A stretch of DNA of 64,000 nt, taken from contig OX411543.1 of NCBI GenBank assembly GCA_948146395.1, positions 61,498,176 through 61,562,175 on the forward strand, read 5' to 3'. A model generated the notes under the pieces. That model was not told the origin of the DNA and did not search any database. It saw nothing but the letters and a program-made list of their open reading frames with translations. The position numbers and the translations under genes were made by a program. Below, piece after piece: positions 1 through 64,000 of the stretch; the first letter of the stretch is position 1, and every line of letters starts with the position of its first letter. The stretch comes from Fragum whitleyi (Eukaryota; Mollusca; Bivalvia; Cardiida; Cardiidae).

Positions 1-867
1 TTTTAAGGGGCATAACTCAGGCAAAAATCAATGAACCATAAAATCCTTCCTTCATGCACATCTACCAATTGAGGTGATAACATTTACCAATTTCAAGAAG
101 ATCAAGCCAGAAACTTAGGAGGAGTTGCGTTGACAAGAAAAATGGACCCAGAGACTAAGTTTTTAAGGGGCATAACTCAGGCAAAAATCAACGAACCGTA
201 ACATCCTTCCTTCATGCAAATCTACCAATTGAGATGATTACATTGACGAAGTTTCAAGAAGATCCAGCCAGAAACTTAGGAGGAGTTGCGTTGACAAGAA
301 AAGTGGAACCAGAGACTAAGTTATCAAGGGGCATAACTCAGGCAAAAATCAACGAACCGTAAAATCCTTCCTTCATGCACATCCACCAATTGAGGTGATT
401 ACATTGACCGAGTTTCAAGAAGATTCAGCCAGAAACTTAGGAGGAGTTGCGTTGACAAGAAAAGTGGACCCAGAAACTAAGTTATCAAGGGGCATAACTC
501 AGGCAAAAATCAACGAACCGTAAAATCCTTCCTTCATGCACATCTACCAATTGAGGTGATTACATTGACCAAGTTTCAAGAAGATCCAGCCAAAAACTTA
601 GGAGGAGTTGCGTTGACAAGAAAAGTGGACCCAGAAACTAAGTTATCAAGGGGCATAACTCAGGCAAAAATCAACGAACCGTAAAATCCTTCCTTCATGC
701 ACATCTACCAATTGAGATGATAACATTGACCAAGTTTCAAGAAGATCCAGCCAGAAGTTTAGGAGGAGTTGCGTTGACAAGAAAAATGGACGGACGGACG
801 GACGGACGGACGGACAGACGGAGAAGATGACGCCAATATACGTCCGCCTTCGGCGGCGTATAAAAAT
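1..867 (+). mobile_element. pearl/Helitron-like element, family A (3' part)
   Basis: Five head-to-tail core units of 160-161 bp start at about 1, 161, 321, 482 and 643. Each carries the landmarks ggcataactcaggc, cttccttcatgcac and ggaggagttgcgttgac. The last unit runs into a (GGAC)n microsatellite at about 788-820, and then a 3' hairpin (ccgcc/ggcgg inside tacg/cgta) followed by TATAAAAA. Core repeats plus an ACGG-type microsatellite plus short flanks is the layout known for bivalve pearl elements, which are thought to be non-autonomous Helitron relatives. The 5' end lies outside the window. A complete copy is at 28329-29288. Confidence 0.85.
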
Positions 868-884
868 AAAAGAAATACAGATGT

Positions 885-1498
885 CTTACTCGATTCTAAT
901 GTCCCTAGAGTAAAGCATTCAGAAAATATAAGCAAGGTTAAAGTTTTGGGTTAAAGTATTTTGGTTAAAGTTTTTCCAAGTCCTTAAAAAGGTCATGGTC
1001 AAATTGTAAAGGACCTTGGTCTCTGGTGAAAGCCTATCACCTGGTGAGTATGTAAATGAAGTAATGATGTCCCTAGGTTAAAGCTTCAAGAAAAAATAAG
1101 CAAGGTTAAAGTTTTGGTTAAAGTTTTTCAGTTTAAGTTTTAAGTCAATATAAGGTCAAGGTTTAGGTCAAATTATCAAGGACCTTGGTCTCTCGCAAAA
1201 GGCTATCACCTAATGAATATGTAAATGAAGAAACGATGTCCCTAGGTTAAAGCATTCAGAAAATGTAAGCAAGGTTGAAGTTTTTGGTTAAAGTTTTAGG
1301 TTAAAGTTTTTCTAAGTCCACAAATGGTAAAGGTCAAGGTCAAATTGTAAAGGACCTTGGTCTCTGGTGAAAGCCTATCGCCTGGTGAGTATATATATGA
1401 AGTTATGCTGACGCCGACACTGACGCTGACGCAGACCTTGACGCCGACATCGGAGGGTATGACAAAAGCTCTTCCAAGACTTTCGTCCCGGGCGAGCT
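885..1498 (+). mobile_element. pearl-like element, family B, three core units
   Basis: Units of 168-169 bp are marked by gtccctag at 901, 1069 and 1238, with the shared phrases aaaggaccttggtctct and gcctatcacctggtgag. After the third unit comes a short gacgccgac-type simple repeat (about 1410-1450), then a 3' end gggcgagctaaaaa. The architecture is that of family A with an unrelated core sequence. It abuts the next element directly, so one was probably inserted into the other. Confidence 0.75.
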
Positions 1499-2085
1499 AA
1501 AAATGATTTTCAAAGTTTCCACTATATAACATATAGGGAAATGACCTCTGCCCATAAAATACATATTTTTCATCTGATCACTATAATTTTAGGTAGACTG
1601 ATAAAGGGTCACTCAAGGATCATTCCATTTAAATTTGGTTGATATCCATTGACTACATTCTGAGAAAATGATTTTGAAAGTTTCCACTATATAACATATA
1701 GAGAAATGACCTCCGCCCATAAAATACATATTTTTCATCTGATAACAATAAATTTTTTGAAGCATGATAAAGGGTCATACAAGAACCATTCATGTGAAAT
1801 TTCATCGGTATCCATCAATTAGAATCTGAGAAAACTCACTTTTTACCATATTTTGAAATTAGCCACGCCTATTAAATCCATGTTTTTCATTGGATCAAAA
1901 TTTCTTGAACAACTTTGAAAGAGGGTCACCCACGGATCATTCCCGTGAAGTTTGATTGAAATTCATCCAATAGTTTCTGAGGAGAAGCTTTTTAAAGAAA
2001 AAGTTTACGACCGGACACACGGACGCACAACGTACACAACGCCATGACAATAGCCCCAGTGGCTTTCAGTCAGTTGAGCTAAAAA
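1499..2085 (+). mobile_element. Helitron-like element, family C, 5'-truncated copy
   Basis: Core units contain ccactatataacatatag, tacatatttttcat and gataaagggtcac. A diverged last unit (agccacgccc, gaacaactttgaaagagg) is followed by a gacgcacgg-type microsatellite and the 3' end gccccagtggctttcag...gagctaaaaa. It is the same family as 3597-4471 and 10321-13905, but lacks their 5' end. Confidence 0.8.
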
Positions 2086-2170
2086 CTACTTGAAACTAGC
2101 AGAGTTTTTTTTTTAACAGTATTTTCTTTCAAAATATATGTTTCTCATTTTATAACTAGTCAACAATTTT

Positions 2171-2340
2171 GAACAAGAGGACCATGATGGTCCTATTTTG
2201 CTCAACTGAGTATGTGAGTTCCAATTTCTCTGACATATAGTCATATATAGGATCAAACAACACAGACCTATAACTTCCAATATAAGAATGAAAGGTACTG
2301 AGAATTGTTTTGCAAGATCATTTAGACGCAGTACCATAAA
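2171..2340 (+). mobile_element. Helitron-like element 5'-end fragment
   Basis: It begins gaacaagaggaccatgat, and the first 20 nt contain the short hairpin GGACCAT-G-ATGGTCC. Starts of the form AACAAGAG plus a hairpin open several other elements in this window (15257, 26693, 43032, 44172). No 3' end is seen, so this is a truncated copy whose right border is uncertain. Confidence 0.5.
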
Positions 2341-2367
2341 TTTGAAAACTGTATGTCTACAGGTTAA

Positions 2368-2607
2368 CCCTTGTCATGCTGAATAAAAATCCTTGGCAAA
2401 AATGCATTAAAATCAAAGTGCTGAAATTACTGGTTTCCCTGAATGTGTGTCAGTTTTTATTGTGAAAATATAATTTTTCAAACTTATCTGATTTATAAAG
2501 GAAAATCAAGTGGTATCGACAGAGATCAGACTGCACATGTGTGCAGGCTGATCTTTGACTATGCCTCCTGCCAAAGCAGGAATATATCGGGATCAGCATG
2601 ACAAGGG
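2368..2607. mobile_element. piggyBac-type MITE with TTAA target sites
   Basis: A 240-bp element has terminal inverted repeats CCCTTGTCATGCTGA and TCAGCATGACAAGGG, flanked on both sides by TTAA (2364-2367 and 2608-2611). TTAA duplication and ends starting CCC are typical of piggyBac-superfamily elements. There is no coding capacity. A diverged relative is at 58074-58330. On the minus strand it supplies the first AATAAA downstream of the four-TM gene. Confidence 0.85.
2456..2461 (-). promoter_or_regulatory. candidate poly(A) signal (AATAAA) of the four-TM gene
   Basis: The first AATAAA seen on the minus strand after the stop codon at 2774. It lies about 310 nt downstream, inside the piggyBac-type MITE. 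I saw no closer AATAAA or ATTAAA. Use of the site is inference. Confidence 0.4.
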
Positions 2608-2773
2608 TTAAAAACCTTTATCATCTTTATCTTAAATGTTGCCCTACAGAATAGGGCTCATTTTGATTTTAGGGTAATAATTTCAATCAAACTGACCAAA
2701 TTGTGTCAGATTTAACCAAACTTTGCCAGGTGGATAATCACACAGAATTCTTTACTTACACATAATTCATGCA

Positions 2774-3078
2774 TCAATACTCGACTCCATCATCATCGTC
2801 AGCGTCGCTGACATCACCAGACACCAGAAATACATTCATACTCTGACAGCACACCATAAACTCTGTCCCGCCACTCGTCTCGTTCCCTTGTCCTCCGTAT
2901 TTCTTTGATCGTAGCTCACTGACGTAGTCTCGTCTCTTCATGCAAATATAGACTAGTAATGCAATTGTAATGACTAGCTCCAAAATACTCCCAGCAAGAC
3001 AAAGATAAATTGCAATGCCAAATGGGACATCTTTGAACTCTGTCAGCACATGTGCTGAGGCTGCTAGGCCTAAAATTC
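2774..3078 (-). CDS. exon 3 (terminal) of the four-TM gene
   Basis: The acceptor is ttttttcag|GA at 3079-3080; two bases complete Gly129. It encodes the rest of TM3, TM4 (about 148-174), a KRR stop-transfer motif and the tail, with TGA at 2774-2776. Confidence 0.8.
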
Positions 3079-6000
3079 CTGAAAAAATCCAGTAAAAACT
3101 TTTAATACAGGACCATCATTCACAGACCATTCAAAAGTAGTTTAATAATACAAGGAATGGTAATTTATCATAAGTACAATATTAAAAGGGATCATTTCAA
3201 ATGCAGAATTTTATTAAAGAGTAACTTTAAATGATTCTCATATTTTAAGAATTAATGAAAATCCTCTTATCATCACTGTTCTAAACATCAATTGGATCCA
3301 ACAATAAAATGTTAAGTAACATTTTCAAGAGTAAATATTTTTTTTTCTCGAGAGACTCTGTCTTCAAAAGAAAGATTTTCAATAAGTTTATCATATAGTA
3401 TGAAAGCAGTCTCCTGTTTCAGGAATTCATTTGCACAGGATTGTTTAAAAGTGACCCTTGACTTTATCTTATAACTATACAAATATCCATGTGATAACAT
3501 CCCATATGATATTTTTTATGATAACACATAGTTATTTTTAGAACAATGATATAATGCAGTTAGTTTAAGAAACTTGCATTTCAGTTAGACATCGACAACT
3601 AGAAAGCCATGAATGGCTTGTGTCGCTCCACAGGCTTGAATTTCTTGTAGTAGCAAATCTAAGTTTTGACTAGATCTTTAGATATTTTGGGTTATACTGA
3701 TGTTGAAATGATTTTCAAAGTTTTCACTATTATAACATATAGAGAAATGACCTCCGTCCATAAAATACATATTTTCCATCCGATCACAATAATTGTTGGT
3801 AGACTGATAAAGGGTCACCCAAGGATCATTCATGTAAAATCTGGTTGATATCTATCAGTTAGATTCAGAGAAAATAATTTTCAAAGTTTCCACTATATAA
3901 CATATAGAGAAATGACCTCCGTCCATAAAATACATATTTTTCATCCAATCACAATAATTGTTGGTAGACTGTTAAAGGGTCACCCAAGGATCATTCATAT
4001 AAAATTTGGTTGATATCTATCACTTAGATTCTGAGAAAATGATTATCAAAGTTTCCACTATATAATATATATAGAAATGACCTCCGCCTATAAAATACAT
4101 ATTTTTCATCCGATCACAATAATTTTTTGTAGACTGATAAAGGGTCACCCAAGCATCATTCATGTAAAATTTAATTGATATCCATCAATTAGAACCTGAA
4201 AAAAGTCACTTTTTACCATATTTGGAAATTAGCCACGCCCATAAAATCCATGTTTTTCATTGGATCAAAATTTCTTGAACAACTTTGAAAGAGGGTCACC
4301 CAAGGATCATTCCTGTGAAGTTTGGTTGAAATCCATCCAGTAGTTTCTGAGGAGAAGATTTTTATAGAAAAAGTTTACGACCTGACGCACGGATGCACGG
4401 ACGGACGGACGCACGACGGACACAACGCCATGACAATAGCCCCAGTGGCTTTCAGCCAGTGGAGCTAAAAACAAGACAAATAGAGATTATAAGATAAATA
4501 TAATACATACTAAGATTATTGTATGAAAAAAAAATATCTAACTCGGTTGTATGAATTGATAACTGTCTCGGCAGAGCCTCGACAATTATCAATTCTCCCA
4601 ACCTCGTTAGATATTTTATTTCATACAAAACACTAAGTATGTATTATATATATATATCAGTTATCAGAATCAGTATACTGATAATACATGTAAATCAGTT
4701 ATATGATGAATGCACAAGCTGACTAGAGAAAAAGCTTCAAGCACTTGGCTAACATTTTAAATCAAGATTGATTGTTCGACCTTCCTGGGGTGGAATGTGT
4801 TTGTGAAACACAAATACTCCTTTAATAGCATTTTTCAAAATGTTGACCTTGACAGATGACCTGAAAACTTGTAACATGACCTTGGTCTTGAGTACTATGG
4901 ATGCACATCATTGAGATGCATCATGCAAATTATGAGTAAGGTATCTAAACTAGGCTTGAATGAGCTGAACATGTATTGTTTTAACATAAAGTTTTTAAGA
5001 AGTTTGACCATGATAGATGACCTTGACCTTGACATGACCTAAATCTTGATATCTACAGATTACTACTTATGATCTATCATCACCTCAAATATGGGGCTTG
5101 TAACTAAAAAAGGCTTGAAGATATAGGCAATATTAAGGTTTAAGGTAAATTTTTTGAGTTATATGAACTTGACATATGACCTTGACCTTGTCACATGAAC
5201 ATAACTTTGGTATCAGAAGATGTATATAAATGATATCTATCACCATGCCGAATATGAGGGTTTTATCTTGAATAGCCTAAAAAATAATGTTAAGTTTATT
5301 GGTTAAGTTTTTGAATTATTTGACCTTGACAGATGACTCTGACCTTGTGACATGTCACATGACCTTGCCTTTGTATCAGCAGATGCATTTCATGGACATC
5401 TATCATCATGCCAAATATGAGGCTTGAAAATATATGTTAAGGTTTTCGGTTAATTTTTGCAGATGCACAGACACACCAAACGAAAGACAGACAACTGTTA
5501 AACAATCTGCCCTTGATCTTTCTATGCAGGGGCATAAATTTTATGTACAAAGATCCCAAGTCATCTTCTTTGCACGATATGTCACATATGTGACCTGTCA
5601 CGTGTAAAGGGACCATCCCGAAAATCTGTAAAATAAATTATTGAAAGAGTAATTTGATCCAGCATAGGTCACACCAGAAGTCGCGCCTGGGCAAAGCCAA
5701 AATGTGATCCCAGGGTCTTGATATGAACAAACTTTGTAGAGGTCCACTAGATGATGCTACCTACCAAATATGAAAGCTGTCTGCTTTCTGGTTTCAGAGA
5801 AGAAGATATTTAAAGAATTTCGCTCTTTGATTCTTTGTAAAAAGGGTTGCGCTGAGGCAAAGCCCAAAGATGACCCCAGGGTCTTGATATGAACAAACTT
5901 GATAGAGGTCCTATAGATCATGCTACATACCAAATATGAAGGCTGTCGGCCTTCTGGTTTCAGAGAAGAAGATTTTTGAAAATTTTCATATTTTCACCCT

Positions 6001-7925
6001 TTTTGTTAAGGGTAAAGGGAAAGTTAAGGGTGGATTTCATTTATTTGAACAACTTTGGTAGAGTTTGACCCAAGGAACATCCCTGCCAAGTTTCATCAAG
6101 ATTGGTCCACTGGTTTAGAAAAACAAGATGTTTAAAGAAATTGCGGACGATGGACGCCGCACGACTGACGACGGACATTGTACGATCACAAAAGCTCACC
6201 GTGAGCACTTCGTGCTCAGGTAAGCTAAAAATGCACAGTGCAAAAGCTTTTGACCCTAGTCAGTCTGCGCAGTCTGACTAGGGTCGGCACTTCATGCACT
6301 ACCCAGATGGTCCCTTTTCTCAGGTCACATGTTCATTTTTACCTGGCAGAGGTAGCAATAAAATCAGGAACCCTCCACAAGAACCAAAACACTGGTGTAA
6401 CTTTCGAGGCTTGACGACCTCCGTAAACCTAAAGTCGGAACACCAGCACCATCCTGACATGAAGAAAGCCACACAGATGATTAGGGAGATAATGAATGCT
6501 GCATACGCCAGTCCTCCCATCGTCGTGTCAACATCTACAATAAACAAATCAATTCACTTGTAATATTGCGCAATGGCTTTGTTTGGCATTATTGTCACCA
6601 AGTAACTATATGATGGTATGGCATAAAAGAGTTGTGACTGCCCATGAATTTTTTTTTTTAGACCATGATTCATTTACTGTATGAAATATAACCCTTGTAA
6701 TTTACAACCTCTTTGTGCAGCTCAGTTCTTCGAGATGATGATTCATCAATTATTTAAAATGACCCTCCTTTTTTTTCGACCAAGAGGTCTGTTTTGTCCC
6801 TTTGTTTCAATAAACCTTTGCAGATAACTGCACTTTATATTATTAAGTTCATCTCTGAGTTGCCTATACCCATAGATAAAATATAGCTAACTTAGAAAAC
6901 AAAAGAAATTGAACATTATATATATTTCTTAATCATAATTTACTCTACATGATGTTACAAACATTTTTCATTTTTATCATTCTTAAATTATTTTCTTGCA
7001 ATTTCATTTAATGTAGTCCAATTACCTGATTATAGTTTGTATTCTAGCAGTACCTGTGAGCCTGTGATAATGAAGCCCTCAGTCTGAAAACCAGGGCCTG
7101 ATTTGAATGGTATTTCATGCCACTTTGAACATTCTTTCAGTTATATTGCTACTAGAGCACCTAACAATGAATTCCTATCATTTCTCACACCAGGACTACC
7201 ATGCAACCCTTCCCTCGCCAAGGCTTCTATCCCACAAAGGTATCAAGAATCAACCCAATGGTGGAAGACAAATAGTTGGAAAGGATGATTGCCATCAGGG
7301 ATCGTACCCAAGACCTTAAGATTGACAGTCCAATGCACTACCACTGCACCATGATGGTGGCATCAGGGCATTAGATTTTAAATTTTTTCTCATGCGCAAC
7401 TGAGGATTTTCACTAATTTCAACTCAAAATTAAAGCTTTAATTTCGTTGTGATACGATAATAAATGTATGGACACAATTATAAAAGATATAATGAATAAG
7501 TTGTCAAAAATAACAACTTAATACTATTACCTTTTTATGTTCATATATGAGAAATATCAGCTACATCATTTAAAATGGTTATGCTATCTGACAAAGCGGA
7601 AAACCAGCTACTTTTTTCAGCTATCTGACAAAGTGGAATACCAGCTAAATCCTTCCATCTATTTGATAAAGAGGACTACCAGCTACATCATTGCAGCTAT
7701 CTGAAGAAGTTTAAATTTTCACAAAATCATACCATTTACACCAAAGTAATTCCCACATGTATAGCCAGGGTTTCGTTTACAGCATATAGGCAAAGTTCTG
7801 TTCCCAAACTCATCACATCGTATACCATCTATCCAGCTCTGATGGAAGACACCGATACCCAACAGCACCATGGGTATGGCTGTTGTTACAAACAACACAG
7901 CTGCAGCACCTCCATTCATCGGCAT
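2774..7925 (-). CDS. four-transmembrane claudin/PMP22-like protein, three coding exons, 229 aa
   Basis: Exons are 7733-7925, 6343-6534 and 2774-3078 (193+192+305 nt, a whole number of codons); every junction keeps phase. Predicted membrane segments lie at about residues 7-27, 71-95, 117-138 and 148-174. The first extracellular loop carries W31, C37, C48, C49 and C57 plus an N-glycosylation site NRT (42-44). A basic MKRRDY follows TM4, and the cytosolic tail ends in an Asp-rich stretch and VEY. Four TMs with a W- and Cys-bearing first loop is the plan of the claudin/PMP22/EMP superfamily: junction, adhesion or channel-modulating membrane proteins. The exact GLW-C-C claudin signature is not present, so the subfamily is left open. 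An in-frame TAA 12 nt upstream supports the ATG. Introns of 1198 and 3264 bp are packed with repeats. Confidence 0.8.
3597..4471 (+). mobile_element. Helitron-like element, family C, complete copy
   Basis: The 5' end is aactagaaagccatgaatgg, with a short AGCCATgAATGGCT hairpin; the motif gctccacaggct lies about 29 nt in. Three to four core units of about 170 bp follow, then a diverged last unit, a gacgcacggac microsatellite (about 4382-4415), and the 3' end with agccagtggagc then TAAAAA. The 5' and 3' 12-mers are inverted repeats with one mismatch. It lies in intron 2 of the four-TM gene, antisense to it. Confidence 0.85.
4740..5540 (+). mobile_element. tandem-repeat element with cagacag 3' simple repeat (pearl-like)
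   Basis: About four to five diverged units of roughly 165 bp share the phrases gaccttgacagatgacc, acatgaccttg and catcatgccaaatatgagg. After them come cagacacaccaaacgaaagacagac and ctatgcaggggcataaattt. The layout resembles the other pearl-like elements, but the ends are blurred. It is within intron 2 of the four-TM gene. Confidence 0.55.
5640..6231 (+). mobile_element. Helitron-like element with strong 3' hairpin
   Basis: Two core units of about 170-180 bp share cccagggtcttgatatgaac and agctgtctgctttctggtttc; a third diverged unit follows, then gacgatggacgccgcacgac-type simple sequence. The 3' end has a perfect 7-bp hairpin TGAGCAC-TTC-GTGCTCA (6202-6218), then ggtaagctaaaaa. A hairpin close to a 3' CTAA is a Helitron-like feature. 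The 5' end is not defined. Confidence 0.65.
6252..6285. repeat. 12-bp perfect inverted repeat
   Basis: GACCCTAGTCAG and CTGACTAGGGTC face each other across a 10-nt loop tctgcgcagt. It lies between the 3' end of a Helitron-like element and exon 2 of the four-TM gene, near the 5' end of intron 2. Confidence 0.85.
6343..6534 (-). CDS. exon 2 of the four-TM gene
   Basis: The acceptor is tttattgtag|AT (AG at 6535-6536) and the donor is CCAG|GTAAAA (GT at 6341-6342). Both flanking introns are phase 1. It encodes the end of loop 1, TM2 (about 71-95) and the start of TM3. Confidence 0.8.
6560..7090. other. intronic stretch without recognised features
   Basis: AT-rich part of intron 1 of the four-TM gene. 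No open frame, repeat family or hairpin could be recognised. Confidence 0.5.
7095..7358 (-). mobile_element. tRNA-derived SINE, diverged copy
   Basis: Read on the minus strand, it begins gccaccatcatggtgcagtg, with a box A-like segment (ggtgcagtggtagtgc) and a box B-like segment (ggtacgatccc). The body contains the inverse of gagcacctaacaatg, shared with SINE copies at 36534-36690 and 56255-56528. The AATC tail is eroded. It lies in intron 1, in the same orientation as the gene. Confidence 0.7.
7733..7925 (-). CDS. exon 1 (first coding exon) of the four-TM gene
   Basis: ATG is at 7923-7925, preceded by an in-frame TAA. The donor is AATG|GTATGA (GT at 7731-7732). Upstream, tttaatttcag|GACAG (AG at 7967-7968) is a good acceptor, so the exon probably starts at 7966 and a non-coding exon lies further upstream. 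It encodes TM1 and the Cys-bearing loop. Confidence 0.8.
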
Positions 7926-7974
7926 CTTTTTCTCTTATTTTGAATCAAAGTTCTTATTAAGCTGTCCTGAAATT

Positions 7975-8690
7975 AAACAAATGATAACTTGAGTCCATCT
8001 TGCTCAGGTGACAAATAATTCGGACATGTCTATTAAGTGACCATTTTTATAAAGTGACTAATTTAAAAATGGCCTTCTTTGGATGAAAATACAGTCTGTC
8101 TTGCTTGAGCCAACACGTCTATTAAGTGACTCTTTTTATTAAGAGGCCGTTTTAAAAATTTCCTTCTTTAAATCAAATTATCTTAAACAGTAGATACTAT
8201 TGATTTAAAAAATTATTGTAAATTAATCATATAACTCAATAGCAAGCGTCACTTAGATGATTCTATTGAGTTTAAACAACTTTAAGACTTTTGAGATGTT
8301 CACAAATACACATAATTACTTGAAATCATATTTCTTATTTGTAAACGAAACATCTACTTAGCGATCGCTCACTTTACTGACCCCTTTTTGATGGACCTGT
8401 AAGTGATTGCTAAATGCAAGGTTTAAAATATCTTAAAAAGAAGATGGTCAAAAATTTATTGTAACATAATCCTATGTTTTAAAACTCAATAGAATTGTCT
8501 CGATGTGATGAAACTACATGTATTGAGTTTTAACTAACAATATATGATTATTGAAAAATTCACAATAATATATATTCAATCAAAATTATGTTTCTTGTTT
8601 TTAAACAAAGCATGTACTAAGTAACAATCATTTTCCAGTTTTCCCATAAAAGGTTGCTTAATACATGGTTTATTGTCATCGTATTTCCTC
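7975..8690. other. gene-flanking or 5' intron stretch, no gene seen
   Basis: AT-rich. A phrase like tctattaagtgac recurs at about 8030 and 8110, and two related blocks near 8200-8330 and 8450-8600 share catgtactaag and gagttttaac-like text, suggesting an old duplication. No coding signal. Confidence 0.4.
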
Positions 8691-8694
8691 TAAT

Positions 8695-9232
8695 ATTAGC
8701 GCCCTCCCTAAAAGTAGCACCTCTACATTTTTTACTTTTTTTAGGAACTTTTTGAGACTTCTACTCTAATTTGAGATGAATTTCCTCTAAACAATCATTA
8801 ATAATTTGCTAATATGATAATAATGCTGAAGGTCTCATCAAATTAAGGGAAAAGGGTCTAAAAGACATCAATTTTAATGACTTTTTTTTTTAAATCAGAA
8901 AAAGCATACTAAATTAAAGCTCCAGGACCATGTTATGTATAGCTCTCTGTAGCATTTATTAGGAGATAATAGGTTACATAACATGGTCAGGGAGTTTTCA
9001 ATTAGTATGCATTTTCTGATTTTTTTAAAAAAAAATCATTAAATTTGATGTCTATACGGCCCTTTTCCCTTTAATTTGAGGTGAATTTCCTCTAAACTAT
9101 CATTTTTATAATTAGAAAGAGGAAATTCACCTCAAATTAGAGAAGAAGTCTCAAAATGTTCCACAAATCTAGGCATTTGATGTTCTTTTTAGTGAAAAGT
9201 GTAGGGGTGCTACTATTAGGGAGGGCATTATT
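8695..9232. mobile_element. foldback (long inverted repeat) element
   Basis: Almost the whole 540 bp folds on itself around about 8960. The outer arms pair gccctccctaaaagtagcacc with its near complement at about 9210-9230. The middle arms pair aattaagggaaaagggtc with the 9060-9080 segment. The inner arms pair gaccatgttatgta with tacataacatggtc. No open frame. It fits a foldback or MITE-type element; flanking duplications are not clear. Confidence 0.75.
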
Positions 9233-9660
9233 CACTACTGCAAAAGGGTCCCATTAAAATTACATTAAAAGACAATTAATGGCCCACGAGAACGAGGAAA
9301 ACCATACCCATTAGTCCTTGTGAAAAAAATTATGGATAACATTTTTAGCCATTAAAATGCTAACTGATGGTCATTATTTCACAATTTCACCATTAAAAAA
9401 CATGAAATGCAGATTGATATAATGGGCCAGCATTAAAGTATTGGCATTAAAAAAGCAATGGGCCATCACTTCATGCTTTAGCTGTATTCATGCCCATCAA
9501 CTACCATGAATATTTTTTCATGCCCATCAATCACCCACGAGTGATGGCCATTAAATAAAAAAAGTATAAATAATGGCCAAAATAAAGATTGCTAAAAGTA
9601 ACTGGCATTAAAATAAACAATGACAATTAATCATGGCCATTAATATATCATTGAATTCTG
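9233..9660. repeat. cluster of ATTAA/GGCCATTAA motifs
   Basis: Short words such as cattaaa, ggccattaa and their reverse complements occur more than ten times in about 420 bp without a fixed period. It may be a decayed foldback repeat next to the element at 8695-9232. No coding signal. Confidence 0.4.
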
Positions 9661-9783
9661 AATCAGACCATTCAGGGGCTTTAACTTTGATTGTAATGTG
9701 GATCAAAGAAATATAGTAACGTTTTATATTTTCGACGTTCTTATGTTTTCGACGGTGATCTTTTTTTAACAATAACACCAGTT

Positions 9784-9793
9784 TCTCGCGAGA
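9784..9793. promoter_or_regulatory. TCTCGCGAGA palindrome, candidate promoter motif
   Basis: The exact palindrome TCTCGCGAGA is a known metazoan core-promoter motif, often found at bidirectional promoters. It lies about 1.8 kb upstream of the four-TM gene, whose 5' non-coding exon is expected nearby, and 74 bp before a possible plus-strand start codon. Promoter function is inferred. Confidence 0.4.
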
Positions 9794-9866
9794 TTTGCCT
9801 AAGCCCCACCCACCCGGATGAAAACAAAGGATGTGAGAGATCACTCAGCTGTCAGCTTCGTAAAAT

Positions 9867-9881
9867 ATGGAAATTCGACAG
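9867..9881 (+). CDS. possible first coding exon of a divergent gene
   Basis: ATG with A at -3 and G at +4 opens five codons (MEIRQ), then CAG|GTAAAT, a good donor. I found no matching downstream exon in the window, so this may be chance. Its closeness to the TCTCGCGAGA motif is the only support. Confidence 0.2.
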
Positions 9882-9889
9882 GTAAATTA

Positions 9890-10320
9890 CTAATCAAAAC
9901 AAAAATCACTGATAAAACATGATATTTTGTTATTACCAAAATTTCTGTTGCTATGTTACACCAGAAAATGGATTTTTTCATTCAATAAACCAAAAAAGAA
10001 ATTTGGGTTGTCTGCAGCATGCAAGTTTTGGTTGGAATGTCAAGTGATCTGTCAAAATAATGTACAGGGTGTTCCATAAGTGTGGTACAAAAAAAAAGTT
10101 GTTTCTTATGATAGGGAGGTAAAATGTACGTAATTTCTGTGTTTTATGGTTACTAAAAAAGTTTTCTCATCTTTTAAAGCTTGCATTTATTTGAATGTAT
10201 GATTATGAGCTTATGAATAACATTAAGATAAATGAATTTACATATTTGTTCTTTGTTATCATGGTAATTTTACAAGATCAACAACACAAGTTTTTACCCA
10301 TTTTCTTACTTAATTCTGAA
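9890..10320. other. stretch without recognised features
   Basis: AT-rich unique-looking sequence between the candidate promoter and a family C element. No repeat or coding signal recognised. Confidence 0.4.
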
Positions 10321-13300
10321 AACTAGAAAGCCATGAATGGCTTGAGTCGCTCCACAGGCTTGAAATTCTTGAAATAGCAAATCTAAGGTTTGACTAGATT
10401 AAAAATATTTTTGGTTCTACTGATGTTGAAATGATTTTCAAAGTTGCCACTAAATAACATATAGAGAAATGACCTCTGCCCATAAAAGACATATTTTTCA
10501 TCCAATGACATTAATTTTTCGCTGCATGATAAAGGTTCACGCAAGGATCTTCAAGTGAAATTTGGTTGATATCAGTCAATTACATTCTGAGAAAATGATT
10601 TTTAAAGTTACAACTATATATCATATAAAGAAATGACCACTGCCCATAACAAAAATATTTTTCATCCGATCAGAATAATTTTTGGTAGTCTGATAAAGGG
10701 TCATTCAAGGATGATGCAAGTGAAATTTGGTTGATATCCATCATTTACATTCTGAGAAAATGATTTTGAAAGTTCCCACTATAAAACATATAGAGAAATG
10801 ACCTCCGCCCATAAAATACATATTTTTAATCAAATCACAATATTTTTTGGTAGACTGATAAAGGGTCACTTAAGTATCATTGCAGTGAAATTCGGTTGAT
10901 ATCCATCAGTTAGATTCTGAGAAAATTGATTTTCAAAGTTTCCACTATCAGCGTTCTCCGCAGGCCCTTATAGCGTATCGGGGCCGATATGCCTTCAATA
11001 AATTTAACGGGTTGCCGATACACCTTAGGAACGCCGATACACTTAAATTTGATCACCGATACAGCTTAATTTCTTTCTGAACAAAGGGTCAAAACGAGCA
11101 ATAAAACTGTTTGCAGACGCGCGATCATTACATAATCGCGATCTGGGAAGATGTATACACAAAGACCCTAATTGATAAGACCCTTGCTAATTGGTGATTA
11201 TCGATATTTTCTTCACGGTTGGTTGATTTTCACTGGTTCCTCACTTCCAGTAACAGAGAAGAACAGATGGGTACCAATACGAAAACGGTCACTTACAGTC
11301 CACTTCATTTACCGAAAATTGCCAATTTTTACCGAGATCCACCGGAAACGATGGAAAAAGTTGTTTTCACATCCTTTCCTTAGTCTCAATTTTGAATGTT
11401 ACATATTTCATTGTAACGGACTCGTGAAGATGATCTTTGCAAACCGGCGATCCAAATGTCGTAACTACAGATTCATTTAATTGAATTTACGGCATTTTTT
11501 CTCGCTCATCGAAGAATGCGGTCCTGCACCCGAAAGCTTTGATTACTTTGGTATAGTTTCGATCGGACGTAGGGAATTGTTTATTTTAATTGCGGAGATA
11601 ATTATTTTCTCCTATTTTCCAGAAGACAACATTTAAAATATGAAATTCGTTGATCTTATGAAACTTTATGGATTTTACTAACTTTACCCTTTTGAGATCG
11701 TCGTTATCGGTGTTTCTCAGCTGCCGGGCGGGTAGGCCCGAGAAATCGGGATTCAGAGATCTAAGAGGAGTCTGCGATCGTTTAACCCTACAAACTAGAT
11801 TACTTTATCAAAGATAGTTTTGTTTAGCTTGGGGACAACAAAACGATGTTAAAATAAAATATAGGCCTATATAAGTAATAAACCGCGTTTGTTCTTCAAT
11901 TCATTGCCGAGTTTTAAAAATATAAAATACGATGGCCTAAATATGTACATGTATATTTAGATATCCGATATCAATATTGACGCTGTGTCTGTTACGTTTC
12001 CGCGATACGTTATTGTTCACCGCGGGAGGGGGCGGGGGATCGGCGGCGGCAGGGGGGTACAGTGTTATCGCAGATACATCCACTTCTTCCGCTGTTTCAT
12101 TTCTCGGACCCCGACCACAGCGTTTTAATGGAGTTGCAGTGTATTTGCTCAAGTCAAACTAGATTTACTTTTATGTTCCAATGTGAATTTTGATTATATC
12201 AAACAAAAACTCGACAAGAATATGCAGTTTTCGCGATCTTTCTACTACCGAGATTTAGGCAGAATAAGACATCGCAGACAGTCTGTCTGTTTAAAATTCA
12301 CTTACCTCAAGCTTACTACCCAATTAATATGGACATTACATCTAATTTCAGTTAGAAAATTGAAACAAAACTTTTGATAATTCTCCACAGGAACGCCATT
12401 TCTTAACTAGATTCGTACCCTTATATGTTCAACCCAAAACATTTTTTTTCTTTTTTTTTTGTTCATTCCAGAATTGAAATCAAGATAAATTCTATTTCTA
12501 TTTCTATATCTAAATTAGTTCATAGAAATTGACATAGGAAATAAATATTACAAAAAAGAAGAAAAAAATGAAGAAAAAAAAAAACCCTTGTAAAATCAAA
12601 GTGCTTAAAGTCCTGTCACAGGCTTCTCTAAACAAACTAGGTATCAACTTTTAAATTTGTTCCATGGTTATTGTAGAATAAATAAATGTTCTTAGAGATA
12701 TTTTTGGGGGGAAGATATGAAAAGGGTTTGTAAACACATTAGAAAATAACTGTAATAGAATCTAGTTTTTACTTATTTCAGGAGAAGGGCCTTCCTCAAT
12801 CATACAAGGACTTCCCAAGGATTTTAAAAATTCCTTATATACATAATTAAATAGAGACCTATAAAAGTTGACAATACATGCAGTGCTGTCCTTGGAACTC
12901 TCAAATATATGAGCCTAAGTGCAGTTGATTTACTGTTTTCTTTGACTCTTTAATTTAATTTTCTTAAATATTCCAATTTTCTTCATTTCTTTTGTAATAG
13001 TCTTTTAGTACACAGTATATTCTATTAAAGGGAAGGGATACAAGGGGAAGGAGGGAAGGGGGGGGAGGGGGGGGTTAAGCCATCATGCAAAATTTTATTG
13101 ATGATTTGGGAGTAAAGTTATTTATGAGATGCTATAAAGGTGTCAAAGAAAAAAAAGTTCAAATCAAATTATATATTCAGCAAAACAGAAGTTCTGCTTC
13201 ACAAATATCAAAATCCTTATCCAGTAAAACCACTGTAACCATCCTTTATTTTTAACAGAAATACAAAGTAATCTGACAATATAGCCACGCCAATATGCCA

Positions 13301-13905
13301 CTACGCCTTCAAAATTTTCTGGGGAGAACCCTGACTATATAACATATAGAGAAATGACATCCGCCCATAAAATACATATTTTTCATCCAATCACAATATC
13401 TTTTGGTAGACTGATAAAGGGTCACTCAAGTATCATTCCAGTGAAATTTGGTTGATATCCATCAGTTAGATTCTGAGAAAATGATTTTCAAAGTTTTCAC
13501 TATATAACATATAGAGAAATTACCTCCGCCCATAAAATACATATTTTTCATCCAATCACAATCAGTTTTGGTAGACTGATAAAGGGTCACCCAAGGATCA
13601 TTCATGTAAAATTTAATTGGTATCAATCAATTAGAATCTGAGAAAACTCACTATTTACCATATTTGGAAATTAGCCACGCCCATTAAATCCATGTTTTTC
13701 ATTGGATCAAAATTTCTTGAACAACTTTGAAAGAGGGTCATCCAAGGATCATTCCTGTGAAGTTTGGTTGAAATCCATCCGGTAGTTTTTGAGAAGAAGA
13801 TTTTTAAAGAAAAAGTTTACGACCGGACGCACGTACGGACGGACGCACGACGGACACAACGACATGACAATAGCCCCAGTGGCTTTCAGCCAGTGGAGCT
13901 AAAAA
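10321..13905 (+). mobile_element. Helitron-like element, family C, split by a later insertion
   Basis: The 5' end aactagaaagccatgaatgg and motif gctccacaggct match the copy at 3597. Core units run to 10948. A 2.4-kb element then intervenes, and core units resume at 13334, ending in a gacgcacg microsatellite and gccccagtggctttcagcc with gagctaaaaaa. Without the insertion it would be about 1.2 kb. Confidence 0.85.
10949..13333. mobile_element. hAT-like DNA transposon, 2.4 kb, no intact transposase
   Basis: Ends are CAGCGTTCTCCGCAG on the left and, reverse-complemented, CAGGGTTCTCCCCAG on the right (two mismatches). Both fit the hAT pattern YARNG. The flanks share ACTAT (10944-10948 and 13334-13338), a 5-bp target duplication; the interrupted family C core reads on across it. 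Inside is a GC-rich block near 12000-12060. A minus-strand open frame at 11937-12152 (proline-rich) could be a transposase remnant, but I recognise no domain. Assignment to a 5-bp-TSD hAT group is inference. Confidence 0.65.
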
Positions 13906-14067
13906 ATATGTACTAAGAGATAAAATTCTATTTTTTTTTTTTTTTTTGTTAAAAAAATGAGAAATCAAATATTATCCTTTGATGCCAAATAATTCTTTCA
14001 TGGCACTGCTTTGATTATTTCCTTGTTGCAACTAATGTTTAGATAATAAGAAAATGAAATAAATAGT

Positions 14068-14515
14068 AACAAGAGCCATGACGGACATGGCCATCCCCCG
14101 CCGAGAAAGCTTGATAGTAAACAGAAGCCTAATAGATTAAGGGTTCTACTTTAAGAAATTAAGCCCCTACAAAATCTAAGTCTTTAAAATAACAAAGGGC
14201 AATAACTCCAAAATTATGCAAGCCAGAGCTATTGTTCTTGTGCACTGCACTCCTCTTCCATGAGATCTATCCACCCACAAAGTTTCAAGTTGATAGCTAT
14301 TATACTTTAGGAGATATGCTCCGGACAAAATCTAAGTCTTAAAAATAACAAAGGGCAATAACTCCAAAATTATGGAAGCAAAGGTTGTAGTTCTTGTACA
14401 CTGCACTTCTCCTCCATGAGATCTATCCACCCATAAAGTTTCAAGTTGATAGCTATTATACTATATGCTCCGGACAAGTTTAGTGACGGAAGGACGGAAG
14501 GAAGGAATGACAGAA
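14068..14515 (+). mobile_element. pearl-like element, family D, two core units
   Basis: The start aacaagagccatgacggac contains the hairpin GCCATG-acgga-CATGGC. Two units of about 180 bp share aaatctaagtctt, aacaaagggcaataactcc and gatctatccaccca. After them comes a gacggaaggacgg/aagg simple repeat. The 3' end is eroded. Confidence 0.65.
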
Positions 14516-15256
14516 AGACAGATATAGGACCAAAATTCAAATTCAGACTTGAGGAGTAGAAAAATAAATGAGAAAAAGAAGAAATTGCTAGTGATGAGCA
14601 ATTTCTCATTTTTCCACCATGAATTTTCATTTCTAAATGATTTCGCCCCTTTTATTAAAAGGTCTACAACCTGGGATTAAATGTTAAAGTATCCACGAAG
14701 AACCCATAGTCACGCACATAAGGGGACTAATTCAAATAAAATTATTTTTCGAATTAAAAGAACATATTTTTCCTACATCTTTTCTTTGTTTACATATTGT
14801 CATCTCAATAAAACATGAAACTTGTCAATCGTACATATTTTATAGAAAAGTCATGGTTTTCAAAAAAACTACCAAAAATGACAGATCAGTAAAAAGAGAA
14901 CCAATTTTCACGCACTTAGAATAAAAGAAAAAAAATTAGGGAAAAAATTGTTTTTGGTCTCAAATATCACCTATGTTTAGTAAACAACAATTTTCTGGCC
15001 AATTATTAGAAAAAAAGATGTTTGTAAACCCATAATGGTTTCTTTATTGAATTATAGATTTCCAAACATTCCGACTGACATAAAGTGGTCAGTCAAACCT
15101 TATTTTGAAAAGGGGTTCCCCATAAATTGATTTTAGCACAAACAATTTTTCCAAACTGGGAGTTATGTTCTTGTCTGTCATATCAAAAAGATATTTCCTG
15201 ATAAAATAATCCATTTTTCATAAATCTATATTATCTAAAAGACATTACAATATTAG
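14516..15256. other. AT-rich stretch, possible left arm of an older element
   Basis: No gene seen. It contains acccatagtcacgcac (14702-14717), which is the inverse of 17128-17144 apart from one inserted base. The stretch may therefore be the left part of a 2.4-kb element into which 15257-16725 jumped. Confidence 0.35.
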
Positions 15257-16725
15257 AACAAGAGCTTCGCAGAGCGGCGCATATACGCCCGAATGGGCTT
15301 GTCAGTAACGTTGGCTTGTCAGTAGCGTCAGCTTGATTGATAGCTAAAAATATTGAAAACAGACAGACAGACAACTGGTGCCATAACATTTAAATATGAA
15401 AATATATTTAATCCTAAGCAAAAAAAGACAACCTACAGAGTCATTATGGCAAGTTTCCTTTCATTCCCATCCATAAAGTAGGAGAAAATGAGCCGACAAG
15501 AAATTTTGTTTTTCATCAACTCAAGGGCAGATAATCCAAGATAACTCTAGAATTACTGGAGCATTTTGAATTGAATTGTCTTACACAAAACTAGACATCA
15601 TAGAGAGTAATTGTGTCTAGTTTCAGCTCATTTCAATTGATAGTTAAGGAGGAGTTGCACACAAAATACAGTGATTTTCTTTTAATTCAAGGGCACATAA
15701 TTCAAGATTTCTCAGGATTGACTGGAGCATTTTGAATTTCACAGGTCTTATGCACAACTAAACATCATAGGGAGTAATTGTGTGTAGTTTCAACTCATTC
15801 CCATTTTTGTTATATTAAAGGGCAGATAATTCAAGATTTCTAAGGAATGACTGGAGCGATTTGAATTTCAAAGGTCTTATGCACAACTAGACATCATAGG
15901 GAGTAATTGTGTGTAGTTTCAGCTTATTCCGATTGATAGTCTAGGAGGAGTTGTGCTCACAAAAAACAGTGATTTTTGTTATATTAAAGAGAAGATTATC
16001 CAAGATTTCTCAGGAATGACAGGAGCAATTTGAATTTCAAAGGTCTTATGCACAACTAGACATCAAAGGGAGTAATTGTGTGTAGCTTCAGCTTATTCCC
16101 ATTGATAGTTTAGGAGGAGTTGCGCACACAAAAAATAGTAATTTTTGTTATTTTAAAGGGCAGATAATTCAAGATTTCTCAGGAATGACTGAAGCGATTT
16201 GAATTTCAAAGGTCTTATGTACAACTAGACATCATAGGGAGTAATTGTGTGTAGTTTCAGCTTATTCCCATAGATAGTTTAGGAGGAGTTGCGCTCACAA
16301 AAAACAGTGATCTTTGGTATATTAAAGGGCACATAATTCAAGATTTCTCAGAAATGACTGGAGAAATTTGAATTTCAAAGGACTTATGCATATCTAGACA
16401 TCATAGGGAGTAATTGTGTGTAGTTTCAGCTTATTCCCATTGATAGTTTAGGAGGAGTTGCGCACACAAAAAACAGTGAGTTTTGTTATATTAAAGGGCA
16501 GATAATTCAAGATTTCTCAGGAATGACTGGAGCGATTTGAATGTCAAAGGTCTTATGCACAACTAGACATCATAGGGAGTAATTGTGTGTAGTTTCAGCT
16601 TATTCCCATTGATAGCTTAGGAGGAGTCGTGCACACAAAAAATTGCTAACGGACGGACAGACAGACAGACGGATGGACGGACGACCGAGGCCATAACATA
16701 ATACGACCCTTCGGGCATATAAAAA
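15257..16725 (+). mobile_element. pearl/Helitron-like element, family E, complete copy
   Basis: The start aacaagagcttcgcagagcg is followed at 15282 by tatacgcccgaa. About seven core units of roughly 165-170 bp share aattcaagatttctcagga, acatcatagggagtaattg and ttaggaggagttgcgc. Then come a gacggacagacagac microsatellite (about 16650-16685) and the 3' end acgacccttcgggcatataaaaa. The 5' 12-mer is inverted at the 3' end with one mismatch. A second copy at 30741-35524 carries nested insertions. Confidence 0.85.
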
Positions 16726-16729
16726 GCAA

Positions 16730-17360
16730 CTGAGCTGGACGGTTAGAATGTTGCCTTATTTTCTTGTTTCAATATAAGGACCCCCTAGGTGTTTATCTAC
16801 CCATAAAATCCTCAATAAATGACACAATACATAATGCTTGTGTCATTTCAAAGCCTCAAATGACCACAAATACCAAAAAATAAAAAGATTACCACATTAG
16901 GTGGATAACCAAGAAAAAGATGACATATTACGATTTAACAAATTGGGACATAAGAAAATAGGAGATAAATTGACCCTCTTGTTTTAAAATACGCTAGAAA
17001 ATACAATGAATTACTAACAAGTTAACTTTCTGACATTTTTCAAATCAGAATTGGACTACTTAGATTGACATACGAAGATTGTGCCATTTAGTTTTGCGTT
17101 GACTTCTTAATCAACCAATCATCGATAGTGCGTGACTATTGGGTCGCGTGAAAATGGGTACCCGGAGGATATATGTGACTTCCGATTTTAGATGGCTAAA
17201 GAAAGGTCCCCTTAAAATATTATTTTGAGTTCTTTGTTTGTGTTTATTTCTGTTTCTGGAGTTAAATTGACCATTGCACTGTTCAAGCGGGATGGGACCG
17301 GCTCCAATTGGTTAAAAGGGGGAGGAGTGTAGTGTTCGATATTGGGTAGACTCATGACCA
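16730..17360. other. stretch without a gene, right arm of possible older element
   Basis: Holds the inverse copy of acccatagtcacgcac at 17128-17144. Otherwise no recognised repeat or coding signal. Confidence 0.35.
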
Positions 17361-17363
17361 ATT

Positions 17364-17436
17364 GCCCGGTTAGCTCAGTTGGTAGAGCGCCGTGCTAGTG
17401 TTCCGGGGGTCGTGGGTTCGAGTCCCATGTCGGGCA
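17364..17436 (+). tRNA. tRNA-like gene, anticodon AGT (Thr), or tRNA-derived SINE head
   Basis: The 73 nt fold as a cloverleaf: acceptor GCCCGGT/GTCGGGC (with G-T pairs), D stem GCTC/GAGC, anticodon loop CTAGTGT, T arm GTGGG-TTCGAGT-CCCAT, discriminator A. Box A (TAGCTCAGTTGG) and box B (GGTTCGAGTCC) are canonical, and TTTT at 17441-17444 is a fitting Pol III terminator. The anticodon stem CCGTG/TCCGG has one mismatch, so a tRNA pseudogene or SINE head is possible. No CCA is encoded, as expected in a eukaryote. Confidence 0.65.
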
Positions 17437-17444
17437 CAACTTTT

Positions 17445-17591
17445 CCTCTATAGTTACTTCAATTATTATGTCTACCTACCTTTTGTCTACCTTTTGTCTC
17501 TGGGGAACTAAGTAACCCCTATATGGGTTGTCATCCCCTTCTAATTTGGTTTCTCCTATCTCCAGTCCGGTTGAGCTAATTTTTACTATTA
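17445..17591 (-). other. probable 3' UTR of the LINE at 17592-20377
   Basis: Lies between the LINE stop codon and the tRNA-like gene. Contains a cctaccttttgtct direct repeat and ccccta/taggggtt symmetry. No poly(A) tail. The border with the tRNA-like gene is not resolved. Confidence 0.4.
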
Positions 17592-18821
17592 TCAATACAC
17601 ATTGGAGACGTCAAAACGCTTATGTACCCACAGTTTGTTGAGTTTGCTCTTGAAGATGTCCACTTTTTTGGATGTAATGATATCTTCCGGGAGGTTGTTC
17701 CATACATTCACAGTACGAAGTGAAAAAGAATTTAAACGTAGGGATTTCTTCGCTCTCGACTTATTTAGTTTTAAACAGTGTCCTCGGAGGTGATCCGATT
17801 CCGCAAAGGTAAAAAACGTTGAAGAGTCAATGTCGTCGATATGGTGAATTATTTTGAAAACTTGGATCTGATCAAATCTTTGTCTGCGATAGTCCATGGA
17901 CGGTAGGTTAAGTTCCCGAAGACGTTCTTCATATGATAAGCTTTTCAGTGCTGGGACAATACGAGTGGCTCTGCATTGAACGTTTTCAATAATTTGTTTA
18001 CTCTTCTTCGTAATTGGGTATGCAGCCAGATTACCATAATCAAGATGGGAACGGACCAGTGATTTGTATAATGTCAAAAATAGTTGATTATCCATGTACG
18101 TGAATTTCCTTCTTATAAGGCCGATAAGACGGTTAGCTTTGTTGGCGACGTCACTAATGTGCTGCTCAAACGATAAGTTCTCCCTAAATGTTACTCCGAG
18201 ATCCTTTTCAGAAGTGTCAATCTGCAGATTATGATTGTGCCCATTACTGTCTTTTACAGCATAACTTGGTTCAAATTTCTTTTTACCAAAAGTGACTATT
18301 TTACATTTTTTCACATTGAATTTAAGGAGCCAATCTTCGCTCCATTTACACAATTTCAGTAAGTCGTTTTGTAAGTCATTCTGGTCACTTGTTGAATAGA
18401 TTTCTTTGTAAACTTTACAATCGTCTGCAAAAAAACGGCAAACACTTCCAACTTCTTCGGGCAAGTCATTTACATATAGAATAAAAAGTATAGGTCCTAG
18501 GATAGATCCCTGAGGAATGCCAGAAATAACATCGTTCCATCCAGAAGGACTACCATTAATTACAACACACTGTTTTCTGTCACTCAAAAAGCTGGTAAAC
18601 CACTTATGAAGATTACCCACAATACCAAAAGATTTTAATTTATGAAGAAGTCTTTTATGCGGGACACTGTCAAATGCTTTGCTAAAATCTAGATATATTG
18701 TATCAACTTGGATGTCATTGTCAATGGCGTTGGTCCAATCCTGTAATACACACAAAAGTTGCAGAATAGTGCTACGATGCTGTCTAAATCCAAACTGGCA
18801 ATCCGATAGAAGGTTGTTCAA
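17592..18821 (-). pseudogene. LINE 1 reverse transcriptase, C-terminal half, 409 aa
   Basis: Holds RT motif A (LDFSKAFDSVPH, residues 44-55), motif B (GIPQGSILGP, 101-110), the catalytic FADD (131-134), a KKCKIVTFG motif and DLGV, then the LINE C-terminal domain with RATRIVPALKSL and WNNLPEDI. The nominal start is TTG and not a real start: the frame continues from the upstream ORF through a one-base shift. The catalytic residues are intact. The product would copy LINE RNA at a nicked target in the nucleus. Confidence 0.85.
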
Positions 18822-20377
18822 TTGATAGTTAAATGTTCCATAACACGTTCACAAACTATTTTCTCTAGCATTTTGCAGATTACTGACGTCCAAGAAACTG
18901 GACGGTAATTTCCAGGATCCGATTTCTGGCCCTTTTTAAAGATGCATGAAATATTTGCTTTCTTCCAGTCACTTGGGACGATGCCAGACTCAAGCGATTT
19001 ACTAAATAAAATACTGAGGGGAATATAAAGCTGTGTCGCACATTCCTTCAAAAACAAAGGGTGGCATTTATCCGGTCCACATGCTTTAGATGTGTTTAAA
19101 GACATTAACAGTTTGAGCACCTTTTCGCGATCAACATAACACAAGAAAATAGAGTTCTCGTCGGGTACTTTATTCTCAAAATGTGGCATTTCAGAATTTC
19201 CCTCTTTCGTAAACACCGAACTAAAATAGTTATTCAAAAGTTCTGCTTCCTCACTGTTTTCCGTGATAACATTCCCATCTTGATCTATCAGATCAGCTAC
19301 TCCAAATTTACTTTTAGTCTCATCCTTCACATAACTCCAGAAAGATTTCGCACTCTTTCTCGCACTCTCTGCAACACCTCTCTGGTATTTTTTCTTCGCA
19401 AATTTTATGGCTTTGTTTGTACTATTCCGTATTTTGCAGTAATCTGCATAGTCGTTGTAACTGTGGCTGAACGTAAAACGTTTCCAAGCATGATACTTTT
19501 TTTTTACTTTACGTAGACAATAATAGTCCATCCACTTCGGTTTAGTAACAGTTTGTTCTTTTTTACTATGTTTTATGGGGACAAATCTTTCAATACACGT
19601 ATTTATATGCGAGTGAATAAAGCTCCAAGTTCCTTCAACATCAAGGTCATTTAACGAATTTTCCCAGTCGATACAATCAAAATAGTTCCTTATTGATTCA
19701 AAATCACCTTTAAAAAAATTTGGCCTCGGTTGGCTTTCGTCGTCCTTGACAGTACTACAAACAATGTTAAATATTAATCCAATAAGGTCACTTTTCCCTA
19801 ATTTATCTCCGTAGCGAATGTTTTCGACAATATTTTTGTCATCAGAGAAGATTAAGTCTAAACAGCTTGGATTCTGTCCATCTCTATACCTTGTAACATC
19901 TGACACATGCTGATGCAGAAAACAATCTCTAGTACATTCCAAAAATTTGAACAATGCATGGTTTTCTGATTTGTTAGTAGTCCAGTTATTCCAGTCTATT
20001 TCTGGATGATTAAAGTCACCAATGATAACTGTATTTTTAAAATCCTGCTCTGTAGCATGTCTAATCATATTGCACAAACTTTGTTCATTTTCAATGTCAC
20101 TATTCGGGGATTTATACACTGCTCCCAAAAGTAATTTCTCACCTGAGGTTAATCGTAGTACAATCCACACAGCTTCCTTAAAGTCACCGTTGTTTAAAAT
20201 TGCACAGTAATCTGCGGGAATAACGTCTTTCACAAAAATAGCAACTCCTCTGAAATGGTCTTGGGTACCCATTATGAAACATGTATAACCTTTTAATCTA
20301 TATTCGTTTACGTCAATGCATGACGGTTTAATGTTCTTTGGAAATAATTCAGTTATAACAATAATATCTGGATTCAA
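18818..20377 (-). pseudogene. LINE 1 endonuclease plus RT N-terminal part, 519 aa
   Basis: The exonuclease-endonuclease-phosphatase domain covers about residues 1-205, with ITELFPKN, LGAVYKSPNSD (84-94) and GDFN (120-123). The usual catalytic SDH is here SDL (196-198), which should kill nicking activity. A basic linker follows, then the start of RT (SDPGNYRPVS, near the C-terminus). It ends at a TGA overlapping the next frame by four bases. That overlap is a frameshift scar, since RT homology runs straight across. Confidence 0.85.
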
Positions 20378-20460
20378 TATATTTATGGTAACTTCCAGTT
20401 CGTCAACTTTCTGTCAAAACTTTTACATTTTTCCCCTAATGCTTATATCTGACAAACATA

Positions 20461-21088
20461 GAACATACAGGATAAAATAAAACATATAAAAACAATAAAT
20501 GCAACTCATAGCAAAGCAAAACAGATTAGCAAGCCCTATCTATTTCCGGGCGCGCGATTATGGTTTACAAAACTTAGCAAATTGTCGATTTTAAAATGAC
20601 GCGAAAACACATTAAAATATCATTTCTAAAACGATTCGCAACAATTCATTCCAAATGGCAAGCATATTAATGAATTTTCTAGTGAAAAAATGTTATAATA
20701 AACATAACCAAGCATATCATTGTGCCATATTCACTTTAGACTTACCTTTTCAGTCTTTCCGAGCGGTTCCCCTTCTCTGTAGACTGGAACCTTTTCTGTG
20801 ACAAGATTTTTTTATAGGCTAGAATGCACGACTAGATGAATCTCAGAGATTAAAAAGCGATGTCTGGAATTAAGTCTCTAATGAAATCAATTTAGGTATC
20901 TTTTTTATATAGATTTTAAAATTCGTATCCCAAATCCTCAGTAAGACAGTCTATGCATTTTAGATGATTATTTCGTAATTATAATAGATCTCAGTACCAT
21001 GTGCATTTCGAGATGTGCATTATTTTTGAATAATGGGCTACTTGTATGCCTTGTACGCATTTTGAAATTACAAATATAGGCTTGGTGT
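20461..21088. other. stretch without recognised features
   Basis: No gene or repeat recognised. It may include degraded 5' LINE sequence near 20461-20760. It ends at a 30-nt poly-T run (21089-21121). Confidence 0.4.
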
Positions 21089-21090
21089 GT

Positions 21091-21121
<31 letters not shown>
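21089..21121. repeat. poly-T tract, about 32 nt
   Basis: Uninterrupted T run just outside the left end of the element at 21139-21990. It could be the tail of an unrecognised minus-strand retroposon, but no body or target duplication was identified. Confidence 0.6.
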
Positions 21122-21125
<4 letters not shown>

Positions 21126-21138
21126 CGGGACACGAAGT

Positions 21139-21990
21139 GCTCAAGGTTGGCCTAAAATACGAAATGGACCATTACCACGAAATGGGGCGAAATGGACCCA
21201 CAAAAAAAAAAAAAAAACCCCATGGAATGCTAGTAAATGGTCGATTGTTGTCTCAAATGATATTATCTAATGTCTTAATGGTGATTGATCTTATTCAAAT
21301 TGTAGTTGTCATGATTTAAACTTTTAGATTTAAGTCCGATGTCTGTCTGCTGACGAAATTGATTATTGGAAAGGCTAAATAGACTTGCGTAATAAAATGG
21401 TATTATCATTTGTTTGAATTACTTTAAACAGTAACAACGAGAACAAAAAAAAACTCCTGTTATATTAAACCGATGGTAATCTAAATTAAGGATAAAATCT
21501 GTAAGTTGATATCATAGAATAGTATCTGGGCCAAAACTTGAACTCCATTTCGACACCCCCCGGCTCAAAATGTCCATTCTGTACCCCATGTTGGGCCAAA
21601 TGTAGGAGATTTTTGAAATCAATTTTCTATCTGGTATTAATTCATTGAAACACCAAAATGATATCAAATGAAGTCCTTTTAGGTAGATATAATAATTTAA
21701 GTAATTTATTGGAAATAAAACAGTCTGTTTCGCGACTGACGACCTGTCCATTTCGTCGTATAAGTCAATGTAGAATGGTAAAAAAAGACAAAAAAGTTTC
21801 TTCAATTACAACACTACCTTGTGAAATTATATTAAAACATTCACTAGATTCCTATTTGATGGTATTTTAACTTTGCAATATCTGAATATTGACCTTCAAG
21901 GTATGATAAAAGTCCATTTCGCCGACAGAAGGTCCATTTCGCCGCATTTCGTGCTTGGTGGTCCATTTCGTATTTTAGACCAACCCGTGC
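21139..21990. mobile_element. DNA element with TIRs made of GGCGAAATGGACC-type motifs
   Basis: Left end cctaaaatacgaaatggacc, then gaaatggggcgaaatggacc; the right end read in reverse has tctaaaatacgaaatggacc and two further cgaaatggacc copies. The terminal inverted repeats of about 60-90 bp thus consist of iterated CGAAATGGACC words with spacers. The interior has no recognisable transposase. The right end touches the next element. Confidence 0.65.
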
Positions 21991-24170
21991 CAGTCAACTC
22001 GTTCCTCATACAACTCGTTCCTCAGTCAACTCGTAGCGATTTTGGTCAACTCGTTCCCCAGAAATAGTCAACTCCTTCCCCAATCGATTTTTCCTCGGTC
22101 AACTCGTTTCCCCCCAAATTAAAGTATTTTTTCCTCTAAGGATTTCTATCCCCCTTTTTGTTTGAAGGCATTATGAATATTCAAAATAATTATTTCAATT
22201 CTATTTATGAAAATATTTTTTTTAAAAGATATGTAATGCCATCCCTTTAACCTAAAATGAGGAAACCGATTTTTACCCGAAAAATTGAATAGAAATCAAA
22301 ATATAACACATTTTACAAAAAAAGGATAATACAAAGAATGGTGAAGAACAAGAAAAAAAATGGGGAATCGAAGAAAAAAAGCATTATTGATGTTGTTATA
22401 TTTATATTTTTCATAATTCAGAACTTTTGAATAGCCGTCAAGAACTAAGAAATATGCCTATAATAAAGTTTTTTTTTTTAAAATTATCGTTTTGAAATTA
22501 AATCGCATTTCAAAACTGTAATCTATCAAAATATAAAGACAAAATTTCTTTTTTATTTTAGTTTTCATTGAATTTAACAAAAGGAGTGCGTTTATGGGTC
22601 GGTCTAAATCGCAGTCAGCATCGTGATAACAGCTTGTCATACATTACTTCAGACATGCATCCCGTGAAAAATTCACATGCTCAAAGATTAGCCATTCTCG
22701 CTCTGTGTCATTATGTTGCCTAAATATTCTCTAGAGTGTATGAATAAATTCTAAGTAACGTTTGAACTATAATAATAATGAATAAAAGAAGTAATTCCTA
22801 TAATCAATGTCCTGCCTTTTTCTCTTTTCAAAATTGCTTTGCCAAATAAACGAGTCACTACATTTCATTGCAAACTGACGATAGCTGGGTAAAACAATAG
22901 GGGAAAATGAGAAATGTGTTTCAAGCGTATTGCTCCTTAATAAAAAGCAAGAGAACCAAAACACAACGTTTATCAAAAAAAAATAGATCATTGTTCAATT
23001 AAGACCAAAGTGCACTTAAGATATTATCTGCCACATTTTTAGCTACGTCGAGTATACATTTCTATCATCTTTATAAAACATCCACAAATAGCAAATAAGG
23101 AGGAAATGGGAATATACGGTTTGTCTATTTCCCATATTCTATCATCAACATCAGACGGGTGAACGTGGTTTGTATATTGAAGGCTCTTTCAAGAAATATT
23201 TGCATGGTTGATTAGTAGACTGCATTTGAGGGTTGTCGTTTGCCGGTAGCACGAGAGTATACAGAAAATCAATAAAGGTGTGAAATCAATAAAAGATGTT
23301 GAACACGCTTTTTCACTAATTTAAAGAGCATTGGAGTAATCTTGATAAGTCCAAGACCGTGATTCCTTTACATTAGACGTCCGCATCCACACGATTTTCA
23401 TGTCAAAACCTTTTTTGAAATATATTCAAAAGAGGTTTCAGTTGATCATGCTCCTCAATACTAAACGGAAATCTTGAAAAGAAACTACTTTCCTTAAGTT
23501 TTGCAAGTCATAAGAAAAAATGTTAAATGAGAACTTACTAAATTACAATTTAATCAAAGCAATGGTGTAATCGTTACAAGCATAAAGAGACACAAGGGTA
23601 ATTCACTACCGAGCAGAGGACTGACAAACGTCGCTGACGTAAAACTACTAGAACGTTTCTTAAACATAATATTTTTCTGTGTTTCAACATTTTTCCTTTA
23701 TTTTTATTTTTTTTTTCATTTATCCCTCTGTCAGAAAGTACCTCGGCAGGTCTTATTCGTGGATATTTTTACCGTGATAAGCCATTCTCCCTGTGTCTTA
23801 ATGTTTAAATTCAAGCATATGGTTTACCACAATCCATGCAAAGTTGTAGAAAATTTCCTAATATTCAAAATTAATAAAACAGAAACATTCATGAAATGAC
23901 CTTATAATTATGGTAATCTTGGAATTGGACTTTCATATTTTCTTAGCCGGAAAATGAATATTCTAGTAGTTTTAAAAGGGGTCAATAAATCGCAAGATGA
24001 CAATCTTCAATATTGACAAGATAAACATTGCATTAACATATCATTCCAAACAATATCATAAGAACAAATCCGGTGAAATATCGGTCAGAAAATACGATGA
24101 TTATTGAGGGCACGAGTTGACCGAGAAAAAATCGATTGGGGAACGAGTTGACTGAGGAACGAGTTGACTG
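21991..24170. mobile_element. 2.2-kb DNA element with TIRs made of GTCAACTCGTTCC motifs
   Basis: The left TIR (21991 to about 22115) carries five to six copies of GTCAACTCGTTCC-type words and ccaatcgatttttcctcggtc. The right TIR (24110-24170) is the inverse of a shorter version with three copies and the same atcgatt core. The interior is AT-rich, with no frame I recognise as a transposase. Target duplication is unclear, so the exact ends are approximate. Confidence 0.7.
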
Positions 24171-24395
24171 TAAGCCGTGTTCAATGGGTGTTGCTGTGAT
24201 CGCCCATTGGCCGCCTGTTAACCATTCTGCTTACTGAAATCTCAAGCTCTAAAACGGTGAACAGAATTTAACCAAACTTTACAAATATGTGAAATACTAC
24301 TTGCCTTCTAGATTTAGAAAACTGGAATATAGATTCTAGAATGCTCTTAAATGCTAAAAAAATGTTCTAAGCAGAAATTATCTTACTGGTTTATA

Positions 24396-24462
24396 GTCAA
24401 AACGGCCCAAAGTCAAAACGGCCCAGAGTCAAAACGGCCCGTAATTTGGTCAAAACGGCCCA
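24396..24462 (+). repeat. four copies of GTCAAAACGGCCC
   Basis: Iterated 13-mers separated by 2-8 nt, in the same style as the TIR words of the two preceding elements. No inverted partner was found nearby, so this may be one TIR of a truncated element. Confidence 0.75.
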
Positions 24463-24469
24463 ATCCAAT

Positions 24470-25380
24470 TTTATAAAACCATTTTAGCCTTCGTGAAGCT
24501 AAAGCTTATATTCATGTATAGTATAACTATGTACATGATGTAAGTAAACATGGTTGACATTGTTTAAGAAAGGTAAATGATGGCTTCAACGAGGCAGAAA
24601 AGATCCATTACCCTTTTGTGAAACGGATTGGATTAGGTGTGAAATAACAATCACATGTATAGTCATAAATTCGGTCCATTAGGATTTTACCTTGTGGCCG
24701 GCCGTTACCGGCAAATAGCATGGAGGCAGTGGCAATAAATCTGACTAGTTACTTGTTGATAGTATTTAATGGCTTTTCTCCCGTTGGACTGTTATTCTTG
24801 GTCAGCTTAATAGTTAATTAGTTCCTTGTGGATATTGCAGATAATGCTGAGAAAATGTTCACTCAGTTTAGTGATTCTTATTTTCGTATTTGAATATTAC
24901 AATTTAAATAGATATACATATATAATGTATCTAAAAAGATGGTTTTTAGGTGGGACATGGTCATCTAAAATATAAACCTTTGTTTTCTTTTTTTATTTAG
25001 TCAAACAAAATAATTCAAGCTTTTACCGAAAAAACCCTATAACCTAAGTCCAACCACGTTTCGCCTCTGATGGCAGGCGATTACGATTTTGTCAGGTATC
25101 GGAAAGCATAAATGTATCACTGACAAGACTCGGTATCAAACCACATGCAATTGTTTCATAACACAATTTTTGTAATATTTATAATCACATTTATGTTTCA
25201 TATAATAACATAGAAGACAAAATCGGATTATGAAGCCATCCGCTTTGGACGGAACAACTTTCACTTTTAACAAGATTGAATCAGCTTTGGACAGAACAAT
25301 TTTCACTGCGTTATTTGTAATGTTCATTCTACCTCAATATATATTCATTGAACATAAAATAGATACATAACAATAGAAAT
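24470..25380. other. stretch without a gene
   Basis: AT-rich. The phrase ccgctttggacggaacaac/cagctttggacagaacaat occurs twice (about 25240 and 25272). No coding or element structure recognised. Confidence 0.4.
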
Positions 25381-25384
25381 TAAA

Positions 25385-25756
25385 AGCATAGGTCGCTTGG
25401 TTCTTGAGTTAGAGTCCGGAAACGAAAATTGAACAAAAATGACTGTGCCCTTTACCTTTGACCTATGTGACCATAAAAGAAAAGGACACTTTCTTGGATT
25501 ATAAGCAACATTTGCATAAAGTGTCATGATTCTATGTCGCTTGGTCCTTGAGTTAGTGTCCGGAAACGAAATTTGAACAAAAAATGACTGTGACCTTTGC
25601 CTTTGACCTTTGTGACCCAAAAAAGGGCACTTCCTTGGGTCATAAGCAACATTCGTATAAAGTTTCATGATTGTAGGTCACTTGGTTCTTGAGTTAGAGT
25701 CCGGAAACAAAAAGGTCTACGGACGGGCGGACGGACAGGCGGACGGATGGACAAGA
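25385..25756 (+). mobile_element. pearl-like element, family F, two and a half core units
   Basis: Units of about 141-146 bp share cttggttcttgagttagag and gtccggaaacgaaa. They end in a (ggacgg)-type microsatellite (25716-25752). Antisense frames across it repeat the unit and are not genes. The 5' end is not defined. Confidence 0.65.
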
Positions 25757-26572
25757 GGTTATAAGATAAATATAATACTTATTTAGTGTAATGTATGAAA
25801 AAATATCGAGCCTCGACAATGATAAATTCTCCCAACCTCATTAGATATTTTTTCTCATACAAAACACTAAGTACGTATTATGTACGTATTATATATATAA
25901 AGCAACTGTAACCGAGCGATGGCAATCCCAGGCAGTGCTCTTGTTTCCGTTGACAACTGTGATCTGTTAATTTCTCACATGAATACTATTGCTGTAACAT
26001 GTAGTACGATTGTCATTGAGCTGGGCTGCCCTATATAACGTGTTGAGAATATTGGCTTAACAATAAAAAAATCAAAGGCCTGAAGGTCCTGAAAGTCGCC
26101 ATGAGGATGATACCATGATATTTTGGAACTTTGGTTATTTGTGATCAATAACTCAGATTTGAGACAAGAATAACCCGACAGTATTGTTTACAGGCAAACA
26201 GATAATAAGAGATCACAATAGCTCACCCACAAGCACTTACTGATCTTAAAACAGCTGAATTACAAGCTCCTTTTGTTCAGGTTGCTGTTCAATTTCAGAT
26301 GCTAAGCCTTTTCTATCAATTCAAGGGTTCTGTTTGGCAGATTCTAAGCAGAATCTGACTGATCGAATGTAGTTTTACAGCACTTTTAACACTATGTCAT
26401 ATTGTGATGGATGTAACACCTGCACATCGATTTCCCACCACTATTACCACATCCTCACTGAGCATCCAGTGTTTTATTGCACTAAGGTTTAGGATTATCA
26501 ACAATTAACCTAACGGCGAAATATTGGGGTGATACAATTTGAAAAGAGTTGCAGACGACAAAATACATTATA
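25757..26572. other. stretch without recognised features
   Basis: No gene or known repeat seen. The text near 25740-25880 (ataatact...tatgaaaaaatatc...tcgacaat...aattctcccaacctc) resembles that at about 4495-4650, indicating a shared unclassified repeat. Confidence 0.4.
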
Positions 26573-26576
26573 TTAA

Positions 26577-27070
26577 CCCTTTCCCAAACAACAACATTTA
26601 AGGGTAGTCCACTTCAAAATCTGCTGCAGAAAGCAAAACAAAAGTTAATACAAGTGTAATGGATGTACGATATAGCTCAGAAAATATTGAGATACAAGAG
26701 CTGTCACTGCAAGATGACAATGCCCCCGACACCGCTTTGATCGTCATAAGGTCAAGGTCATCCAGGGGTCAAGGTCATCAAAGTATGTGCCTTCAAAACG
26801 GTAATGTGCCAAGGAATGTTGTACTAAAATATGCAGTGAATATGTTTGGTAATAAGGAAGTTATGGCCAATGTTAAAGTTTTTTGGCATTGCTAAAGTTT
26901 TTGGGCGGAATGACGGACAGACAGACGGACAAGTCAAAAACTATATGCCTCCTTTTCGGGGGTATAAAAAGGAGAAAATGCTGATTATCAGCATTTTCTT
27001 CTTTTGTCTCAATGTTTTCCCAAGCTATTTCATAAATAGACGTCAAAACCCGGTCTTGTTTGGGAAAGGG
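26577..27070. mobile_element. piggyBac-type MITE, second family, with nested insertion
   Basis: Ends CCCTTTCCCAAACAA and TTGTTTGGGAAAGGG are exact inverted repeats, flanked by TTAA (26573-26576 and 27071-27074). About 217 bp belongs to the MITE; the rest is the Helitron-like element at 26693-26969. Confidence 0.85.
26693..26969 (+). mobile_element. short Helitron-like element, family G
   Basis: Starts acaagagctgtcactgcaag; atgcccccgacacc lies near position 28. It ends with a short gacggacagacagacgg run, then ctatatgcctcc-ttttc-gggggtataaaaa. The 5' atgcccccga is inverted at the 3' hairpin arm. Same family as the insertion at 33881-34062. Nested in a piggyBac-type MITE. Confidence 0.8.
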
Positions 27071-27074
27071 TTAA

Positions 27075-28328
27075 AAGGAGACAATATGTATGCTACACCA
27101 CACTCAAATTTTGTCATTACGGCTGCCGTATTTTTTGAAATAAAAAAACAAAACAAAAAAAAAAACCGAGCTTATCACTTCAGTTCAAAACGAAAGTAAA
27201 ACCTAGCTGACTTATTTGACATCGATGTTCAGAATTTAATTCCGTTCGCAAATAGCACTCTTAAATTCTTATTAACAATATCTTTACTTAACCGGTTCAA
27301 TGTTAACCGATATCGTGTAGAATTGAAAAAGTTGTGTACTGGATTATCAAAATCGTAGTATCATAAAAGCGGATACAAAATATCCTTGTGGTATGGGTTT
27401 TCGTCCTAATAACGATTTTTCATAAGCATATTTATCAAAACTTTTGTCAACAGATAAATTCCGCATAAATGTTCAAAAAATAACCTTTTTATATGATATC
27501 CACATTTTTAAATTCAAATAGACGAAGTTTGACAGGTTCTTATTCTGTTTGAATTTTGTTAGGATTTTTGTTTGTGAAAATTAGCGTCTACGTCTAGGTT
27601 TTCTTCCTATTTAAATAATAACCAAATGATGAAGAAGAACACAATGATAAACTGTCTAAATAAGCTACTTTTTGAAATTAGATTTCTGATCTCATTGTCT
27701 ATCTAGATTTTTCTTTGTTTAGACACTAAACAAGTTTATACTTACAAATTGGCAGTTCCATATTCCTGGACTAGAAATTCTGCTTATCATACAGTTCATT
27801 CGCAAATTCACTTTATCAGATGGTGATATTTTGCATTTCCTTATTTTTTCAAATTGTAAATCTCATTAAAACAAAAATATTTTAATTTCTCACAAGCTTG
27901 AGAAGTCAAATATTTAAAAAGTTAAAATATTCTTGCTATAAAAAATTGCTTAACTTCATCTACTTAGAAAAAATCTAGTGGAAAAATATAAGAAGCATGC
28001 CATTTTCAAACAGAAAATTAAACTGTTTTTACTGGCAGCAACCTTATAACAGAACCATGACATTGAAACTTTTAGGCTAAATCACAAGATGAAATGGCTT
28101 GAGATTATATGGCCTTTCTATCTTTTTCCATACTGAAAGTTTACAAAACTAATAAAAGTGACTTAAGAAAAATACATGAAAAAGTAGGTGCTAATGTTCA
28201 AGTAACATTTAAGTTATTTAAATTTATCTTGAACATATTTGGTAACTAAAATTTAGTAGCTATGATTTAAAATTAAAGTTTGATACCTAAAATGATATAT
28301 AAATAAAACACATTCACTTAAAATAGAT
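27075..28328. other. stretch without recognised features
   Basis: Strongly AT-rich. No frame, repeat family or hairpin stands out. Confidence 0.5.
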
Positions 28329-29288
28329 AACAAGATTGCCATCGTCACAAAATACGCCGCCACTTTGCTGCTGTTTCACAAAAATAATTTTAGACACTAC
28401 TTATTTTGACAGAACCAAATTGAAAATGACAAAGTTTCATTTAAATCAAGACAAAAAGTAAGGAGGAGTTGCCTTCACAAGGCTGCAATTTCAATAAGCC
28501 CCAGGCACTAAGTTTTAAGGGGGCATAATTCAGTGAAATAAATGTGCCATAAAATCCTTGATCCATGTACATCTACAAATTATGGTGATGACATTGACCA
28601 AGTTTCATTTAAATAAGGACAAAAAGTAAGGAGGAGTTGTGTTCAAAAGGCTGCAATTTCAATAAGCCCTAAATACTAAGTTTTAAGGGGGCATAATTTA
28701 GGGGAAAATTAATGAACCATAAAATCCTTACTTCATGCTCATCTACCAATTTCGGTTATAACATCCAGCAAGTTTCATTTAGATCCAGCCAGAAACTTAG
28801 GAAGAGTTGCATTCACAAGGCTGCACTTTCAATAAGCCCCAGACTAAATTTTTAGGGGGTATAACTGAGGCAATAAGCCCCAGAGACTAAGTTTTTAAGG
28901 GGCATTACTCAGGCAAAAATCAACGAACCATAAAATCCTTCCTTCATGCACATCTACCAATTGAGGTGACTACATTGACCAAGTTTCAAGAAGATCCAGC
29001 CAGAAACTTAGGAGGAGTTGCGTTGACAAGAAAAGTGGACCCAGAGACTAAGTTATCAAGGGGCATAACTCAGGCAAAAATCTACGAACCATAAAATCCT
29101 TCCTTCATGCACATCTACAAATTGAGGTGATAACATTGACCAAGTTTCAAGAAGATCCAGCCAGAACTTTAGGAGGAGTTGCGTTGACAAGAAAAGTGGA
29201 CGGACGTACGGACGGACGGATGGATGGACGGACGGACAGACGGAGAAGATGACGCCAATATACGTCCCCCTCCGGCGGCGTATAAAAA
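28329..29288 (+). mobile_element. pearl/Helitron-like element, family A, complete copy
   Basis: The 5' end aacaagattgccatcgtcac has tacgccgcc at 28353. About five core units of 155-161 bp follow, then a (ggac)n run (29200-29240), then atacgtccccctccggcggcg and TATAAAAA. The 5' tacgccgcc and 3' ggcggcgta are exact inverted repeats. This copy shows the 5' end missing from the element at position 1. Confidence 0.85.
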
Positions 29289-29289
29289 T

Positions 29290-30360
29290 TAAAAAAAGGT
29301 CGAAAACATATGACGGTCGAAAACATATACCACTACGATAAAATTAGGTCAATACAATGGAAGCCCTCGGCTTAAGCACTATCAGAATTTTTTTCTTATA
29401 TACATAAATTGCCCACGCACTAATTAATTCATCAAATACATTGAACGAATATTTGTGTGGAAGTGAAATACAAAGCGGTACCGTTTTTGTTTACATGTAT
29501 TAATCTGGGGCGTCTATCTTACGGCCTACGGCTTGAGAATCGCTAGAAAGATGTTTTTGAAAGGCTAAATCAATGATGTGGATGGACGTTTTCCGTTAAA
29601 TTCAACGTAAATTGATGAATAAATAAAAACAGACGGACAAGCCAAAACAATTTGTCTGCTCACCTAGTAATTTTAAACGTGCAATACAAAGATCGATGAT
29701 TTTCCTGACAATAAAATTAGTAGAATCCTCGGCGTACTAATTATGCAACTCAAATTTACTTTTGACATCAAGATATCCATTATGAACTTTTCATAAGATT
29801 GTGTTTATCTTCAAAAGGAAAAATATAAGTCAAAGTATTACACTTAACAAACAAAATAGCTGCTTTTTAAAACTGGCCGCACTACTTTTTGGTGTCATTG
29901 GGTCCGGTGCAAAGAGATAGAGTAAATTCCAGAAAAAAAGTAGTTCTTTGCCTAAACCAGTATACAGACACCCTGTACACTATCACCATATACACCCTTC
30001 CAGCTAATCGCAATAAGTCTGCCATTTTGACAAATGGCGACTTAAAAATGATGTTCAAAGAGGCGTCAATTCCAAAACAAACAAACAAACAAGAAAAGAA
30101 GGGCTCCAAACGTTTAGTCATTCATCGAACCAGATTTGAAACGCTATTTTTCTTTGGTTGCGAAATATAGCAAAAGCAATTAAATACAATGTATATGAAA
30201 TAATTAAAGAAGTTATTCAAAATTTCAATACAGGTACATTGTACTTTAAAAATGCTAATTAAAAAGTGTTTTAAAGGCGCATTGGCTTTAGAAAATTGCG
30301 GCAGAAATCAAAAGTATTAACTAAAATTTGACAGATAAAAATTTATATTTTGCAAAAACA
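29290..30360. other. stretch without recognised features
   Basis: No gene supported. Overlapping open frames at about 29882-30170 on both strands show no recognisable domain. Confidence 0.4.
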
Positions 30361-30365
30361 ATTCG

Positions 30366-30597
<232 letters not shown>

Positions 30598-31228
30598 TCT
30601 ATCTCTTGACCACCGACACCAAAAACACAATGAACGAGAGAAAAAACAACAACATTTTTTTTTGAAATATCACAGAGAGTACATGTATTCTACACGCTAG
30701 TGAACCGTATAGTGGAAAAAATAAGTAAACACACTAAAGAAACAAGAGCTTCGCAGAGCGGCGCATATACGCCCGATGGGGCTTGTCAGTAACCTTGGCT
30801 TGTCAGTAACATGAGCTTGAATGATAGCTAAAATATTTCAAACAGACAGACAGACAACTGGTGCCATAACATAGTATGACCTTTTGAGTGTAAATTGAAA
30901 ATGATTTTATGCACAACTATATGCCAAACAGTTATTTTGCAAGTTTCAGTTCATTCCAATTCAAAGTGTGAAGAGTTGCTCACAAAAGAAACATAGTGAA
31001 TTTCAATCAATTCAAGGGCAGATAATACAAGAAAGACCCAAGCTTTTTGAATTACTGAAGTCTTATGCTTAACCAAATATCAGGGTTACATTATGGCAAG
31101 ATTCATTTCAATCCAATTAAATTTGTAGGAGTTGTGCACACACACGCACCAAAAAAATCTGTTAATTTAAAATATTTTGTGAAGTAAAGGGCAGATAAAT
31201 CTGGAACTACTTTAAATATGAAAATATA

Positions 31229-32235
31229 CGAGGGTGAATAAAAAATTGCGTAGACTAGCGTTGCAGAATGTTTTATTTCACAGACTTTGAAGAGAAAACT
31301 ACATTGTTATGAAATTGCGGTATTTTTCTTTTTGTCGTGTAAATTTGGGTGAAATCGAACTAGTTGGTCACCTGTAGCAACCATTCTAAAATATGTAGTC
31401 ATTCGGTACCGGCGCACGGTAACGACATCAATATGACGCTATGGTATTGATAAGTCCCGTCGAAAGTCAGCACTTTTCAAAATACTCAACTCAATAATAA
31501 ACACATTTTCTGCATCGCCTATCCATTGGATTAGTACTATTTTCATATTCATCTGATCCAAAATGACGAACTTAAATCTGTAATGTGTCTAAACGATACT
31601 GAACTGGTGTTGTTCTGTGACAATTACAGATCAAACGTCGAGGAAACGTTTTCCTTTCAACGAGGGGCATCCTTCAGAAACGCTCGCCATTCTCAAACAA
31701 ACCTTTTAAACCATTGAAAAAGAAGGTATCTGCTTACATTTGAAGACCTTTGAGCATATTTTACCATTTTAACCTCTTGATTAGGTTTTTCAAGGGTCCA
31801 GTAGAACTTTATTATTGTCCGGTTGTCTCGGGCTGCGCCGGTACCGTCATTTCGAAGTTCAAAATTTGACGCGTGTCCTCAGCTTACTGACTAGGACTTG
31901 GTATTTAGCAAATGGATTATGCTTGAATTTTAAATACCCTAACACATAACGTCAACACGTTAATAGGCGAAGTTTTAAAGTGTTTGGTCCAAATTGAGGG
32001 GGACAATTACGGGTATTAACACTTGGAAGTAACGTTACAAAATGGGTTGCGCCGGTGGCACCTACCAAGGTATATCAAATGTTGGATTTTTTACGTCAAA
32101 GTCATAGCAGACTCTTGTAAAATTGGTATTATGTCAACATTAAATGGTTTGAGACGTGTACAAAGTTTCATTAATTTCCGTCGGGAAATTCGAAAGTTAT
32201 AGCAAAAGACCACGTATTTTTTTTATCCACCCTCG
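31229..32235. mobile_element. Tc1/mariner-like element, 1.0 kb, TA target sites
   Basis: Ends CGAGGGTGAATAAAAA and, reverse-complemented, CGAGGGTGGATAAAAA, flanked by TA (31227-31228 and 32236-32237). The undisturbed family E copy at about 15405-15420 shows the uninterrupted site. TA duplication with these ends fits the mariner group. No transposase frame survives. Confidence 0.8.
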
Positions 32236-33589
32236 TATTTAGTCCTAAGCACAAATAGACAACCTACAGAGTCATTATGGCAAGTTTCCTTTCATTCCCA
32301 TCAAAAATGTAGGAGAAAATGAGCCGACAAGAAATTTTGTTTTTCATCAACTAAAGGGCAGATGATCCAAGATAACTCAAGAATGACTGAAACATTTTGG
32401 ATTGAAAAGTCTTATGCATCATATAGAGTAATTGTGTCTAGTTTCAGCTCATTTCAATTGATAGTTAAGGAGGAGTTGCGCACAAAATATAGTGATTTTC
32501 TTTTAATTCAAGGGCAGATAATTCAAGATTTCCCAGGAATTACTGGAGCGATTTGAATTTCAAAGGTCTTATGCACAACAAGACATCATAGAGAGTAATT
32601 GTGGATAGTTTCAGCTCATTCCCATTGATAGTTTAGGAGGAGTTGCGCACACAAAAAACAGTGATTTTGGTTATATTCAAGGGCAGATAATTCAAGATTT
32701 CTAAGGAATGACTGGAGCGATTTGAATTTCAAAGGTCTTATGCACAACAAGACATCATAGTTTTACAAGTTTATTGAAGAAACAAAAGACAAAATGTCTA
32801 TCATGTACATATACATAATAACAACAGTTGTGCAATTTCAAAAAGGTTCACAAAAGAAAATTAGCGGTCGTTATCTATTAAAAAATAATGTAGATAAATA
32901 TTGAGTTCGGAGAAAAGTTAGACTGGTTGTTCTATAACCTTACACTGGGTAACCTACCTATAATATAGTTGTTGCAGTGTTACATATAAAGATTTATCAA
33001 AGAATATCTTATATAGGATGTAAGAACATATTCTTATTATGAAATATTTTTCTATATTGTTGTTAATACTATTTCCCCTGCTATACGCGATTCTCACAAC
33101 TATAGCTTTCACATATTGTAACTTTCGCTGTTTTTAGTTAAAAATGAATTTAATAATATCCTTATCTTTTCTATTCATAGGAATGAATAGCAAAGTTAAG
33201 ACAAAAGAAAATGAAAATATCTCTATACGAGGGTACTTAAAGGAAAAATAAAAAAGTCCACGTCATTCTTTCTTGTTCGAAATTCGAAATAACAAGCGAA
33301 GAAATGTGGAGACTATGTATATTACAAAAAAAAGGTTACTCGAAATTAAGTTTGAAAGGAATCATTAGCATACTAATGATAGGGGAAATTCATTAGAATA
33401 AATAAATTATTTTATTGATAATGATAATAATAATTTTGCATTTAGTAACAGTTTAAGTATAAACAACTCTGCAATAGTGTAGTAGGTTTTGAATTTAAGT
33501 ATGGATAAATATCAGATGATATTTGTTGATGATAAAAGATTGACTAAGAGATTAAGGGTAAAGAGTTTGTTTTCTTAATTCAAAGCTTT

Positions 33590-33790
33590 TTAGGATATAA
33601 ATACCGAGAAATTCCGTTGTCTTTTTTGGTTGCATTTCAATAATTCTATAAATTTTTGCATGCTGGGTCTTGACCAATAGTACTTTTTTATATAAACCTT
33701 CCTCAAATCAATGTATAAAGGACACTCTAGAATGAAATGGTATTCGTCCTCCAGTAAATTACAAAGTCTGCATGTTCTATTTGATCTCAA
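33590..33790 (-). pseudogene. LINE 3 C-terminal zinc-finger segment
   Basis: Carries CRLC...DEYHFILECPLY, a Cys/His knuckle seen at the C-terminus of many LINE ORF2 proteins. The frame extends upstream past 33790 to about 33877 without a stop (LRLSSHKLEIETGRW), showing it continues from the RT beyond the small insertion. Confidence 0.75.
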
Positions 33791-33880
33791 AGTTAACGGT
33801 TTTGTCCATCTCCCGGTTTCAATTTCAAGTTTATGACTAGATAATCTAAGTTTTGAAATAGCGGCTCTAATTTTTTTCCG

Positions 33881-34062
33881 TTTTATTATGCCCCCGATAG
33901 GGAGGCATCATAAATTTGACTTGTCCGTCCGTCCGTCTGTCTGTCCGTCTGTCCGTCTGTCCGTCCGTCCGTCATTCCGTCCAAAAACTTTAACATTGGC
34001 CATAACTTCTAAATCAAAGCGGTGTCGGGGCATTGTCATCTTACAGTGACAGCTCTTGTTGA
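33881..34062 (-). mobile_element. Helitron-like element, family G, inside LINE 3
   Basis: On the minus strand it starts tcaacaagagctgtcactg, has atgccccgacacc about 29 nt in, a (gacg)n run and the 3' end tatcgggggcataataaaa. It is 182 bp. Removing it lets the LINE reading frame run straight on (GAA then CGG AAA), so the ends are unusually well fixed and no target duplication is left. Confidence 0.85.
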
Positions 34063-35340
34063 TTCTAAATAAGATTTGAAATCAAAAGACCGGATAGCAT
34101 TGTACGTAATTGCTCTCGATGATGTGTTCAGTTCCGCGTCCCAGTTTTGAATGTAGATATCTTTGATTCGTTGTTTAAAAATGTTTAAAAAGGCATTTAC
34201 GTTTTCGACGCCTTGATTTAGCCAAACATACGAAAACCCTGTTTTCTGTAGGAGATTTCTTACTTTAAGCGCCCAGTTATTTGTATGTGTAGGCTGTTCT
34301 ATGTCAAAAAGCATTTGATTATAAATTTTTTTAATAAATCTATTTTCATCGGATCTGGTGATTTTAAGCCAAAATTTGATGATATAAGAGAGTCTTACTT
34401 TTTTCAAAGGGAGTCGTCCTAATTCACCATAGATGAAGTTATTTGGTGTTTGAAGTTTTACGTTTAATATTTGCTTGCAGAACCTAGTGTGTACTTTTTC
34501 GATGGATTCAGCTTCTGAAAATCCCCAAACTATTCCTGCGTAATTCAGTATGGGAAAAATGAGTTTGTCAAAGAGATCTAAAATGTGGCTAATACCTATA
34601 TCTTTAAATTCAATTAAATATTGTTTGAGGGCGAAAATTGCTTTTAGTGCTTGTCCTTCCATTTTCTCAAATGTTGTGTTAAAGGAGCCCCCAGAAGAAA
34701 AAGTAATGCCAAGATACGAAAAATTCTTAACAATTTCCAATGTTTGGTTATCGTACGTGAAAAAAAGAGAATCCGGTAATTTTCCAGATTTACGGAATAC
34801 CATAACTTTAGTTTTTTTAACATTAACACTTAATTTCCATTTGTCGCAGTATGTTTTCAATATGTCTAATCCTTCTTGGAGGCCGTTTTCGGTACTGGAA
34901 AATAAAACGATATCATCTGCGTATAATAATAAGTATAATTTAAACATTTCTAAGCTTATCCCCTGAAAATCGTTTAGGGACATATATTGTTCGAGATCGT
35001 TTACATAAATAGCGAAAACAAAAGGGGACAAACAATCACCTTGGGGCGCTCCAAGGTAGCAGCTGAAGCTATCACTTAATTGGTTGTCTAATTTTATTCT
35101 TGATTTCATATTGATGTACATTGACTTAATGATTTGGAGGATTTTACCTGTCACGCCATATTGAATTAGTTTATAAAAGATATTTTCTTTAACTAATAAG
35201 TCGAAAGCTTTAGTGAAATCTATAAAGCATACATATAATTTCTTATTCTCATTGATAAATTTATTTATAAGGCCGTGAAGAACAAAGATATTGTCTGTCG
35301 TACCCATATGTTTTCTGAACCCAGCCTGGGCCTCGACATA
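34036..35340 (-). pseudogene. LINE 3 reverse transcriptase, about 430 aa, interrupted
   Basis: RT motif A (CFIDFTKAFD, about residues 27-36), motif B (APQGDCLSPF, 87-96), the catalytic YADD (129-132), KTKVMVF, and the C-terminal block with YGELGRLPL. The last eight residues before the stop come from the inserted family G element. It is closer to the LINE at 52580-57890 (which also has YGELGR) than to LINE 1 or LINE 2. Confidence 0.8.
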
Positions 35341-35529
35341 TACTCATAGCGAGTAATTGAGGATTGTTTCAGTTCATTCCCATTGATAGTTTAGGAGGAG
35401 TTGCGCACACAAAAAATTGCTAACGGACAGACGGGCAGACGGACGGACAGACGGGCAGACGGACGGACAGACGGACGGACGACCGAGGCCATAACATAAT
35501 ACGACCCTTTCGGGCGTATAAAAAGTGAA

Positions 35530-35895
35530 AAACCTTTTTGTCCCTACCTACTATTAGAGGGTTTTCGTTTCTCGGGAAAAATATGTTTGACAAAATATCT
35601 ATATTTGGAATAAAATTTAGAGCATTTTCTGATTTACACGTTTGTCTAAATCATGAAGTGACGAGTCTTTGAAATTTGGAGTAGTGCAAAGGTCTTCTAT
35701 GTGCTGCAGTTGTATCAGGGTTTCCATTAAAAAAAAATTGCCGTCTTACAAAGAAAAAAAAAACTGCGTTCAGAAAAAGCGTTCGCGAACGTATGAGAAT
35801 GGCCTCCGTTTTGCAGCAGAACTTACGTGCAAATCGAAAGCCATTTCTTAACGTCCATGAAAGTTTTCGGGATGAAGGAAAGATAAGTTTATAAG
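35530..35895. other. stretch between the repeat nest and the SHFL 3' end
   Basis: No gene seen. It should hold the short SHFL 3' flank. Confidence 0.4.
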
Positions 35896-35901
35896 TTGTG
35901 T

Positions 35902-36107
35902 TTATTGATTGTCGTCATCGCTGTGGCCAATTATCTCACTGACGTCAGCTAAACTTGGTTCGTATAAGTCAAAGGGGTTTTCCAGCTCGTTCTGTGTAAA
36001 GAAGGTTTTTACTGTCGATCCAGTACTTTTGTGCTGTTCACTGGCCTCCACCACCTGCTTCCTGAGAGACCTTGGGTGTACACACAGATTGATTGCTGGT
36101 TCATTTG
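35902..36107 (-). CDS. SHFL: SHFL exon 7 (terminal)
   Basis: Acceptor ttgtttcag|CA (AG at 36108-36109); two bases complete Pro215. Encodes CVHPRSLRKQ, STGSTVKTFF and an acidic tail ending HSDDDNQ. TAA is at 35902-35904. An AATAAA overlaps the stop codon (35901-35906). Confidence 0.85.
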
Positions 36108-39100
36108 CTGAAACAATATTTTTTTATGGAAACTAACAGCATATCTAGCAGTTAGAAAATATAACAGTAAGGTAAACTTCGGTTGTCCCATAAGTGAGAT
36201 CGCAATTTTAGCGCTAGGACATTCTTGATTGTTAACAAAAGGTCATTTGGGAAGTTGTTATAATCCAAGATTAATGCCCTGGCAGGGCGGAGCCTAAGTA
36301 TTGGTATTGACAAGCAATCAAAAGCAGTCGATCCCAAAAAGATAATCTGGTAAAGTCGACTCAAGGAAGTTTTGTTGGCGCTGCGACACGATATGAAAGA
36401 ATACTGCTATATGTATGAATTATTTTGCGATTTTTTTTATTATTCTTTTTACTGACGTCAGGAAAAAAAGAATCAGTGAAAGTTTGGAATTACTTAACTG
36501 TATGGCATTTTACATCGTGAAAACACAGATTGAATGATTGATTGATTGATTGGAGTTTAACGCCGCTTTCAACATTATTTCAGGTATACCGCGGCGGCTG
36601 GAGCACCTAACAATGGATCCCTGGTATTTCTCTCACCAGTACAACCATCACATTCTTTCCTAGCCTCCAGCCGCTATCTTACATAGGAAAACACAGACAA
36701 GCTTTACTAACACTCCCTCTACAAGTGTCAGAGTCGAAAGGTTACGATTTCATAAATTTTTTCATAGCTTAATTTGAGTAGCGGTCACTATGGTTTTGAG
36801 CATCACGTGCGCCTTCTTAAAATTCTTGCTTCGATACAAAATTGCACGTGTGTCTTAAGCATTTGAAATGCCAATGATTCACGTAAAAAGTGGTGAATCA
36901 TTCCCAAACGTTTTATTACTAAGACAATCTATTATTGACATCGTAGTATTTTCCACTTGAAATGTGGTCGGACCCAGAAACACGTTTTAAGCTTTAAGCT
37001 GAGTTAGGTGTGACAATTGTTGAAACAATTCGTCTTATAAACGTAATCACCAGATAATTTGTTAGACTTGGCCAAGGTAAGCCGCTTGTGACGTCTGTAC
37101 GATGAGGTAACCGCATCGGACAACCTCATTTACGTATTCAGTATTTGGTAACCAAATCTTTGACAAATTCATAGAACGAGCTTCTGGACAATCAGTAAGC
37201 CAATATGCATGGTTTAATTACACAATTGATGTTTTGCTGTTTTGTCAACATAGTCAGCTCTGTCAATGTCAACAAATAGGGATGTTAACCTTGAGCCTGG
37301 ATAAATCCTGACTCAAAAACAGTTCTAGCGTGAACTGGACCTAAATGCATTTGTCTTTCATATAAAATGATAAAATCAAAGGCCTGAAAGGCCTGAATTG
37401 AAGACAGGACTGAATATTAACAATTGGAATGAAAATTGTGGCGTTTTGAGAAGATCTCTTGAGTGGGAATCAAAAATTTAAAACAATCATTGATGGTTAC
37501 ATATGGAAACTGCACCTTCCTAACAAATGAATATGCTTTACTTTGAAGACTCATCACTTCCAGATAAACCTATCCCTCTAGCCAAAATTCAAACTTAACA
37601 AGAGGGTAACTGCCTTCATAATCGCTATTCACCCCTCCCCCCGTGTAAGTTTTCAATATCCTAAATGAAAAAAAATCATTTAACCAACAGATATATGGGG
37701 GGAATACCCGAACTTCTTCAAACTCATATGAATTATTGCAACCCTGTTTTATGAAATTGTATAGATTATCCCCAGCAATATGATCCAAATCGGATTTTTT
37801 CTAAGGAAACTCATTAAGTGGATGTGTAAAAACTTTAAAAGAAATATTAATCCACATGGCACACATTGCTTACCCCTTGATGAAGAGCTGAACATTTCAT
37901 TGCCCTAGTGAATATTGCCCTGAATTGGAAATTTGTTCAAATTTCTTTTACCTTTATTATCTGGTACAGGATTTGACTCAATATCTCAACATAAAAAAAG
38001 CAATGAAAGTAATACCAATATACTTATACTATTACTAGTCAAAGTCAATACCAAGAAGCAGTATTTTCCCGTACAATAGCTGTAGCTTTTGTTGTTTTTA
38101 TGAATACCCTTTTAGTTTCTTTCAGGAGTGAAACATCCTACTCTAATTCTCAATTGAGATATTTCGATCTCCATTTCAGTTTATTGTTACATATGGTCTT
38201 ATTTAGTAGAAAATTCTTTTAACTACAAAATAATACATAAACCTGTTAAGACTACCAACCTTTCAGGCCTTTTCCACGGGACTGCTTTTTTCTAGATTAA
38301 GATTGGGATTTAACTATTCGGTGAACTACAAATTTTGACAAAACTGTCAAAATAACAGATTGTTATTCATCCCGAAGTGTAAGTTTTCAATATCCTAAAT
38401 GAAAAATATTCATTTAACCAACAGTAATATGGTGGCAATTCCTGTATTCTAAAAACTCATATGAATTATTGCAACCCTGTTTTATAAAATTGTATAGATT
38501 ATCCCCAGCAATCCAATATGATCCAAATCCGATTTTTTTCCAGTCAAACTTATTAAGTGGATGTGTAAAAATCTTAAATAAAATGTTAATCCACATGGCA
38601 CACATTGCTTACCCCTTGATGAAGAGCTGAACATTTCATTGCCATGGTGAATATTGCCCTGAATTGGAAATTTGTTCAAATTTCTTATACATTTATTATC
38701 TGATCCAGGATTTGACTAATTATCTCCACATAGAAGAAGCAATGAAAGTAGTACCAATATTCTTATACTTTTACTAGTCAAAGTCAATACCAAGAAGAAG
38801 TATTTTCCCGTACAATAGCTGTAGCTTTTTTATGAATACCGTTTAAGTTTCTTCCAGGAGTAAAACAATCTATTTCTATTTTTCCATTGAGATATTTCGA
38901 TCTCCATTTCAGGTTATTCTCCTTGCATAAAGTATTATTTAGTAGAAAATTATTTTTACTACAAAATAATATATAAACTTGTTAAGACCACCAACCTTTC
39001 AGGCCTTTTCCACGGGACTGCTTTTCTAGATCAAGATTCGGATTGAACTATCCGGTGAACTATCAATTTTGACAAAACTGCCAAAATGACAGATCGTTAA

Positions 39101-42100
39101 ATGAAATCCCGAGCTACAGCATTTATCACCTTGAGTAGAATTCTTTCAAAGTCCACTCCAGAATGTTACAAATAAATCCATTCCAGTTTCCAAAACAGTT
39201 TTTGTTATTGTCAGAAAATTGTCGAAAACAAAAGCGGAAACTCAAAACCGGGGTCGCGCATGCGTGGTACTACTGTATAGGCCATTCGGAACACCGCTCG
39301 GCCAATCTAACGCATTCGTCACAACTCGGCCGATTCCGTAACCTACATTTGGATAGATCTGAGACTTCGGAGATCGCCCGATGATTGCCGAGTGAATATC
39401 ACGATCACGATCTGTTGCCGTTTACGGAAATGACCGAGTGATGTTCCGAATGCTGTACAATATGGATAGACAAAACAAGCCTAATAATAAAGTAATTTGA
39501 TAAGCCATCGAAATTTCTCCGTAAATCCAAGTAAAAATTCAAACCTAGGAAATTCCAAGGGTTTACGAGTTTATTCAATTAGCTTGTGCTTTTTTAGTTT
39601 TTATCCATTTACACTACGACAGGCCCGGGAGACGGATAAATAAAGCAACCTTAAGGACACACAAACACACAATTTTACGAGAAATAGGGAGTCTAAAATG
39701 GGGAACTGAAAATAGCTTGCCAATGCTATGCATAAAAACAGTTGTAGGATGCAATTGAAAAATTTGGAGCAAATGCAAAAGATTGCAGCCGAAAACGCCC
39801 TAAAACAGCACCACTTGCGAATGTAAAACACGTTTCTGCAGGCAACTTCTGCATAGATCACGTGTTCACTCCCCTGAGGTCCCGGCCAGAATTTAGGTCA
39901 GCACCAAAATTTTACGGTATATTGCTACACTATTGATTATTTTTGCCGCGTTTATTTTTATGAATGGGTCTACTTTTTTGAGCGTAATGACACATGTAGG
40001 TTTGTTATCAAAATCCGATGGCGACGATCCCTATATTGAAAGACAGGTAAACCTGTCTTCAATAAAAAGCAAGATGGGTTGTGTCATTTGCCCTTTCTGA
40101 TTGACTGAGGCGTTTTTTACAGACGTCTGCATATAATGAAACACCATCACTAAAAACAAGCATTTCAGATGAACTTGTGGAAAGAAATGCCAAGTCCTCT
40201 ATATTGCTGTTATACAAATTTGAACAGAAAGTATCCGTGTCTTCCTAAAATACAAGTGGACGGGAGAAAAATTGAACGTGTTCTTTTCATACAAAAATAA
40301 GGAATTTTAACTTCAAATCACTCAGAAAAAAATCCGGTTAAATTTCCTAGAATATTTATACGTCCAGCATCAGGATCTTCCTCGAAAATTGATGGAACGA
40401 AACCAAAATCAAACTTGTTCTGTAACTCATTGACGCGAACTGACATACCAAAAATCAGCTTTATACCTTTCTGCTACCTTGGAACAATATTTCTTTCCTG
40501 TCTTTTATGCTCGTGTGAGCTTAATTACATATGCTTAGGAAGTGTACAAATTGAATGAATACTTTGACCAAATAACAGATGTTAGTCAACACAGCCCTGC
40601 GTTCAGAATGACAAAACGGTGCAAACTATTTGTAAATCAAACCCCGCTTTGCTTATCTAAACGCAGGAGTATTACTTACGACCTGGTGGTGATCTATTAA
40701 AACAGTTCGGTGCTCTACAGCTATGCCTGGTTCTTCTGTTACCCCTTTTCCTTTTTCCCTTAAGCGGTGGTAAAACTTCTTCAGGAGAACAAGGCTTGTA
40801 GCACATGTTACGGTAACAGGGACACCATGTCTTTCCCATAGCTCCGAATCCGCTGTAATTCAACAAGAGGTCCAAGAGGGCCTGTGTCGCTCGATTGGCT
40901 TTAACATCTCCAGATTTCAAAAATCGATTTTCAAAAAAGAAATCAAATTCGAAACGTGGTCAATTACAGAACATTCGTGCCAAGTTTTATTGAAAAAAAT
41001 ACCCAATGGTTAAGGAGGATATTTTGAAGTGTAAATAAGCCCTGCCCTGTCACGCCCATATTTGACGGTCATTCAATTTTTTTTGAAAAATAAAGATACA
41101 AGGTTCTCAGAGGAACATTCGTTCAAAGTTTCGTTGAAATTGGTCAAATGGTTTTAAAGTTAAAATAATTTTGCCCTGCTACAACCATGTTTGGGGTCAA
41201 TCAAAATCTCTTGATCAACTTGGGCACATGGTCACCCAGGGAATATTCATTCCAAGTTTCATTGAAATGGAATCAGTGGTTTTGGATAATAAGATTTTTA
41301 ACGATTTCATAGTGAAAATCCTTCCACGCCCAAATTTGGGGGTCAATTAAAATTTCTTGAACAATATAAGTAAAGGGTCACCAAAGGAACATCAATGCCA
41401 GGTTTCATCAAAGCTGGCCCAATAGTTTGAGGGAGAAGATCTTAAAAGATTTTAACGTAAAAAAGCCCCGTCCTGCCACACCAATATTTGATGGGGGGGG
41501 GGGGGGGGGGGTTCAATCAAAATTTCTTAAACACCCTTGAAAGATCGACTTTGTTATCCAACGAACACTTCTGCCTAAATCGTTGAACACGGCAAAATGA
41601 TTCCCTTTGGAAGGAGAAGATGTTTAGAGATTTTAAAGTGAAAACGATCCCCAGTATACAACTCCCGTATTTGGAACTCGATCAAAATTCCTTAAACAAT
41701 CTAAATATGGGTAACCAAAGGAACATTCATGCCAAGTTTCATTGACAAAAGTAATGTTAGGAAGGGAATTTTTTAAAGATTTTAAAGAGAAAACAAGCCC
41801 CGCTCATATTTTGGGGTCACTCAAAATTTCTACAACAATCGATCAGCAAACATTCATACCAAGTTTCATTAAAATCTGTGCCATGGTTTTAGGTGAGATT
41901 TTTGAAGCCATTCCCATGTATTGGTTAAATCAATTTTTTGCAAAATATAAATAAAGGGTCACCCAAGGAACATTTATACCAAGTTTCATTAAAATTGGCC
42001 GAATGGTTTAGGAGGAGAAGATTTTTTGTAATAAGGGACCCCCAACGAACATGCATGCCAAGTTTCATTTAAATCGGTCCAATAGTTTGGGAGGAGAAGA

Positions 42101-45100
42101 TTTTTGGAAAATTTATCGTCTTAATAAGCCCCGCCCCACTGCGTCCATATTTGGGTGTAAATAAGGGTCAACAGAGGAACATTTATGTCAAGGACCATTG
42201 AAATCTGTCCAAATTTTTCAGAGAGGAAGATTTTTAAAAAATTGGAAGTGAAATTAGCCCCGCCTTGACACGCCCATAGCTGGCGTCAATATAATGTCTT
42301 GAAAATTCTAAGTATCGGGTCACCGAAGGAACACTAATGCCTGTTTCGTTAAAATAGGCCAAATAGTTTGAGAGGCGAAGAATTTATCATATTTTAAGTG
42401 AAAATAAGCCCCGCCCTGTCCCGCCCATATTTGGGTGTCAGTCAAAATGTCTTAAACAGTATTTGTAAATGGTCACCCACGGAGCATTTCTACCAAGTTT
42501 CTCTGAAATTAGCTAAGTGGGTCTGGGAGAAGATTTTATAAGATTTAAAGTGAAAATAAGCCCCGCACTGTCGCGCCCATATTTGGATGACAATCAAAAT
42601 TTCTTGAAAAATATTCAGAATGGGTCACCCAGGGATTTTTTTTCACAAAGTTTTTTTTGAAACCGGCATTATGGTTTCTGAGGAGAATATTTCTATAAGA
42701 TTTTAAGTGAGAATAAGCACCGCCCGTATTTGGGGGCCAATCAAAATGTCTTTGGACAACTTTGAAAGATGGTCATTCAAGCTACATTTACGCCAAGTTT
42801 GGTTAAAACCGACCCATTGGTTTGTTAGAAGAAGGTGTTTTAAGAAAAGTTTTCGCACGCACGGACAAACGCATACACGAGCGCAGGACGAACACAACTT
42901 CATGAAAAAAGCTCGCTGGCCTTAGGCTAGTGGAGCTCAAAATCAAGGCGGTGAAAGTACTGATGTTTGACGTGTCTGATACTATCTAGAGTGTTATATC
43001 AATATGTAGGGAAAAGGATGATAAAACATGTAACAAGAGCACCACCTACGGGTGTCTATGTTAGGCTGTTGGTTGCCGGGTAGTGAATAAAAAAATCTAA
43101 GTCGAAATAGGGGAATTAGTTGCACAAAATGCATTCATAGTCATCCCCCTTGATAGTATAAATTACTCTTTTGATCATTTACATGTATGCGAAGTTTCAA
43201 GTGAATGTCTTAAGTAGAACCAGATATGTCACAAATCGCTCGATGACGACGACAACGGCGACCCCAAGGCTATAGCAATATCTCGGGTTTTGTCCGAAAA
43301 CAACAAAGCTAAAATATGATTGTTGCAAAATGGCTTGATCCAAGTTTAGCAAGTCTCAATGTCAATGAGTCTGAATTATACGATCAAGGCTAGCAACGCC
43401 TAAACCTTTGTTGGGAAAGGAGAAAAACGAGGACAATGATGGTCCTATATCGCTAACCTGAGTAAGTCAACTCATAGCTTGTCAACCATGTTACAAATAC
43501 TAGAGATTCTTTGATGTACATTTAGGGTGGTTTTGAAAGAAACTGACTTAAATTTCGTCCCACTGTAATTTTTTAGCTCGACTATTCGTAGAACAGGGGG
43601 CTATTTCGGGCCCCGGCGACGGCGTAATGCTTCAGTTAAGTTTTACGTGCAAGTGTTAAGAATGTTTGTTTTTACTAGAGCAATTGCTTTGAAACTTCGA
43701 ACATGCTTTTGTGACCATAATATCAGCCTCTAGACAACGAATCATCACTTTGATATTGATTTTAGTAGAATTTAACCTTTTCGGACTGCTCAAGTTTTTA
43801 CGTGCAAATGTTGTATATCAGTTATTTCTCTATTTCTACTTAACCTATTGCTTGGAAACTTTGCACATGCTTCTGTGACCATAATAGCAGCCTCTTGACA
43901 AATATTCATCATTCTGATTTTAAATCTAGTGGAATTTAAACTGGTTTAGTTTTTACGTGCAAATGTTGTATATCAGTTATAATTCTATTTCTACTTAAGC
44001 TATTGCTTGGAAACTTTGCACATGCTTTTGTGAGCAAAACTTCAGCATCTAGACAAAGATTCTTTTCTCTTGAGTTTTAATTCAATGGAATTTTCAAATG
44101 TCGATATTGATTTGCTGTTACTATCCAGCACATGAAATAGTCGAGCTTTGCTTTCCTCTGACAGCTCTTGTTTACTTTTCTTAATTTTTCAACCTTTCTG
44201 TTACCATTGCAAACAAAGTTATTGATGGAATTGAATTCTTTTAAGAACTTAAGTAGACCTTAACCCTAAGACCATCCCTGCAAATTTTAAAATTGGTTGA
44301 CCCTATACTTTAGGAGAAGATTAACCTTTTCTGTGATTTTTGGCATTTTTTTTACATTTCCGTTGCATGGAAATGGGAGTTTTTTATTGAATTAAATTAG
44401 TTTTACTATTTCGGTTGAGCTTTTTCCAAGGAACATCCCTACCAAGTTTCAGCTTAATTGGCCCAGTGCTAAAGGAAGAGGAGAATTTTTCTAAGAGTTT
44501 TGGTAATTTTCGGCCATTTTTCAGCATTTCCGTTACCACGCAAAAGAGAGTTTTCGATGAAATTTAATTCTTTTAACAAATTTTGAAGAGCTTCCCAAAG
44601 GCAACACCCCTGCCAACTTTCAGCTTGATTGGCCTAGCGGTTTAGGAGGAGAAGATTTTCTAATATTTTCGGCAATTTTTGACAATATTTCAACCTTTCC
44701 CTAACCATGGTTACCAGAGGTTTTGATGGAATTGATTAATTTTAAAAATAGTTTTGAAGAGCTTCTCCCAAGGAACATTCCTGCCAAGTTTCAGCTTTAT
44801 TGGCCTAAGCGTATGAAGGGAGAAGGGTTTTTTCCTAAGTTTTTTGTCAATTTTCGGCCAATTTTCAGCCTTTCTGTTACCATGGAAACCAGAGTTTTTA
44901 ATGAAATTAAATTCTCTTAACAAATTTGAAGAGCTTTACCCAAGGAACATCTCTGCCAAGTTTCAGCTTGTTTGGTCAAGTGGTTTAGTAGGAGATTTTT
45001 TCTTATATTTTCAGCAATTTTCGGTCATTTTTCGACCTTTCTTTTATCATGGAAACCAGAACTTTTGATGAAATTGAATTCTTTTAACAATTATTGAAAA

Positions 45101-48100
45101 GCTTCATCCGAGAAACATCTCTGCCAATTTTAAACTTGATTGGCCTCGTAGTTTAGGAGGGGAAGAATTTATTGGAAGCTTTTTCGAAATTCACGGCATT
45201 TTCTATAACAACCTTTGAAGAGCTTTACACAGGGAACATCCGTGTTAAGTTTCGGCTTTATTGGCCCAGTGGTTTAGGAGGAGAAGATGTTTAAAGAATT
45301 TGTTGACGGACGGACGGTGGGTGATCACAATAAGCCACAGGTGAGCTAAAAATGCAAGTAGCCCGTGTAATTTGACTGTGGTTGACCTTCTACTTACATG
45401 TAAGCATGTAAATTTGTAGAACAGACGCGGGGGGGGGGGGGGGTGAGACAAACTTATAAGGTGCTGGTAACATGTCTATTCTGGGGTTTATTTGGATTTA
45501 TGTTAGTTTGTTAGTAGTGCCTTTAGTATATGCGAGGATTATTTAACACTTAGTACTTTGGGATTATTGTAAAAAATTTTGGAAAGGATATTTTTAGACG
45601 GACAGAACTCCGGAATATTAACAAAGATAAATAGCTTTTATATTGTCTTTAAGTTTTTGTTGTTTGATTTTGTTAATAAAATTATCAAATTGTAAACCGT
45701 GTTTGTTTGACTTCTGCTGGCCCATTACACTCTTTTCCAATTCATTGAGTTAACGAAACAAGCCTTACTGGAATTCGTTTCCACATACACAGGCGAAGCG
45801 AGCCCAACCCCACTCTAGGTCACGTGGTATTGCATCATAATTCCTGCTACATTTTTTACACCTGGATACCTGCATAGGATAGACGATATCCAATTAACAT
45901 TTTCTAAAGTTGACTCCTTTGAAGATGAAATCAAGAGGTCCGTATTGGCCTGGGACGCTCTACTAAGTCACTGGAAAATGTTATGGCATGATGTGTCTGT
46001 ATGAGATACAATAATATTTGAGACTATTTTACAAAAGATTATCTCTCAAAAGTCATTCAACAGTCAAGGACAATGGTAATGTTATAAATATATATATTTT
46101 TTATAATTATGCGATATTCCCAAGGGAATGTAATGAATAAAATAAAACAGTTTACCCTAGTTCAATATTTCGGCATGAAGCCTTTATCAAGAAAATCAAA
46201 TGAGAACATTAAAATTTCACATATTTTCTCTCACTGACCACCATTGAAAAAATGGTGGTCAGTGAGAGAAAATATGTGAAAGTTTGAACTAGAGTAAACT
46301 TTTTTATTTCATTTTATTTATTTATTTATTATATTTATTTTTTGGGGGAGAAGATCACTTTTCATATTAAACTTGACAGTACTTGCCAATTGCATAAAAT
46401 CATTTTGTACAAGATTGAAGCGAATGTGACGAAGATTGAACTCACTTTAACGAGGATTCTAACCCAATTTTTATGAGTCTCCATTTCATGTGATACTTAA
46501 CAGACGTCGGCCATTTTTAGAAAAAATAACAATTTTTTTATTGGAATTCTTTCAATTAATCGTGAAGGATCGCAGAAAATCAAATGAAAACTGTGGACTT
46601 TGCGATAACGACGAGAATGATCTAATCAATTTTCACATTGCCCCTTTTCCAGAGATACTTGAAGGACCTGAGGCTTCTTTAGTCTGTTGGTTTAAAAAAA
46701 TATTTTGCAGAGTTTCCATAAAGTTGTTTTTGAATCAAAACCAAATTAGGAATACGGTTTTAGGTCAGTTTAAATCGGTATTGAAATACCTTTTGAAGCG
46801 ACAAGGTTTTTGCATACATAATGAATAGTTATTTTTAAGATGATGAGGTTTTTCCATATTTGTGGATAAATTTTAAAGATTTCGAGTTTGAAAAATCGAA
46901 TAGAATTACTTAAAATGAATGTCAACCATATCAAATATGAGTGGTTGACATATTAATTGGCTTAATACCTCGTCAATGTTATGGTCAATATCCTTCACTG
47001 TAACAAAGAATCAATCTTCAATATTGCAAAATAAACGATCATTAGCATTATTTGTCTACAAGATAATGTGTGGGAACCATCTTTAAAAAAAAAAAAAAAT
47101 CAATAATATTGTCGATAATATTGACCGTGTGTTGATCCCATAATAGGAATATTTACCAATTTCCTGGCTGTGACCTTACGCCACCACATATTATCGCATC
47201 GGTCACATCCAAATTGTCGGAATTCATGTCCAATTCTGTTTTCTCTTGCTGTCTGGCGTACCGAATTGTCGCGTAGTATTTCCTCTCTACGCTGACGTCT
47301 TTTCTTCACTTCTTCCCACTGTTGCAAAAACAATCCAAGTACAACAGTATTGAAGTAAAACATGCTTTTAAACAAAATATTTGAAGTGGGTTGTTTTTTC
47401 AAAATATCCCTGGTCATGTATTTCAGCTCGATACCAATCCACTTTGAAATAAAGACCGTTTTGGAGGTCAGTCTTTTCAAAGTGAGTTAGCATTGCAAAT
47501 TATATTAAAATTCGTATAAATTTTAGGTTTTCACCAAATCATTTTTGAAGTTAGAACAAGTTTTGCTGAAGCAATTTTCTAAGTGGGTTGACTTCTAAAA
47601 CAATCTTAAAAAATCGTATTTCAAGTTGATATAAATCCGTTTTGAAATAAAATCACTTACATATATCCTTGAAACATGAAAACCTAGTCATCGAAGCTGG
47701 TAATGAAACTTGTAATGTTTAAAAGTTTGACAATATTTTTCTCAATTTTTAATAAAAAAATGCACATCAATAATTTAATATCAAAGATGGTATAATCTAT
47801 TAAGATTTCGAGTTATAAATAATGATGAATTTTTTTATTTTCACTCCAAAAACAAAATGTACAAAGTTTTATTTTTTTTCTTTCTTTTTTTAAATCCTTA
47901 ACTGATAAATTGAAAGTTTTACTCAAGGACCAAAAATTATCTCATCACGAAATGTCCTTGAAATCTGCCATTTTCAAATGAAATCAGCAATAAAATCAAC
48001 CGTTTATTTCATTGTTAAGTCATTGAACTTGGTAATGAACAGTTGTAATGTTTAAAAGTTTGACATTAGTTTTCTCAATTTTCAATAAAATTGTATATTA

Positions 48101-50153
48101 TTGATTTGATATCAAAGATGGTATAATCTATTAAGATTTCAAATATTTCGAGTTATAAATAATAATATAATTATTATTTTCATTCCAAAAACCTTTTTTT
48201 AAAAACATTAACTGATAGATTGAAAGTTTTACTCAAGGACAAGAAATTATCTTATCACGAAATGTCCATGAAATTCGCCATTTTCAAATGAAATCAACAA
48301 TAAGGTAACCGTTTATTTCAAACTGCGACTGAGTTGAATTCTTTATTTCAATGAAAAGAAGAAAATTCGTTTTGAAAAGATTGTTTTATCTGCTAGTTTA
48401 TTAACCCCCCCCCCCCCTCCCCCCCCCTTCAAGGGCTTGATTCGATTTCAGTTTTTCGATAATCGATCGAGATTTTAATTATTTAGATAACGACCCGTTT
48501 GCTACAAGGCACTAGACAGATAAGAAAGTAACGGCATTCGTAGTACATGTATATTTGATATGACCAAAATGAGATTTTTTTAATTTCAAAGAAAAACCAA
48601 CCGAAGTCGTCAATTGAAGTTTCACTTATTTAAAAAAAAGTGTGCAGGTGTTACACATGTAAATCAAGGTATAAGCAGTCCAGCCCTGCGTACAGGATCA
48701 AAACGCTAGCCAAGCGCATTCGAAATGATACCTCGCTTTGCACGTATGTGTACGTGCAAAGCGGGGTATCATCTCAAAGCGCCCGCGAAACGTTTTTACA
48801 TCCTGAACACAGGGCAGTTTCTGATGGCAAACCGCAACCTTTTGTTGTGATGGTAGTACCTTACAATGCGAATTTTCCGAATAAGCGACAATCGCTGTGA
48901 TAATCTCTACAATCGAAATGAAAAATTTAAGCTTTTCATCACAAGGCGAAAGGAAAACACCCTTCGACGACGATTAGAAAATCGTTTTAATTAAAGTGAT
49001 TTTCTAGTCCTGGTGATAAGATTAACAATCACTATATACTAGTTGAGTCCTAATAACGCAATGCCATTAGCTAACTCGTTTTTGGTATTCGAAGCTAAGC
49101 ACGGTTTTATAAATTTATTTAAAGAATGAAAAAAAATCAAATTTGTAATAATAATACAAAAAATTCACAAACAGAAGATGACGGTTTGCCATAAAAAACC
49201 TCCATAGATAAAATAGAACAACTGACGTCTCCACTGTTTACTTCTTTGAGCAACTCAGTCACAACCTCTGGTTCACCTGAAATAGTTGAAAATAAAAAGA
49301 AAAAATATGGAACTGGCACAAAATGCTATATGCACAATATGTCTTCATCCCTCCTCCTGACTGGAATTAATGGGAATGCAGAAATCCACTTTTTAATATG
49401 TTTTAGAGCAAACGAGGGTAACACCTATAATAACGCAGGGCTCCATCATCACATGTTTACTTTAAATCCACCTGAAAGTTTTCAGAATAATGCTTTAAAT
49501 ACAATAATTTGAACTATTCAAGCGCAGATACGTTTGCTTTTAAATTGTTTTGAAACTTTAACCACATTTTCTATCGTAGATGTCCCAATGCAAAGCTAGT
49601 TGTATTAGTGGAAACACGTGTATTCTGAAAACAAGTATACAAAATTTCACAAAAGTAACATGAACACACTCAGCTCCACATTTTATTAAGATAACTACTG
49701 CTTCCCGGGACAAATCAAGTGACAGAATGAACCTCAGACACCCCTCTTGTCTTAGTTTTAGTTTTTCGATGGCGTTTATTATCAGAGATATAAAGTTTTA
49801 GTTTTATTACCAGAGATATAAAAATATTATTCTAAAACTCTGTTATTTCAGACAGTTCGGTTTCCACTATAAACGCATTGAATATTTCCAACTGGCGAAA
49901 AAAACCACATCTTCCAATCTACGAAGGAAATATAACTATCCTGATGATGCTGTTAATGATATACTTTGGATTTTTATTGTCAATTTGAGACAAACCGCGA
50001 ATGAAATGAAACGCGTTTTATGAAAAAAAGGTAATCCATATTTAAAGTCTCATAAGCACTTCAACTGCTTCGACGTTATGTTATTCACCATAAAATCGGG
50101 CCGTTCTTGGTTGTTTTGATAACGTCCAGTGTCAAGGTTATCAAGTAAACCTC

Positions 50154-50195
<42 letters not shown>

Positions 50196-51126
50196 CGGGC
50201 AAATTCGAACCCCTATGGTTGGCTTTTGAATGCTCATTTCGACACAATCTGTTGTTTTTTTTTAAATCGATTGTGTATTGTCTGTAAATGGGACGCACTT
50301 TGCCCGGGATTTGACAGAAAGTTATGTCCTAAACATGCTTTTAAATACACCAAAAATGTAGACTTAATGTTTACTTTTGAGTATATAATCCGCAGCTAAA
50401 ATGACATCCCAGTTGTTGTGTCGAAGTAGGATTCCACTTTCCTGTGGGGTGAAACGACCCTTAAACAGCTCCTGAAGCCGTCGACTCTGAAACAAACGTA
50501 GTAAAAAATTATTCAATCAATCCATTTTTCGCTTACATAACCTTGGCTAAGATTTCGTAAATTTGCTTCATTTTTCTTCAGTTGTAATTCTCAGCAAAAA
50601 AAACAAAAAAAACAGGAACCTTAAAAAATATTATCTGAAAGATACGTGATGAAAATGAAATGTATTATCGAGGCATATCTTATGTTCTATTACAATATGA
50701 TTCGCCTGTTCAATTAAATGTTCACCAAACTTAATTGTTTTATAAAGAAAGTATTAAAACTCTTGTTAACTTTTTTCCTTAAAGATTTTAAGTACAGTCA
50801 AACCTGTCTTAGCGGCCACCTGTATTCAGCAAGCAACCTGTCTTAAGCAAGCGGTCGCCGGGTTCCCAAAAGAGCTATTAACACTGAAATTGACCTGTCT
50901 TAAGCAAGCACCTGCCTTAAGCAAGCGCTTTTTGAATGTCCCTTGGGTGCTTGCTTAAGACAGGTTTGACTGTACATAAAAATATTGGCCGAAGCACTCG
51001 AGAAACTGTTGGAATATATCGTGCTCCTAACGGAACTCATATGTATATAAGATATGTGGTGTATACCTTTTTTATCTTGTTTCGTTCTTCACTCTCTACA
51101 TCGTCAACATCTGGCCCTTCTGCCAT
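35902..51126 (-). CDS. SHFL: Shiftless-like antiviral frameshifting inhibitor, seven exons, 282 aa
   Basis: Exons: 51067-51126, 50375-50486, 49242-49276, 47157-47318, 45769-45869, 40680-40852, 35902-36107. They total 849 nt, all GT-AG, every phase consistent. Residues 23-35 (RLQELFKGRFTPQ) match the SHFL N-terminal helix region. The zinc-ribbon core has C107/C110, W114-W115, VSRC-KKC (C127/C130), the WGWARF strand and C150/C152. Then come GFGAMG, Cys pairs at 167/169 and 174/178, HSC..NCFNR (200-210), CVHPR (223-227) and STGSTV. This order follows vertebrate SHFL (C19orf66/RyDEN, about 291 aa), an interferon-induced cytoplasmic RNA-binding protein that blocks programmed -1 ribosomal frameshifting and restricts many viruses. 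The orthologue call rests on the motif series. C150-V-C152 is CxC where vertebrates have CxxC. Function in a mollusc is inferred. The 35-bp exon is the least certain part. Confidence 0.88.
36534..36690 (-). mobile_element. tRNA-derived SINE, 3' part only
   Basis: A (gatt)n tail (minus-strand AATC) at 36534-36551, then the body tttaacgccgctttcaac and gagcacctaacaatgga shared with 56255-56528. The tRNA head is missing. Lies in SHFL intron 6. Confidence 0.75.
36691..37560. other. SHFL intron 6 stretch without recognised features
   Basis: No gene, repeat family or hairpin recognised. Confidence 0.4.
37570..38050 (-). pseudogene. decayed ORF with RGKQC and GDNLYNFI motifs, copy 1
   Basis: Read downward on the minus strand: QGNIH, a stop, then GNEMFSSSSRGKQCV, then with frame changes WIAGDNLYNFIKQ-like text (here HIAGDNLYNFIKQGCNN) and PPYICWLN. 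The QG...F....RGKQC pattern recalls the N-terminus of C76/OTU-like cysteine-protease domains found in mobile elements and large DNA viruses. That link is tentative. Stops and shifts show it is dead. It lies in SHFL intron 6, same strand. Confidence 0.45.
37645..38378. repeat. 734-bp tandem duplication, unit 1
   Basis: Matches unit 2 (38379-39112) in order and spacing, offset 734 bp: gtaagttttcaatatcctaaatg, attgcaaccctgtttta, cacacattgcttacccc, tttcaggccttttccacggg and tgacaaaactgtcaaaat all recur. Small indels and substitutions show it is not recent. Confidence 0.85.
38379..39112. repeat. 734-bp tandem duplication, unit 2
   Basis: Second unit, ending tgacaaaactgccaaaatgacagatcgtt. Both units carry the same decayed minus-strand coding remnant. 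Confidence 0.85.
38414..38679 (-). pseudogene. decayed ORF with RGKQC and GDNLYNFI motifs, copy 2
   Basis: Two overlapping frames (38482-38679 and 38414-38605) together give QGNIHHGNEMF, SSSSRGKQCV, THPLNKFDWKK and GDNLYNFIKQGCNN. Where copy 1 has a stop, copy 2 has His, so copy 1 decayed further after duplication. Family assignment is uncertain (see copy 1). Confidence 0.45.
39113..40590. other. SHFL intron 6 stretch, unclassified
   Basis: A GC-richer block at 39240-39460 holds an inverted repeat (separate entry). Nothing else recognised. Confidence 0.4.
39283..39452. repeat. 20-bp imperfect inverted repeat around a GC-rich core
   Basis: CATTCGGAACACCGCTCGG at 39283 and its near inverse CCGAGTGATGTTCCGAATG at 39434-39452 (two mismatches) flank 130 bp. 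This looks like a small MITE. A promoter-like island is an alternative. Confidence 0.6.
40680..40852 (-). CDS. SHFL: SHFL exon 6
   Basis: Acceptor gttgaattacag|C (AG at 40853-40854), donor GGTC|GTAAGT (GT at 40678-40679). Encodes GFGAMGKTWCPC, NMCYKPC, a basic KGKRKRGNRR stretch and HSCRAPNCFNRSPPG. The open frame continues upstream of the acceptor to about 40920, but those residues do not fit the family. Confidence 0.85.
40930..42945 (+). mobile_element. long pearl/Helitron-like element, about 13 core units
   Basis: Units of about 110-150 bp share cccatatttgggggtcaatc, atttcttgaacaa, gggtcaccnaaggaacatt and ccaagtttcattgaaat. They end in gcacgcacggacaaacgc simple sequence and the 3' end ggccttaggctagtggagct then CAAAA. 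An 18-nt G run sits at about 41493-41510. It fills most of the 3' part of SHFL intron 5, antisense to the gene. Confidence 0.75.
43032..43315 (+). mobile_element. single-unit Helitron-like element
   Basis: Starts aacaagagcaccacctacgg, has a (gacgac)n/aacggcgacc stretch near 43245-43262, and ends gttttgtccgaaaac...aaagctaaaa. No tandem core. Confidence 0.6.
43425..45352 (+). mobile_element. Helitron-like element, family H, split by another
   Basis: Starts gaggacaatgatggtcctat, with cgctaacctgag about 25 nt in. Seven or so units of about 165 bp (44210-45300) share gccaagtttcagcttgattgg and tttaggaggagaagatttt. They end with gacggacggacgg and ccacaggtgagctaaaaa. A minus-strand element occupies 43569-44172. 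In SHFL intron 5. Confidence 0.75.
43569..44172 (-). mobile_element. Helitron-like element, family I, nested
   Basis: On the minus strand the 5' end is aacaagagctgtcagagg with agctcgactatt 26 nt in. About three units of roughly 170 bp share gcatgtgcaaagtttccaagc. The 3' end has aatagtcgagctaaaaa. The two 12-mers are exact inverted repeats. Inserted in family H. Confidence 0.8.
45429..45448 (+). repeat. G homopolymer run
   Basis: An uninterrupted run of about 17 G after gacgcg. Other G or C runs are at 13040-13074, 41493-41510 and 48406-48429. Such runs are prone to length errors and can form quadruplexes. Confidence 0.9.
45769..45869 (-). CDS. SHFL: SHFL exon 5
   Basis: Acceptor cctatgcag|GTATCC (AG at 45870-45871), donor TTCCA|GTAAGG (GT at 45767-45768). 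Encodes VSRCKKCSRNY, PRDLEWGWARF and CVCGNEF: the second and third Cys pairs of the zinc-ribbon core. Starts in phase 0 and leaves two bases that form His157 with exon 6. Confidence 0.88.
46130..46320. repeat. foldback repeat, near-perfect arms
   Basis: Inner arms tcacatattttctctcactg and its complement are perfect over about 30 bp around a 5-nt loop gaaaa at about 46246. Outer arms (aaacagtttacc...tagttcaa and ttgaacta...gtaaac) also pair. Lies in SHFL intron 4. Confidence 0.8.
46490..46828 (+). CDS. unrecognised 112-codon open frame
   Basis: A plus-strand frame in SHFL intron 4, antisense to the gene, with CGLCDNDENDLINFH and a basic C-terminus. The CxxC...H spacing faintly recalls a LINE C-terminal knuckle, but I cannot assign it. 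No splice or promoter evidence. A remnant of a mobile element is most likely. Confidence 0.25.
   Translation: MILNRRRPFLEKITIFLLEFFQLIVKDRRKSNENCGLCDNDENDLINFHIAPFPEILEGPEASLVCWFKKIFCRVSIKLFLNQNQIRNTVLGQFKSVLKYLLKRQGFCIHNE
47157..47318 (-). CDS. SHFL: SHFL exon 4
   Basis: Acceptor ttgtttttgcaacag|TGG (AG at 47319-47320), donor AAATTG|GTAAAT (GT at 47155-47156). 54 codons in phase 0. A charged helix (EEVKKRRQRREE) leads into HEFRQFGCDRC and NMWWRKV, the first Cys pair and the WW pair that mark SHFL. Confidence 0.88.
47690..48325. repeat. tandem duplication of about 332 bp
   Basis: ggtaatgaa...tgtaatgtttaaaagtttgaca, tcaaagatggtataatctat, gaaagttttactcaaggac and atcacgaaatgtcc recur in the same order, offset about 332 bp at the left end and about 305 bp at the right because of an internal deletion. 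In SHFL intron 3. No coding content. Confidence 0.8.
48406..48429 (+). repeat. C homopolymer runs
   Basis: Two C runs (about 14 and 9) split by a T. Likely unstable. Confidence 0.9.
48682..48815. repeat. long imperfect inverted repeat, GC-rich
   Basis: The core is gatacctcgctttgcacgta, a 4-nt loop tgtg, then its complement with one mismatch. The outer arms pair gccctgcgtacaggatc with its near inverse at 48799-48815. A related ccctgcgttcag/ccccgctttgc phrase is near 40600. Fits a MITE-like family. In SHFL intron 3. Confidence 0.75.
49242..49276 (-). CDS. SHFL: SHFL exon 3, a 35-bp micro-exon
   Basis: A strong acceptor: ttctttttattttcaactatttcag|GT (AG at 49277-49278). The donor is AAAGAA|GTAAAC (GT at 49240-49241). 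It takes one base from exon 2 and leaves phase 0, as exon 4 needs. Encodes EPEVVTELLKE. The frame is open beyond the donor to 49137, so a retained-intron form would end there. Confidence 0.65.
49280..50150. other. SHFL intron 2 stretch without recognised features
   Basis: No gene or repeat recognised. Confidence 0.4.
50156..50194. repeat. AT microsatellite
   Basis: (AT)n of about 38 bp in SHFL intron 2. Confidence 0.95.
50375..50486 (-). CDS. SHFL: SHFL exon 2
   Basis: Acceptor cgtttgtttcag|AGT (AG at 50487-50488), donor TCAAAA|GTAAAC (GT at 50373-50374). Encodes SRRLQELFKGRF...NNWDVILAADYILK. The segment LFKGRF...LL resembles the start of vertebrate SHFL. NNWDVILAADYIL also looks like a CUE/UBA-type helix. 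Confidence 0.85.
50795..50972. mobile_element. mariner-type MITE, 178 bp
   Basis: Ends CAGTCAAACCTGTCTTA and TAAGACAGGTTTGACTG, flanked by TA on both sides. Internal repeats of cttaagcaagc. In SHFL intron 1. Confidence 0.9.
51067..51126 (-). CDS. SHFL: SHFL exon 1 (start codon)
   Basis: ATG at 51124-51126 in a strong context (A at -3, G at +4). 20 codons, MAEGPDVDDVESEERNKIKK, then donor AAAG|GTATAC (GT at 51065-51066), phase 0. An acidic then basic N-terminus. Confidence 0.82.
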
Positions 51127-51344
51127 CTTTGTTTTAATCGTTCTAAATGAGTGGTTTCGGATAGAAAGCGATGTAGGCCTAATTCTTTTTAGAGTCTCCA
51201 AAAGTTACTACAAACTTATGATGTGCAATTCCCCAAAAAAGAAGGTGGCGTAAAAATTTCTCTAGATAATTTGCCAAAATAATGTACATAAAGATTTCTA
51301 AGCGTCTTGTGACTTTTCGCACATGTACATTCATGCTCAAGTCA

Positions 51345-51358
51345 AATCGAAACCGAAA
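51345..51358 (+). promoter_or_regulatory. IRF/ISRE-type site upstream of SHFL
   Basis: AATCGAAACCGAAA is an exact match to the IRF consensus AANNGAAANNGAAA, followed by G. It lies about 219 bp upstream of the SHFL start codon. Vertebrate SHFL is interferon-inducible, and molluscs possess IRF proteins. Function here is inferred; a similar GAAACCGAAA occurs at 56183 inside a MITE, so chance is possible. Confidence 0.5.
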
Positions 51359-51669
51359 GTAGGCTACAGAGCTGTCGACTGTTATTATTTGTAATTGAAC
51401 TAATAAAATCAAATCAAAATCTAGAACTTAAACTTTCGCCATGTATACAATTAATTTCTTGTAACTAGAGGCTTATCCCCGTGAAAAAGAAAGTTGAAAA
51501 CACATGACAGGATTCCACTCGAACGGTTTACATGCATGTTCTCCATGATTGAATGTGTTACAAATATTTACATTTAGAACAGAACCAAAATGTTAAGTCA
51601 CTACGTTGTTCCTGTTAAGTACCTAGACGGTTTAAATTCAGATCTTATGAACCGTCTGGTCACTTCATC

Positions 51670-52110
51670 TTTAAGAGCAAATTAAAGCAATCGAAAATAC
51701 CCAGAGAAGGGCTCTTAAGATAATTACTGCTCTAAAAATCCTAACCTATACAGAAAGACAAAAGCAACTCGGACTGTCTACACTAGAACACAGGAAATTA
51801 CGAGCCGACATGCTACAGACATTTTAAATATTGAAAAATTCAGACAATACTTCAAAACTCAGTTTCCTAAGTAAAAACTACTCATTAATTTCGAACCAGA
51901 GGAAATAGTCTGAAACTTTACAAAAGACATACAACAACTGAAACCAGAATTTTCTTTTTTCAGAAATAGGGTAGTAGACACATGAAACTCATAACCAAAC
52001 GAAATAGTTAACTATCCAAGTATAAATGCCTTTCAGTGTAATATCAAGAAATACTGGCGCAATCATCCCCGAAAGTTCAACGTGACCTGCTATAGAAACG
52101 AAAATGAAAC
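51670..52110 (+). pseudogene. CR1/L2-type LINE, C-terminal fragment
   Basis: With frameshifts and stops the plus strand reads ALKIITALKILTYTERQKQ, LGLSTLEHRKLRADMLQTF, then FFRNRVVDT and NEIVNYPSINAF. This is the C-terminal domain of LINE 1 and LINE 2. Only the 3' end survives, as expected of a 5'-truncated insertion. Confidence 0.75.
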
Positions 52111-52575
52111 GAACACAAGCAGATGGGCCCACACAAACCGTAGGCTTAAAATAGGCCTAAAAACAGTAAGAAACAGTAAGCAATAATCCAAAATGACAGT
52201 CTTGAAAATTAAGGTGACATTAATTCTTGCATTTTATTTTCCTATGGCTTCTCAGTAAAAAAGGGTCGTTAAAGAGCACGATCACTAGGAAGCTCTATAT
52301 CTTGTTTTATAAAAAATAAGATGTTAGTAAGAATGCTTTCGATCACATGCTATCATAGAGTATCAATTTCTATAACAGAAGGCAAACCCGACGATATTTT
52401 TCTGACGTCTTGGTAGCTTGAGTCTATGTACCACCCACGCTGGTCAATCTAATTAATTCGTTTTATGAAACGGGTCTCAACCGATAAAGTTATCATGAAA
52501 TACCATTGTTTCTGTATCTAAATAGCAAACAGATTTCTATTAAATTTTATATTCATTTGGTAAAACAATAAGCAC
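52111..52575. other. stretch between two LINE fragments
   Basis: No recognised gene. Probably 3' flank of the fragment before it and unrecognisable 5' sequence of the LINE after it. Confidence 0.35.
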
Positions 52576-52844
52576 TTTAGAAACTACCAAAAAGAATTTA
52601 TCAATAAGCTTCGCAGCCAAAGATCTACAGATCCCAGATCATTCTGGAAATAAAAAAAACAAAAAGAACATTATAAATCCTCAACAATTCAAAACTTATC
52701 CCTTGACACTTCTGCTGAACATTTTGAAAAGCTATTAAACACAGTTTCTACTGAAGATGGACAGGAGAACAATTTAGCTATATTGATTTATCTGAAGTTT
52801 CTCAACATAAATGGGTTTTTAACAATTCCATTACAGAACAAGAA

Positions 52845-53096
52845 GTGCAAAACAGCATAGATAACCTTAAACTGAACAAAGCTTGCGCTTCAGATCTTAT
52901 GTTAAATGAATTTTTAAAAGTCTCTAAGAGTAAAATGTTAAATGCTTTCATCAAGTCATTCAATAAAATCTTTGATTCTGGACATGTCCCAGATGAATGG
53001 TCACAAGAGATTATTTCTCCCATGGTATATAAAAACAAAGGTACAAATCAAGCCCTGGCAATTATAGAGGTTTTACCATTTACGCTGCTTTGGTAA
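52845..53096 (+). pseudogene. LINE 4 pre-RT fragment, 83 aa
   Basis: IDNLKLNKACASDLMLNEFL and IFDSGHVPDEWS match the segment just before RT motif 1 in LINE ORF2 proteins. The usual NYRG follows only after a frameshift (IEVLPFTLL instead). Confidence 0.7.
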
Positions 53097-53258
53097 ATTG
53101 TTCACTGCTGTTCTCAATAATAGACTCAATAAGTACTAAGAAGATATGTATCTAAAAGCTAATGAGCCGACTAGATTTCGAAAAGACTATGGAACCACAG
53201 ACCATATATTTAAAATGTTTAATAGATCTCTAATTATTGAGCGGTAAAAAATCTTTTT

Positions 53259-53430
53259 ATGTGCTTTTTTTATTACAAGAAGGCTTTTGACTCAGTTAAT
53301 CGTACTTATCTGTGGCAGAAGCTGCTGAGTAACAATATTGATGGTAAAATGTTTAATATTATTCACAATTTATATGCCAATGCTAAATCCTCTGTAAAGT
53401 TGGGAGGTTTCAAGTCTGTTGCCTTTTCAA
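53259..53430 (+). pseudogene. LINE 4 RT fragment with motif A
   Basis: YYKKAFDSVNRTYLWQKLL and NLYANAKSSVKLGGFKSVAF: RT motif A and the following helices. It breaks at the target duplication of the next element and resumes at 55409 with SNIGVGQ. Confidence 0.75.
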
Positions 53431-53587
53431 ATGGCTCAAAAAACTTATTACAGGAACAAATGACTGCTATGAATTCACAAAAAATATTTTTGATCTAAAT
53501 AAAATAATAAATCTAGGAAGTAAGTACTGTGAAAAAATATGTAAAGAAGTTGGAAATAAATTTTGGGTTGATGTTTTACAGTCGTTT

Positions 53588-54250
53588 ATGAAGTATGCTT
53601 CAAAATGCAAATTTACCAAATGGATGGACATTATTCATATGCCATTATTTTACAATGAAAACCTTCTGATAGGTTCGAAATGTTTTTTCAATAAAACATT
53701 ATATAATTATGGCTTCAGATATATCAAGGATATGTTGAGGGAGAATGGTACTTTCAAAAGTTGGAACGAAGTAAAAGAGATAACTAAAAACAAGATTAAC
53801 TTTCTAGAATTTTACAGTATCTCAAGTGCCATTAAAGCTCTATTTTTGAAATTCGGACTCCCGAACAATTCGAATTCTGTACTACGGTTTCACAATCCTT
53901 CAATTAACTGCTTTTTCTTTCAAATCGTTACCCAGAAAAATAATAAATTAATTTACAATACCTTGGTAACAAACAACGACGAAGCGTCATGTATGAAAAA
54001 GTGGAATACAACTTTTTCGAATATAAATATTGACTGGAAGCAAATACATAGAAACGTCTTCAACATAACAAAAGATTCTTACACCCAATGGTTTCAAACT
54101 CGAATTGTACATAGAATTATTTCAACGAATTCACTCTTGCATAAGATGAACATTATTGACAACAGTAAGTGTAGCTTTTGTAACACGCATGATGAAACAA
54201 TCTCTCATTTGTTTTACTATTGCGAACAAGTTAAACCTATTATACAATGA
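53588..54250 (+). pseudogene. L1/Tx1-type ORF2 C-terminal part, 220 aa
   Basis: The C-terminal thumb region and zinc-knuckle (zf-RVT type): YTQWFQTRIVHRIISTNSLL, then CSFCNTHDETISHLFYYCE with the Cys/His pattern. The catalytic RT core is absent because of 5' truncation, so it cannot be active. Confidence 0.8.
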
Positions 54251-54322
54251 TTATCTATTCTTCTACGCAGAATTGACCAAAGATTAGTAATAAATTGTCA
54301 AATCACTTTATTAGGATCATCT

Positions 54323-54526
54323 GTGTCCAATCCGAAGTTAGATAGATTTTTGTATGAATTTAAAAAATACATATACCGATGTAGAAATAAACTAATTAAT
54401 CCAACCATTTTAGGCTTAAAGAACTATCTTATCTTTAACATAGAAATCTTTAAATCTACTAAGTCTTATGAAATTGAAATGCAATACCTGGCAATTACAG
54501 AACAAATAGCTATAAACCTCCCGTAA
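54323..54526 (+). pseudogene. L1/Tx1-type ORF2 extreme C-terminus, 67 aa
   Basis: FLYEFKKYIYRCRNK and NYLIFNIEIFKS match the last segment of such ORF2 proteins. It follows the 220-aa part after a stop and about 70 bp in a different frame. Confidence 0.65.
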
Positions 54527-55660
54527 GCCATTATTAAATTTGATAGCCATATGCATATGCTGTCATTGGGGACGAAGCTATGAAAACGTGAATTGAATAA
54601 ACTGTGGTTACGAAGTTTTCGTCTCCATCTGAGAGTATGTATAAGTGACATATATGATCTTTTGTCATTGCACGTACCCGCACCCCAACACACAAACACA
54701 CAAAAATGCTTTAAACCACGTAGATAAAGATTTGATTAAATATATAAAAATACTTAGGAAAATTGTTAATTGTTAATACCTCTTTTGATATTACTATTAC
54801 TATCTACTTATGTTACATTGATGTTGTTGCTCTATACTAGCACTTTTATTGCGATGATCAACTTAATAATTATAGTTTATCATTTGATCGCTGTCGGAGG
54901 CCATGACGCCGTAAGTACAGCCAGAACATCAGGCTGCACATACGGTGTTATGGCGGATTATCAGCATAGAATTTGATCAAAATTACCAACGAATCATTTC
55001 TTTATACATTGATGAGATGATCTTACATATAGAGGTATTAATATGTACCAAAACAGTTGTGACTAACAAAGAGAAAAATAAATCTCAACACTAGAATCTC
55101 AATATACTCTTTTATTAACACTATGGTGTTGGTAACCACTCTATACGACCACTCATAAGAACTAGAATGAGTAACAACAACAAAGGGTTTAATGAATTTT
55201 AATGAGCTAAACAGAAATATCATCTTTATTGAATCCACTTGAAAATTATATTGCTACTAATAATATATATCTACTAATACGATATTGTAAGGTGTGTAGA
55301 GGGATGCCCACGACCCTCGCACACCTATGGACGTGGAAATTAAAGCAGAAAAAAAACAAAAAAAAATAAAAAAAAAAAATAAAAAAAAAAAGTCTGTTGC
55401 CTTTTCAAGCAATATCGGAGTCGGACAGGTTGAGATTCTATCTCCAATACTTTTTCTTTATATTTAAATGATCTATCAAAGATTATTTCTCACGCTTATA
55501 ATGGTCGTGGTGATGTCTCTGATATGGCTAATATTTTCCTTAGAGACGATGATATTGAAAATTACTTAAAATTATAAATTTTGCTTTACGCTGACGATAC
55601 AGTCATTTTTGCTGAATCTGCAGTTGAACTTAAAGTAGCGCTAAACGCCATGTTCTCGTA

Positions 55661-56234
55661 CTGTAAACGGGGTAATTTTTGTGGTAGTTTTATTTTTGGC
55701 TACATTTACGGTCAAGCTTAGATACGCCAAATTTAATTCAACCCAAAAAATGTTGTTATCAAAATGAAAAATTCCATTATTGTAAGGAAAATGTAATCTT
55801 TCGCATTGTAAATTTTGGTAAATCTTAAACTAATTTTAAATCAAAGGACATAGATACCATACTTTCGAATTGGAGTAAGAAAATCGGCTGACAACGTTTA
55901 AATCCGTAAATGTCTAATAAAAACCAGATTCAAGTTAGTTGATAAATTGCAATGAAATTCAAGGCCAGAAATGTGTGAAAAACTGGTACACGAATTATTT
56001 CTCTAACGAAACTAACTAACTAACTAACTAACTATTGTTAGTTTGTAGAAAGCAAACACTACTCCAGAAAATGGCCTTTCTTATACTTTAGTCGTTTTGA
56101 ACGCAGAAAAATATTAAAAAAATGAATAAGGCATCTTATTTTGGCGGAATAAGTAACATAAATATATCGCCGCCAATAGATCGAAACCGAAAAACCGCTA
56201 AATGTGGACACCGCCAATATGAGGCCGTTTAAAG
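55661..56234. mobile_element. mariner-like MITE, 574 bp
   Basis: Ends CTGTAAACGG and, inverted, CTTTAAACGG, flanked by TA (55659-55660 and 56235-56236). Removing it restores the LINE 4 reading SYCKSWDEEV (with the SINE also removed). Contains an (aact)n run at about 56009-56033. Confidence 0.75.
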
Positions 56235-56254
56235 TACTGTAAATCTTGGGATGA

Positions 56255-56528
56255 TTGATTGATTGAATGGGTTTTACGCCGCTTTCAACAATTTCGCAGT
56301 TATATCGCGGCGGCCGGAGCACCTAACAATGGATTCCTGGTACATCTTTCACCTGTACTACCATTACACCCTTTCCTAGCCTCCGACTGCTATCTCACAT
56401 AGGTTTACGATTATCTACCCATTGGTAAGAGACAAACGTCGGAAAGGATATTTGCCGCAACCGGGAATCGAACCCACGACTTCCAGATTGGAAGTCTTAT
56501 GCCTAACCAACTGCGCTATGGTGGCGGC
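56255..56528 (-). mobile_element. tRNA-derived SINE, full length, 14-bp target duplication
   Basis: On the minus strand the tRNA-like head has box A (tagcgcagttggttagg) and box B (ggttcgattccc), then the body with cattgttaggtgctcc and a 3' (AATC)n tail. AAATCTTGGGATGA flanks it (56241-56254 and 56529-56542). Best-preserved of three copies. Confidence 0.9.
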
Positions 56529-56682
56529 AAATCTTGGGATGAAGAAGTAAACCCTGCTAAAACCAGAATTAGCAATAAAAAATACCAAAATTTCCCAAAA
56601 TTCTTTTATAACAGAAATATCTGTTGACGATAGCTTTGGTACCTTGGAACTATGTTTTCATTTAATGGTCGTGTCAGAGCCC

Positions 56683-56914
56683 GAGGTTATAACACTTTTC
56701 TCATTCTCAATTCAAAATTTTCCCAAAATTCAATTTGAGATTAAAGCCATAATTCTGTTTAAATACTCATTTTAATGTAGTAACATAAAAGATAATATTA
56801 AAAAGTTGTTATAAATAACAACTTATTAATATAATCTTTTATTTTCTTACAATTATCTAAATTTAAAATTTAAGAAATTCTTATTTGAGCCTGAGAAAAG
56901 TTTTATAACCCTGG
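56683..56914. mobile_element. MITE of 232 bp in LINE 4
   Basis: Ends GAGGTTATAACACTTTTCTC and, inverted, CAGGGTTATAAAACTTTTCTC. Flanked by GCCC (56679-56682 and 56915-56918). An inner palindrome aagttgttat/ataacaactt. Superfamily not assigned. Confidence 0.7.
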
Positions 56915-56940
56915 GCCCAGAAGAACCAACAAAAGACTAT

Positions 56941-57207
56941 TTGACCAAGCTCATAAAGCCACATTTCCTATTCTCAAAAAGTCTAGAACGCTACAATTAC
57001 TTTCAGCTGAAATTGTTTGATATTATGGTTCTATTCATTTTACTTTATGGTTCAGATATTACTGGCTTTGAAAACCATGATCTGCTTGAAAGGCTATGCC
57101 TTCAGTTCTATAAGATCATTCTGAAAGCTAAGAAATCACCGCTTAACTTAATCTTTTACGGTGAGTTAGGAAGACATCCTTTCTCAATTGAAATAAATCT
57201 AAAATGA
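56941..57207 (+). pseudogene. LINE 4 C-terminal fragment, 88 aa
   Basis: LLYGSDITGFENHDLLERL and FYGELGRHPFSIEI: the conserved block after the RT thumb, shared with LINE 3. Confidence 0.75.
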
Positions 57208-58073
57208 TTGAGTTTTGGCAGCGTATGTTAAATGGTAAATCTGATTAAATATCTTTATAATATCTTTACCAAACTTTACAGTAGCTACGCATAATATTTG
57301 TCGTTTTGACTCTAAATGGTTAGTATGTACTAATTTTATAAGCATACTCGAAGAAAGTGGCCTTTAATGCTACTGGTTAAACCAGACTAACATACCTTCC
57401 AGTTTAACAAAATCTGTCAAAATGAAATTGAATGAAATGCACATATCTGCATGGAATGATGTAGTGTTTGAAAGCCCTAAATGTCTTAACTATATGATCT
57501 TTAAACAAGACTTCGGGTTTGAAAATTACTTTGATATCCTTCCAAGTGATTTATCAAAATCTCTTTGACACTTTAGATCACTAAATCACAAATTTGCAAT
57601 TGAATGGGGGAGATTTTAGGGACCCTAAGGGATGACAGGATATGTGAGTTATGCAGGCTTAATAAAATGGGTGATGAGTTTAATTATATGTTAGAATGTA
57701 CTAATTTGAAGACACTGAAAATTCTATTTGTCAAGAAATCAGGCTCATTATGTTTCCAAATGTGAATTATTTTCATAGAATTATGACGTCCAGTGATGTA
57801 ATAACTATCTTTAAAATTTCGAAATTTTGTAAGGTAATTCTGAAAACATTTCGAGAGATATTTGAACATATTTAATTGAAATTGTTACTAAATTGTTTAG
57901 TTTCTGTGGAAGTATTGCACATACATATATGTATATGGGCCTAGAATAGTTTCATATAAATTTGAGCAAAATTACTGTTTAAATTTGTTGCCCACCATTA
58001 TGGAGAGACCTACAATGATTATGATCGACACTATACGCAAATCCCAGGTGGTCATACTTATACAAATATATTA

Positions 58074-58330
58074 TTACCATTTGTCGTGCTGAATCAAAAT
58101 TTGGCAAACTGCATTATTAAAATCAGAGTGCTGAAAGCACTAAATGCACTTTATGTGGGTCAAACTTTCTTTAAGAAATACAGGGTTTATCTTTCTCACT
58201 ATTCTGGCTTAAAGGGGAATATAAGTGGGTGGCATAGACCGAGATCAGACTGCATCAATTCACAGGCTGATCTTTGTCTGTACTTCTTGCTAAAACAGGA
58301 ATATTTTGGGTTAAGCATGACAATTGTTAA
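58074..58330. mobile_element. piggyBac-type MITE, diverged copy
   Basis: The order tcgtgctgaat, aaaatcagagtgctgaaa, agatcagactgcat, caggctgatctttg, aagcatgacaattg and TTAA matches the element at 2368-2607, with eroded ends. Confidence 0.7.
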
Positions 58331-58339
58331 ACATTGATT

Positions 58340-59215
58340 GACACTTTTATCAGATCGAGGTCTAATAATACTTATATTCAAATCTAGTCAGTTAACTTCT
58401 AGTCATCTTTTTACTCACAGGGTATTTTTAGCGGTTTTTATGTCTTACATGTATATATAATACATGTAAGACATAAAAAACGCTAAAATGCCCTGTACTT
58501 TTACTGACACTTCCCTGCACTCATGTTTACTATGAATACTCTAAGGTTGTTTTACACTGAAATTTTCATCCGAATGTTTGTTTATTGTTCATGTTTTGTT
58601 TTTATACATATGACTTGTAACCCGGTTAGGGGTTTGTCAATTTAGTAAAACTCAAAAAACTCTGAATATTGGACTGACTAAGATTCGATCAGACTGATAA
58701 CCAGTCCTGTCTAAATTTAGAAACAGGAAAATCCCATATACCTACTTTCATTTTTGAGTGTTACACAAAGGTACTTGTTTGGTTTGGATTTTCTTTACTT
58801 TTCTATGGTCGTATACACTTCTGTTATTTCATTATTCTCAGGTAAAGCAGGGTACAACACTAACCAGCCCTCGAGCTCTAGACCTATAGATTCCAGGGAA
58901 TACTGATAGAAGATACAATGTTACAGGCCCTATAGGTCTGCTGTTTATCATCATATAAGTTCCAATCAGTCAAGTTTAAAAAAAATGATTGCTTTTTCAG
59001 TACTAAATAGTTTCAATACTTTAAAGAAACATTGTAGAAAAAGAAGAAAATGCCTATCAAAAACAATTTCTTTGTATCCACTGTTTCCTTAAAGTTTACT
59101 CCTTTGATTGCAATAAATTAATATACCTTGAGAATACCTTGAGAATCGTTGTTGGGTTCACATAATTTAATGTACAGGTTTGCATTTAAATACTTGACAC
59201 TTAGAAGCATGTCAC
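58340..59215. other. stretch without a gene
   Basis: Holds the small palindromic MITE at 58416-58496. No coding signal elsewhere. Confidence 0.4.
58416..58496. mobile_element. short palindromic MITE, copy 1
   Basis: About 80 bp, nearly one perfect hairpin: CAGGGTATTTTTAGCG at one end, CGCTAAAATGCCCTG at the other, with tatgtcttacatgta and its inverse at the centre. Same family as 63419-63520. Confidence 0.85.
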
Positions 59216-59231
59216 ATTGACATGTTACTGG

Positions 59232-60362
59232 TTAATAATGGTAAATAACTTTATGGTTCCAATGTTTGTCGATTCTTGATTTAAACTTGTTCACATTTTT
59301 GGCTGCAATAACTTCTTCTGGTAAAGAATTCCAATCATTAATAATTCTTTGTGAGAAGTGTTGTTGTCTTAAAGATGTTCTACAGCGGGGCTTTTCCAAT
59401 TTTAGGCTATGTCCACGGGTTGTTGAATCTTTACATACAGTGAAATATTTTTCTGCAGAAATGTCTTCAAAACCTTTTATAATTTTGAAAGTCTGGATCA
59501 TGTCGCCTCGTCGTCTTCTGTGTGCAAGACTGGGTAATTTCAGTGTCCTTAATCTGTCAGTATATGTTAAGTCTCTCAACTCTGGTATTATTTTTGTGGC
59601 GCGCTTCTGTACCTTTTCTACACTTTCAATGTCCTTCCTTAAGAATGGATACCATATTGAATTTCCGTACTCCACATGGGGTCGGATAAGTGCCTTATAT
59701 AGAAGAATGAATGAGTCCTTCTCGATATAATTGAAAGTTCTGACTATTAAAGACAGTATACTATTAGCTTTGTTAACCTTTTCAGCGATGTGACAGCTAA
59801 ACTTAAAGTCTTGTTGAAAACTAACACCTAAATCCTTTTCCTCGTTTGTCGATTCAATATCTTCAAAGTTCATTGTGTATTGGTAACCTTCGTTGTTTCT
59901 GCCGTAATGGAGAGTTTTACATTTTTTCACGTTAAAACGCAGTTGCCACGACTGAGCCCAAGTGAATAAGGAATCTAGATCTTGTTGAATGACATCACAA
60001 TTACTATCTGTATTATAAAGCTTTGTATCATCAGCAAAGATACGAACAATACTTGTAACTACATCAGGAAGGTCATTCACATACAATATAAACAAAATGG
60101 GCCCCAAGACGCTACCTTGAGGAACCCCACTTAAGACATCTTTCCATGAAGAAGATTCTCCTTTCACTGATACATATTGTCTACAGCCCGTTAGAAAGTC
60201 TCGTATCCATGATAAAACCGACCCTCTTATCCCAAAGGTTGACACTTTTTTAATTAAACGTTCATGAGGTACGCTATCAAAAGCTTTGGCAAAGTCCAGA
60301 TATATTAGTGTCCCAGTTTTCATCATCTTCAATGTACTTAGACCAGTCCTCCATGACATCAA
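59232..60362 (-). pseudogene. LINE 2 reverse transcriptase, C-terminal part, 376 aa
   Basis: RT motif A (LDFAKAFDSVPH, 22-33), motif B (GVPQGSVLGP, 79-88), catalytic FADD (109-112), KKCKTLHYG and DLGV, then the C-terminal domain (RATKIIPELRDL, WNSLPEEV). The true N-terminus is upstream in another frame; the overlap with 60277-61155 is a one-base shift within gatgatgaaaactggg. Catalytic residues look intact. Confidence 0.87.
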
Positions 60363-61155
60363 TCAATTGTAATATACACGAGCGCCCAGAACGAAAACCA
60401 AACTGAGCTTCAGATATATGATTATTTCTTTTCAAGTGTTCAAGTATTTCGGCTCGAATGATGGTTTCCAGACATTTGCAGACAATCGAAGTAAGACTCA
60501 CTGGACGGTAATTTCCTGGATCACTTTTCTGTCCATTTTTGAATAATGGTGTAACACGAGTGTCTTTCCAAACTTTAGGCAAGGTACCAGACTTGACAGA
60601 TTCTTGAAAAATGTAAGCAAGCGGAGTAGCGAAGACAGTAGACATTGTTTTAAGTAATAAGGGATTTATTTCATCTGGTCCCATAGATTTTCCAGGATTT
60701 AAACCTTTCAAGACTTTTTCGACCACTTCTGCACTGATACATAAATTGTCAAGAGGCTTATCAAAGAAATTATCATTAATAGGAGGAATTTCACCCAGAT
60801 TTTTGTGAGTAAAAACACTTGCAAAAAAGTCATTTAATACTTCAGCTTTTTCATGGTCTGTATTGGTCATTGTAGAGTCATGTCTTTTCAGATTAGTCAC
60901 TGCACTTTGGGATTTAACCTTGCTTCTTACATACTTCCAAATATGCTTACTCTCAGATTTAGCTTTTCCAGCCACTTTTCTTTCAAAATTCCGTTTTGCC
61001 GTACGCACGCTTTCATTGCACCGATTTCTTATTATTTTGTAATTTTCAAAATCATATTGGCGTTTTGTTGCAAGGTATCTAGACCAAGCATGCCTTTTCT
61101 CTTTGATACTGGTTAAACAATCCGCCGTCATCCACTGAGGCTTTGGTTTCAACAT
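60277..61155 (-). pseudogene. LINE 2 linker and RT N-terminal part, 292 aa
   Basis: A basic linker (KEKRHAWSRY), GPDEINPLLLK, the RT motif SDPGNYRPVSLTS and AQFGFRSGRSC. Continues from the endonuclease frame through a shift in a ccccc-aaaaaa run at about 61150. Confidence 0.85.
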
Positions 61156-62351
61156 CCTTTTTTGGGGGTATATTGTGGCACATACTTGTTAACACATTCA
61201 TGGTACTTTTGTGAGAAAATATCCCACATTTCCTCAATATTACGCTCTTTGAAACTTTCTACCCAATTCATACTTTCCCAGTCTGCAGTGAAAGCCGCAA
61301 AGTCACAATCATTATATTTCATCTTGGCTTTTCCTGTGCAAAATTCACTGAAAGAGCATATGTATTCAAACTGTATAAGAACGTGATCACTTACTCCAAG
61401 TGACGGTAAAATATTAATGCTATCAATGTCATTTTCATCTTTTGTAAAAACAAGGTCCAGTATGTGTGGGGTTTGATTCTCTCTTATTCGGGTAAAATCA
61501 GTTATATGTTGAAACAGAAAGTTGTCTCTAACACATTCTATAAAGTCATACTCGTAGTGTGATTCATTGTGTATGGTTGTATAATTTTCCCAATTGATAT
61601 CCTTCATATTAAAGTCTCCCGTTATCAACAAGTTAGGGCTTAAGCTGGCAGCCTGACTAATAAGTCTATTAATGGTTACACAGGAATCATTTGAAGACGG
61701 ACTTCTATATATTGCCCCTAAAATAACTTTTTTCCCATCAATTGTCCAACAGCACCATGATGCATCACTATACATATCATTTAATTGATCAAGGGGTGAA
61801 ACATTCAAGTCTGATTTGGCATAAATTATCACACCTCTATCTCCATCTATGCTTGAAAAAGAATTGTATCCATCAATTTGATATAATAATGATGAGCAAT
61901 TCAAGTCAGAATTTACTTTAGGTAGTACCTCTGTAACAAAAATAAAGTCTGGGTTTTCCATGAATATTTGTAACTTCAATTCATCAATTTTATTTCGCAA
62001 TTGGTCAGCATTAGTATAAAAGCACTTTACTTTTTCTGAGATTATTTCAGATATGTTTGAATTATGATTAACAGTACCACTACCTGCAACTGTCCTACTT
62101 AAATCTGACACACATTCATTAATTTGACTATTGTCTTGTCGGAGATGTGAATTAAATTTACTATTGCTGTGACTAGAAACACACGGACTAGAATCTTCCT
62201 GACTGGAAGGAAATAACTGAGATCCTATATTGTGAAAGTTAACAGAACTGTCAAAATTAACATCTTGAACTTCAACAGGAACATAATTAACTCTATTTAC
62301 ATGAGTTGAACAGTTTGAATCTAAAACGCCCGGACTGGCTGGGAATGCCAT
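61149..62351 (-). pseudogene. LINE 2 endonuclease, 400 aa
   Basis: A Ser/Asn-rich N-terminus, then the AP-type endonuclease from about residue 108: FYTNADQLRNKI, VTEVLP, GAIYRSPSS, GDFN (245-248) and an intact SDH (321-323). It would nick target DNA to prime reverse transcription. It ends at a frameshift just after YTPKKGC. Unlike LINE 1, the active site looks complete. Confidence 0.87.
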
Positions 62352-62638
62352 CTGTTTCCCGGCCGCTTGTCCCTTTCAACATTCTGATGAGAGATATCTT
62401 TCTTATCAATGATCTTGCCTCGGTAAATAACAAGATTCCCATTTCCCTCGTTTTTCCTCTTCACCAGTTCAAGACGTAGTAATCTGTTCTTTTCTCTTTC
62501 TTCTTTTGTCAAGTCTGGAGTAACAAATATGTTGCCCCAACCATGAACACTGTTACCATCCCCGTCTTTGGATCTCAACATTTTGGCTGCACCTAAAACC
62601 TGGTGTTTATTTTTGACAGTGTTAAGAACAACCTTCAT
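62321..62638 (-). pseudogene. LINE 2 ORF1 C-terminal end, 105 aa
   Basis: VTPDLTKEEREKNRLLRLEL and VIYRGKII match the C-terminal end of ORF1 proteins in CR1/L2-type LINEs, which bind the element RNA. Overlaps the ORF2 start by 31 bp. The RRM-like upstream part is missing or shifted. Confidence 0.7.
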
Positions 62639-62650
62639 ATGAGTCTATTT

Positions 62651-63065
62651 CTACCTTCAATGGGTCATATATACTTGTAGTGTTCATGGAAGACCTGTTA
62701 TTATCAATAATGGGACCCTATTTATCTATTTTACAGCTATTCAAAATGTCCAAAAAGATTTTTCACCTTTACATCTTATCATGCATCCAAATAATAATGA
62801 CTCCTTATACACAACTATAGATTATCACAACTTTTTTATCCGAAAATTTAATTTTATCACTAATTGCCCAACCATTCTTGTACACACTGCCTACTTTTTG
62901 ACAGGATCTTGTAAGGTGTGAAAATTTTGTACAGGACCGTCAAAATATCTATGTTTTATCCGCTATCTTGCTAAGAACGATCTGGCTATATCTGATAACG
63001 GTGGAGGATCCAGAGGGGGTTCAAGGGTGGGGTTAGGGGGTGTCAAATAAACCCCCTCTCAGGCT
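62651..63065. other. stretch without recognised features
   Basis: No gene seen. The 62985-63060 part is rich in gggg/cccc words. Confidence 0.4.
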
Positions 63066-63070
63066 CTATA

Positions 63071-63283
63071 CAGGGATAATTCTGGCGCAGAATTTCATGT
63101 GCAAAAAATCACATTCAGTCGGAACTTATGAGAAATACTGAGTTTGCAATGGTAAATTGAACCAAATCCTTTGTTAAAAAAATATTTTGCTGTGAGATTT
63201 TTCTGTCATTTAGCCAATTTGAATGAGATTTCTGGCAGAAAAATGAGAGAATTCGCACAGATCTCGCCCAAAAATGATCCCTG
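63071..63283. mobile_element. hAT-like MITE, 213 bp
   Basis: Ends CAGGGATAATTCTGGCG and, inverted, CAGGGATCATTTTTGGGCG. Flanked by TCTATA on both sides (63065-63070 and 63284-63289). The CAGGG start fits the hAT YARNG pattern; a 6-bp duplication is atypical for classical hAT (8 bp). Confidence 0.7.
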
Positions 63284-63418
63284 TCTATATCAAATTACTT
63301 CATTGTAGTGGAAAAATTCAAGCCACACTTGGCAACACAGGAAAAATTACTCCCTTATTGTTAGTGTTTGAATTACAATAATGTGAAATTCCATTAATAA
63401 AAGGTATGTGATATATAT

Positions 63419-63520
63419 CACAGGGCATTAAAAGTTTAGCGATTTTTGTGTCTTACATGTATATATAATAACTTATTATATATACATGTAAGACATAAAA
63501 ATTGCTAAAAATGACCTGTG
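63419..63520. mobile_element. short palindromic MITE, copy 2
   Basis: About 100 bp, nearly fully self-complementary: CACAGGGCATT at one end, tgacctgtg at the other, with gtcttacatgtatata and its inverse at the centre. Flanked by gatatatat-like text on both sides. Same family as 58416-58496. Confidence 0.85.
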
Positions 63521-64000
63521 ATATATATAATAAGAGCAATAAGTCATATAGTATCCCTATCTTTAGAGAAAGGGATACTGTGAGACTAATTACCTGAATT
63601 CTAGGCTGACATCAAATCCCTCTTTAGAAGCCCTGATTCCACCGCTGGATGATAAGCATATGGAAAAACAGCGCCTTTGCAATGTATTCATTATTAGCAG
63701 TATCTCTTTCTAACCAATCTCGTTAGATATGGAGTGCACTGTATTTCAATAATGACAGTACAAACCCAATGATGTTGGCACTCTTTGGCATTGTTCCATT
63801 AAAACAATTCAAATGAGTACCCACAAGATGAGGTTTCACAGAGAAATAAAGATTTAAGGTTTGCTTTTTTGGGCCCTCTTATCTCATCCACTGAGACCTG
63901 TGAGATTTGCAATGGTGCTTATTGGTCCTTCAATCCAGTCTTCCTTATGGACCTTTTTTTATACTAGGGGTTGATTCACAGAGAGGGTTGGGCATGTATT
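63521..64000. other. window end, no gene recognised
   Basis: Contains a small hairpin agtatccct...agggatact (63547-63578). Nothing else recognised. Confidence 0.4.

Follow-up and report, generated by a model that had tools for sequence, protein, structure and literature searches.

Shiftless (SHFL) is a human antiviral protein, stimulated by interferon, whose site of action is the slipping ribosome. An original prediction placed a complete seven-exon gene for this protein in a 64,000-nucleotide stretch of DNA from the bivalve Fragum whitleyi (the window), and the locus raises the question of whether a mollusc encodes a genuine member of the family and, if so, what such a protein would do there.

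The spliced gene and its exons

We find that seven exons on the minus strand of the window, the first at 51126-51067 and the last, with its TAA, at 36107-35902, splice together into an open frame of 849 nt and 282 codons, as had been proposed. All six introns are GT...AG with phases 0,1,0,0,2,1, in keeping with the consistent phases originally described, and every motif of the series named in the original prediction is found in the spliced product. The exons are as follows.

51067..51126, minus strand: exon 1, 60 nt, holds the start codon; phase 0, with an in-phase GT donor; the exon end aligns with relatives
50375..50486, minus strand: exon 2, 112 nt, predicted core of a UBA-like N-terminal domain
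49242..49276, minus strand: exon 3, 35 nt, placed by AG/GT sites and phase; aligns with relatives
47157..47318, minus strand: exon 4, 162 nt, carries WWRKV and the first cysteine pair of the zinc ribbon (C107/C110)
45769..45869, minus strand: exon 5, 101 nt, with the second pair of cysteines (C127/C130)
40680..40852, minus strand: exon 6, 173 nt, matches the human -1PRF segment; third zinc-site residues
35902..36107, minus strand: exon 7, 206 nt including the stop, CVHPR and STGSTV; T246/T249 (human T250/T253)

Each exon was judged by tblastn (E up to 10), with P0001-P0053, 53 of the 113 related proteins, as queries against the window; the best off-exon match had an E of 0.12 and the best match in the reversed window an E of 0.087. 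Against these levels, five of the seven exons stand singly beyond chance: exon 2 is matched by 51 of the 53 queries (best E 3e-8), exon 4 by 52 (8e-14), exon 5 by 53 (4e-14), exon 6 by 51 (1e-18) and exon 7 by 53 (1e-20). The frames containing exons 5 and 6 also match the SHFL family profile by themselves (E 3.6e-9 and 3.8e-8, respectively). The two short exons are weaker than had been implied: exon 1 is matched by two of the 53 queries with a best E of 0.14, exon 3 by itself is matched by none of the 53, and we infer both from phase, splice sites and alignment.

Membership of the SHFL family

The window gene is a real member of the SHFL family (PF15135, UPF0515). A search of the spliced protein against the family HMM, one of the checks proposed at the outset, gave a match to positions 74-261 of the 271-position profile with an E of 1.2e-43 and 149.9 bits, far above the curated Pfam cut-off of 29.8 bits; positions 1-73 of the model are unmatched by the window protein. 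In a search of solved structures human SHFL (C19orf66, RyDEN; PDB 9kbo) is the sole significant match, residues 17-261 of the window protein aligning with human residues 7-265 at an E of 4.6e-31, and the next match has an E of 0.68. PF15135 is present in 112 of 112 relatives, and the SHFL identity originally assigned is borne out. A single-sequence fold of P0001 had a mean pLDDT of 38.2 and this model was set aside.

The window protein and human SHFL have in common PF15135, the cysteines of the putative central CxxC...CxxC zinc ribbon (C107, C110, C127 and C130 in the window protein) and the GST-V-x-T motif, in which T246 and T249 correspond to human T250 and T253, described as CK1 phosphosites of SHFL in PMC12724340. 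In the alignment T fills the T250 column in all 15 vertebrate rows, in all 13 other rows and in 65 of the 66 molluscan-type rows. The arginines linked to RNA binding in the human protein, R131, R133 and R136, are R126, K128 and S131 in the window protein, so that the last two differ; these columns vary among molluscs, and the R136 column is K in 14 of the 15 vertebrate rows. The window protein also differs from human SHFL in having a more clearly UBA-like N-terminus, and its last residues lack the glutamate-rich C-terminal tail of vertebrate-type SHFL (the human tail is described in PMC9230503).

Relatives and age of the family

Molluscan SHFL is already known in public databases, and at least 30 of the 112 relatives are molluscan proteins already named SHFL, RyDEN or UPF0515. 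Molluscan homologues at NCBI, from Mya, Mercenaria, Mytilus, Dreissena, scallops and gastropods, are of the same family and length and align in the N-terminal and zinc regions, whereas the charged stretch after exon 3 is longer in the window protein. The nearest named relative, from Mactra, is 49% identical, and the nearest unnamed transcript 57%.

The occurrence of SHFL in bivalves, gastropods and vertebrates supports an origin that would predate vertebrate interferon. The earlier suggestion that the protein is older than the interferon system fits this distribution. The family dating excludes a PF15135 group of at least 74 proteins, obtained by scoring the 8000 candidates that share most words, which includes P0001; P0177 has no domain label. 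Searches for bacterial relatives with profile A3 in GTDB contigs gave nine pattern matches (one peptide pattern), and those for viral relatives gave 15 with profile A3 and 25 with profile A1 in viral contigs; none was confirmed, and bacterial and viral relatives are rejected at the sensitivity of these searches.

A UBA-like N-terminus

The front end of molluscan SHFL looks like a UBA domain, of ubiquitin-binding type. A profile of the molluscan N-terminus ranks the yeast Ede1 chain (2g3q), a UBA domain, first among 22 matches, with an E of 1.3e-5, and Pfam UBA_4 matches four of the eight proteins scanned; the window sequence alone matches none of the UBA profiles at an E of up to 1. The first loop of the SHFL N-terminus reads F-x-G-R-F, unlike that of UBA domains. 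The likeness is faintly visible in vertebrate SHFL too. We note that this feature had been missed in the original prediction. A functional analogue may be the UBAh of the ribosome-rescue factor HBS1L, a UBA-like domain that binds ubiquitin according to PMC13232801, but HBS1L lies outside the 22 profile matches.

Further SHFL loci

A further difference from human SHFL is that this genome has several SHFL loci: three more lie on the same chromosome as the window gene, making four loci found. One of the three is open across exons 4-7, one has a frame break and one is decayed, so that two of the three are damaged, by a frame break or by loss of a splice site and an exon. These paralogous loci were also missed previously, and contig C19 holds a weak further match (E 0.22).

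Possible function

In the papers considered here, frameshift blocking and virus restriction by SHFL have been shown for vertebrate proteins only. SHFL's first job may have been antiviral or in translation quality control; PMC10747187 sets out a surveillance model for human SHFL, with genetic interactions with ZNF598, ASCC3 and HBS1L. The parts of our account that can be read from the sequence itself are the open spliced frame, PF15135, the conserved cysteines of the predicted zinc sites, the T250/T253 phosphosite motif and the three additional loci. On this basis we think it probable that the locus is a multi-exon nuclear gene encoding an SHFL-type ribosome-surveillance factor. Like human SHFL, the bivalve protein would bind RNA and slipped or stalled ribosomes and help to stop and clear them; in molluscs it may be guided to ribosomes bearing ubiquitin by the UBA-like N-terminus, and in vertebrates an older surveillance factor would have come under interferon control. 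PF15135, the structure match, the T250 column, the four loci, the UBA-like N-terminus and the human model argue for this reading, and the R/K/S at the RNA-binding arginines, the unmatched Pfam positions 1-73, the lack of a UBA match for the window sequence alone and the weak exons 1 and 3 argue against it.

More tentatively, SHFL may have originated as a ubiquitin-reading ribosome-surveillance protein with a UBA and three zinc sites, of which molluscs would have kept the reader, sometimes in tandem, and multiplied the gene, while vertebrates would have eroded the UBA and added interferon control; we consider this possible rather than likely. A molluscan SHFL that keeps the phosphosites and has a UBA-like front end makes the question of the original role testable outside the vertebrate interferon system, and the front end suggests a concrete targeting cue for SHFL, namely ubiquitin on stalled ribosomes.

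An alternative that we regard as unlikely is that antiviral defence is the bivalve gene's main role, under IRF-type induction, with the family's duplication and decay reflecting conflict with viruses and surveillance of slipped ribosomes being secondary. It draws on the repeated lineage-wise duplication with decayed copies, which is compatible with a use in defence and no proof of it, and on sites upstream of the gene that we list as a lead only.

51349, 51483 and 52100 (span 51349..52109), no strand assigned: three GAAANNGAAA sites, at most 1 kb upstream of the start codon

Three or more such sites per kb occurred in none of the 578 overlapping background windows and in 4 of 5000 local shuffles; over the whole window, however, the motif is near chance (13 against 9.3 expected, and 2 against 1.58 in its stricter form), and the key phosphosites are constant rather than diverging. 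It is far less probable that the window copy is itself decaying or mis-joined and not a working gene: two of the three other loci are damaged and exons 1 and 3 gain little support by themselves, but all 849 nt are open, the six GT-AG introns are in consistent phase and the conserved sites are retained. Membership of a different zinc-ribbon family, with no more than a resemblance to SHFL, we consider next to impossible, since the few relatives with weak zinc-ribbon Pfam matches (e.g. Zn_ribbon_8 in 7 of 63) are set against the PF15135 score, PF15135 in every relative and the structure search, and the best matches of the window protein to other Pfam families have an E of 0.032 and 0.18.

The window gene and its identity

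We have found that all seven exons proposed by the original prediction are present in the SHFL (C19orf66) gene of the window and that GT-AG splicing joins them into a single open frame of 282 codons. The exons measure 60, 112, 35, 162, 101, 173 and 206 nt (849 nt in total) and the introns 580, 1098, 1923, 1287, 4916 and 4572 bases. The spliced product aligns with positions 74-261 of the 271-position UPF0515 (PF15135) profile at E 1.2e-43, which bears out its earlier naming as SHFL, and the open frames of exons 5 and 6 match this Pfam family unaided (3.6e-9 and 3.8e-8, respectively). Human SHFL (9kbo) is the sole significant match to the protein among solved structures (E 4.6e-31, window residues 17-261 against human 7-265), the second-best structure standing at E 0.68.

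As a chance control, 53 (P0001-P0053) of the 113 related proteins were compared by tblastn with the window and the reversed window at E up to 10. Exons 2, 4, 5, 6 and 7 were overlapped by 51, 52, 53, 51 and 53 of the 53 queries, respectively, with best E values of 3e-8 to 1e-20; the best match outside the exons reached E 0.12 and the best in the reversed window 0.087. Since exon 1 was overlapped by two queries (best E 0.14) and exon 3 by none of the 53 at this threshold, we infer these two exons from phase, splice sites and multiple alignment.

PF15135 is present in 17 of 17 proteins from the first search and in 112 of 112 from the profile search. At least 30 of those 112 are bivalve or gastropod proteins already labelled shiftless homologue, repressor of yield of DENV homologue or UPF0515, and molluscan SHFL is therefore not new to the databases. 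Our searches of open-licence papers found none combining 'shiftless' with 'bivalve', and none of the matches listed had molluscan SHFL as its topic. One SHFL comparison (PMC10433982) covers vertebrates and uses a frog as the outgroup.

Conserved residues

Conservation was assessed in an alignment of the 94 proteins left after 19 of the 113 had been set aside as fragmentary, repeat-bearing or odd. They comprise 66 molluscan or unnamed-transcript rows (molluscan-type below), 15 vertebrate rows, one of them an unnamed transcript placed there by the tree, and 13 other unnamed rows. Cysteine occupies the positions of human C112, C132 and C135 in 94/94 rows and that of C115 in 60/66 molluscan-type, 13/15 vertebrate and 13/13 other unnamed rows; the window protein keeps all four. 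At the C115 position, that of the second zinc-ribbon cysteine, D or N stands in the clam and scallop proteins P0011, P0012, P0025, P0026 and P0030. Window C150, C169 and C174 are cysteine in every one of the 94 rows and C152 in 93. At the positions of window H200, C202, C207, C223 and H225, histidine or cysteine stands in 58-65 of the 66 molluscan-type and all 15 vertebrate rows, but in no more than 5 of the 13 other unnamed rows. This pattern fits the three zinc-finger motifs predicted in human SHFL, as reported in PMC12724340, and the third motif seems to be absent from the other unnamed PF15135 group.

Human T250 and T253 align with window T246 and T249. The former position is T in 65/66 molluscan-type, 15/15 vertebrate and 13/13 other unnamed rows, and the latter in 63/66, 3/15 (the other 12 being S) and 12/13; conservation of this region is among the points reported earlier in PMC12724340. 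One point runs the other way: of the human arginines that PMC8310280 ties to RNA binding, the window protein has R for R131 but K for R133 and S for R136. These columns are variable among molluscs, and the R136 position is K in 14 of the 15 vertebrate rows.

A probable UBA-like domain at the N-terminus

A profile built from 22 molluscan N-terminal segments was searched against solved structures at E up to 1. Its top match is yeast YBL047C (2g3q, E 1.3e-5), which we take to be the Ede1 UBA domain, and its second is human SHFL residues 7-38 (E 0.0059). Judging by molecule name, we count 12 of the 22 matches as UBA chains, seven of them one protein, TNK1, and one a hypothetical protein. The others are human SHFL, a designed protein, two Grb10 chains and six algal chlorophyll-binding chains, the last evidently chance matches. 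Two of these algal chains (E 0.007 and 0.0085) score level with most of the UBA chains, and therefore the Ede1 match alone is strong by itself.

Pfam UBA_4 exceeds its cut-off in four of eight proteins scanned, all four from scallops, and at a threshold of E 0.05 it matches 6 of the 63 aligned members; the window sequence alone has no UBA match in Pfam at E up to 1. Of 63 additional sequences counted as molluscan-type, the N-terminal profile matches 56 and misses seven; five of the misses are 143-182 residues long, and another, P0094, proves to be a shark isoform. All 15 vertebrate rows match weakly (E 0.0034-0.58 for a nominal 1000 sequences, four under 0.01). None of the 78 members of the large unnamed PF15135 group matches, and reversed sequences gave nothing below E 2. 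Tandem UBA-like units occur in the scallop protein P0022 (Argopecten; two) and in P0029 (Dreissena polymorpha; four). Because of the Ede1 match, the UBA_4 matches and the spread of the profile, we read the N-terminus of molluscan SHFL as most likely a UBA-like domain, of which vertebrate SHFL would keep a weaker form. In the open-licence papers searched, C19orf66 co-occurs with UBA in a single paper, where the UBA meant is that of p62.

Age, distribution and copies

Interferon in the strict sense is a vertebrate system. Molluscs and vertebrates share SHFL, so the simplest reading is inheritance from their common ancestor, and the pre-interferon age suggested originally fits. Neither search profile A3 alone in the GTDB collection nor profiles A3 and A1 in the viral collection yielded a confirmed relative. 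The large unnamed PF15135 group comprises P0071, P0096-P0106, P0108, P0109 and P0114-P0177; PF00791 also occurs in its members P0099 and P0168, and P0071 appears to carry several ribbon repeats.

In the genome (1.22 Gb, 38 contigs, E up to 0.001), PF15135 was found at four places, all on C1, the contig carrying the window, at about 40.87, 42.74, 61.54 (the window) and 64.34 Mb. Protein-query searches gave the same four loci and one weak C19 match (E 0.22). The three other copies are:

C1 64,342,017-64,345,577, plus strand: copy C, open across exons 4-7
C1 42,755,232-42,737,076, minus strand: copy B, exons 2, 4, 5, 6 and 7, with matching phases
C1 about 40.868-40.872 Mb, plus strand: copy A, exons 4-6

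Copy C has the intron phases of the window gene over exons 4-7 (0, 2, 1). Exon 4 of copy B is shifted in frame by a 5-base insertion, which may be either decay or an assembly error. In copy A, exon 5 is not followed by a GT donor where one would be expected, and tblastn did not find its exon 7. At about 40,879,100, some 6.7 kb below the last exon of copy A, a stretch contains CVHPKS and repeats a unit resembling VHPKSQGCR; it may be either an exon 7 relic or chance.

In a tree of 67 rows, the window gene pairs with copy B (support 94/90, just under the starred level) within a bivalve group (81/87, unstarred), and copy C sits on a long branch (1.32) with unsure placement. Together with the named best hits, the tree points to a bivalve as the source of the window. 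The six named vertebrate sequences cluster with one unnamed transcript (100/100). Mya copies cluster by lineage, as do those of Dreissena (100/99 each); scallop copies form one group and freshwater mussel copies another (100/99), and further copies from mussels and freshwater mussels make up another set, placed elsewhere with weak support (59/32). The picture that these sequences suggest is of SHFL duplicated and lost repeatedly in molluscs.

A possible order of functions

In human cells, SHFL loss combined with knockdown of ZNF598, ASCC3 or HBS1L is reported to have a synergistic effect on reporters, and the authors propose that clearing frameshifted ribosomes is a routine duty of SHFL whose level interferon raises for antiviral use (PMC10747187). 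HBS1L, in which an N-terminal UBA-like domain is described as binding ubiquitin (PMC13232801), offers a precedent for a UBA-like domain at the N-terminus of molluscan SHFL. SHFL may first have been a routine remover of frameshifted ribosomes, its UBA-like N-terminus perhaps directed at ubiquitin on ribosomes, with the interferon-boosted antiviral use coming later; a family age before interferon and a front end resembling a ubiquitin reader fit this surveillance-first order.

Upstream region and other features

The 1 kb upstream of the window SHFL start codon contains three occurrences of GAAANNGAAA, which we take to be an IRF-element-like pattern. This density was seen in 0 of 578 overlapping 1-kb background windows (from the remainder of the window and nine 10-kb stretches at paralogue loci) and in 4 of 5000 local shuffles. 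Its count in the window as a whole is close to chance (13, with 9.3 expected; 19 of 100 shuffles reach this number), and that of the stricter GAAANNGAAAC is at chance (2, with 1.58 expected). The cluster is a lead only towards a possible regulatory signal.

Other features of the window are:

34036-35343, minus strand: reverse transcriptase frame just below the SHFL gene (RVT_1, E 1.6e-27)
17592-20413 and 59232-62375, both minus strand: probable retroelement reverse transcriptase/endonuclease pieces, recognised by eye only
17364-17437, plus strand: tRNA-Thr gene
56453-56525, minus strand: tRNA-Gly gene
7290-7358, minus strand: third tRNA match, barely over Rfam's cut-off

We also note a tandem array with a period of 171/342 bases in intron 5 of the SHFL gene (window 44417-45146).
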